35,218 nt of DNA, taken from positions 1 through 35,218 of the IMG/VR virus record IMGVR_UViG_3300009164_000019. One strand, written 5' to 3'. The position numbers and the translations under genes were made by a program. Shown piece by piece: positions 1-35,218 of this stretch. The notes under the pieces were generated by a model that worked only from the letters and a program-made list of their open reading frames with translations, was not told the DNA's origin and ran no database searches. Position 1 is the stretch's first letter, and every line of letters starts with the position of its first letter. This stretch comes from a virus.

Positions 1-123
1 GGTTGTTCAAGCACTCAAAAAGATTGAATCTGATATTCGATCCCGTTTTGATGACGTTGGTTTTGCCATTGAAAAGCGCGTGTCCACGATCAAAGACGGG
101 CGCGATGGCGCCGATGGACGGGA
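1..123. repeat. Terminal direct repeat, left copy
   Basis: These 123 bases are identical to positions 35096-35218. The reading frame of the fibre gene runs in phase from the right end into this copy. This is what a circular or circularly permuted genome looks like when assembled as a linear contig with overlapping ends. The unit genome is then 35,095 bp. A true short terminal repeat on linear virion DNA is less likely, because the repeat lies inside a coding region. Confidence 0.95.
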
Positions 124-2581
124 TGGCCGCAACGGGAAGGATGGCAAGAACGGGCGCGATGGGGCGCCGGGGCCACGCGGTGCGGATGGCAAGAACGGGC
201 TTGATGGCGCGGATGGCACCGATGGCGTATCCGTAGCCAACGCGCATATTGATTTTGACGGTAGTCTGGTTATCAGCCTGTCGTCAGGCCGGGAGATTAA
301 TGTGGGCGAGGTCGTCGCCCCCGCGCTGGCCGAACAGATCAAGGTCATCACCAACGGCGGTGGCACATCGCAATCGGTTATTGACACGCTGGCAAGCCTA
401 CAAGCGCAGATCACGGCGCTAGGGTCGTCTGTTGTGTATGGTGGCCTGTGGAACGCCAGCACCAATACCCCGGCACTTGCATCCAGCGTCGGCACCAGTG
501 GCACGTTTTACATTGTGTCCGTTGCTGGATCGACAAGTTTGAATGGGATTAGCAATTGGGGCGTAGGCGATTGGGCGATCTTTAACGGCACCGTCTGGCA
601 GCGGGTTGAAGGTGGTGCGGACGGTAATTTCACCACGCTGTCGGCATCCAGCACAGTCACCTTTTCTGGTCTAACGGCATCAACGGCGCTGGCGCTAGAC
701 GCGAGCAAAAATGTCGTGTCGGTGACCAATACGGGGTCTGGTAGCAATGTGTTGGCGACCAGCCCGACACTGGTGACGCCAGTACTCGGCACACCGAGCA
801 GCGGCACACTCACAAACTGCACATTCCCAACGCTGAACCAAAACACCAGCGGAACGGCTGCGGGGTTATCGGCCACACTGGTTGCGACCTCTGGCGGCAC
901 CGGCCAATCAAGCTATGCCGTTGGCGATATCCTATACGCCAGCACGACCACTGCGCTTTCTAAACTTGCGGATGTAGCGACCGGAAATGCCATTATTTCT
1001 GGTGGTATTGGCGCCGCGCCTAGTTATGGGAAGATCGCGCTCACAACCCATGTGTCGGGAACTCTACCAGTCGCAAACGGTGGAACGGGGATCACCGCAA
1101 TCGGAACTGGTGTCGCTACCGCACTCGGCGTCAATGTAGGAACCGCTGGCGCGTTTGTCGTCAATGGCGGCGCGCTTGGCACACCGTCCAGCGGCACTGT
1201 CACGAACCTGACCGGCACTGCCAGCATCAACATCAATGGCACCGTCGGCGCGACCACGGCAAGCACAGGGGCGTTTACGACGGTCACGGCTACGGGCGGC
1301 GTGGACAAGCTCACGTCAGCAACCGGCGTGGTGTCTGTTGCCGCTTCTGCCGCGCCGTCAACGGGTCAGGTGTTGACTGCGACAAGTAGCACTGTGGCTA
1401 CGTGGCAAACGCCTTCAACTGCTTCTGCCGCCACACCTACTGTGCTTGGCACTGTGTATGGCATTACGCCATCAGGGACTGCGGCTGTTGCTTTGGGCTA
1501 TCAGGCTGCAACCACAACGACCGGCGCAACTGGCGTAACTGCAATCGGTTATCAAGCACTTCAAGCAAATACTGGTAATAGTGTTACTGCTGTTGGTTAC
1601 CAATCTGCGTATAGCCTAACAAGTGCTATTCGGAATACTTCTATTGGTTACCAAGCACTGTATAGCAACACCACTGGGGGAAGTAATACAGCGGTGGGTT
1701 ACTTTTCTATGTACGGGTCTGGCGCAAACGGAGGAGCAAATACTGCTGTTGGTTCATATTCTTTGTATTCAATCACAACAGGGCCTGACAATACCGCTGT
1801 TGGCGAACAAGCAATGTATGCAAACACTACTGGAGGCTACAATTCCGCTTTTGGAAGGACAGCACTCACATCAAACACTACGGGTAGCTACAACGTAGCT
1901 GTTGGTCTCCAATCCCTTCAAGCCAACACCACCTCCAGCAACAACACCGCCGTGGGGTATCAAGCACTTTATTCTGAAACAACCGCTGGAAATAACACGG
2001 CCATTGGCTATCAAGCAGGTCGTAGTATAACCACTGGAACCGACAGTGTTTTTATAGGTTATCTCTGTGGGTATAACGCAACAGCATCAGTAAATGGAAG
2101 CAATAACGTATTTGTAGGGCCGTATTGTCACGGCAGTAACACAAACGTATCCGCTGAATACCTTTTTGGTTGGAACCTTGCGGGTAAAGGCAACGAAACC
2201 TTTTTTGTTAGCGGATCATCTGGTGCCTATAACAGTGCAAACTCTTTAAATTGGTCAGTAACTTCAGACCAACGTCTTAAGAAAAACATTGCAGATAACA
2301 ATATTGGCCTAGAAAAAATTACCGCCATTCAAGTGCGTAACTTTGAATACCGCTTGCCGGAAGAAGTGGATGCCGAACTCAAGCCAACCGATGCCATTAA
2401 AAAAGAAGGTGTCCAACTTGGCGTCATAGCCCAAGAACTTCAAATGGTATTGCCGGATTGCGTCAAGACTGAATCCACTGGCGTTATGTCAGTGAACGCA
2501 GACAATCTGACTTGGTATCTTGTTAATGCCGTCAAAGAACTCAAAGCAGAATTTGACGCATACAAATCAACCCACCCGTAA
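1..2581 (+). CDS. Tail fibre with collagen-like stem and S74 intramolecular chaperone (main part)
   Basis: This is the rest of a 902-residue fibre whose ATG is at 34968, across the circular junction; base 1 is the third base of codon 43. The stem begins with an alpha-helical segment, then 14 Gly-X-Y triplets (residues 76-118) with Asp/Asn often at Y. A Thr/Ser/Gly-rich middle with SGGTGQSSYA- and NGGTGITAIG-type fibre motifs follows, then about twelve 16-17-residue repeats of the NTAVGYQAL type (539-756). The C-terminus is a Peptidase_S74 chaperone with the SDQRLK signature. Ser798 and Lys803 are spaced as in the endosialidase Ser/Lys cleavage dyad, so autocleavage should release about 105 residues after trimerisation. 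The role is probably host-receptor binding. The gene follows the portal directly. Its repeat and C-terminal parts look more AT-rich than the stem, which suggests module exchange. Confidence 0.9.
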   Translation, partial: VVQALKKIESDIRSRFDDVGFAIEKRVSTIKDGRDGADGRDGRNGKDGKNGRDGAPGPRGADGKNGLDGADGTDGVSVANAHIDFDGSLVISLSSGREINVGEVVAPALAEQIKVITNGGGTSQSVIDTLASLQAQITALGSSVVYGGLWNASTNTPALASSVGTSGTFYIVSVAGSTSLNGISNWGVGDWAIFNGTVWQRVEGGADGNFTTLSASSTVTFSGLTASTALALDASKNVVSVTNTGSGSNVLATSPTLVTPVLGTPSSGTLTNCTFPTLNQNTSGTAAGLSATLVATSGGTGQSSYAVGDILYASTTTALSKLADVATGNAIISGGIGAAPSYGKIALTTHVSGTLPVANGGTGITAIGTGVATALGVNVGTAGAFVVNGGALGTPSSGTVTNLTGTASININGTVGATTASTGAFTTVTATGGVDKLTSATGVVSVAASAAPSTGQVLTATSSTVATWQTPSTASAATPTVLGTVYGITPSGTAAVALGYQAATTTTGATGVTAIGYQALQANTGNSVTAVGYQSAYSLTSAIRNTSIGYQALYSNTTGGSNTAVGYFSMYGSGANGGANTAVGSYSLYSITTGPDNTAVGEQAMYANTTGGYNSAFGRTALTSNTTGSYNVAVGLQSLQANTTSSNNTAVGYQALYSETTAGNNTAIGYQAGRSITTGTDSVFIGYLCGYNATASVNGSNNVFVGPYCHGSNTNVSAEYLFGWNLAGKGNETFFVSGSSGAYNSANSLNWSVTSDQRLKKNIADNNIGLEKITAIQVRNFEYRLPEEVDAELKPTDAIKKEGVQLGVIAQELQMVLPDCVKTESTGVMSVNADNLTWYLVNAVKELKAEFDAYKSTHP
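98..226 (+). repeat. Collagen-like Gly-X-Y coding repeat
   Basis: Fourteen uninterrupted Gly-X-Y triplets (GRD, GAD, GRN, GKD, GKN, GAP and similar) inside the fibre. DNA repeats of the GATGGC and AACGGG type are visible. Phage collagen-like segments usually form trimeric stalks. Here Asp and Asn fill most Y positions, where vertebrate collagen would have hydroxyproline. Confidence 0.85.
1487..2140 (+). repeat. NTAVGYQAL-type tandem protein repeats in the fibre
   Basis: About twelve degenerate 16-17-residue repeats, each with a hydrophobic-Gly core (VALGYQ, VTAIGYQAL, NTSIGYQAL, NTAVGEQAM, NVAVGLQSL and similar) followed by a Ser/Thr/Gly turn. They resemble the left-handed beta-roll of trimeric autotransporter (YadA) heads, and such repeats also occur in phage fibres. 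They probably form the trimeric shaft just before the S74 chaperone. Confidence 0.75.
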
Positions 2582-2591
2582 GGAAAAACAA

Positions 2592-2810
2592 ATGGAACTT
2601 GAACAACTGAGCGCAGAACAGATTGCCCAACACTACAGCGCCGCGATGGATTCGGTAAACTTGATTAACGCAGGTAAGCCGGAAACAATGAGCGATGCAG
2701 AGTGGGCGGATTGTCTTAGCCGCAATAAAGAACACTTGAAAATCATGGTCGCCAAAGACTTCTGGACTACGGAAGATTTGATGCCTTTGCAACAAGCGGC
2801 GAGAGCGTAA
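2592..2810 (+). CDS. Hypothetical 72-residue protein
   Basis: The function is not recognised. The ATG at 2592 follows the fibre stop by ten bases and has an AGGAAA ribosome site in front. The product is acidic and predicted helical, with no membrane segment or cysteine-pair motif beyond a single Cys. Its stop abuts the next ATG directly (TAA then ATG), so the two are probably translationally coupled. Its place between fibre and scaffold suggests a fibre chaperone or a small virion component, but nothing in the sequence decides this. Confidence 0.75.
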   Translation: MELEQLSAEQIAQHYSAAMDSVNLINAGKPETMSDAEWADCLSRNKEHLKIMVAKDFWTTEDLMPLQQAARA

Positions 2811-3053
2811 ATGGCACCAGAATTACAGAAGTATTATGAAGACCGGTTTTCCATGATGGCAACCGATGGATGGGTCGATTTGATGGCCGACATTGATGCC
2901 ATGATCGCCGCGCTTAATAATATTTCTGCTGTAGATGGCGAAAAACAGTTACAGTTTAAAAAGGGCGAACTTTCGATTCTAACGTGGCTGAAAACCTTGC
3001 GAGAGGCCAGCTCACGCTCATACGAGGATTTGCAAATTGAAACGAATGTATGA
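2811..3053 (+). CDS. Hypothetical 80-residue protein
   Basis: Not recognised by function. It starts immediately after the previous stop and overlaps the following zinc-ribbon gene by eight bases, so it sits in a tightly coupled trio. The product is predicted helical, with a Met-rich N-terminal half and a C-terminal half (GELSILTWLKTLREASSRSYEDL) typical of small phage morphogenesis proteins. There are no cysteines and no signal peptide. Confidence 0.7.
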   Translation: MAPELQKYYEDRFSMMATDGWVDLMADIDAMIAALNNISAVDGEKQLQFKKGELSILTWLKTLREASSRSYEDLQIETNV

Positions 3054-3264
3054 TTTTGTCTGCGAAAGCGGACACCGGACTGAACGATACGTTGAGTTTG
3101 AACACAATATCGTTCAGTGTGATTGTGGCGCGTCGGCTAAACGCGTCATTTCTGCACCTGCAATCAAGTTGGAAGGGTGGTCTGGCTCATTCCCGTCGGC
3201 ACATGGACGGTTCGAGCAACGCCACCTGGACAAACTGAAAGCAGAGCAAAAAGCTAACTCGTAA
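3046..3264 (+). CDS. FmdB-like zinc-ribbon protein
   Basis: A 72-residue protein starting MYDFVC, with the layout of the FmdB/CxxC small zinc-ribbon family: a short N-terminal knuckle (Cys6 and His10), a spacer, a second CDCG knuckle (Cys25, Cys27), then a segment like the usual family end (KRVISAPAIKLEGW). ATG 3046 is preferred over an in-frame TTG at 3037. The role in phages is unknown; it may bind zinc or nucleic acid. It lies just upstream of the scaffold gene. Confidence 0.7.
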   Translation: MYDFVCESGHRTERYVEFEHNIVQCDCGASAKRVISAPAIKLEGWSGSFPSAHGRFEQRHLDKLKAEQKANS

Positions 3265-3319
3265 CCAATTTTGGCGAGTTAATCTCCTACAACCTTAAGT
3301 GGCAGGAAAAGGAAATAGT

Positions 3320-4078
3320 ATGCTGATCGAAAACGAAGTCGAGTCGCAAGAGGATATCGCGCCGGAAGAAGTGAAGCTGGAAAACACCGTCGAAGAGGCA
3401 TCATCTGACGTTCCCGAGAAGTATCGGGGCAAATCGTTAGGCGATATTGTGCACATGCACCAGGAGGCTGAGAAGCTGATCGGCAAGCAGGCGCAAGAAG
3501 TCGGTGAAGTCCGCAAACTGGCTGATGAACTCATTAAGCACAACCTCGGCAATGCTCCGGCAGCGACTAAAGAGCAAGAACCCGAAGTAGATTTTTTTGA
3601 AGACCCGAAAAAAGCAATTCAAGCAACCGTCGATCGGCATCCCGATATCCTCGCTGCGCGGCAAGCCGCTGGTGACTTTAAGAAGATGCAGGTGCATCAG
3701 AAGTTGAGCAAAGAGCATCCCGATTTTGTTGAAGTGGCTCAAGACCCCGAGTTTGCAAATTGGGTGAAAATGAGTCCGATACGATTGGGCCTCTGGGCGA
3801 AAGCCGATGGTGAATTCGATTACGACAGTGCGAATGAATTGTTGTCTACCTACAAAGAACTGCGCGGCGTTAAGGCAAAGCAAACGGAAAATGCAGGTGA
3901 AAAAACCCGTAAGCAAAACCTCAAAGCAGCGTCGGTCGATGTGGGTGGTTCTGGTGAGTCATCAAGACGTGTCTATCGTCGGGCAGACCTTATTCGGCTA
4001 AAAATGAATGATCCGAACCGCTACGAGGCATTGGGTGATGAAATCATGCAAGCCTACGCTGAAGGTCGGGTCAAATAA
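3320..4078 (+). CDS. Capsid scaffold protein
   Basis: A 252-residue, highly charged, mostly helical protein directly upstream of the capsid gene, the usual position of a scaffold. The N-terminal 60 residues are very acidic. The middle has helices rich in Lys, Glu and Gln (residues about 40-150). The C-terminus is basic (RRVYRRADLIRLKMN, ending in AEGRVK), and in many phages such a tail contacts the coat protein. ATG 3320 has an AGGAAAAGGA site just upstream and is preferred over an in-frame GTG at 3299, although that longer form cannot be excluded. It would act inside the procapsid and leave before DNA packaging. Confidence 0.8.
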   Translation: MLIENEVESQEDIAPEEVKLENTVEEASSDVPEKYRGKSLGDIVHMHQEAEKLIGKQAQEVGEVRKLADELIKHNLGNAPAATKEQEPEVDFFEDPKKAIQATVDRHPDILAARQAAGDFKKMQVHQKLSKEHPDFVEVAQDPEFANWVKMSPIRLGLWAKADGEFDYDSANELLSTYKELRGVKAKQTENAGEKTRKQNLKAASVDVGGSGESSRRVYRRADLIRLKMNDPNRYEALGDEIMQAYAEGRVK

Positions 4079-4098
4079 CTTAATTTAGGAGATTCACC

Positions 4099-5061
4099 AT
4101 GGCTTTTCCAACACCGGCAGTAACCGTTACCACCGCAGCTACCTTCATCCCCGAAATTTGGAGTGATGAGATTGTTGCCGCCTACAAGAAAAATCTTGTG
4201 CTGGCGAATGTTGTCAAACGCATGAACTTCAAGGGCAAAAAGGGCGACACCGTTCACGTTCCCGCCCCGACCCGTGGCTCGGCCTCAGCGAAAGCGGCGT
4301 CCACCGCCGTCACGCTGATCGCTGCTACGGAAACCGAAGTTGCGATCTCGATCAACAAGCACTATGAATATAGCCGCTTGATTGAGGATATCGTCGAAGT
4401 GCAGGCGTTGAGTTCGCTGCGTTCGTTCTACACCGAAGATGCGGGTTACGCGCTGGCGAAACAGGTTGATACCGACCTGATCCAGCTCGGGCGTGCGTTC
4501 AACGGTGCGACCGTCGGCACCAACGACTACGCGACCAGCAATACGACCACCAAAGCGTTTATCGGTTCGGACGGCACGACCGCGTATAACAGCACCACGT
4601 CAAACGCTGCCGCGCTGACTGACGCTGCGATCCGTCGCACGATTCAACGTCTGGATGACACCGACGCGCCGATGGACGGGCGTTTCTTCATCATCCCGCC
4701 GTCGAGCCGTAACACGTTGATGGGCCTTGCTCGCTATACCGAGCAGGCGTTCGTCGGCAATGGCAACGCGATCCGCAACGGCGAAATCGGCCAGCTCTAC
4801 GGGATTCCCGTGTTCACGACCTCCAACGCAGACTTCGGCGCCGGTTCTAGCGGCCTCGATCGTATCTGCTTGATGGGCCATCGTGACTCGATGATCTTGA
4901 TTGAGCAGGTTGGTGTTCGTTCGCAGACGCAATACAAGCAGGAATATCTGGCGACGCTTTACACCGCTGATACCCTGTATGGTGTTTCGGCCCTGCGTGC
5001 GGCGGCAAGTTCTGGTGCTGCGCTGTCCAGCTCGGCGTATGCGTTGGCCGTACCTGCCTAA
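4099..5061 (+). CDS. Major capsid protein
   Basis: A 320-residue protein with a strong ribosome site (TAGGAGATTCACC) after the scaffold. The pattern is that of HK97-fold coat proteins of podovirus-type phages: an N-terminal arm (FIPEIWSDEIVAAYKKNLV), an E-loop-like segment (FKGKKGDTVHVPAPTRG), a long central helix (residues about 95-135), an A-domain with the conserved FIIPPSSRNTLM-like stretch (about 195-207), and a C-terminal TQYKQEYLATLY segment leading to YGVSALR. A hairpin terminator-like element follows at once, consistent with a separately tuned, abundant transcript. Confidence 0.88.
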   Translation: MAFPTPAVTVTTAATFIPEIWSDEIVAAYKKNLVLANVVKRMNFKGKKGDTVHVPAPTRGSASAKAASTAVTLIAATETEVAISINKHYEYSRLIEDIVEVQALSSLRSFYTEDAGYALAKQVDTDLIQLGRAFNGATVGTNDYATSNTTTKAFIGSDGTTAYNSTTSNAAALTDAAIRRTIQRLDDTDAPMDGRFFIIPPSSRNTLMGLARYTEQAFVGNGNAIRNGEIGQLYGIPVFTTSNADFGAGSSGLDRICLMGHRDSMILIEQVGVRSQTQYKQEYLATLYTADTLYGVSALRAAASSGAALSSSAYALAVPA

Positions 5062-5070
5062 TGCAGACCT

Positions 5071-5102
5071 GCCCTCCGTCAGCGATGACGGGGGGCATCT
5101 TT
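5071..5102 (+). terminator. Terminator-like hairpin after the capsid gene
   Basis: An 11-bp stem (one G-T pair) with a GCGA loop spans 5071-5096 and is followed by ATCTTT. It begins ten bases after the capsid stop. Genes downstream are on the same strand with no clear promoter, so it is probably a partial terminator or 3' end stabiliser. Confidence 0.65.
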
Positions 5103-5125
5103 AACCTGTTTTAGGAGATTTAACT

Positions 5126-5452
5126 ATGGCTGCTGCTACCGCAATTACTTCCCGCCGTGGGAATGACCAGTTTCGCGGTATTTTTAGCGATACTTGGCTC
5201 GTTGTCGCAACGCTAGACGCCGGTTCGCTGGCTGATGGCGCGGGTGAAACGGATACCGTAGCCGTTCCGGGCGTTGCCCTGGGCGATATGGTGATTGGTT
5301 GTTCTTTTGCTGTGAGTGAAGTTGGCATGAGCGTCACTGCTTATGTGGACTCGGCTGGATCGGTGTCGATTCGCATCCAAAACGAATCGGGTTCGACCGT
5401 TGACTTGGCGTCTTGCAAGATTCGTCTTGTAGTTACTCGCTGCATCGTTTAA
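5126..5452 (+). CDS. Putative capsid decoration or head-associated protein
   Basis: A 108-residue protein with a strong ribosome site (TAGGAGATTTAACT), the same leader type as the capsid gene. It is Gly/Ser/Val-rich, predicted all-beta, with no membrane segment. It lies between two terminator-like hairpins directly after the capsid gene, which suggests a dosage of its own. Position and composition fit a small head decoration or stabilising protein. No family is recognised with certainty. Confidence 0.6.
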   Translation: MAAATAITSRRGNDQFRGIFSDTWLVVATLDAGSLADGAGETDTVAVPGVALGDMVIGCSFAVSEVGMSVTAYVDSAGSVSIRIQNESGSTVDLASCKIRLVVTRCIV

Positions 5453-5457
5453 GGACG

Positions 5458-5478
5458 GGGGGCCTCGGCCCCCTTCCT
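5458..5478 (+). terminator. GC-rich terminator-like hairpin
   Basis: GGGGGC, a CTCG loop and GCCCCC form a compact stem (5458-5473), followed by TTCCTGTTT. It lies between the stop of the putative decoration gene and the next ribosome site. It probably lowers readthrough from the abundant head genes into the small-protein block. Confidence 0.6.
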
Positions 5479-5493
5479 GTTTAAAGGATTCAA

Positions 5494-5703
5494 ATGGCTA
5501 CCTTTCGGTGTTTGCAAAGTGGCAATACGGTGACGTTCACCTTGCAGCATGATATTGATTCAATGCGCGGTCATCAGGGCTATGTTCAAGTCGATGCAGA
5601 ACCGACAGCGATTGCCTACGACCACAACGCAGTGCGAACGGACACGATGTTTACGGCGCCCCAAGGCATAAAAAGGCGCGGTCGGCCACGAAAAGAGGCA
5701 TAG
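5494..5703 (+). CDS. Hypothetical 69-residue protein with AT-hook-like tail
   Basis: Ribosome site AAAGGATT just before the ATG. The N-terminal half (TFRCLQSGNTVTFTLQHDID) reads as a small beta structure. The C-terminus ends RRGRPRKEA, whose GRP core flanked by basic residues resembles an AT-hook. The function is not recognised. It could be a head-associated or DNA-contacting small protein. The next gene follows within three bases of its stop. Confidence 0.65.
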   Translation: MATFRCLQSGNTVTFTLQHDIDSMRGHQGYVQVDAEPTAIAYDHNAVRTDTMFTAPQGIKRRGRPRKEA

Positions 5704-5706
5704 CAT

Positions 5707-6114
5707 ATGAAAGAAGGACTGTTGTCCGGTGTGACCTGCCCGCTGGCGACGCAGGATATAGCGACCAATTTAAAAAACCGCAACCATGCGTTCAAAGAAT
5801 ATGGTTACGAGCCTCCCAATCCAAACGAGGCAAATGATGCCTTTTGGCTGAAAAAAGCCAAGATGTATAATGCCCCAACGGATGCCATCAAGGGCATGCG
5901 CTGCGGCAATTGCGCGGCGTTCATCCAGACGCCTAAGATGATGAAATGTATCCTCGATGGGCTGGAAAAAGACGAAAACAAGGGCGAATTGTCCTACGAT
6001 GAGCAGTTTATCGCGGCGGCTGATCTTGGCTACTGCGACCTATTTCAATTCACCTGTGCTGCGGCCCGCACTTGTGACGCGTGGAAATCCGGTGGGCCAA
6101 TAACCAAGGAATAG
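5707..6114 (+). CDS. Cys-rich hypothetical protein, possible metal or Fe-S binding
   Basis: A 135-residue protein with seven cysteines in an ordered pattern: one near the N-terminus, CGNC around residues 65-68, then single cysteines after KMMK and LGY, then FTCAAARTCDAW near the C-terminus. The spacing of the later cysteines recalls high-potential iron-sulfur or zinc proteins. Similar Cys-rich proteins occur beside head genes in environmental phages, from memory. Its position among structural genes suggests a virion or assembly role. No enzyme motif is seen. Confidence 0.65.
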   Translation: MKEGLLSGVTCPLATQDIATNLKNRNHAFKEYGYEPPNPNEANDAFWLKKAKMYNAPTDAIKGMRCGNCAAFIQTPKMMKCILDGLEKDENKGELSYDEQFIAAADLGYCDLFQFTCAAARTCDAWKSGGPITKE

Positions 6115-6118
6115 CGCA

Positions 6119-6283
6119 ATGAAAATGAGCAAAGGGCAGAAGAAAATAGGCAAAGTTATGCACGAGTACAAGATGGGCGAGCTGCATACCGGCAGCAAGG
6201 CTGGCCCGATGGTGAAATCCCGCAAACAGGCCGTGGCGATCGCCATGTCTGAGGCTGGCATGGTTAAAGGGAAGAAAAAATGA
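6119..6283 (+). CDS. Small basic protein, DUF6496-like
   Basis: A 54-residue Lys-rich protein (MKMSKGQKKIGKVMHEYKMG, then a GSKAGPMVKSRKQAVAIAMSEAG block) matching my recollection of the DUF6496 family of tiny phage and bacterial proteins. ATG 6119 follows the previous stop by four bases; an in-frame ATG at 6125 is also possible. The stop overlaps the next ATG. The function is unknown. The family's recurring AIAMSEAG core and strongly basic charge suggest binding to DNA or another polyanion. Confidence 0.75.
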   Translation: MKMSKGQKKIGKVMHEYKMGELHTGSKAGPMVKSRKQAVAIAMSEAGMVKGKKK

Positions 6284-6426
6284 AGCCAGGTCTGTACGCT
6301 AATATCAACGCCAAGCAAGAGCGTATTAAAGCGGGGGCCAAGGAAAAGATGCGTAAAGTGGGTGCCAAAGGCGCGCCTACCGCAGCAGCTTTCAAGGCCG
6401 CGGCAAAGACCGCGAAGAAGCAATGA
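6280..6426 (+). CDS. Small basic phage protein (MKPGLYANI type)
   Basis: A 48-residue protein starting MKPGLYANINAKQERIKAG, with an Ala/Lys-rich tail. From memory, short proteins with this opening occur next to head genes in many environmental phages and have no assigned function. It overlaps the preceding and following genes by four bases each (ATGA), so all three tiny genes are probably translated as a coupled set. It is strongly basic and has no Cys or membrane segment. Confidence 0.7.
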   Translation: MKPGLYANINAKQERIKAGAKEKMRKVGAKGAPTAAAFKAAAKTAKKQ

Positions 6427-6722
6427 AAACTCCCGCGTGGGCTAGAAAAGAGGGCAAAAACCCTAAAGGCGGCTTGAACGCGACCGGTAGAGCGTCATAT
6501 AATGCCGATACCGGCGGGAATTTAAAGCCTCCGGTCAAGTCAGGTGACAACCCTCGTCGGGCCTCCTTTTTAGCAAGGATGGGCGCAATGCCTGGGCCAG
6601 AGCAAAAGAACGGGGAGCCGACACGTCTTCTGCTTTCTCTCAACGCGTGGGGTGCCTCATCCAAAGCAGATGCTCGGGCGAAAGCTCGCGCTATTTCGGC
6701 TAGGAATAAGGCACGAAAATGA
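6423..6722 (+). CDS. DUF6321-like small basic protein
   Basis: A 99-residue protein with the conserved blocks WARKEGKNPKGGLNATGRAS, SGDNPRRASFLARMG and EPTRLLLSLNAWGASSKADA, which match my recollection of DUF6321. The tail is basic (ARAISARNKARK). It is the third of three consecutive tiny basic proteins, with ATGA overlaps on both sides. The function is unknown; conservation next to capsid and connector genes suggests a head-assembly or DNA-associated role. Confidence 0.75.
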   Translation: MKTPAWARKEGKNPKGGLNATGRASYNADTGGNLKPPVKSGDNPRRASFLARMGAMPGPEQKNGEPTRLLLSLNAWGASSKADARAKARAISARNKARK

Positions 6723-7054
6723 GACCTGTATCCATTGGCGCTAACCCTACTGCGAACACGCTAACGACACTGTATACGGTGCCGAAGGGTTATTACGCCA
6801 GTCTGATGCGCTTACACGCAAATAATACCGGTGCGGGCAATAAACACCTTACCTTTAGCTGGTATGACAGTAGTGCCGCGGCGACCTACAACCTAATTTT
6901 TGAATATACCATCAACGCAAAAAACTTCTTAGATTTAGATTCAGGCATTATCGTTGTCTTAGAAGAAAACGATACCCTCTCTGTTACGACCGAATCGGCA
7001 TCTACTTTTGCTGTGGCAGTGACATTTGAAATCGAAGGGAACCAGCGCGCATGA
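6719..7054 (+). CDS. Hypothetical 111-residue structural protein
   Basis: Predicted all-beta, Thr/Asn/Ser-rich, with no cysteine and no membrane segment. ATGA overlaps link it to the preceding DUF6321-like gene and the following tail gene. Segments such as LHANNTGAGNKHLTFSWYD and LEENDTLSVTTESASTFAV resemble beta-sandwich virion components. Its place immediately before the tail-tube gene suggests a head-completion or head-tail joining protein. No specific family is recognised. Confidence 0.65.
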   Translation: MRPVSIGANPTANTLTTLYTVPKGYYASLMRLHANNTGAGNKHLTFSWYDSSAAATYNLIFEYTINAKNFLDLDSGIIVVLEENDTLSVTTESASTFAVAVTFEIEGNQRA

Positions 7055-7710
7055 GTACTACCTTTCTGCAAGCTGTCAATGACGTGCTGGTGCGCTTGCG
7101 CGAAGTGCAGGTCGCCAGCCTCTCCGAAACGACCTACGCCACGCTGATCGGCAAATTCGTCAACGATGCCAAACGGCAAGTCGAAGACGCCTATTCGTGG
7201 AACGCACTAACGACCACGATCACGGTGTCCACGGTGTCGGCCACATCATCCTACACGGTCACCGGCGCCGGACAGAAGTTTCAGGTGCGCGATGCCATTA
7301 ACGCGACCAGCTTTGTCACGCTGACCAACGTCACGTTTGCGATGATGAACCGCTACCTGAATTTCCCCGCTGCCCCGGCAACGGGTATTCCGAGCTTCTA
7401 TTCATTCAACGGCGTGGATGGTTCAACCTACGACACCAAAGTGAGCGTGTTCCCAATCCCCGATGGCGTCTATTCGCTGAAATTTAGCCTGGTCGTGCCG
7501 CAAGCCACGCTCACCTTGGCGGGGGATGTGATATCGGTTCCCGCTGAACTGGTCATCCAAAACGCCTACGCTCGGGCGCTGGTTGAGCGCGGCGAAGATG
7601 GCGGTTTGACCAGCTCCGAGGCATATCAGCTCTACCGTGGCATGTTGGCCGACAGTATCGCCCTGGAAGGCACCCGCTTTCCAGAAGAAGGTGAATTTGT
7701 CGCTATCTAG
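7051..7710 (+). CDS. Tail tubular protein A-like head-tail adaptor
   Basis: A 219-residue protein. The N-terminal helical segment (NDVLVRLREVQVASLSET, then LIGKFVNDAKRQVEDAYSWN) is the typical opening of gp11-like adaptor or tail tubular A proteins of podovirus-type phages. A beta-rich middle follows, with a helical C-terminus (ELVIQNAYARALVERGEDGG, SSEAYQLYRGML). It starts by ATGA overlap and is followed ten bases later by the nozzle-like protein. It would form the ring below the portal. Confidence 0.72.
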   Translation: MSTTFLQAVNDVLVRLREVQVASLSETTYATLIGKFVNDAKRQVEDAYSWNALTTTITVSTVSATSSYTVTGAGQKFQVRDAINATSFVTLTNVTFAMMNRYLNFPAAPATGIPSFYSFNGVDGSTYDTKVSVFPIPDGVYSLKFSLVVPQATLTLAGDVISVPAELVIQNAYARALVERGEDGGLTSSEAYQLYRGMLADSIALEGTRFPEEGEFVAI

Positions 7711-7720
7711 GGTTCGATAA

Positions 7721-9280
7721 ATGTCACAGACCATACAAGTATTCACGACCGCTGCGCCGGGGTTCTTTGGGCTAAATACCCAAGATTCCCCGTTGGACTT
7801 GGCGGCTGGATTTGCTTTGGTGGCTAACAATTGCATTATCGACCAGTATGGCCGGATCGGATCGCGTAAAGGTTACGCAAGAGTTAATTCGTCTAGCGGC
7901 AATCTCGGCGCCAACGATATCGGCGTCATGCACGAGCTGGTGCAGTCGGATGGCACGCTGACGGTCGTATTCGCGGGCAACAACAAACTGTTCAAGCTGG
8001 ACAGCAGCAACGCCGTGGTCGAGCTGACCTACGGCGGTGGCGGCACTGCGCCGACCATTACGGCAAGCAACTGGCAATGCGCGTCGCTTAACGGTATCAC
8101 CTATTTCTTTCAATCGGCGCACGATCCGCTGATCTACGACCCTGCGGTCAGCACCACGACCTATAGGCGCGTGTCAGAGAAAAGTGGATACGTCGCCACG
8201 GTGCCGAGCGCCAACATCGTCCTGAGCGCGTATGGCCGGTTGTGGACGGCAAATACGGCTACGGACAAGACCACGCTCTATTTCTCCGACCTGATGGCGG
8301 GGCATATCTGGTCTACCGGCACCTCCGGTAGCCTCGACGTTAGCCGAGTATGGGCGCAAGGATCGGATGAGATTACGGGTTTGGCCTCGCACAATGGATT
8401 TCTGTTCATCTTTGGAAAACGGCAGATCCTGGTCTATTCCAGTGCCACCAGTCCGGCCAATATCACGCTGGCCGACACCGTTGTCGGCACCGGCTGTTTG
8501 TCACGAGACAGCATCCAGCCGATTGCGACCGATGTGATCTTCCTTTCGAATACCGGCGTGCGATCACTGCTACGCACCATTTCAGAGAAATCACTGCCGT
8601 TCCGCGATCTATCGAAGAATGTCCGAAATGACCTGACGAACCTACTCTCCAGTGAAGACTTGGCGGCAATCAAGTCGGTATTTTCCGAGCGTGACGCGTT
8701 TTATCTTTTGAACCTTCCGGCGTCAAAAAAGACTTACTGCTTTGACACCCGAGGCCAGCTCGACGATGGGTCGTCACGGGTTACTACGTGGGATTCAATC
8801 GAACCGACGTCGCTATTGTCGCGTCGTAACGGCGATCTGCTAATCGGCAAGAATGGCTACGTCACCAAGTATTCTGCCTATTATGACAATACGTCTAGCT
8901 ATCGGTTTCAGTATTACACCAACCACGCTGACCTTGGGAATCCATCGCAAACGTCGGTGCTGAAGCGGTTGGGTATTGTGGTGATCGGCGGCACCAATCA
9001 ATACGTCACGTTCAAGTGGTGCTTTGACTTTTCGGGCAATTACCTTTCCGCAAACTCGTTTATCCCGGCACAAGGCGTATCGTATTATGGGTTGGCCGAA
9101 TACGGCGCGAATGGTGTTCCACTGGCCGAGTATTCCGACGGCGTGGCGCTACAGACCCTAGTCGTCAGCGCCAGCGGCGCGGGTAAGATTGTGCAGACGG
9201 GCTATGAGGCCGATATTAACGGCGCGCAACTGTCCATTCAGAAGATTGAAATCCAAGCCAAAAATGGCAAGTTTACGTAG
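7721..9280 (+). CDS. Tail tubular protein B-like nozzle/hub protein
   Basis: A 519-residue, beta-rich protein. The opening (GFFGLNTQDSPLDLAAGFA, then NNCIIDQYGRIGSRKGY) is characteristic of gp12-like or P22 gp10-like tail hub proteins, as are later YGRLWTANT-like and FLFIFGKRQILVYS segments that read as beta-propeller blades. It follows the adaptor gene directly, the usual order. The ribosome site is weak. It would form the distal tail tube through which DNA leaves the virion. Confidence 0.72.
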   Translation: MSQTIQVFTTAAPGFFGLNTQDSPLDLAAGFALVANNCIIDQYGRIGSRKGYARVNSSSGNLGANDIGVMHELVQSDGTLTVVFAGNNKLFKLDSSNAVVELTYGGGGTAPTITASNWQCASLNGITYFFQSAHDPLIYDPAVSTTTYRRVSEKSGYVATVPSANIVLSAYGRLWTANTATDKTTLYFSDLMAGHIWSTGTSGSLDVSRVWAQGSDEITGLASHNGFLFIFGKRQILVYSSATSPANITLADTVVGTGCLSRDSIQPIATDVIFLSNTGVRSLLRTISEKSLPFRDLSKNVRNDLTNLLSSEDLAAIKSVFSERDAFYLLNLPASKKTYCFDTRGQLDDGSSRVTTWDSIEPTSLLSRRNGDLLIGKNGYVTKYSAYYDNTSSYRFQYYTNHADLGNPSQTSVLKRLGIVVIGGTNQYVTFKWCFDFSGNYLSANSFIPAQGVSYYGLAEYGANGVPLAEYSDGVALQTLVVSASGAGKIVQTGYEADINGAQLSIQKIEIQAKNGKFT

Positions 9281-9289
9281 GAATCCGTC

Positions 9290-10210
9290 ATGTCAAATTA
9301 CACAAAAAGCACCAACTTTGCGACCAAAGATAACCTGTCGTCCGGCGATCCGCTTAAGATCGTCAAAGGCACAGAGATCAATACGGAATACGACAATATC
9401 GCCACCGCGATAGCAACAAAGGCTGATCTTGCGTCGCCTACGTTTACCGGCACCGTTGTTATACCAACCGCAACGATTACAACAGCGGCTATTACTACGG
9501 CAACGATTTCTGGTGGCACGATTACCGGCATAACCGATTTGGCTGTTGCCGATGGCGGCACCGGCGCGTCAACGGCGGCGGGGGCCAGAACAAATTTAGG
9601 GTTAGTAATTGGCACAAACGTGCAAGCGTGGGATGCTGATCTGGATAACTGGGCAACCAAATCATCACCATCGGGCGCTGTAGTGGGCACAAGTGATACA
9701 CAAACTCTTACAAATAAAACATTAACCAGCCCCAACATTGGCGGCACTCCGGTTATGAACGCAAGTGTTATTTCATCTGGCACTGCTGTGTCGTCAACAT
9801 CAGGTACTTCAATTGACTTTACTGGTATACCAAGTTGGGTAAAGCGTGTAACTGTTATGTTTGATGGTCTTTCTACTGATGGCGGGTCTTCCATACAAAT
9901 TCAAATTGGAGATTCTGGCGGTATTGAAACTACAGGATACGTATCAGGAAATGCTTACGGAGGTTTAACGACAGGTTTTGTGTTGGCTATTAATCCTTCC
10001 GCTAGTTATTTGCAAATTGGAACAATGGTTTTTACAAATTTAAGTGGAAATATTTGGGTTCAAAATGGCAGTTCTTTAGTAACTGCGGTTGCAATTCAAC
10101 CTGCTGCTGGTTCTAAAACGCTTTCTGCAACCCTTGACCGAGTTCGCATTACTACAGTCAATGGCACAGATAATTTTGATGCGGGAACAATTAACATATT
10201 GTATGAATAA
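9290..10210 (+). CDS. Second tail fibre or receptor-binding protein
   Basis: A 306-residue protein with fibre signatures: KADLASPTFTGTVVIPTAT, VADGGTGASTAAGARTNLGL and TQTLTNKTLTSPNIGG in residues about 45-160, typical of trimeric beta-helical fibre shafts. The last 140 residues form a separate beta domain (starting near GIPSWVKRVTVMFDG) that probably contacts the receptor. The DNA of this last part is clearly more AT-rich than the first half and than neighbouring genes, as if it were a swapped module. It has no S74 chaperone, unlike the large fibre. Confidence 0.8.
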   Translation: MSNYTKSTNFATKDNLSSGDPLKIVKGTEINTEYDNIATAIATKADLASPTFTGTVVIPTATITTAAITTATISGGTITGITDLAVADGGTGASTAAGARTNLGLVIGTNVQAWDADLDNWATKSSPSGAVVGTSDTQTLTNKTLTSPNIGGTPVMNASVISSGTAVSSTSGTSIDFTGIPSWVKRVTVMFDGLSTDGGSSIQIQIGDSGGIETTGYVSGNAYGGLTTGFVLAINPSASYLQIGTMVFTNLSGNIWVQNGSSLVTAVAIQPAAGSKTLSATLDRVRITTVNGTDNFDAGTINILYE

Positions 10211-10225
10211 CTCTACGGTGTATAT

Positions 10226-10639
10226 GTGGAAACGGACAGCTTGATTACTGGTAATTTTTCAGCGGAAGAAAAATTATGCGCGCTTATGCTGCTCTACGAA
10301 TCTGTTAAGACTAGGCTTAATATGCCATTCGATAATTTTACGCAATCACTAAAAGATTGGTCTGTTGTGCCGCTTAAACAGCAAGGCAAGATAATCGGCG
10401 CTGTAATTGCAAAAGAAAATGAACTTCATATTGGTTACGGTGAAAAACCTACCGCGTCGATACTCAGGCATCTTCGCGATACGTTGGTTAAGACTATCAA
10501 TACTTTTGGTTTTGCAATAACGGTGGTGGATTCAAAGAATGAAAAAGGGCTAACTTTTTGCCAAAGACTAGGTTTTGTAAAAACTAAAGTCGATGGCGGT
10601 TTGGTATATTTGAAATGCACGAGGTGTAACTATGCGTAG
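10226..10639 (+). CDS. GNAT-like acetyltransferase-fold protein
   Basis: A 137-residue protein. The central VVPLKQQGKIIGAVIAKE-type strand pair and the C-terminal GLTFCQRLGFVKTKVDGG segment resemble the GNAT fold, including the family's usual 'peripheral residue, GF, K' end. The acetyl-CoA loop (Q/R-x-x-G-x-G/A) is not obvious, so catalysis is uncertain. T7-like and related podoviruses often carry a small GNAT-like virion protein near their internal core genes. The start is GTG 10226. Base composition is AT-rich like the preceding fibre tip. It overlaps the next gene by eight bases. Confidence 0.6.
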   Translation: METDSLITGNFSAEEKLCALMLLYESVKTRLNMPFDNFTQSLKDWSVVPLKQQGKIIGAVIAKENELHIGYGEKPTASILRHLRDTLVKTINTFGFAITVVDSKNEKGLTFCQRLGFVKTKVDGGLVYLKCTRCNYA

Positions 10640-11846
10640 GCCAGATATGCGTCTTGACGACAATAAGATTTATCTCAGCCGCGCGCAATCTCGCGCATGG
10701 GCATCCGAATACCCAGTTGGTGATCCCACTGGTGGCGCGGCATACGGCGAACGGCGTGATCCAGTTACCGCCGCCGTCGCCGGGGGATCAGCATTACTTG
10801 GCTATATGGGCAGCCAAAATCAAGCCAGCGCTACGAGAGACGCCGCCAATGCCTCGGCCCAAGCCCAATTAGAAGCTGCCAGAATAGCCGCTGACGAAGC
10901 GCGGTTTCGTCCGGTTGGCGTCACCACGCGGTTCGGGCAATCGCAGTTTACAACCGGCCCCGATGGTCGTGTCACTGGTGCTGGCTACACGCTCAGTCCA
11001 GAGCTAAAAGCCTATCAAGACCGCATCATGGGTCTGACCGGTCAAGGGCTGACCGAGGCTGAAGCGGCACAGGGTCGTTACGCACCGCTGACCGGTGCTG
11101 CATCTGGGCTGTTCAACCTCGGCGCGGGGTATCTGGCACAATCACCGGAAGAAGCCGCAGCCCAATATATGCAAAGGCAGCAGGATTTGCTGGCGCCCTC
11201 GCGTGAACGGCAATACGCGGGCTTGCAAAATACGTTATTCAATACCGGACGCGGTGGGCTGGCCGTAGGCGGCACTGGATTGCGACCAGGCGGCGGCGTG
11301 GGTCTTCGTGCGGCGAATCCAGAGCTGGAAGCCTACTACAACGCGCTGGCGCAGCAAGACGCATCACTGGCCGCGCAAGCAACGGCAGAAGGGCGGCAAC
11401 AGACAGCCTTTGGTGCAAATCTATTCGGCACTGGTGCTGGACTGCTCGGTAGTTACACCGGTGGCCTAGCCGGTGCCTATGCACCCTTCACGTCGAGTCT
11501 TGGCACTGCACAGACCATCGAATCGTTAGGCCAAGCACCACTGGAAATGGGCGCGGCGATAGGTGGTCGGAACGTCAATCAAACGGGGGCAAACGCGCTA
11601 TTAACCGGTGGTATTAAGGCAGCGCAAACGGTGCAAGGGCCAGCCGGTTACAGCCCGACGGCGGGATTGTTTTCCGGTCTTAGCAACTACGTTTCTCAGA
11701 ACGCTCCATCATTGACTAGCCTCTATAATCAATACCAGCAAGGCCAGCAATTAAGTAATCAGTATGGTGCTGGTAATGTATACGGTATGGGTGGTGGCGG
11801 GGTTTCTCCGACACCAGCACCGTATAGTGCTAATTACGATTTTTAG
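10632..11846 (+). CDS. Internal virion (DNA ejection) protein A
   Basis: A 404-residue protein rich in Gly, Ala and Gln, with a ribosome site GAGGTGTAAC. It has an Ala-rich helix (residues about 60-95), long Gly-rich amphipathic stretches (about 150-300) and a low-complexity GMGGGGVSPTPAP tail. It is the first of three consecutive large proteins of this composition between the fibre and lysis genes, the typical position of podovirus core or ejection proteins. These proteins leave the virion to form a conduit across the cell envelope. There are no enzyme motifs. The call rests on composition and context. Confidence 0.6.
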   Translation: MRRPDMRLDDNKIYLSRAQSRAWASEYPVGDPTGGAAYGERRDPVTAAVAGGSALLGYMGSQNQASATRDAANASAQAQLEAARIAADEARFRPVGVTTRFGQSQFTTGPDGRVTGAGYTLSPELKAYQDRIMGLTGQGLTEAEAAQGRYAPLTGAASGLFNLGAGYLAQSPEEAAAQYMQRQQDLLAPSRERQYAGLQNTLFNTGRGGLAVGGTGLRPGGGVGLRAANPELEAYYNALAQQDASLAAQATAEGRQQTAFGANLFGTGAGLLGSYTGGLAGAYAPFTSSLGTAQTIESLGQAPLEMGAAIGGRNVNQTGANALLTGGIKAAQTVQGPAGYSPTAGLFSGLSNYVSQNAPSLTSLYNQYQQGQQLSNQYGAGNVYGMGGGGVSPTPAPYSANYDF

Positions 11847-11856
11847 GGGTTAAATC

Positions 11857-13212
11857 ATGGCAGAGAGCGCAATGGGCGGGCTGTTCCAGACACCGGAAAT
11901 GTATCAGCAGGCACGACTACAGCAGCAGCAGGCGCAGGCAGCACAATACGCGCAGATGGAGCCGCTGCAACGCGCGTCATACGGCACCTATATGGCCGGT
12001 CAGCAGCTCGGCTCGGGCATTGGGCAACTGTTCGGTGTGCAAGACCCGCAACTGCGGATGATTAGCCAACAGCAGCGGATTCTCGGTCAGATAGACCCGA
12101 ACGATCCCGAATCTATCGCCAAGGGCGCGCAAATGGCCGCGCAGATGGGCAACAACAGTCTAGCTGCGGCGTTGGCTACGCGTGCGCGTGAAGCTGCTGC
12201 AACTTTAGCGCAAATACGGCAACGGACGGCAGAAAAGCAAACACCCGAGCAAAGAAACGCAGAAGCAATAAGTGCGCTACAAGAACAAATAACGCGAATT
12301 ACGGATTTGCCGGAAGACACACCAGGGCGTGAAGCGGCGTTGAAATCGTTTACGGGTCAGCTTACAACCTTACAAGGACTGACTGCTAAAGCACCGCCAG
12401 CGCAGGCTAAAGAAATTACTTTGGCTAAAGCCGCCGCCGCATTAACGGGTTTCCCAGAAGGATCGCCGCAATACAATACCGAATATGCAAAAGCCTTTAA
12501 CCGATTGGCGTATGGGGAAGATAAAGCAGCAGCGCGATTTGGCGTAGAGCGCGAGGCTATCGCGATGGAACTATACAACAAGCCATTCGCGTCGCTAACG
12601 CAACCTGAAATTGCGGCGGTCAATAAGCGCGCGGAGGCATCCGCAGCACGTAGGGGCACTGTTAAGGTAGAAAATATAATACCGGGCATAAAAGACGTAA
12701 ACGCCATAGCTGTAATGCGGGAAAAAACTTTTAATTCGGTTAAATCATTTAGGGCGACCGTCAATGAGACTGACCAAGCACTTCAGGCTCTTGATGACTC
12801 GATAAGGGCCGGGAACTACATATCCTTTAACACCGCAAGGACACAGTTAGCCAAAGCATTGTCCGGTAGCGATGTGAGTTACAAGGAGATAAAAGGCGCG
12901 GGTGGCGATCCATCACTTGTTGGCAGCTTGCTAGACGCAACTTCTACATTGTTCACTGGAACACCTACGATCGATACGCAAACAAAAATCAAAAAGACAT
13001 TACAAGCCATGCGTTTGGTTGCGCTCAATAAAGGCAAGGCAGAAATAGAGGCACAACGTAAAATAGCTAAACGGGCGGGATTTAACGAAGACGATTTTGC
13101 ATTGGCGTCTGATATCCCCGAATTTAATGCGCCTGTTGCTGGCGGTGGGGGAGCTGGATCACTGCAAGATCAAGCCGCTGCGTTGCTTCGGGAACGTCAA
13201 AAAAATAAATAG
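11857..13212 (+). CDS. Internal virion (DNA ejection) protein B
   Basis: A 451-residue, almost entirely helical protein. It opens with a Gln-rich segment (QQARLQQQQAQAAQYAQ, residues about 17-34), followed by long Ala/Glu/Lys helices and a GGGGAG spacer before a charged C-terminus. No cysteines or membrane spans are visible. The ribosome site is GGGG eight bases upstream. It is the second of the three internal-protein genes and probably packs around the portal inside the capsid. The specific family is not recognised. Confidence 0.58.
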   Translation: MAESAMGGLFQTPEMYQQARLQQQQAQAAQYAQMEPLQRASYGTYMAGQQLGSGIGQLFGVQDPQLRMISQQQRILGQIDPNDPESIAKGAQMAAQMGNNSLAAALATRAREAAATLAQIRQRTAEKQTPEQRNAEAISALQEQITRITDLPEDTPGREAALKSFTGQLTTLQGLTAKAPPAQAKEITLAKAAAALTGFPEGSPQYNTEYAKAFNRLAYGEDKAAARFGVEREAIAMELYNKPFASLTQPEIAAVNKRAEASAARRGTVKVENIIPGIKDVNAIAVMREKTFNSVKSFRATVNETDQALQALDDSIRAGNYISFNTARTQLAKALSGSDVSYKEIKGAGGDPSLVGSLLDATSTLFTGTPTIDTQTKIKKTLQAMRLVALNKGKAEIEAQRKIAKRAGFNEDDFALASDIPEFNAPVAGGGGAGSLQDQAAALLRERQKNK

Positions 13213-13228
13213 TTATTAGGGGTTTATT

Positions 13229-15886
13229 ATGGCATTGCCGTTCCCGCTAGATTTATCAAAATTATCCGACGCCGAATTAGCCGCCATTGCCTCCGGCGAC
13301 CTATCGAAATTATCCGATGCTACACTTGCGGCAATAGCTGGTGACGCCTCGCCGCCACCTAGCACCGGCGCGGTGATTGCAGAAGCACTCCGCAAAGGCG
13401 TCACCAACATACCGGCGTATGCAAGCGGGCTACTGACCGCCTATGGCGCTGCCGCAGCGCCGCAATACGGTGGCGCGCAAACTGACGTAGTTAAAGCAAT
13501 GGAAAGCGGCGCTGCTGCTGTTCGCGAGCCAGCTATGCGGTTTCTTGGCGGCACTGGTGCAGAACCCGTTACCGGCGGCCAACGTATTCTTGCGGGCGGT
13601 GCTGAAGCGGTTACCGATCCTTTGTCGTATTTGTTTGGCCCGTTGGCGGCAACAAAGCGGTTAGGCATGTTCGGCCAAGCCCTGATACGTCCGGCTGAAC
13701 AGGCCGTAGTGGGCGCGGGCGGTCAAGCTGGCGTTATTGCAGGGCAATACGCGGGTGAGAAAGTAGGCGCGCCCGGCACTGGCGCCGTGGTGGGCGGGCT
13801 ATTGGGCGGCGGTGGTGCTGGATACGGCATGGGGACTGCGCTAAAACTGACGCCTTTGGCCGGAAAAGCCTACGATGCGTCGGCAAATCTGGTCAGAAAA
13901 ATCAGAGGCGGCGCACCGGAAGACGAACTGCTGCGCGATGTGGACAGCCGTATCAATAACGTCTTTATTGCGGCGGGTGCAGCAGACCCCAATTTTATGA
14001 CCGTGCTGGAAGAAGCGGCTAAAGCACAAAAAAGCGTATCGTTGCGCGCGCCAGGCGGTGCGGAAGTCAACATGCCAATCAGCGCGCTATTGGCTGATAA
14101 TCCCGTCATCAATACGTTTATCCAAAACCTATCCTCCCGCGATCCAGTATTCCGTGCCCAATTTGGCTCGCAATATGAACTGGCAAAACGGGCGTTGACG
14201 GCCAATCAAATTCGATTGTTTGGTGATCCCGCCAACGTCGCAGTTAATCTTAAGCCCGTCGATATCGCAAAAGCGCAGACCAAAAAAGCGCAAACAATTG
14301 ACGATGAAATAGCCAGCCTATCGCGTAATCAAGAAGTCGATCCGACTGCGTTTGGGCAGCGCGTAGAGGCTTTGGTAGCGCGGAAAGAAGACGCGGCGCG
14401 TAAGTCTGTAACGCCGCTGTATACCGAAGCGTTCAAGATTGCCAAAGACAAGAATGTAGAACTCCCCGCCGCATCGGTGGATGATATCTACAATTTTGTG
14501 GCTGGCTCACAAGCCTCGGATATCTTCAAGACTTTCCCGTCGATCTACAACCGCGTGCGGTCTAAATTTCGTCCAGAAACGACTGAACCTAGCGCAATTT
14601 TAACTGTTGAAGGAAAACCGACTACCCCCGGTGGCGTAGCCTTTTCAGCCGCTACGGTAGAGGACTTGGACTCTCTCAAGAAAGAGATCAATCGTCAGTT
14701 ACGCAAGACGACCGAAGCGGCAGATATACGCCTACTGAGTGAGCTAAAGCAGCGTGTGGGCGGGCATATCGACAGCCTTGATCCCGATTTTGTCACCGCA
14801 TACCGTAACGCCGATAACGCCTATTTGCAAAAGGTCGGTCTACCGTTTAGCGCGGATACGCTCAAATTGATCGACCGTAAAAAGTTTGTCGAGCAGATTG
14901 CGCCCGCATTGATCGGCAACAAATCAAACGTGGTGCAGTTTTTGGAGGCCACGGGCGAGGAAGGCGTGCGGGTTACGCGGGATGCTTTCGTAGACAGTTT
15001 TAGCAAGGCCGCGCTAAAGAACGACGTGATCGACCCCAAAGCAGCAAATAAATGGCTTGATAAAAATAAGGGCGGCGTGTCGTTGATACCGGGCCTTGAT
15101 GACGAGCTGCGCGGTAGCGTCGATAACGTCCAAGCATTGCTTAACTACAAAACGCGGCTTAACGAACAGTTCAAACGCGTCGCTGGCGACCAGATCATCA
15201 GCAGCGAAGGGCTTAAAAGCCCACAGGAATTGGTTTCCAAAATGTATGGCGACGTAGGCTTTACGAACAAGTTTATGCAGCAATACGGCGCCAATAAAGA
15301 CGCCGTTAACGCCGCACGGTCGTTCATGCTGGATGATATTGTCACCTCCGGCGACCCGATTGGTTTGCTAAACGACCGCAGCAAGGCGGCGGTGTTCAAC
15401 CGCGTGTTTGGGCCTACCTACGCGCAAAAAGTAGCCGATTTCGCTACCGTGTCTAACCGGCTACAACGTGATATTAGCGATGTACCTTTCCGTGGCGAAA
15501 CAGTGCCAAGAACGGGGATTGAGGAATTGACGGGGCTTCCACCGGAACAAATTATTTCGCGTTTTATGAACCCCGTATCGGGGTGGCGTTACGGCGTAAC
15601 TTCATTATTTAGTAAATTTTGGGCAAATAAAGCGTCTAAAGCAACGGAAGCGCGGTTAAAAGAACTGCTGCTAAACCCAACAGACGCCGTAAAAGTTTTT
15701 GCTGCCGTTAAGCCCCGCATAGACCAATTAGATCGCGCCAAGATCGATGAGGCTATTGCGGTTGGCAAGAAATACGGTATCCAATGGGTCAAAGATGCCA
15801 TTGACAATATCCAATCGGGCGCTGCGCGTGGCGTGCTACAAGTGCCGGGGCAACCCGCGCCGCAACAAGAGGAGGCTACTCAATAA
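13229..15886 (+). CDS. Large internal virion (DNA ejection) protein C
   Basis: An 885-residue protein, the longest after the fibre. The N-terminus has a tandem 16-residue repeat (LSKLSDAELAAIASGD, then LSKLSDATLAAIAGD), a feature I recall from other phage ejection proteins. Residues about 165-215 are Gly/Ala/Val-rich and could insert into a membrane. The rest is long charged helices. There is no lytic transglycosylase motif. It ends in a Gln/Pro-rich tail whose stop overlaps the first lysis-cassette ATG. The likely role is the main channel component of the ejection machinery. Confidence 0.6.
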   Translation: MALPFPLDLSKLSDAELAAIASGDLSKLSDATLAAIAGDASPPPSTGAVIAEALRKGVTNIPAYASGLLTAYGAAAAPQYGGAQTDVVKAMESGAAAVREPAMRFLGGTGAEPVTGGQRILAGGAEAVTDPLSYLFGPLAATKRLGMFGQALIRPAEQAVVGAGGQAGVIAGQYAGEKVGAPGTGAVVGGLLGGGGAGYGMGTALKLTPLAGKAYDASANLVRKIRGGAPEDELLRDVDSRINNVFIAAGAADPNFMTVLEEAAKAQKSVSLRAPGGAEVNMPISALLADNPVINTFIQNLSSRDPVFRAQFGSQYELAKRALTANQIRLFGDPANVAVNLKPVDIAKAQTKKAQTIDDEIASLSRNQEVDPTAFGQRVEALVARKEDAARKSVTPLYTEAFKIAKDKNVELPAASVDDIYNFVAGSQASDIFKTFPSIYNRVRSKFRPETTEPSAILTVEGKPTTPGGVAFSAATVEDLDSLKKEINRQLRKTTEAADIRLLSELKQRVGGHIDSLDPDFVTAYRNADNAYLQKVGLPFSADTLKLIDRKKFVEQIAPALIGNKSNVVQFLEATGEEGVRVTRDAFVDSFSKAALKNDVIDPKAANKWLDKNKGGVSLIPGLDDELRGSVDNVQALLNYKTRLNEQFKRVAGDQIISSEGLKSPQELVSKMYGDVGFTNKFMQQYGANKDAVNAARSFMLDDIVTSGDPIGLLNDRSKAAVFNRVFGPTYAQKVADFATVSNRLQRDISDVPFRGETVPRTGIEELTGLPPEQIISRFMNPVSGWRYGVTSLFSKFWANKASKATEARLKELLLNPTDAVKVFAAVKPRIDQLDRAKIDEAIAVGKKYGIQWVKDAIDNIQSGAARGVLQVPGQPAPQQEEATQ

Positions 15887-16050
15887 TGGCAACCACAACC
15901 GAGTTGGAAGGCCGCATCGGTATACATGAAGCGGTTTGCGAAGAACGCTGGACAGAAACCATCCTGCGGATCAAACGGATCGAGGCGATCCTAATCGGTA
16001 GCGCGGGGGCCATTATTATGCTGCTGGTGCATCTGGTGATACGAACCTAA
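15886..16050 (+). CDS. Small XhlA-like membrane protein of the lysis cassette
   Basis: A 54-residue protein. A charged helical N-terminal half (ELEGRIGIHEAVCEERWTET) is followed by one C-terminal membrane span (AILIGSAGAIIMLLVHLVI). This layout, a short amphipathic or coiled segment and then one span, is that of XhlA-type hemolysin accessory proteins that work with holins. It starts by TAATG overlap after the ejection protein and ends by TAATG overlap with the next gene. A simple single-span holin or antiholin is the alternative. Confidence 0.6.
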   Translation: MATTTELEGRIGIHEAVCEERWTETILRIKRIEAILIGSAGAIIMLLVHLVIRT

Positions 16051-16694
16051 TGGCTACCCCACGCAAAAGAGCGCCAAAGAAGTCGGTCATCAAGACCGAG
16101 ACCAGCATGGTAGACAAGGCCATCGAACTCATCAAATGGGTTGATACGCCGTTCAAATTGTTTGAAGTCATCATTCTGGCGTCGGTGTTCTTTTTTGGCT
16201 ATTTCGCGTGGGATTCGCGCCAGGTCATACTGAGCGCGATCACGAACAGCAGTCACGTCGCCAAGATCAGGGAAGTCGAGCATCTTTTGCCTATCTCCGA
16301 GCAGCTCCAGAAAGACCTGGAGGCGACAACCGTCATCGTCTACAAAGCCAACCTGGTCGTCAACAGCCGCACGACCATGCTGGCGCTGAACCAGAAAGGC
16401 CGCGACAAGGCGTTGGACGGCGGCACCAGTAGCCTGTTCAGCCAAGACCCGGCACGCAACGCCTCGATGATCGCTATGCTCAACGGTGAGGTGCAGTGCG
16501 CTGGTCATGTGGTTACCGGCAAGACGACGGATTGGGAAAAGACACAAGGCGTGACGTTTGTCTGCCGTGGCAGTATCCCGCCCGAGATGGGGCAATTCGA
16601 CGGGTATGTCAGCGTGGGGTTTAAAACCGAACCGGCAGACCTGACGGCGGTCAAGACGCGGATCAATCTTGCCTCAACAGAAATGGCTAAATGA
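16050..16694 (+). CDS. Single-span membrane protein with external domain, lysis cassette
   Basis: A 214-residue protein with a basic N-terminus (ATPRKRAPKKSV), one membrane span at residues about 38-55 (FEVIILASVFFFGYFAW) and a roughly 150-residue C-terminal domain expected in the periplasm. Two cysteines near the C-terminus (in VQCAGH and FVCRGS) could form a disulfide there. The family is not recognised. Placement between the XhlA-like and holin genes suggests a part in lysis timing or envelope disruption, such as a lysis inhibitor or spanin-like role. It has neither a lipobox nor the Pro-rich region of an outer spanin. Confidence 0.62.
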   Translation: MATPRKRAPKKSVIKTETSMVDKAIELIKWVDTPFKLFEVIILASVFFFGYFAWDSRQVILSAITNSSHVAKIREVEHLLPISEQLQKDLEATTVIVYKANLVVNSRTTMLALNQKGRDKALDGGTSSLFSQDPARNASMIAMLNGEVQCAGHVVTGKTTDWEKTQGVTFVCRGSIPPEMGQFDGYVSVGFKTEPADLTAVKTRINLASTEMAK

Positions 16695-16960
16695 GATGGG
16701 GTATTGCTATTGCAATCCTTTGCGTCGCCCTCGCCAGAAGCGCGGAGATGCGTTGTGCTGTTTTCGATTTGCAGACTATTGCCCTGATGACGCACGACCC
16801 GACTGAACGGCATAAATTGGCGTTACAGTGGCTCAAGGACAACGGCAACAAATGCTCGTATCAGCAGCTTGTGTATATCCAGAATCGTCGGTCAGAGTGG
16901 CTCGGCAACGCAGATTCGTTGGATGTTCAGAATACGATTAACGGACTATTGGAGAGATAA
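16691..16960 (+). CDS. Secreted small protein with signal peptide, lysis cassette
   Basis: An 89-residue protein. The N-terminus MRWGIAIAILCVALARSA reads as a signal peptide with cleavage likely near residue 18. The mature part is helical with two cysteines (22 and 55). It starts by ATGA overlap and ends by TAATG overlap with the holin. The cysteine at position 11 lies inside the hydrophobic stretch and does not make a proper lipobox. It is possibly a periplasmic partner of the upstream membrane protein. The function is unknown. Confidence 0.6.
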   Translation: MRWGIAIAILCVALARSAEMRCAVFDLQTIALMTHDPTERHKLALQWLKDNGNKCSYQQLVYIQNRRSEWLGNADSLDVQNTINGLLER

Positions 16961-17367
16961 TGTTCCCCCTCGGCGCCATCCTCGATATCGGTTCCAAGCT
17001 GGTCGATAAGTTTTTCCCCGATCCCGCACAGGCTGAACAGGCTAAGTTGAAACTGCTGGAGATGCAGCAGAACGGCGAGTTAGCACAGCTCAACGCTGAC
17101 GTTGCCGAACAGCATGAGCTGACCGAACGTCTGAAGGCAGACATGGGCAGCGATTCGTGGTTGTCGAAGAACATCCGACCGATGACGCTGATTGCTATCC
17201 TGACCGGCTATTTCGTTTTCGCCGGTCTGTCAGCGGCCAAGATCGACGTCAACGAGGAATACGTCCAACTACTAGGCCAGTGGGGTATGCTCATTATGAG
17301 TTTTTATTTTGGGGGCCGCACGCTGGAGAAAATCATCGGTATGAAGGATAAAAAAGATGCTAAGTAA
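16960..17367 (+). CDS. Holin of the 3TM (GTA-type) family
   Basis: A 135-residue protein: an N-terminal helical segment (GAILDIGSKLVDKFFPDPAQ), a charged coiled-coil-like region, then a KNIRPMTLIAILTGYFVF span and a second LLGQWGMLIMSFYFGG span, ending in a basic tail. The SWLSKNIRPMTL and YFGGRTLEKI blocks are the hallmarks of the 3TM holin family that includes gene-transfer-agent holins. The ribosome site is GGAGAG. It overlaps the endolysin gene start by eleven bases, the classic holin-endolysin arrangement. It would permeabilise the inner membrane at the end of infection. Confidence 0.85.
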   Translation: MFPLGAILDIGSKLVDKFFPDPAQAEQAKLKLLEMQQNGELAQLNADVAEQHELTERLKADMGSDSWLSKNIRPMTLIAILTGYFVFAGLSAAKIDVNEEYVQLLGQWGMLIMSFYFGGRTLEKIIGMKDKKDAK

Positions 17368-17869
17368 CTTTCCGGCGTCACTGGCGCTGGTGCTGAAGTC
17401 CGAAGGTGGATTCGTTAATCACCCGTCAGACCCCGGCGGCATGACTAACTTGGGCGTGACAAAAAAGGTGTGGGAGGCGTGGGTAAAGCACCCCGTCGAT
17501 GAGGCCGAGATGCGCTCACTGACGCCGGAATTGGTCGGGCCGCTATACAAGGCCAACTACTGGGATGCTTGCCATTGTTCGGACTTGCCGCGTGGCGTTG
17601 ATTATGCGGTGTTTGATTCTGCCGTAAACATGGGCAGTGGCAGGGCCGCAAAGCTGCTACAAGCGGCGCTAAACGTCACCGCTGATGGCAGTATCGGCAG
17701 GGCCACGATCGCTGCTGCGACCGCTGCCGATCCTGTGGAATTGCTGGAAGCCTTCAGCCTGGGCAAAGAGGCGTTTTACCAATCCCTGCCGACTTTTCAG
17801 ACGTTCGGCAAGGGGTGGCTGAATCGTGTGGCGCACGTCCAGGATGCGGCAGAGCAGATGATGGGTTAG
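17357..17869 (+). CDS. Endolysin, GH108 lysozyme with PG-binding domain
   Basis: A 170-residue muramidase-type endolysin. The GH108 signature is clear: SEGGF with catalytic Glu16, then DPGGMTNLGVTKKVWEAW. The GVDYAVFDSAVNMG and AAKLLQAAL motifs mark the second half of the catalytic domain and the adjoining peptidoglycan-binding-3 region. There is no signal peptide, so export depends on the holin just upstream. The length is normal for the family. Its stop overlaps the stop of a convergent minus-strand gene by three bases. Confidence 0.92.
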   Translation: MLSNFPASLALVLKSEGGFVNHPSDPGGMTNLGVTKKVWEAWVKHPVDEAEMRSLTPELVGPLYKANYWDACHCSDLPRGVDYAVFDSAVNMGSGRAAKLLQAALNVTADGSIGRATIAAATAADPVELLEAFSLGKEAFYQSLPTFQTFGKGWLNRVAHVQDAAEQMMG

Positions 17870-18012
17870 CGCAGCGCCACTGCCATACCAATAATGACAA
17901 GGCAAACAATAACTAAGCCAATTGATGCAGCGTCATAAAAGCCTTGTCGGTACCCACGACTATTGCAATGCAAACAATGTTCTTTACCGTATGCGTGATC
18001 CCAATCCATCAT
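17866..18012 (-). CDS. 48-residue membrane protein with CxxC motif
   Basis: Starts ATGATG at 18012 with a strong GGAGG site. The N-terminal half has HCLHCNSRGY, a CxxC metal-binding or redox-like motif. The second half is one membrane span (ASIGLVIVCLVIIGMAVAL). It is the last gene of the leftward early operon, overlaps the zinc-ribbon gene upstream by four bases, and converges on the endolysin gene with overlapping stops. The function is unknown. The CxxC plus single-span layout suggests a small envelope protein, perhaps acting in superinfection exclusion; that role is inference. Confidence 0.65.
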   Translation of the reverse strand: MMDWDHAYGKEHCLHCNSRGYRQGFYDAASIGLVIVCLVIIGMAVALR

Positions 18013-18164
18013 TTGAATATCCTCCGATCTTTGATTGCAATAAATGACACGCTCTTGCGGTCAAGGCACGATTTGCACTTCCATATCCGGCGCGTGCCTT
18101 TGGTGATTTTGACCAGCTTGTAGCCCGCCTCCCGTCGGCAGGACTGGCAGACGGGGGCGATCAT
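18009..18164 (-). CDS. Small zinc-ribbon protein
   Basis: A 51-residue basic protein with two CxxC knuckles (VCQSC and KCKSC, 21 residues apart), as in treble-clef or zinc-ribbon nucleic acid binders. It begins by ATGA overlap with the upstream 44-residue gene and ends inside the ATGATG start of the next. Possible roles are modulating host transcription or binding RNA; nothing more specific can be read. Confidence rests on the coupled gene chain and the paired knuckles. Confidence 0.68.
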   Translation of the reverse strand: MIAPVCQSCRREAGYKLVKITKGTRRIWKCKSCLDRKSVSFIAIKDRRIFK

Positions 18165-18295
18165 TTCTTAGCCTTTTTAGCTTTGCGTTTGTACGCTTTC
18201 ATGCGGTCTTTGAGACCGTCTGCCGACGTGTGCGAGGCGGCGTTGCTGTATTTGAATTTCTTGTCCGTTAACCGTAACGCTAGCTTCGTTTCCAT
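18161..18295 (-). CDS. 44-residue Lys-rich protein
   Basis: A perfect AAGGAGG ribosome site lies nine bases before ATG 18295. The protein is very basic, ending in a Lys/Arg/Ala run (RMKAYKRKAKKAKK). It overlaps the upstream TTG-started gene by 16 bases and the downstream zinc-ribbon gene by four. No family is recognised. The charge suggests DNA or RNA binding. Gene callers with a length cut-off would miss it. Confidence 0.65.
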   Translation of the reverse strand: METKLALRLTDKKFKYSNAASHTSADGLKDRMKAYKRKAKKAKK

Positions 18296-18492
18296 TTGGT
18301 CGTTGCCTCCTTAAAGAGTTCGATCCGTTCCCGCGTAACCCGCAGGCTGTTATACCGCTGGTGCAGACGCTCCAACACCACGATACGCCGTAGGTTGGCG
18401 CGCTCCTCATTCAACATATCCAACACCTCGGCTTCGGTCTTGGTGCCGAGCGTGTGGTTCAGCTCACGCCAGGTTAGCTTTTGTGTTTTCAA
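18280..18492 (-). CDS. Hypothetical 70-residue helical protein (TTG start)
   Basis: It starts at TTG 18492 with GGAG eight bases upstream, inside the end of the preceding gene. The product is Arg/Glu-rich and helical with one central segment (TKTEAEVLDMLNEERANLRR) that could form a helix pair or HTH-like fold. There are no cysteines or membrane spans. It belongs to the run of tiny genes downstream of the SNF2-type helicase. The function is unknown. Confidence 0.62.
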   Translation of the reverse strand: MKTQKLTWRELNHTLGTKTEAEVLDMLNEERANLRRIVVLERLHQRYNSLRVTRERIELFKEATTKWKRS

Positions 18493-18628
18493 TTTGTGTC
18501 TCCAGTTTGGCGATGGTTCGCATCACCTTAAGTAACCCGCGTTTGGCAACCGCATACTGTCGTTCTCGAATCACCAGTTCCCGTAATGCAACCTTCAGTT
18601 TGGCTTTCGCCTGTTCTTGCCTTGTCAT
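18464..18628 (-). CDS. 54-residue coiled-coil protein
   Basis: A GGAGG site precedes ATG 18628, which overlaps the helicase stop (ATGA). The product is basic and continuously helical with heptad-like Leu/Val/Ile spacing (LKVALRELVIRERQY to VMRTIAKLETQIENTKANL), consistent with a short coiled coil. Coupling to the helicase gene suggests a partner or accessory protein, by inference. No family is recognised. Confidence 0.65.
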   Translation of the reverse strand: MTRQEQAKAKLKVALRELVIRERQYAVAKRGLLKVMRTIAKLETQIENTKANLA

Positions 18629-19956
18629 TTCAAAGCCTCCATTGCTAAGTCGGATAAAGAGCGTTTGTCGTGCAATGCTACGTAAATCTTTTCGTCTACC
18701 GTGTCCTCGGTCAGCAGGACGTAAACCCACACCGCGTGCCGCTGGCCGCTGCGGTGCAGGCGCCCGATGGTCTGCTCGAACAGCTCCAGCGACCACGGCA
18801 ACGACAGGAACACCATGTGACAGCCGCCAAATTGCAGGTTGAGGCCGTGGCCTGCTGACTTCGGGTGCGCCAGCAGCAGCTCGACCTTACCGGCGTTCCA
18901 CCGGTCAATCGCGTCCGGCTCGTCCAGCGTCACCGCACGCGGATAGCGGCGCTGTAGTTCGGCCAGCTCCTCTTGGTATTGGTAGGCGATGATCGTGTTG
19001 GCGTGTTGGTTCTCGGCCAGCAGGTCGTCCAGCAGTTCAAACTTGTGGTCGGAAAACCACACCGCCGACTTGGTGGTGGTGAATTTGCCCGGACGGTCAC
19101 TCGGCGTGGTGCGGGTGTCGTAGACGAAGCCGCTGCTCATCTGTTGCAGCTTGCCCGTCACCACACCGGCGTTGGCCGCGATGGCCTGGGCGTCGGGGAA
19201 CTGCACCATGAAGTCCTTTTTCATGGCCTTGTATTCCGTCATTTCCATCGTGCAGCGCATCTCGACGATGTGCAGCGGCGGCAGCTTGTCCTTGTATTCA
19301 CCCGCATCCAAGACAAAGGTGGCCTTGCGGATACGCTCCATGACCATCGGCAGCGCGTCGGCGCGCGGCTCCCAGTCGCCGTAGTCGCGGTTGATGCAGT
19401 GGAAATACTGTTGCAGAAAAGCACCCTTGCTGCGCCCGAGGAGTGACTGGTCGATGACCTTGCACTGGCCGAATACGTCCTCCAGCCCGTTGCTGGTGAA
19501 CGAACCCGTCAGCCCCCATCGGATCGGCATGGCGTCCAGCACCTTCAGCAGTGCCTTGAACCGTTTGCCGGACGGATTCTTTAACCGCGTCAGCTCGTCG
19601 AACACCACGCCGTCAAACTGCAACGGCTGTTCGGCCAGCCATTGCAAATTGTCATAAGTGGCGACCACCACCTGGACGTTGGCGTGCAACGCCTTGACGC
19701 GCTGCGTCGGCGTGCCAATGACCACGGACAACGACAACTCGGGTGCCCACAACTTGATCTCTGTCGGCCAGACCGACTCGGCTACGCGTTTGGGCGCGAC
19801 CACCAGAAACCGCTGCACCGCCCCCTCGAATAGCATGTCGCGCATGGCGGTCAAGGTAAGCGCGGTCTTGCCCGCACCAACGGGGGCGAGAATCATCGCC
19901 CTGTCCGACTCAAACAGGAAGTCAGCGGCTATTTCTTGATACGGTCTAAGATTCAA
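18625..19956 (-). CDS. SNF2/DEAD-like superfamily 2 helicase
   Basis: A 443-residue ATPase. It has Walker A APVGAGKT (24-31), Walker B VVFDEL (Asp120, Glu121), motif III-like GLTGSF near residue 163, and motif VI QTIGRLHRSGQ (395-405) with the arginine finger region of SNF2-type helicases. The early NLRPYQ matches the Q-motif region. The start is TTG 19956 with GAGG upstream, overlapping the methyltransferase stop by 11 bases. Phage SNF2-like proteins are thought to act in replication or recombination on duplex DNA. It is grouped with VRR-NUC and the methyltransferase in the leftward early operon. Confidence 0.88.
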   Translation of the reverse strand: MNLRPYQEIAADFLFESDRAMILAPVGAGKTALTLTAMRDMLFEGAVQRFLVVAPKRVAESVWPTEIKLWAPELSLSVVIGTPTQRVKALHANVQVVVATYDNLQWLAEQPLQFDGVVFDELTRLKNPSGKRFKALLKVLDAMPIRWGLTGSFTSNGLEDVFGQCKVIDQSLLGRSKGAFLQQYFHCINRDYGDWEPRADALPMVMERIRKATFVLDAGEYKDKLPPLHIVEMRCTMEMTEYKAMKKDFMVQFPDAQAIAANAGVVTGKLQQMSSGFVYDTRTTPSDRPGKFTTTKSAVWFSDHKFELLDDLLAENQHANTIIAYQYQEELAELQRRYPRAVTLDEPDAIDRWNAGKVELLLAHPKSAGHGLNLQFGGCHMVFLSLPWSLELFEQTIGRLHRSGQRHAVWVYVLLTEDTVDEKIYVALHDKRSLSDLAMEALK

Positions 19957-21253
19957 GATACGCCTCTATAAAGACTTGCGCGACTTGCGGGACGATGGCG
20001 TTGCCGTAGGCGCGCAGTCTGCCAACGCGCCCGCCGCCCATCTCTTTTGTGCATTTATGCGGCCCCATTCCCGCGCACACAGGGCAGAACATATCGAGTT
20101 CCTCCACCGAGGCGCTGTAAAGACTATCCCGCAAATTCGGCACGTTGGCGTTGGTTTCGGATGGTGATGCCGCACATGACACTTGCGGCAAAGAATTTCT
20201 ATATTCGATGAGTTGTTGTTCATCGCGTTCCCGTCTTTGTGATGCCGATCTAAAAACTTTTTGCTCCCGCATTTCACGCACTGTGTCGCGGCATATAGAT
20301 ACTGCGCTTGATAACGCCCATTGGCGGCGGTTGTCGGCATAACTGTTATCGACTTCCCGTAACACGCCATTGAACAAAAACGCCGCCGCAAGTAATCTTT
20401 CATTTTCCGCAGTGAATTTCCGCAAAATTCGCATGTTTTCATAATTTACCGTTTCGGTTTTACACTTGGCGCAAGTATACACCACTCTGGCGGTAGCCCC
20501 ATTAACCAACGGGAATGTGCCGGATTCAACTGGCCGTGATTTTCCGTCGCGGCAGGGGAGCCAATCGCAGTCTGACCAGAAGTCAATTGCGCGGCCACGT
20601 CCAGCGTGTCCGTGCTGATTTTGTTGTTCCTCATGCGCCCCCCCCCGGTAGCCGCCCTTGTAATCGCGTGTCGAGGTGGTCGGCCAACTGGTCAAATGCG
20701 CTGCTGCTTGCAAGCCCGGCGCTGGCCCCCGCTTGTCGTCCGGTGGCCGTGGCCCACCCGTCGTGTCGCCCACTATCGGCGTCGGCCAACCGACCCACTT
20801 CGCTACGTTCGGCAGCTCGCGCTTCCCCACGCCAGCCGATCCTCGACCGTCGGCTGTTAGTGTCGTCGGCCACGAACCATAGCCGCTGTCGGATATGCGG
20901 CGCGCCGACGCCCGCAGCCGGTATACCTGCCGCCCCGCAGGCGTAGCCTTTACTTTCCAAATCAGATTGAACAAGATCGAGCCATCCGTGGTTAATCGCT
21001 GCTTCAACCTGCTCACCAAAGACAACTCCAGGGCGGCACTCGCGGATGAGATTGAACCAGACAGGCCAGAGGTGTCGATCATCAGCGGTGCCTTTTTGGG
21101 TGCCTGCGGCGCTGAAAGGCTGACAGGGGCAACTGCCCGTCCAAACAGGTCGGTCGTCGGGCCATCCGGCAAGGCGCAGGGCGTGGCTCCAACCACCAAG
21201 ACCGGCGAAGAAGTGGCACTGCACGTATCCGGTAAGATCACTTGCGCTAACAT
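19946..21253 (-). CDS. Chimeric open frame: overlapping conserved ORF (5' half) joined to Dcm C-terminus (3' half)
   Basis: As sequenced this frame encodes about 435 residues from ATG 21253, which has an AAGGAG site (21262-21267). Before the G9 tract (20638-20646) it resembles a common phage hypothetical protein seen beside cytosine methyltransferases: ALPDGPTTDLFGRAV, TPAGRQVYRLRASARRISDS, repeated WPTT/WPTP blocks. After the G tract it reads as the C-terminal part of Dcm (DFWSDCDWLPCRDGKSRPVE, later GRLRAYGNAIVPQVA, motif X). The join is unnatural. One base fewer in the G run would send the first part into the frame ending LMGLPPEW, and would join the second part to the Dcm N-terminus. A 459-bp insertion at 20024-20482 is also read through here without a stop. 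The family recollection is unverified. Confidence 0.6.
   Translation of the reverse strand: MLAQVILPDTCSATSSPVLVVGATPCALPDGPTTDLFGRAVAPVSLSAPQAPKKAPLMIDTSGLSGSISSASAALELSLVSRLKQRLTTDGSILFNLIWKVKATPAGRQVYRLRASARRISDSGYGSWPTTLTADGRGSAGVGKRELPNVAKWVGWPTPIVGDTTGGPRPPDDKRGPAPGLQAAAHLTSWPTTSTRDYKGGYRGGAHEEQQNQHGHAGRGRAIDFWSDCDWLPCRDGKSRPVESGTFPLVNGATARVVYTCAKCKTETVNYENMRILRKFTAENERLLAAAFLFNGVLREVDNSYADNRRQWALSSAVSICRDTVREMREQKVFRSASQRRERDEQQLIEYRNSLPQVSCAASPSETNANVPNLRDSLYSASVEELDMFCPVCAGMGPHKCTKEMGGGRVGRLRAYGNAIVPQVAQVFIEAYLES
19966..20442 (-). CDS. HNH endonuclease nested inside dcm
   Basis: A 158-residue protein with a first zinc knuckle pair (CEFC, FCSMAC) and a clear HNH core: CVKCG (Cys55, Cys58), His67-His68, DGN at 70-72, Asn80, and CRKC-H (Cys85, Cys88, His89) followed by HHH, the beta-beta-alpha-metal fold. 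A third knuckle (CRIC, ICSALC) lies before residue 125. Residues 1-140 come from the 459-bp insertion. Residues 141-158 (ADCAPTATPSSRKSRKSL) are the old tail of the overlapping gene. The ribosome site is weak. It probably nicks or cuts uninterrupted alleles of the locus, as free-standing phage homing nucleases do. Confidence 0.82.
   Translation of the reverse strand: MKTCEFCGNSLRKMKDYLRRRFCSMACYGKSITVMPTTAANGRYQAQYLYAATQCVKCGSKKFLDRHHKDGNAMNNNSSNIEILCRKCHVRHHHPKPTPTCRICGIVFTAPRWRNSICSALCAREWGRINAQKRWAAGALADCAPTATPSSRKSRKSL
20024..20482 (-). mobile_element. 459-bp HNH endonuclease insertion in the dcm locus
   Basis: Removing this segment joins PLVNGATARV directly to GRLRAYGNAIVPQVA in the Dcm frame, and joins LMGLPPEW to ADCAPTATPSSRKS in the overlapping frame. 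Both joins match what uninterrupted homologues look like, from memory. The exact ends are uncertain by a few bases. The length is a multiple of three. The segment encodes an HNH protein and behaves like a homing-type insertion. No group I intron core or inverted repeats were recognised. Confidence 0.6.
20446..20634 (-). other. C-terminal piece of the overlapping conserved ORF (third frame)
   Basis: This frame holds IGSPAATENHGQLNPAHSRWLMGLPPEW, the expected end region of the family whose N-terminal half starts at 21253, in a different frame from both Dcm pieces. It is joined to that half only if the G tract has eight rather than nine G; the joined protein would be 268 residues. It stops at 20446, a few codons into the HNH insertion. 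The family's usual tail (ADCAPTATPSSRKSRKSL) is found after the insertion, fused to the HNH protein. Confidence 0.55.
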
Positions 21254-21359
21254 CTTTGATGCTCCTTGTGTCAACTTCGCCTTTGGCGATATGCCCTGCG
21301 TCAATTAAGTTTCGCAACCACTGCGCGGCGTAGGGGTCAAACTCGTTGTAGTAAACCAT
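20631..21359 (-). CDS. dcm: DNA cytosine-C5 methyltransferase, N-terminal part, frame-broken at a G9 tract
   Basis: The start ATG 21359 gives MVYYNEFDPYAAQWLRNLI, the usual opening of this phage Dcm group. Motif I HFFAGLGGWS, motif IV GSCPCQPFSAAG (catalytic Cys of PCQ), motif VI VVFGEQV (Gln where most families have Asn) and motif VIII GAPHIRQRLWFVA are intact. The frame then runs into a low-complexity linker and stops just after nine G (TGA 20631-20633), so this piece of 242 residues lacks the last recognition region and motif X. These lie in another frame downstream. With eight G the full protein would be 470 residues including the HNH insertion, or 317 without it. It overlaps the VRR-NUC gene by 55 bases. 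Possible roles are protection from host restriction or regulation. Confidence 0.85.
   Translation of the reverse strand: MVYYNEFDPYAAQWLRNLIDAGHIAKGEVDTRSIKDVSASDLTGYVQCHFFAGLGGWSHALRLAGWPDDRPVWTGSCPCQPFSAAGTQKGTADDRHLWPVWFNLIRECRPGVVFGEQVEAAINHGWLDLVQSDLESKGYACGAAGIPAAGVGAPHIRQRLWFVADDTNSRRSRIGWRGEARAAERSEVGRLADADSGRHDGWATATGRQAGASAGLASSSAFDQLADHLDTRLQGRLPGGGA
20638..20646. repeat. Nine-base C/G homopolymer in dcm
   Basis: Nine C on the plus strand, nine G in the direction of transcription. It sits exactly where the Dcm frame is lost. Such runs are prone to slippage in replication and to base-calling error. Changing the count to eight restores two overlapping genes at once. Confidence 0.85.
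21262..21267 (-). promoter_or_regulatory. Shine-Dalgarno site for the ORF overlapping dcm
   Basis: AAGGAG lies eight bases before ATG 21253, inside the Dcm coding sequence. A strong, well-placed ribosome site inside another gene is evidence that the second frame is really translated. Confidence 0.6.
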
Positions 21360-21613
21360 TCGTCCACCTGTTCCTTTGTCCATAAGCATGCGTAGTTCTG
21401 TTGTGTGCGGCGCATTTCTTCGGCGAACAAGCCTTGCAGCTTGGAGCGCCGCCCGTGCGGTGCTTTCAACTCCACGAACCACGTCGCCCCGTTTGGCAGG
21501 CAGGCGATGCGATCGGCCACACCGCGCTGCGAGGGTGACTTGAACTTGTAGGTGCGCCCGCCGCTACGCTGCACGACCCAATCAAAATAGTGTTCGACTT
21601 CTTTTTCTAGCAT
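21305..21613 (-). CDS. VRR-NUC domain nuclease
   Basis: A 102-residue stand-alone VRR-NUC protein. RGVADR (Asp34), FVELKAPHG (Glu48, Lys50) and SKLQ (Gln60) give the PD-(D/E)xK core, and the C-terminal QQNYACLWTKEQVDEWF strand-helix completes it. ATG 21613 has AGGAAA six bases upstream and is preferred over a longer in-frame start. It is the first gene of the leftward operon, just below the divergent promoter. Such nucleases act on branched DNA such as Holliday-like or flap structures in phage replication and recombination, commonly next to a SNF2-type helicase as here. Confidence 0.88.
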   Translation of the reverse strand: MLEKEVEHYFDWVVQRSGGRTYKFKSPSQRGVADRIACLPNGATWFVELKAPHGRRSKLQGLFAEEMRRTQQNYACLWTKEQVDEWFTTTSLTPTPRSGCET

Positions 21614-21639
21614 GTTGGTTTCCTTTGTGATACGCTCAC

Positions 21640-21669
21640 ATCGTAACACGCTAAAAAAGTCTTTGACAA
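21640..21669 (-). promoter_or_regulatory. Divergent sigma-70-like promoter, leftward early genes
   Basis: On the minus strand TTGTCA (21664-21669), an 18-base spacer and TACGAT (21640-21645) precede the VRR-NUC gene. Its -35 box shares five bases with the -35 box of the rightward promoter, so the two promoters probably compete or are controlled together. Confidence 0.6.
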
Positions 21670-21692
21670 GTATTTTTTATGCAGTCTATAAT
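21663..21692 (+). promoter_or_regulatory. Consensus sigma-70 promoter, rightward early genes
   Basis: TTGACA (21663-21668), an 18-base spacer and TATAAT (21687-21692): both hexamers match the consensus perfectly. It lies 30 bases before the ATG of the Cas4/AddB-like gene, whose leader has AAAGGAAACTACA. It should be recognised by unmodified host RNA polymerase and drive the replication block. Confidence 0.88.
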
Positions 21693-21722
21693 CTAGCCTC
21701 CACTTCACTAAAGGAAACTACA

Positions 21723-22847
21723 ATGGCCTCACATTCTTTAATCGTCGGCGGCAGCACCGCCAAACGCGTTATCAATTGCCCCGGTAGCGTGGCGTTGGTC
21801 GCTAAGATGCCACCGAAAGACAGCAGCACGTATGCCGATCGCGGCACCTTGCTACACAATGCAATGGCGACAATACTGGACAGCGACACCGTGACACCGG
21901 AGTCCATGTTGTGGACGACTTTTAAGGGCGAAACGCTAACGGGCGAACTCTTGAACGAGAAGATCCTGCCCGCACTGGCCGCACTCGACGCAGTCGATCC
22001 TGAAGGAGTGATGGAATATGCAGTCGAAACTGTGGTCGGTTTTGGGGCGTATCTTCCGGGCGTGTTTGGCAGCGCCGATTTACTTGGCCGTTTGGGTAAT
22101 CGTGCTGTTGTGCTTGATTGGAAGTTTGGCGACGGGGTGGCAGTCTCGGCAGAAGAAAACGAGCAAGGACTGTTCTACGCCGCCGCCGCGATGAGGACGC
22201 CGGAAACGGCGTGGGTGTTCGAGGGTGCGGAGGAAGTCGAGATCGTCATCGTGCAGCCGCCCGCCGTCAAGCGGTGGGTGACCACGGTCAAGCGCGTTAA
22301 GGAGTTTGAACGGAGTTTGAAGCGTGCGGTCAAGGCCAGCGCCATGCCCGACGCGGCCATCGTGGTCGGCGATCATTGCCGGTGGTGCGCCGCCAAGCCG
22401 TTATGCCCTAAAATGACCGGCGCGGTTGATCGGGCCGTGAAGGTGCAGTTAGAAAACCTGCCCGCCGAAACGATCGGCGCGTATCTCGGCAACGCCGATC
22501 TGTTGGAAGATTGGATCAAAGACCTGCGCGCACTGGCGATGACCATGATGGAGGCCGGTGCCAAGGTGCCGGGCTACAAACTGGTTGCGAAGCGTAGCGT
22601 GCGGAAGTGGCTCGATGAAGGCAAGGCCAACAAAGCACTGGCCGCAATGGGCATCGACCCCGTGAAATTGGAATTGGTTTCACCGGCGCAGGCAGAGAAA
22701 CTGCTCAAGCCGTCGAAACAAGCGTTACCGGATGACCTGGTCGCATCGGTGTCATCTGGAACAACCTTTGCGCCGGAGAGTGATCCGAGGCCAGAGGTTT
22801 TGCAAATCGGGCAGCAGTTGACCGCAGCCCTCTCTAAACTCGTTTAA
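21723..22847 (+). CDS. DUF2800-type PD-(D/E)xK nuclease, Cas4/AddB-like
   Basis: A 374-residue protein. His45, Asp119 (GSADLLG), Asp132 with Lys134 (VVLDWKFGDG) and Gln148-Tyr152 (QGLFYA) form a RecB/Cas4-type nuclease core. Cys19 and the cluster Cys219, Cys222, Cys228 (CRWC, then CPKM) reproduce the one-plus-three cysteine arrangement that holds a 4Fe-4S cluster in Cas4 and AddB. It is the first gene after the consensus promoter, with AAAGGAAACTACA as leader. It probably processes DNA ends during replication or recombination, together with the adjacent ssDNA-binding-like protein. Confidence 0.82.
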   Translation: MASHSLIVGGSTAKRVINCPGSVALVAKMPPKDSSTYADRGTLLHNAMATILDSDTVTPESMLWTTFKGETLTGELLNEKILPALAALDAVDPEGVMEYAVETVVGFGAYLPGVFGSADLLGRLGNRAVVLDWKFGDGVAVSAEENEQGLFYAAAAMRTPETAWVFEGAEEVEIVIVQPPAVKRWVTTVKRVKEFERSLKRAVKASAMPDAAIVVGDHCRWCAAKPLCPKMTGAVDRAVKVQLENLPAETIGAYLGNADLLEDWIKDLRALAMTMMEAGAKVPGYKLVAKRSVRKWLDEGKANKALAAMGIDPVKLELVSPAQAEKLLKPSKQALPDDLVASVSSGTTFAPESDPRPEVLQIGQQLTAALSKLV

Positions 22848-22858
22848 GGACTAAAATC

Positions 22859-23533
22859 ATGTCAAATATCGTCACGTTCGCAGGTGCAAAACTCCCCGCT
22901 GTTGCGTCGCTCTCGACGTCGCTCCGCAAACTGGAGGCCGACGTTGGCCCCGCCGGTGTTGTCATCTTGAAGATGGACAAGACCGGCCACTGGTGTTTCG
23001 GTGCCGATCAAACGGAAATCGAAGAAGGTTCGCAGTGGGCCGTCAATCCGTTTTCCTTCGTCCACGGCTTCATCGCGTGGGGCGACGGCGAGGTGTTGGG
23101 CGAAAAGATGGCTTCGGTCAGCGATCCGTTGCCGGAGCTGGACACCGCACCGCCGGGTGCTAAAAAGGGTTGGGAGACTCAGGTCGGCATGTCGTTGAAG
23201 TGCCTGAACGGTGAGGACGCCGGTATGGAGGCGCGCTTCACCACTACGTCAGTCGGTGGCAAGCGTGCGGTGCAGTCGTTGGCCGTCGCCATTGCCGGAC
23301 AGGTGGACACCGACCAGGCCAAGCCCGTGCCAGTGGTCGAGCTGGACACCGAGCATTACCAGCACAAGTCGTATGGCCGCATCTACACCCCGATCTTTAA
23401 GGTGTTGGAGTGGGTCAGCATTAACGGGGATGAACCGCCCCCCGCAGCAGTCGAGGCAGCAGCACCGGCACCGGCCCCCGCGCCGGAACCGGCAGCAGCA
23501 CCGGCTGGCCGTCGCCGTCGGGTCGCGGCGTAA
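22859..23533 (+). CDS. Putative ssDNA-binding protein (DUF2815-like)
   Basis: A 224-residue beta-rich protein between the nuclease and DNA polymerase genes, the usual position of a phage single-strand binding protein. The core (residues 1-185) has an OB-like sequence of strands (VVILKMDKTGHWCFG, YGRIYTPIFKVLEWV). It ends in a Pro/Ala/Glu linker (about 188-216) and a short basic end GRRRRVAA. This tail is unlike T7 gp2.5 or SSB tails, which are acidic. The family assignment is from memory. The ribosome site is AAGGAC before ATG 22859. The stop is followed at once by a strong terminator. Confidence 0.6.
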   Translation: MSNIVTFAGAKLPAVASLSTSLRKLEADVGPAGVVILKMDKTGHWCFGADQTEIEEGSQWAVNPFSFVHGFIAWGDGEVLGEKMASVSDPLPELDTAPPGAKKGWETQVGMSLKCLNGEDAGMEARFTTTSVGGKRAVQSLAVAIAGQVDTDQAKPVPVVELDTEHYQHKSYGRIYTPIFKVLEWVSINGDEPPPAAVEAAAPAPAPAPEPAAAPAGRRRRVAA

Positions 23534-23538
23534 AGAGG

Positions 23539-23564
23539 GCGGGGGCTTCGGCCCCCGCTTTTTT
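23539..23564 (+). terminator. Strong rho-independent terminator
   Basis: GCGGGGGC, a TTCG tetraloop and GCCCCCGC form an eight-bp perfect stem (23539-23558), followed by six T (23559-23564). It ends three bases before the DNA polymerase ATG, in the place where the ribosome site should be. Confidence 0.85.
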
Positions 23565-23567
23565 GAT

Positions 23568-25523
23568 ATGACGATTTTCTTGGACTTCGAAACCCGCAGC
23601 CGGTGTAACCTACCGGCGGCTGGCGTTTACAACTACGCGCGTGACGCCTCGACCGAGGTGCTGTGCATGTCCTACGCGTTCGATGGTGGTGAGGTGCAGA
23701 CGTGGCGCCCCGGTGACACCTTCCCCGCGATTGGTGACGCCCAAATCCGTGCCCACAACGCCGCTTTCGAGCGTCTGATTTTCTGGTATGTCCTCTGTCC
23801 TGAGTTCGGTATCCCCGAGCCGCCCTTGGAGCAGTTCTATTGCACGGCAGCGCAGGCCCGCGCCAACTGCGCGCCAGGTTCGTTGGAGGACGTAGGCCGC
23901 TTTGCCGGTGCGTCCATGAAGAAAGACCACCGCGGCGCGCAGCTCATCCGTCTGCTGTCGATCCCACGGGCTGACGGCACCTTTAACCACGACCCCGACC
24001 TGATGGCCGAGATGGTGCGCTATTGCGAGCAGGACGTGCGGGCGATGCGCGAGATTAGCACCGCCATGCGTGACCTGTCGGACGACGAGCTGGCCGACTA
24101 CCACGTCAACGAGCGCATCAACGATCGTGGCGTGTTATGTGACACCGCGCTGTGCCGCGCCGCCATGACCTACGCCGACGCCGAACTGATCGAAATCCAG
24201 CAAATCGTCGCTGAGGTAACCGAAGGCGAGATTACCAGTGTGCGGTCGCCCAAAATGCGCGCATGGGTGCAGGCCCGTGTCGGCCCCGAAGCCATCAAAC
24301 TGATGACCTTACACGTTGACGGTGCGGTCAAGTATTCGATCGACAAGACCGTGCGCGCTAACCTATTGCTGCTCGCCGAGGAAAACCCCGACGAGGTGCC
24401 CGCAGCCGTGGCTGATGTGATCCAGTGTGCCGATGACCTGTGGGCCAGTTCGGTCGCCAAATTCAAACGGTTGTCCGATCTGGCTGACGTGGACGACCAC
24501 CGCGTGCGTGGTGCCTTCGTCTTTGCCGGTGGTTCGGCTACTGGTCGGGCGTCGAGCTACGGCGCCCAGGTGCATAACTTCACCCGCAAGTGTGCGAAGG
24601 AACCCGACGCCGTGCGCCACGCCATGGTGCGCGGGCACCAGATTGTGCCAAACTACGGCAAGCGCGTCACCGACGTTCTCAAGGGGATGCTACGCCCCGC
24701 GCTGATGCCCGCCGCCGGTAATGTGCTGGTCGTCGCAGACTGGGCGGCGATTGAAGGCCGCGTGAATCCGTGGCTGTCCAACTGTCACGCCGGTGAAGCC
24801 AAGCTCGACGTGTTCCGGTCGGGCCTCGACCCCTACAAGGTCAACGCCACCTCGACGTTCGGCGTGGCCTACAACGACGTGACCGACATGCAGCGGCAGG
24901 TCGGCAAGGTGCAGGAACTCGCGCTAGGCTTCTTGGGTGGCCCTGGCTCGTTCGAGACTTTTGGGCGCGTCTACGGTGTCAGGATGACCGAGGGTGAAAT
25001 CGCCCGCGCCATTTCGACCTGGCGCCGGGCTAACCCGTGGGCCATGAAGCACGGCCAAGACCTTGAAGCCGCCTATACCCGCGCCTTGCGTCACAAAGGG
25101 CACGAGTGCCACGCGGGGCGCGTCTGCTACCTGTTCGACGGTCAACACCTTTGGTATTCCCTGCCGTCCGGTCGGGTGCTATGCTACCCATTCGCCCGAC
25201 TTGAACATGATGGTGTATCGTACGCCAAGGCGTCGTGGAAACCGGCGGCTGACGCGACCGAATGGCCGCGCGCCCGTCTGTGGCGCGGCTTGGCCGTCGA
25301 GAACATCACGCAGGCGACCGCGAACGATATTCTGCGCTACTCGCTGCGCCAACTGGAGGACACCGTTTTGCATATTCATGATGAGATCGTCGTCGAGTGC
25401 CCCGAGCGCATGGGTGAGGCGATGGTGTCGCGCATGCGGGAGGTGATGTGCAGACCGCCGGAGTGGGCCGTTGGCCTGCCGCTAGGCGTGGAGATTAAGG
25501 TGCAAACGCGTTACGGGAAGTGA
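23568..25523 (+). CDS. DNA polymerase, family A, with 3'-5' exonuclease
   Basis: A 651-residue enzyme. The exonuclease domain carries FLDFET (Asp6, Glu8), AHNAAFE (63-68) and YCEQDV (Asp156). The polymerase domain carries motif A VVADWAAIEGR (Asp391), motif B RQVGKVQELALGF (Arg443, Lys447, Gly454) and motif C HIHDEIVVE (His604, Asp605). All key residues are present. It is shorter than host Pol I because it lacks a 5' nuclease, as is normal for phages. ATG 23568 has no Shine-Dalgarno; the bases before it are the tail of a strong terminator. Expression therefore depends on readthrough, and translation may be inefficient. Confidence 0.93.
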   Translation: MTIFLDFETRSRCNLPAAGVYNYARDASTEVLCMSYAFDGGEVQTWRPGDTFPAIGDAQIRAHNAAFERLIFWYVLCPEFGIPEPPLEQFYCTAAQARANCAPGSLEDVGRFAGASMKKDHRGAQLIRLLSIPRADGTFNHDPDLMAEMVRYCEQDVRAMREISTAMRDLSDDELADYHVNERINDRGVLCDTALCRAAMTYADAELIEIQQIVAEVTEGEITSVRSPKMRAWVQARVGPEAIKLMTLHVDGAVKYSIDKTVRANLLLLAEENPDEVPAAVADVIQCADDLWASSVAKFKRLSDLADVDDHRVRGAFVFAGGSATGRASSYGAQVHNFTRKCAKEPDAVRHAMVRGHQIVPNYGKRVTDVLKGMLRPALMPAAGNVLVVADWAAIEGRVNPWLSNCHAGEAKLDVFRSGLDPYKVNATSTFGVAYNDVTDMQRQVGKVQELALGFLGGPGSFETFGRVYGVRMTEGEIARAISTWRRANPWAMKHGQDLEAAYTRALRHKGHECHAGRVCYLFDGQHLWYSLPSGRVLCYPFARLEHDGVSYAKASWKPAADATEWPRARLWRGLAVENITQATANDILRYSLRQLEDTVLHIHDEIVVECPERMGEAMVSRMREVMCRPPEWAVGLPLGVEIKVQTRYGK

Positions 25524-25531
25524 AAAAACAA

Positions 25532-25559
25532 CGGCCTGCGAGGGAGGGATCGCAGGCCG
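25532..25559. terminator. Hairpin between polymerase and primase-helicase genes
   Basis: A perfect ten-bp stem (CGGCCTGCGA and its complement) with an eight-base GGGAGGGA loop. No T tract follows on the plus strand. On the minus strand a TTGTTTTTTC follows, so it could stop antisense transcription. On the plus strand it may be an RNA-processing or pausing site. Confidence 0.5.
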
Positions 25560-25589
25560 CCGAACAACAACCAACCAGGAAACGACACA

Positions 25590-27881
25590 ATGGACTTTTT
25601 AGAGTTTTTCGCATCGTTAGCTCCCGAGGGAGAGAGCGCGCTAATTGTCAAACAAAAGCCCCGCACCGTCAAGGGCGTTGAGAGCTACACATGGCCCCCA
25701 TTCTTGCCGGAGAAATACCGCGCCGGTGGCGCATGGTACGGCAACACCGGTAGCTTCATCCTCGACCGTATGCGTGACGGCAAACTGAGTGCCAGCGCGT
25801 CAAACTGCACGCACTGTCTCGTGCTGGTGCTGGACGACGTGGGCACCAAGGCCAAAGTGCCGCCGCTGGCCCCGACGTGGCGCATGGAAACCTCACCCGG
25901 CAACTTTCAATACGGCTACGCCTTTAGCGAGCAGCCCTCCTGTGGCGAGTTTACCGCAGCGATCAAGGCCATCGCGGAGGCCGGATACACCGACGGTGGG
26001 GCGACCAACCCCGTGAGAAATTTTCGTCTGCCGGGCAGTATAAACTTGAAACCGGGCCGTGAGGCGTGGGCGTCGGTGCTGGTCGAATTCGAACCGGCGC
26101 GTGAGTATACGTTAGCCGAAATCTGCGCCGCCTTGGGCGTGACGCCCGCCGCGGCCGACACCGCCACCGTGCGCCGCGTCGATCTCGACGACGACGGCAG
26201 CGACGACGTGCTAGCGTGGCTCTCCGAGTCCGGCCACCTGACCGCGCACGGCAACAGCGCCGGGTGGTGGGGTGTGGTCTGCCCCAACAACGCCGCCCAC
26301 ACCACCGGCGAGATCGAGGGCCGCTACATGCCCGTCAATCGGGCCTATACGTGCCTGCACGAGCACTGCCTTGAATGGGATAGCGTCGCCTTCTTAACCT
26401 GGGTAGCCGAGCAGGGCGGCCCGTCACACGCGCCGGGGCTACGCTCCGAACTGCTGGCCCCCGTGATGCAGGCTGCATTGGCTAAACTGAAGCCCGGCGA
26501 CCTGTTCAGCGCGAAAACCGACGCCGTGGCGATGATCGCCGCCGTCGAGCGCAAAGAGTTAGGCCGCGTCGAAAAGGCCGGGTGGTATGACCGCTTCGGG
26601 TATATCCAAGCCGACGAGTCATATTTCGACCTGATCGACCGCCGCGAGATTGGCCGCACCACGTTTAACGCCCTGTTCCGGCATATTCCCTGCTATTCGA
26701 TCCACACCGACGCTAAGGGCAAGGCGCGCCGCGTCGAGGCGAGCATTTGCTACGATGAGAACCGGCAAGCCGAGGGCGCGCCCGCGCTGGTCGGCATTAC
26801 CTACTCGGCAGGCGACGGTGTGCTGGTGGCGCGTGACGGCGACACCTACGGCAACCGCTGGCGCGACGCCCGCCCGCCGATCGACCGCGAACTGGAGGCC
26901 GACATTACGCCGTGGCTTAACCACGTCGAGGCGCTGGTGCCGGTGCCCGCCGAGCGCGAGCATCTCTACGACATTATGGCCTGCAAACTGCAAAACCCAC
27001 GGACGAAGATCAACCACGCCGTGCTGCATGCCGGGGATGAAGGCTGCGGCAAGGATACGCTGTGGGCCCCCCTTCTTTGGGCCGTGTGCGGGCCGTCGCT
27101 CCGCAACCGTGGCATCATGGACAACGACACGCTAGGCAGTCAGTGGGGATACGCACTGGAGGCCGAGATTATCATCCTCAACGAATTGAAGGAACCCGAC
27201 GCCCGCGAGCGCCGCGCCTTGGCTAACCGCCTGAAGCCGATCATCGCAGCGCCGCCCGAAATGCTGTCGATCAACCGCAAGGGCCTGCACCCCTATGATA
27301 TGGTCAACCGGTGCCTGGTGCTGGCGTTCTCAAACGATCCGGTGCCGATTAGCCTAGCGTCGCAAGACCGCCGGTGGTTTTGTATCTGGTCAAGCGCGCC
27401 GAGGATGGCGCCCGCCGCCGCCGGTAAACTCTGGCGCTGGTATCAGTCGGGCGGCTTCGCCGCTATTGCCGGGTGGCTTGCACGTCGCGACGTGAGCGCG
27501 TTCAACCCCGCAGCAGCGCCGCCCGTGACGGAATTTAAAGAGAACCTGTGCGAGCAGTCCATGAGCGCGGGAGAGTCTTTTATTGTTGACCAGCTCCGCG
27601 CCCGTGCGGGCGAATTCGCCCGTGGCGTCATCGGCTCGCCGTTCCACGCGCTTTGCGATCGCTTAACCGGCCCCGCGGGTTTTAAGGTGTTCCAGTCTCA
27701 ATTGCTGCACGGGTTACGGGAGGCTGGCTGGATCGACTGCGGGCGCGTCGCCGCCGCCGAATTCAAAACTAAAAAACACGTTTACGCCGCGCCCGAAATG
27801 GCAACGCTCTCAAAATCAGAGCTTAGGCGCGCCGTTGAACCCAACGCCGGTGGCGCCAACGTGCGCGCGATCGGCTTCTAA
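25590..27881 (+). CDS. Primase-helicase (AEP primase-polymerase with SF3/DUF5906 helicase)
   Basis: A 763-residue, two-part protein. The N-terminus has a primase-polymerase-like core: LVLVLDDVG (Asp82, Asp83) and VRNFRLPGSINLK (143-154). A zinc-binding linker follows (Cys231, His237, Cys255, Cys260). The C-terminal half holds Walker A LHAGDEGCGKDT (479-490), a Walker B-like IIILNEL and a VLAFSNDPVPI segment, typical of DUF5906 superfamily 3 helicases. The combination resembles NrS-1-type phage primase-polymerase-helicases. The ribosome site is CAGGAAACG. It is the last gene of the rightward replication block and would supply primers and unwinding for the neighbouring polymerase. Confidence 0.85.
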   Translation: MDFLEFFASLAPEGESALIVKQKPRTVKGVESYTWPPFLPEKYRAGGAWYGNTGSFILDRMRDGKLSASASNCTHCLVLVLDDVGTKAKVPPLAPTWRMETSPGNFQYGYAFSEQPSCGEFTAAIKAIAEAGYTDGGATNPVRNFRLPGSINLKPGREAWASVLVEFEPAREYTLAEICAALGVTPAAADTATVRRVDLDDDGSDDVLAWLSESGHLTAHGNSAGWWGVVCPNNAAHTTGEIEGRYMPVNRAYTCLHEHCLEWDSVAFLTWVAEQGGPSHAPGLRSELLAPVMQAALAKLKPGDLFSAKTDAVAMIAAVERKELGRVEKAGWYDRFGYIQADESYFDLIDRREIGRTTFNALFRHIPCYSIHTDAKGKARRVEASICYDENRQAEGAPALVGITYSAGDGVLVARDGDTYGNRWRDARPPIDRELEADITPWLNHVEALVPVPAEREHLYDIMACKLQNPRTKINHAVLHAGDEGCGKDTLWAPLLWAVCGPSLRNRGIMDNDTLGSQWGYALEAEIIILNELKEPDARERRALANRLKPIIAAPPEMLSINRKGLHPYDMVNRCLVLAFSNDPVPISLASQDRRWFCIWSSAPRMAPAAAGKLWRWYQSGGFAAIAGWLARRDVSAFNPAAAPPVTEFKENLCEQSMSAGESFIVDQLRARAGEFARGVIGSPFHALCDRLTGPAGFKVFQSQLLHGLREAGWIDCGRVAAAEFKTKKHVYAAPEMATLSKSELRRAVEPNAGGANVRAIGF

Positions 27882-27887
27882 AACCTA

Positions 27888-27912
27888 AAGGGGCCTTTCG
27901 GCCCCTTTTTTT
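27888..27912 (+). terminator. Rho-independent terminator of the replication block
   Basis: AAGGGGCC, a TTTC loop and GGCCCCTT form the stem (27888-27907), followed by a seven-T tract (27906-27912). It starts six bases after the primase-helicase stop and lies between convergent operons. The opposite strand has TTTAGGTTTT after the stem, so it may work in both directions. Confidence 0.88.
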
Positions 27913-27970
27913 AGTCTGTTAGCACGTCAATTATCCATTGGATGATAAGCGCGATCGCGGCATAGATCAT
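27911..27970 (-). CDS. Possible 19-residue membrane peptide
   Basis: ATG 27970 overlaps the stop of the 71-residue gene (ATGA). The peptide MIYAAIALIIQWIIDVLTD is almost a single membrane helix. It would be the last gene of the accessory operon and ends within the terminator T tract. Very short membrane peptides are known in phages, but at this length chance cannot be excluded. Confidence 0.3.
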   Translation of the reverse strand: MIYAAIALIIQWIIDVLTD

Positions 27971-28182
27971 GCATCGCTGTCCAGCAGTTTGGCGGCGCGC
28001 GCGTGCCATTGGGTATGATCGTCGGTTTTCTCCCAGTCGATTAAATCCGCAGCGTCGCGGATACACTGCCGCAGCGTTATGCGTTCCTGTTCCAAGTCGA
28101 TAAGTTTACCCCAAGCGATCGCCAGTGGCGTATTGCCCGCCGCGTATGCTGCGCGTTCGTTTTCTTCAATTGTAAATTGCAT
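27967..28182 (-). CDS. Hypothetical 71-residue acidic helical protein
   Basis: A clear AGGAG site ten bases before ATG 28182. The product is acidic and helical with His/Trp near the C-terminus (DWEKTDDHTQWHARAAKLL). No family is recognised. It follows the zinc-ribbon gene by two bases within the leftward accessory operon of short genes. Phage early proteins of this size often bind host enzymes; that is inference only. Confidence 0.68.
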   Translation of the reverse strand: MQFTIEENERAAYAAGNTPLAIAWGKLIDLEQERITLRQCIRDAADLIDWEKTDDHTQWHARAAKLLDSDA

Positions 28183-28184
28183 GG

Positions 28185-28379
28185 CTATAGCTCCTGTGTG
28201 CGATGATAAACGCGTCCGGCAATAACGCCGGAACCGCTATTTGATTTTTTACGATACGTCCTGCGACAATTTTTACAGACAAAAGACTGACCCGCCGCCC
28301 TTTCGACGGTTTGAAACCCCTTGCCGCCGCAAAACGAGCATGTCATGTCCGGCGGGCGTATCACATTTTTTACATTCAT
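28185..28379 (-). CDS. Zinc-ribbon protein, 64 residues
   Basis: Two CxxC knuckles (TCSFCGGKGF and FVCKNCRRTY, 16 residues between them) form a typical zinc ribbon, followed by a basic tail (RKKSNSGSG). ATG 28379 overlaps the stop of the upstream membrane-protein gene (ATGA), which supports this start over a longer open frame. It resembles DksA/C4-type or transcription-factor-like small phage zinc proteins only in general layout. It probably binds nucleic acid or RNA polymerase. Confidence 0.68.
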   Translation of the reverse strand: MNVKNVIRPPDMTCSFCGGKGFQTVERAAGQSFVCKNCRRTYRKKSNSGSGVIAGRVYHRTQEL

Positions 28380-28519
28380 GTGCAGACTACCGCAGCGCCT
28401 AGCGCGAGAGCCAGCGCCGTGGCGCTCATGGCGAGCGCAAGGCATAGCAGCGCCTTAGCTAATGATTCCTCTACTGGCGCAGGATTGACGTTTTTACAGT
28501 CTTTCATATGGTAGGTCAT
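28376..28519 (-). CDS. 47-residue single-span membrane protein
   Basis: It starts at ATG 28519 with GGTGAG just upstream, overlapping the stop of the preceding gene (ATGA). The N-terminal 20 residues are polar. The rest is a long Ala/Leu hydrophobic span (ALLCLALAMSATALALALGAAVV). It is coupled at both ends to neighbours. A holin-like, exclusion or envelope-modifying role is conceivable; nothing decides between them. It is too short for most gene callers. Confidence 0.6.
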   Translation of the reverse strand: MTYHMKDCKNVNPAPVEESLAKALLCLALAMSATALALALGAAVVCT

Positions 28520-28668
28520 ACGCTCACCTGCGCCGCAAAATCACGCACCCACACCCGCGCCTGTGCCCGTGTCTGGAACACGCCTAGCAACTTATTGCCA
28601 CGCCAAACGTGCCATCCCATTTTTGTATCATCTGACCGCTGGAATAAACTACCTTTGATAATTTTCAT
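28516..28668 (-). CDS. Hypothetical 50-residue protein
   Basis: Starts MKIIKGSLFQRSDDTKMGWH with GAGGATGTG upstream. The sequence GWHVWRGNKLLGVFQTRAQARVWVRDF reads as a small beta-beta-alpha fold, with aromatic and basic residues typical of nucleic acid or protein docking. A longer open frame exists upstream, but this ATG has the ribosome site and overlaps the end of the preceding gene only by its leader. The function is unknown. Confidence 0.62.
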   Translation of the reverse strand: MKIIKGSLFQRSDDTKMGWHVWRGNKLLGVFQTRAQARVWVRDFAAQVSV

Positions 28669-28670
28669 GT

Positions 28671-28898
28671 TTACACATCCTCTGATGTCAGGTTGTAAAG
28701 TTTCGCGATTTCGCTGTCGTCGTCTAAGATAGTCCATGGATTACATATCGCCCATACTTCAGCATGCGCTTTTTGCATTGCATCAACGTCTACCGGCGTA
28801 TCCCAGCTAATTTCTGTCGGGCTATCGTCCCAATGATACGCTCGCCCCGTTGCAGCAAGGTCACGCATATATTGCTTTACATCTTCGATTGTTTTCAT
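28671..28898 (-). CDS. Hypothetical 75-residue acidic protein
   Basis: ATG 28898 with GAGGGGGTGTAAAC as leader. Strongly acidic (SPTEISWDTPVDVDAM, LDDDSEIAKLYNLTSEDV), with Trp residues spread over the length. Its leader closely resembles that of the next gene (GAGGATGTGTAAAC), as if one arose from the other. Small acidic phage proteins can mimic DNA or block host enzymes, but no known inhibitor is recognised. Confidence 0.65.
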   Translation of the reverse strand: MKTIEDVKQYMRDLAATGRAYHWDDSPTEISWDTPVDVDAMQKAHAEVWAICNPWTILDDDSEIAKLYNLTSEDV

Positions 28899-28922
28899 GT
28901 TTACACCCCCTCATAGATTAGA

Positions 28923-29069
28923 TTAGACAACAATTATTTGCACAATTAACAGCAAAGCAAATGCTGCACGTCGAGATTGTGCCCAAGCTTGCACATCAAA
29001 ATCATCTGCGACAGGTGCGCCGACTAAAGTACGGGCGCCGTCGTCGCGCACTAAAATAATGGTTTTCAT
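28923..29069 (-). CDS. 48-residue protein with C-terminal membrane segment
   Basis: ATG 29069 with GAGAGGG upstream. The N-terminal 33 residues are polar (MKTIILVRDDGARTLVGAPV). The C-terminus AAFALLLIVQIIVV is hydrophobic enough for a tail anchor. It lies between the GP88-like gene and the acidic 75-residue gene in the leftward accessory operon. The function is not recognised. Confidence 0.55.
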   Translation of the reverse strand: MKTIILVRDDGARTLVGAPVADDFDVQAWAQSRRAAFALLLIVQIIVV

Positions 29070-29084
29070 GGTTTTCCCTCTCGT

Positions 29085-29744
29085 TTAGTGAATTGAGTAA
29101 GATACCGCAGCAACTTTGCGTGACCAGCATGCGCGACACTCGCGGCACTCGCCATTTTGCTTTGGTGCATTGCATGCCGTGCCAATAGCAGTTTTGCTAT
29201 GCACGTTTGAAACTGCGATACCTGCGACGTTTTTAAGACTGGCGGGTACGACGACGGGTTTATCCGTGAACATTGCCGACAGTCTGATTATGAGATTTTT
29301 TGGGATATCGAATTGTGCGGTAAACGCTGACGCAATCCCATACTCGCGAGTGGGTAGCCAATGCATGCAATTGGGCGTAGCGCGCGCTACAGCTGCAATT
29401 TTTTCCAAGTGTTCGATGTCTTGAATATCTCCCGAATCATGCCAGCGAAAATAGGCATCCGTGCCAATGCTGACTACCATGGCATCAACCCACAATTCAT
29501 CCGTGATTGACACTAGGCGCGCATGTTGTGCAGGCTCGATGTTGTTTTGATATTTGCGGTAATTGCCTTTCTCAGCGTAGCAATCGGCACAGATTGATCC
29601 AGCGATCGCGCGCATCTTGAATCCAGTCTTGCAAGCTATTGTGGGCAGTGAATACGACTTGCAAGGCATTTTGGTAGTCTGGGTTAAACCGCCGTGAATC
29701 TCGTGAGCTTGTTTTTTGTTCAGCGGTATACATTGCATTGCCAT
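29085..29744 (-). CDS. Cys-rich GP88-like phage protein
   Basis: A 219-residue protein matching, from memory, a widespread phage family (gene product 88 type). Blocks are KMPCKSYSLPTIACKTG, GSICADCYAEKGNY, AYFRWHDSGDIQ, HWLPTREYG and, near the end, CNAPKQNGECRECRACW. The cysteines fall in two clusters (N-terminal C-x10-C, CADC; C-terminal C-x7-C-x2-C-x2-C), suggesting a metal or Fe-S site, and RWHDSGD looks like a catalytic or substrate loop. The activity is unknown. AGGGG lies upstream of ATG 29744. It is the largest gene of the accessory operon. Confidence 0.72.
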   Translation of the reverse strand: MAMQCIPLNKKQAHEIHGGLTQTTKMPCKSYSLPTIACKTGFKMRAIAGSICADCYAEKGNYRKYQNNIEPAQHARLVSITDELWVDAMVVSIGTDAYFRWHDSGDIQDIEHLEKIAAVARATPNCMHWLPTREYGIASAFTAQFDIPKNLIIRLSAMFTDKPVVVPASLKNVAGIAVSNVHSKTAIGTACNAPKQNGECRECRACWSRKVAAVSYSIH

Positions 29745-29770
29745 TGTTGACCCCTAGAGTAGATTATTAG

Positions 29771-29796
29771 CATGCGCGCCATTAGTGGCGCGCATG
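29771..29796. other. Perfect 11-bp hairpin between accessory genes
   Basis: CATGCGCGCCA, loop TTAG, TGGCGCGCATG. It lies between the 86-residue gene and the GP88-like gene, with no T tract on either strand, so it is not a standard terminator. It could protect or process the leftward mRNA, or attenuate it partly. Confidence 0.6.
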
Positions 29797-29808
29797 GATA
29801 CTGCAAAA

Positions 29809-30069
29809 TTAGCTGATATGCGCGCGGATTGCTTTGTAAGTGTGCGAGATACCCAGTGCCTTACAAGTCTTGATTATGCCCTCGCCGTCTTTGTTGGCGG
29901 TTCCGGCGGCAAGGCCGCAAGTCATTTTGCGCGCTAAATCTTCGGGAGTGTAACGCGCGGCGGCCATCGCATAATCCGGCGTTTGGAACAGTGTGCGGTA
30001 TTGTTCCGCAAGGGTTGCGTAGAATTTATCAAATTGCGTTTGTTGGACGGCGTTTTGTTCGAGTGTCAT
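29809..30069 (-). CDS. Hypothetical 86-residue protein
   Basis: ATG 30069 with CCGGAGCC upstream is chosen over a longer frame. The product is helical and mixed in charge. The C-terminal part (DGEGIIKTCKALGISHTYKAIRAHI) has the look of a helix-turn-helix: 'GIIKTCKALGI', a turn, then 'TYKAIRAHI' as possible recognition helix. It may therefore be a small DNA-binding regulator. It overlaps no neighbour and is followed by the perfect hairpin. Confidence 0.62.
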   Translation of the reverse strand: MTLEQNAVQQTQFDKFYATLAEQYRTLFQTPDYAMAAARYTPEDLARKMTCGLAAGTANKDGEGIIKTCKALGISHTYKAIRAHIS

Positions 30070-30083
30070 TTTCACGGCTCCGG

Positions 30084-30398
30084 TTAGCAGCAAGTGCATT
30101 TTGCAAGCGGTTTGCCGTTGCGGCATTTTTCAGGCGATCCGTCGTAATCAGCAACGAAGGCCAGCACTTCGGCGAGGTCGTCAGAGTCGAGCAGCGGATC
30201 GCCGCCTGCGTCACTGATGCTGTAGCGTGTGCAGCCCTCGTTTTCGCGCTTGGCCTCGTCTTTGTAATCGCAGTGAATCGTTAAGCCTAACTCTTCGCTG
30301 TGTATGCTTGGGCAGGTATCGTTACCATATGACGCATCGACAAAGCCTGCGATTTGCGGGAGTGTGTCGTCGTAGTCTGGAAAGTATAAGGTTTGCAT
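30084..30398 (-). CDS. Hypothetical 104-residue protein, first gene of accessory operon
   Basis: ATG 30398 has AAAGGAAACTAC as leader, identical to the leader of the rightward early gene at 21723, and lies 48 bases below a promoter. The product is acidic (FPDYDDTLPQ, DPLLDSDDLAEVLAFVADYDG) and ends in a Cys cluster (KCRNGKPLAKCTCC). The frame is open further upstream, but that part overlaps the promoter. It is probably an early protein. Resemblance to any known family is too weak to name. Confidence 0.68.
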   Translation of the reverse strand: MQTLYFPDYDDTLPQIAGFVDASYGNDTCPSIHSEELGLTIHCDYKDEAKRENEGCTRYSISDAGGDPLLDSDDLAEVLAFVADYDGSPEKCRNGKPLAKCTCC

Positions 30399-30445
30399 GT
30401 AGTTTCCTTTCGAGTAGATTAGAGTAGCGGTATGCTGCGGAGTCC

Positions 30446-30473
30446 ATTTTACACACTTTGCAAGGGCTTGCAA
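30446..30473 (-). promoter_or_regulatory. Sigma-70-like promoter, leftward accessory operon
   Basis: TTGCAA (30468-30473), a 16-base spacer and TAAAAT (30446-30451) on the minus strand, 48 bases before ATG 30398. CTTGCAA occurs twice, spaced by four bases (CTTGCAAGCCCTTGCAAAG), which could also be an operator. Confidence 0.6.
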
Positions 30474-30595
30474 GACAAATAGCGAAATATTTTTTTTTAG
30501 GGCCGGTATTTTGCGGGCATGCGTGACTATTGCGCGCGCGCGGTTTCCCTCTACAGCGGTCAGGCTATAGGCGCGGATTGTCTTAATTGTCATGT

Positions 30596-30624
30596 TTGGT
30601 ACAAATTTATAAGACATATATTAT
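30596..30624 (+). promoter_or_regulatory. Possible weak promoter for the 66-residue gene
   Basis: TTGGTA (30596-30601), a 17-base spacer and TATTAT (30619-30624). The -10 box matches five of six bases; the -35 box only four. It lies inside the AT-rich near-palindrome. Confidence 0.4.
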
Positions 30625-30641
30625 ATGTATGTATGGGTGAC

Positions 30642-30680
30642 CGCCGACGGTGTAGAGCGCCGCCTGCGCCGCCGTTGGCG
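30642..30680. other. GC-rich hairpin with nested stem
   Basis: CGCCGACGG (30642-30650) pairs with CCGTTGGCG (30672-30680), nine pairs with one G-T, and GCGC/GCGC can pair inside the loop. It follows the AT-rich near-palindrome directly and lies upstream of the small plus-strand gene. No T tract follows. Confidence 0.5.
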
Positions 30681-30747
30681 CGGATAAAAACAGAATGACA
30701 ATAGTGCCAATATGACTATTTTGGGGTTTGGCGCTAGAATCGCGGGC

Positions 30748-30948
30748 ATGATAGGTAGACCATGCAAAATTGACACCGTAGCCTTTCGTCGCCCGCTTAC
30801 GCCAGTGGCGCGCGCGGTTTTATTAGCTGCGGGCGCGGGCGATCTTTCGCAAGGCTGGCATGAGCTTTTGTCGATCTACCAGCATTTGCACGCGCTTGGG
30901 TATCGCCCCGGCATGAGGCCCGAAAATATAGCGTTAGTGAAAAAATAG
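30748..30948 (+). CDS. Hypothetical 66-residue protein
   Basis: Starts MIGRPCKIDTVAFRRPLTP and contains GDLSQGWHELLSIYQHLHALGYRPG. The form recalls small phage proteins with a short helical DNA-binding segment; no family is named with confidence. A longer in-frame start at 30712 exists; neither has a clear ribosome site. It stands alone on the plus strand before the repeat array and small terminase gene. Confidence 0.55.
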   Translation: MIGRPCKIDTVAFRRPLTPVARAVLLAAGAGDLSQGWHELLSIYQHLHALGYRPGMRPENIALVKK

Positions 30949-31281
30949 GCATAAAAGCCTGCCCCGCCCCCGTTTATAGGCCCATTAAATAAATTTATAG
31001 CTCCCCGCTCGCTGGCTGGCTGGCTGGCTGGCCCGCTGGCTGGCTGGCTGGCCCGCTGGCTGGCTGGCCCGCTGGCCCGCTGGCCCGCCTGCCAGGACGA
31101 TTTGACATAACGTGGCTTGGTGGCTGGAAGACATGGGGGGGAGGGGGTCTGGCTGGCACGAGAACTTTGCGGTGCCCCCCACCCACAAAAAAAGAGCAAA
31201 ATGGCGTATGTAGTCTACTTACAGCCAAACGGTAGCGATTTGTCCAGCGATGGGTTATAGTCAGTGACAAAGAGGGCCAAT
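30949..31281. other. Non-coding region upstream of the terminase genes
   Basis: About 330 bases without a credible gene. It contains an AT-rich patch (around 30980-31000), the stepwise GCTG/GCCC array (31011-31086), a TTGACA hexamer at 31102 without a good -10 box, a G-rich stretch (31135-31147) that can pair imperfectly with a later C-rich stretch (31175-31184), and the leader of the small terminase. Position and structure fit a packaging recognition site or replication origin; this is inference. Confidence 0.5.
31011..31086. repeat. Stepwise-shortening GCTG/GCCC tetranucleotide array
   Basis: Five consecutive blocks, each made of GCTG units closed by one GCCC. The number of GCTG units falls from 5 to 4 to 3 to 1 to 1, so block lengths are 24, 20, 16, 8 and 8 bases. 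The array is perfect, with no substitutions, and lies in the non-coding region upstream of the small terminase gene. Confidence 0.9.
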
Positions 31282-31635
31282 ATGGACAATCCACCGGTTA
31301 AAGACGGTAGACCCAAACGGTATCGCGCACCGAAGGTGCTGCCGAAGACGGACTACCAGCGGTTGAACGAGTTAAAGCAGATGTTGCTGGATAGCAGTGG
31401 TCGGCGCGTGGTGCAGAAGGTGGTAGACATTGCGATGGACGACGGGCATCCGAGTCAGATGGCCGCGTTGAAGTTGTGTATGGAGCGCACGTTACCGGTG
31501 AGCATGTTTGAGAAGGACAAGGGCCACCGCGGTGCGGTGACGATCAACATCACTGGTATTGGCGAAGTCACCACCGGCGCGATCATAGATGCGACGCCGG
31601 AACCGGAAGACGTAGATGCAGAGGATGCGACCTGA
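31282..31635 (+). CDS. Terminase small subunit
   Basis: A 117-residue protein directly upstream of the large terminase, with stop and start overlapping (TGATG). The basic N-terminus (GRPKRYRAPKVLPK), a helical middle (YQRLNELKQMLLDSSGRRVV, then SQMAALKLCMERTLP) and an acidic C-terminal tail (TPEPEDVDAEDAT) fit a small terminase: DNA binding, oligomerisation, and contact with the large subunit. ATG 31282 with AGAGGG upstream is preferred over GTG 31264. It probably recognises the packaging site, perhaps in the adjacent repeat region. Confidence 0.7.
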   Translation: MDNPPVKDGRPKRYRAPKVLPKTDYQRLNELKQMLLDSSGRRVVQKVVDIAMDDGHPSQMAALKLCMERTLPVSMFEKDKGHRGAVTINITGIGEVTTGAIIDATPEPEDVDAEDAT

Positions 31636-32891
31636 TGGCCGATCTGAACTTCAGTCTGCTGCCCTGGCAGCAAGACGTCTTCAAGGACACCACGCGGTTC
31701 AAGGTCATCGCGGCGGGGCGGCGCTGCGGCAAGTCGAGGCTGGCGGCGACAACGCTGTTGATAGAAGGTCTGCGCTGCCCGCAAGGGTCAGCGGTGCTGT
31801 ATGTCAGCCCGACGATGGGGCAGTCCAGACAGATCATCTGGGATTTGTTGCTCGATCTTGGGAAGGAGGTGATCCAGTCGAGTCACGTCAACAATCTGGA
31901 TATCACGCTGATTAACGGGGCGCGCATCTACGTCAGGGGCGCGGACCGACCGGACACGCTGCGCGGGGTGAGCTTGACGTATGCGGTTCTGGATGAAGTG
32001 GCCGACATCAAGCCGGAGGCGTGGGAGCAGGTCATACGGGCCTCTCTGTCAGACAAAAAAGGCCGCGCCATCTTCATCGGTACTCCCCGTGGCCGCAATT
32101 GGTTCTACGATCTGTTCAATCTGGGGAAGAATGAGACAGATGCCGATTGGAAGTCTTGGCATTTCACGACCAAAGACAATCCGATGATTGATCCGGACGA
32201 GATCGAGAGTGCTAAGAAGACGTTATCGAGCTTCAGTTTCAAGCAGGAATACATGGCGAGTTTTGACACCGCTGGCAGCGACGTCTTCAAAGAGGAGTGG
32301 CTGAAATATGGCGAAGAACCCGAAGTTGGCGGCTACTACATCGCGTGTGATCTCGCGGGGTTTGAAGAAGTCGCCAAGCAAGCAGCGAATTCGCGCAAGA
32401 GGCTCGACGAATCCGCTATCGCAGTGGTCAAGGTTACTGATGATGGCAAGTGGTGGGTTAAAAAGATTGACCACGGTCGTTGGGATATTAAGGAAACGGC
32501 GTCGAATATCCTGATGGCGATCAGGGATTACCGACCGGTGGCGGTGGGGATTGAGCGCGGGGCGTTGAAAAACGCGGTTTTGCCGTATTTGAGTGACTTA
32601 ATGCGGAAAAGTAATGTATATTCCCACATTATTGACCTGACGCATGGCAACCGTAAAAAGGCCGACCGGATCATCTGGTCGCTACAGGGCCGTTTCGAGC
32701 ATGGTCGGGTGATCCTCAACAGTGACGAGGACTTTGACGAATTTATAGACCAGTTGTTGATGTTCCCCGCGCAGGGCGTACACGACGACCTGCCCGACGC
32801 GCTGTCATACATAGACCAGTTAGCGATAACGTCGTATTTTGAGGAACAGGAAGACACCTGGTCACCCATCGACGTAGTGTCGGGAGTCTAA
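31635..32891 (+). CDS. terL: Terminase large subunit
   Basis: A 418-residue packaging motor. The ATPase domain has Walker A AGRRCGKS (27-34), Walker B TYAVLDE (Asp120, Glu121) and the coupling motif IFIGTPRG (147-153). The nuclease domain has YIACDLAG (Asp239), GIERG (Glu307) and VHDDLPDALSY (Asp384, Asp388), the RNase H-like catalytic set. All key residues are present and the length is normal for short-tailed phages. It is coupled to the small subunit and followed at once by the portal gene. Confidence 0.93.
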   Translation: MADLNFSLLPWQQDVFKDTTRFKVIAAGRRCGKSRLAATTLLIEGLRCPQGSAVLYVSPTMGQSRQIIWDLLLDLGKEVIQSSHVNNLDITLINGARIYVRGADRPDTLRGVSLTYAVLDEVADIKPEAWEQVIRASLSDKKGRAIFIGTPRGRNWFYDLFNLGKNETDADWKSWHFTTKDNPMIDPDEIESAKKTLSSFSFKQEYMASFDTAGSDVFKEEWLKYGEEPEVGGYYIACDLAGFEEVAKQAANSRKRLDESAIAVVKVTDDGKWWVKKIDHGRWDIKETASNILMAIRDYRPVAVGIERGALKNAVLPYLSDLMRKSNVYSHIIDLTHGNRKKADRIIWSLQGRFEHGRVILNSDEDFDEFIDQLLMFPAQGVHDDLPDALSYIDQLAITSYFEEQEDTWSPIDVVSGV

Positions 32892-32895
32892 TAAT

Positions 32896-34971
32896 ATGGC
32901 GTTTGAAAAAGACAGCGAAACCGGCGACGAGAACGGCGTCACCGGCGAGTATGAATACGAGCAGCCGAGCGAAAATGATCGCGAGCTGACTTCATTCGTA
33001 ATTGACCACTGCGACCGCTGGCGCACCTACCGCGATACGAACTTTCTGGCGTTGTGGGAGGAATACGAGCGCATCTTTCGCGGCCAATGGTCGGCGCAGG
33101 ACAAGCTGCGCGACTCCGAGCGCAGCCGCATCGTCACGCCAGCCGCGCAGCAGGCGGTGGAAACGCGGCACGCGGAGATCATGGAGGCGATCTTTGGACA
33201 GGGCGACTTTTTCGACATTGAGGACGATCTGCGGGATGTGAACAACAACCCGCTGGACGTGGAGATGTTGAAAGCGCAACTGATGGAAGATTTCAAAGTC
33301 GATAAAATCCGAAAGGCGATCGACCAGATCGAGCTGATGGCCGAGATTTACGGCACCGGCATCGGCGAGATTGCGGTGATTACGGACAAGGTGTTCGTTC
33401 CAGCCACGCAACCGATACCGGGGCAGATGGGCCAAGCGGCGATTGGCGTGCGGGAGAAGGATCGCATCGGCGTCAAGATCGTGCCGGTCAACCCCAAGAA
33501 TTTCCTGTTCGACCCGAACGGCACCAGCATTGATGACTGTCTCGGCGTGGCGATCGAGAAATATATCTCCATCCACAAGATCGTCAAAGGGCAGGAAGAC
33601 GGCATCTACCGCAAGGTGGAGTTAGGCACCGACTCGGAAGACACCAAGCTGGAGCCGACGCAGGAGATCACGCAGTATCGCGACGACAAGGTGCGGTTGC
33701 TGACCTATTACGGTCTGGTGCCGCGCGAGCTGCTGATGAACAGCGACGAGAACAAGGATATCGTCGATCTGTTCCCCGAGAGTTCAGCGCAGGATGAGTA
33801 TTCTGATTTGGTCGAGGCCATCGTGGTCATCGCCAATGAGAGCGTGCTGCTAAAGGCCGAAGAAAGCCCCTACATGATGAAGGATCGTCCGGTGATTAGT
33901 TACCAGGACGACACGGTGCCGAACCGCCTACTCGGGCGCGGCACGATTGAAAAAGCCTACAACATGCAGAAGGCGATCGACGCCCAGGTGCGTAGCCATC
34001 TGGATTCCTTGGCGCTGACAACCAGCCCGATGATTGCGATGGACGCCACACGTCTACCGCGAGGGGCAAAGTTTGAAGTGAAGCCCGGCAAGGCCATCCT
34101 GACCAACGGGGCGCCAGCAGAGATTCTGTATCCGTTCAAGTTTGGCAGCACTGATGGCAACAATCTGGCAACCGCCAAGGCGTTCGAGACCATGCTGCTG
34201 CAAGCGACCGGCACACTGGACTCGCAGGGCATGGTTAGCCAGGGCAACCGCGACGGTGCGGGTATGTCGATGGCGGTGGCGACCATCATCAAGAAATACA
34301 AGCGCACGCTGGTGAACTTCCAAGAGGATTTCCTGATCCCGTTTATCCACAAGGCAGCGTATCGGTATATGCAGTTTGATCCCGAGCGTTATCCGTCTGT
34401 GGACATGAAGTTTATCCCGACCGCGACCTTGGGCATTATTGCGCGGGAATACGAGCAGCAGCAGTTTATCGGTCTGTTGCAGACCTTGGGGCCGGATACG
34501 CCAGTGCTGCCGCTGATCCTGAAGGGTATCTTGGGCAATTCCAGCCTATCCAACCGCTATGAGCTGATTGCCAAACTGGACGAAATGTCGCAACCGAACC
34601 CGGAAGCGCAGCAGATGCAGCAGATGCAGCAGCAGTTGGCGATGCAGTCGGCGCAGTCACAGATCGCGCTCAACACCACGCAGGCCGAGCAGAATCGGGC
34701 CGAGGCTCAGAAATTGCTCACCGAAACGCAATTGATGCCGAAGGAAACGGAGGCCAAGATACTGGCGTCGGTGACCAAGAATCTGCCAAACGCGGATGAT
34801 GCCAACAGCCGCGAGTTTGACAAGCGGGTCAAGATTGCGGAACTGATGCTGAAGGAAGCTGACATTAAGAACAAGAGCAAGATCGTCGAATTGCAGATGC
34901 AAAACAAGCGCGACAGTTTGCGATCAGTTGAGAATGATTTTCTAGACCAATTGTCTGGAGCTTTGAAATGA
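32896..34971 (+). CDS. Portal protein
   Basis: A 691-residue protein directly after the large terminase, the standard position. N-terminal RWRTYRDTNFLALWEEYERIFRG and RSRIVTPAAQQAVETRHAEI, and a central RPVISYQDDTVPNRLLGRGT segment are portal-like. The C-terminal third is helical and Gln-rich (EAQQMQQMQQQLAMQSAQ, about 570-620), which could form the barrel that extends into the capsid. The length is closer to P22-type (around 725) than to T7-type (around 535) portals. Its stop overlaps the fibre ATG. Confidence 0.88.
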   Translation: MAFEKDSETGDENGVTGEYEYEQPSENDRELTSFVIDHCDRWRTYRDTNFLALWEEYERIFRGQWSAQDKLRDSERSRIVTPAAQQAVETRHAEIMEAIFGQGDFFDIEDDLRDVNNNPLDVEMLKAQLMEDFKVDKIRKAIDQIELMAEIYGTGIGEIAVITDKVFVPATQPIPGQMGQAAIGVREKDRIGVKIVPVNPKNFLFDPNGTSIDDCLGVAIEKYISIHKIVKGQEDGIYRKVELGTDSEDTKLEPTQEITQYRDDKVRLLTYYGLVPRELLMNSDENKDIVDLFPESSAQDEYSDLVEAIVVIANESVLLKAEESPYMMKDRPVISYQDDTVPNRLLGRGTIEKAYNMQKAIDAQVRSHLDSLALTTSPMIAMDATRLPRGAKFEVKPGKAILTNGAPAEILYPFKFGSTDGNNLATAKAFETMLLQATGTLDSQGMVSQGNRDGAGMSMAVATIIKKYKRTLVNFQEDFLIPFIHKAAYRYMQFDPERYPSVDMKFIPTATLGIIAREYEQQQFIGLLQTLGPDTPVLPLILKGILGNSSLSNRYELIAKLDEMSQPNPEAQQMQQMQQQLAMQSAQSQIALNTTQAEQNRAEAQKLLTETQLMPKETEAKILASVTKNLPNADDANSREFDKRVKIAELMLKEADIKNKSKIVELQMQNKRDSLRSVENDFLDQLSGALK

Positions 34972-35218
34972 GCATTGTGCCTAACCTGGACGAGATGACC
35001 GACGAAGAAAAGCTCAATGTTCTTGAGTCGGTGCAAAAATCAATTGCGGATAGCAAAGAAATTCAAAAACAGAAAATCGCCGCGAATGTTGATCTGGTTG
35101 TTCAAGCACTCAAAAAGATTGAATCTGATATTCGATCCCGTTTTGATGACGTTGGTTTTGCCATTGAAAAGCGCGTGTCCACGATCAAAGACGGGCGCGA
35201 TGGCGCCGATGGACGGGA
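34968..35218 (+). CDS. Tail fibre, N-terminal part (continues at position 1)
   Basis: The ATG at 34968 overlaps the portal stop (ATGA). The gene stays open to the contig end and continues in phase at position 2. The N-terminus (starting MSIVPNLDEMTDEEK) is predicted helical, rich in Lys, Glu and Asp, and reads like a coiled-coil trimerisation or virion-attachment segment before the collagen-like stem. There is no homology call for this part. Its position next to the portal and its fusion to fibre modules indicate the end anchored to the virion. A GTG at 80 could be mistaken for the start, but only because the contig is cut there. Confidence 0.88.
   Translation, partial: MSIVPNLDEMTDEEKLNVLESVQKSIADSKEIQKQKIAANVDLVVQALKKIESDIRSRFDDVGFAIEKRVSTIKDGRDGADGR
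35096..35218. repeat. Terminal direct repeat, right copy
   Basis: Exact copy of positions 1-123. It lies inside the start of the fibre gene, 128 bases after its ATG, and overlaps the other end of the contig without changing the frame. Confidence 0.95.

Follow-up and report, generated by a model that had tools for sequence, protein, structure and literature searches.

The described systems closest to the locus analyzed here are the replication origins built on DnaA boxes or iterons (bacterial oriC and plasmid origins), the packaging sites cos of phages lambda and HK97 and pac of P22 and SPP1, the short repeats SRL and SRR near the genome ends of T7, and the mitochondrial element CSB II. Among plasmid origins, the oriV of RK2 or RSF1010 has a comparable layout. 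As in DnaA-box and iteron origins, relatives of the phage under study have clusters of exact DnaA boxes, or else palindromic repeats, whose distance to a GC-rich and then AT-rich element is conserved, and the repeat type follows the replication proteins. Unlike those origins, the repeat of the phage itself is a 4-bp/8-bp minisatellite in a putative slot, and four repeat families interchange beside one core. This core resembles cos and pac in being a non-coding element of fixed spacing near the gene for the small terminase subunit (TerS) in a conserved virion module. However, its distance from TerS can exceed 1 kb, contig ends are not confined to a single base, and the adjoining repeats do not track the TerS sequence. 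With SRL and SRR the locus has in common that short tandem repeats adjoin a processing region in a genome of podovirus type, but the units are different and the array is far more variable here. CSB II also contains two G-runs split by one A and followed by T in a replication control region, and in human CSB 2 a quadruplex and R-loop have been tied to replication priming (PMC5027508). The first G-run of the phage core is longer than that of CSB II and the T6 tract is missing; the likeness is likely convergence at most.

The stretch of DNA analyzed (the window, 35,218 nucleotides) is a circular assembly with a 123-bp end overlap, representing a podovirus-like uncultured freshwater phage. Relatives, also uncultured, were collected from IMG/VR by the large terminase subunit (TerL; 80 relatives), and more were added by the core pattern, the small protein orf78 and a second TerL. 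No close cultured phage was found for the DNA, TerS or the core in the phage collection searched. Matches to cultured phages were distant, both for TerL (25% identity, T4-like) and for the portal (21-28%; HMO-2011/Pelagibacter type and others), and the solved relatives of TerL were 4zni (E 3e-17) and T4 gp17. TerS had no family match; close to its N-terminus it carries a GRP motif of AT-hook-like type, more commonly RGRP in relatives, and its structure model was of low confidence (pLDDT 58). The virion genes and orf78 were common to all full-length genomes compared. In relatives orf78 has 66-90 aa without any family match, and in another clade (L315) a possibly related protein is encoded about 2.4 kb upstream of the core. 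Elsewhere in the window, the stretch 10632-15886 between the tail and lysis genes encodes three large proteins of 404, 451 and 885 aa that matched no PHROG, and a SNF2-type helicase gene followed by a DNA methyltransferase-like gene lies at 18625-21304 (-) beside a nuclease gene. PAPS reductase-like auxiliary genes were seen in relatives (L187:13645-14493 and L196:1228-2079).

Table 1. Features of the window that bear on the repeat locus, in order of position
Feature	Position	Strand	Basis
PolA-type DNA polymerase, only in the GC-rich-array clade	23211..25523	+	PHROG DNA polymerase E 2e-82
D5/DUF5906-type primase, only in the GC-rich-array clade	25590..27881	+	–
orf78, small conserved protein, bordering the slot on the left in most relatives	30712..30948	+	Conservation; no PHROG or Pfam match
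AT-rich patch, upstream of the array	30979..31001	.	Direct sequence
Whole repeat slot: array plus imperfect flanking units (CCCGCTC at 31004; GTGGCTTGGTGGCTGG at ~31112-31127)	31004..31128	+	Positional equivalence in 219 distinct upstream regions
GCTG/GCCC tandem array, blocks 5-4-3-1-1	31011..31086	+	Direct sequence; hypervariable in relatives
Conserved 60-bp core: G7AG5T, AT core GAGAACTTTG, C-rich tract, A7G	31135..31194	+	Fixed-spacing alignment, 125 distinct copies in 158 loci
Probable small terminase subunit (TerS)	31282..31635	+	Position before TerL, conservation in 31 diverse members
Large terminase subunit (TerL)	31635..32891	+	PHROG terminase large subunit E 7e-48
Portal protein	32896..34971	+	PHROG portal E 4e-38

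The GCTG/GCCC array is perfect, as the preliminary description had reported. Its 76 bases form 19 four-base units, (GCTG)5 GCCC (GCTG)4 GCCC (GCTG)3 GCCC GCTG GCCC GCTG GCCC, in which every GCTG block ends with GCCC. The surroundings also agreed with that description: the non-coding gap beside TerS, given there as about 330 bp, measured 333 bp from the end of the small ORF at 30948 to the TerS ATG at 31282, and the AT-rich patch near the array was located at about 30980-31000. Runs of GCTG/GCCC reached at most 8 bases in the rest of the window and 12 bases in 200 shuffles, compared with 76 in the array. Tandem Repeats Finder called a 20-bp period repeated 2.7 times at 100% (31015-31068) and, as a second call, a 16-bp period repeated 5.3 times. 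The 5-4-3 blocks are mostly one repeated 20-bp unit shedding a 4-mer, and the 1-1 blocks are a repeated 8-bp unit; the staircase therefore requires no special mechanism. Repetition of the 20-bp and 8-bp units accounts for much of the regularity. Given the block sizes, a strictly falling order has a chance of about 1/60, or 1/30 for either direction, for a pattern that was spotted post hoc. The descending order had no equivalent in relatives and would represent a single snapshot of repeat turnover. A hairpin formed by the array was rejected, as folding energies on both strands were no better than those of shuffles. Chi sites were also discarded as a candidate, GCTGGTGG being without enrichment upstream of the core.

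An identical array was present in contig L002, which is 99.9-100% identical over 13.3 kb, and the array is therefore probably not an assembly slip. In other relatives the corresponding gap was filled by GC-rich GGCTCGTC units (L005), by GGCCTGAT/GGCCTGGT/GGCCCGCT units (L007 and L204), by a 15-bp unit (L009) or by GC-rich filler of low complexity that lacks regular tandem units (L208-L212), and in L004 and L207 the core was present with no recognizable repeats in the slot. The preliminary description had suggested a search for equivalent arrays and had counted their absence from close relatives, together with virion ends mapped far away, as evidence against its proposal; such absence was seen only in part, with a different array in some close relatives and no array in two. 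The repeat units of close relatives share the loose 8-bp form GGCYNGNY, and to judge from these units the 4-bp array of the window is probably one state of a GGCYNGNY minisatellite. L204 contained about 640 bp of the same 8-bp units of which L007 and L205 contained about 450 bp, a difference of about 190 bp between near-identical flanks. Both unit and length thus vary among near-identical genomes, as in a VNTR and as expected from the earlier suggestion of a fast-evolving slippage array. Meanwhile, the DNA of TerS, TerL and portal was 86-95% identical among phages whose arrays differ or are absent, and on that account the array cannot serve TerS as a sequence-specific site. The proposal that it is a small-terminase platform was not supported, as phages with nearly the same TerS (L004, L207, L005, L007 and L204) had unrelated arrays or none.

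The most interesting object in the region is the conserved core together with the exchangeable slot, just outside the segment singled out in the preliminary description. Across relatives, and with almost constant spacing, the core has 7-10 G, A, 3-5 G and T; roughly 12 variable positions separate this part from an AT core, after which come a C-rich tract and an A-run. Its AT core reads TAGATATTTGTGG in the largest group and GAGAACTTTGCGG in the window. It was kept in every relative with sequence reaching its position, as one copy per genome in a single orientation, and loci first scored as lacking it had a variant core, a core further upstream or a truncated contig. The distance to TerS was usually 85-340 bp upstream. 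In 24 loci of another clade it was 400-1300 bp, and no orf78 was detected beside the core. An exact-pattern scan of bacterial genome contigs did not find the strict core pattern. A structured RNA was rejected, with no Rfam match and almost no covariation. The core was common to phages with unrelated replication genes and was linked to virion genes; a phage-encoded PolA was dismissed as the reason for it, because the core is retained where PolA is absent. The core could be an origin core or a packaging site, and both could hold together.

Slot classes were scored over the 400 bp upstream of the core in 219 distinct regions. The GGGTAAACCC-type class accounted for 128/219 regions, at least two exact DnaA boxes for 36/219, AGTnAGTnCTnACT for 12/219 and GGCYNGNY for 4/219, leaving 39/219 unclassified. 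The repeat families were mutually exclusive, with 0/219 regions in two classes, and the GCTG/GCCC array is assigned by its units to the GGCYNGNY class. DnaA 9-mers had a density of 1.69/kb within the scored 400 bp and of 0.018/kb elsewhere in the same loci, a difference of about 95-fold. The regions of the DnaA class held 2-6 exact boxes each, and in several lineages of this class the boxes stood at fixed distances from the G-tract: about 24 or 34 bp for the closest one, two spacings that differ by one helical turn, and then about 58, 224 and 247 bp. No DnaA box was found in the slot of the window. Other sequences were also noted in the upstream regions. A Fur-box-like sequence, AGAATCATTCGCA, was seen in 82 distinct upstream regions, about 75-126 bp from the G-tract (in the slots of L025, L031 and L034, for example). 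Relatives of the L025 type had AGGGTAAACCCT / GTAGAAACCCT repeats and CTGTATG..AGACAGT motifs; 9-mers of the repeats were in most upstream regions and were absent or nearly so in the 3 kb downstream.

The slot was compared with the replication genes in 29 long contigs, six of which encoded a phage primase-helicase of about 670 aa. DnaA-box slots were found in 6/6 contigs with primase-helicase and in 0/22 scorable others, a strong association though one not corrected for shared ancestry, and the six primase-helicases fall into groups that are only 30-36% identical to one another. GC-rich arrays, in turn, were seen solely in phages with PolA and the D5-type primase. The repeat type thus matched the encoded replication proteins, as at an origin, and by these comparisons the slot type tracks the replication genes, not the terminase. 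Two observations on these genes were made separately. In two relatives the PolA match contained in-frame stops, unlike the copy in the window (2 TGA and 2 TAG in G002, the contig of L005; 1 TAG in G003, the contig of L007). One contig of 41153 bp (G035, the contig of L335) held two primase-helicase copies near its ends, at 1644-3677 and 34756-36789, perhaps reflecting an over-long circular assembly or a chimera.

These data suggest, at even chances in our judgment, that the array is a hypervariable minisatellite in the initiator-binding slot of a phage replication origin region. In the DnaA-box clades, host DnaA would load at the slot and open the DNA at or beside the core. The clade of the window, with its own PolA-type polymerase and D5-type primase, would leave DnaA unused, and its slot may have turned into a GC-rich repeat whose length rises and falls through slippage or unequal exchange. 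This repeat might be loosely bound by a putative phage initiator, or be retained merely as a spacer. On this account, the simplest one, the initiator-binding slot would be exchanged together with the replication module. The earlier idea of a platform for an origin protein gained indirect support from the DnaA boxes and other repeats that occupy the same slot elsewhere and match the replication genes, although not from the slot of the window, which is without a DnaA box; origin function in the window would follow from its relatives. GC skew fits a nearby origin but is confounded by gene orientation. Weighing against an origin are the place of the core in the virion-gene module, shared across unrelated replication genes, which also fits a packaging site, as well as the two relatives without repeats and the regions outside any class.

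It is possible, though we lean against it, that the array is a functionless slippage repeat in a non-coding gap. Its rapid change in unit and length, its absence from L004 and L207 and the irregular filler of L208-L212 are all consistent with neutrality. However, the array has no counterpart elsewhere in the genome, and such repeats arise at a single site, the very one that DnaA boxes or other repeats occupy in other clades.

Somewhat less probable, and on balance unlikely, is a core that acts as a pac or cos-like packaging start recognized by terminase, with the array as a neutral neighboring repeat, perhaps enlarged by DNA-end processing after the cut. The usual position of the core upstream of TerS, its single orientation and fixed spacing, its G-rich 5' flanks on both strands and its membership in the shared virion module would suit such a site, as would the relation of TerL to headful terminases. 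The 24 loci with a distant core do not fit readily. Contig ends were enriched around the core but were spread over many bases instead of one, circular assemblies run through it, and the enrichment is explained equally well if assemblies break at a shared G-rich sequence. Moreover, packaging leaves unexplained both the fixed distances of the DnaA boxes and the match between slot and replication genes.

A CSB II-like core, at which a G-rich transcript (with the array in its leader) would stall and an RNA-DNA hybrid quadruplex and R-loop would prime DNA synthesis, is improbable: G7AG5T resembles human CSB 2 (G5AG7 to G6AG9) (PMC5027508) and rightward transcription would always have the G-tract on its non-template strand, but this is resemblance only, no long T-tract follows the G-tract, and phages that encode no PolA-type polymerase retain the core.

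Returning to the array as part of an initiator-binding slot, a bolder version, which we regard as doubtful, is that the core is a universal adapter coupling different initiators to one replication start or packaging step. The slot would then be swapped, between DnaA boxes, palindromic repeats and a GC-rich minisatellite, whenever the replication genes are, and the array would be a new kind of fast-evolving initiator platform. If these proposals are right, a probable origin or packaging start has been identified for a widespread phage group without a close cultured relative in the collection searched. The group would also offer naturally occurring origin variants that combine one core with several initiator systems, making the role of the core directly testable.
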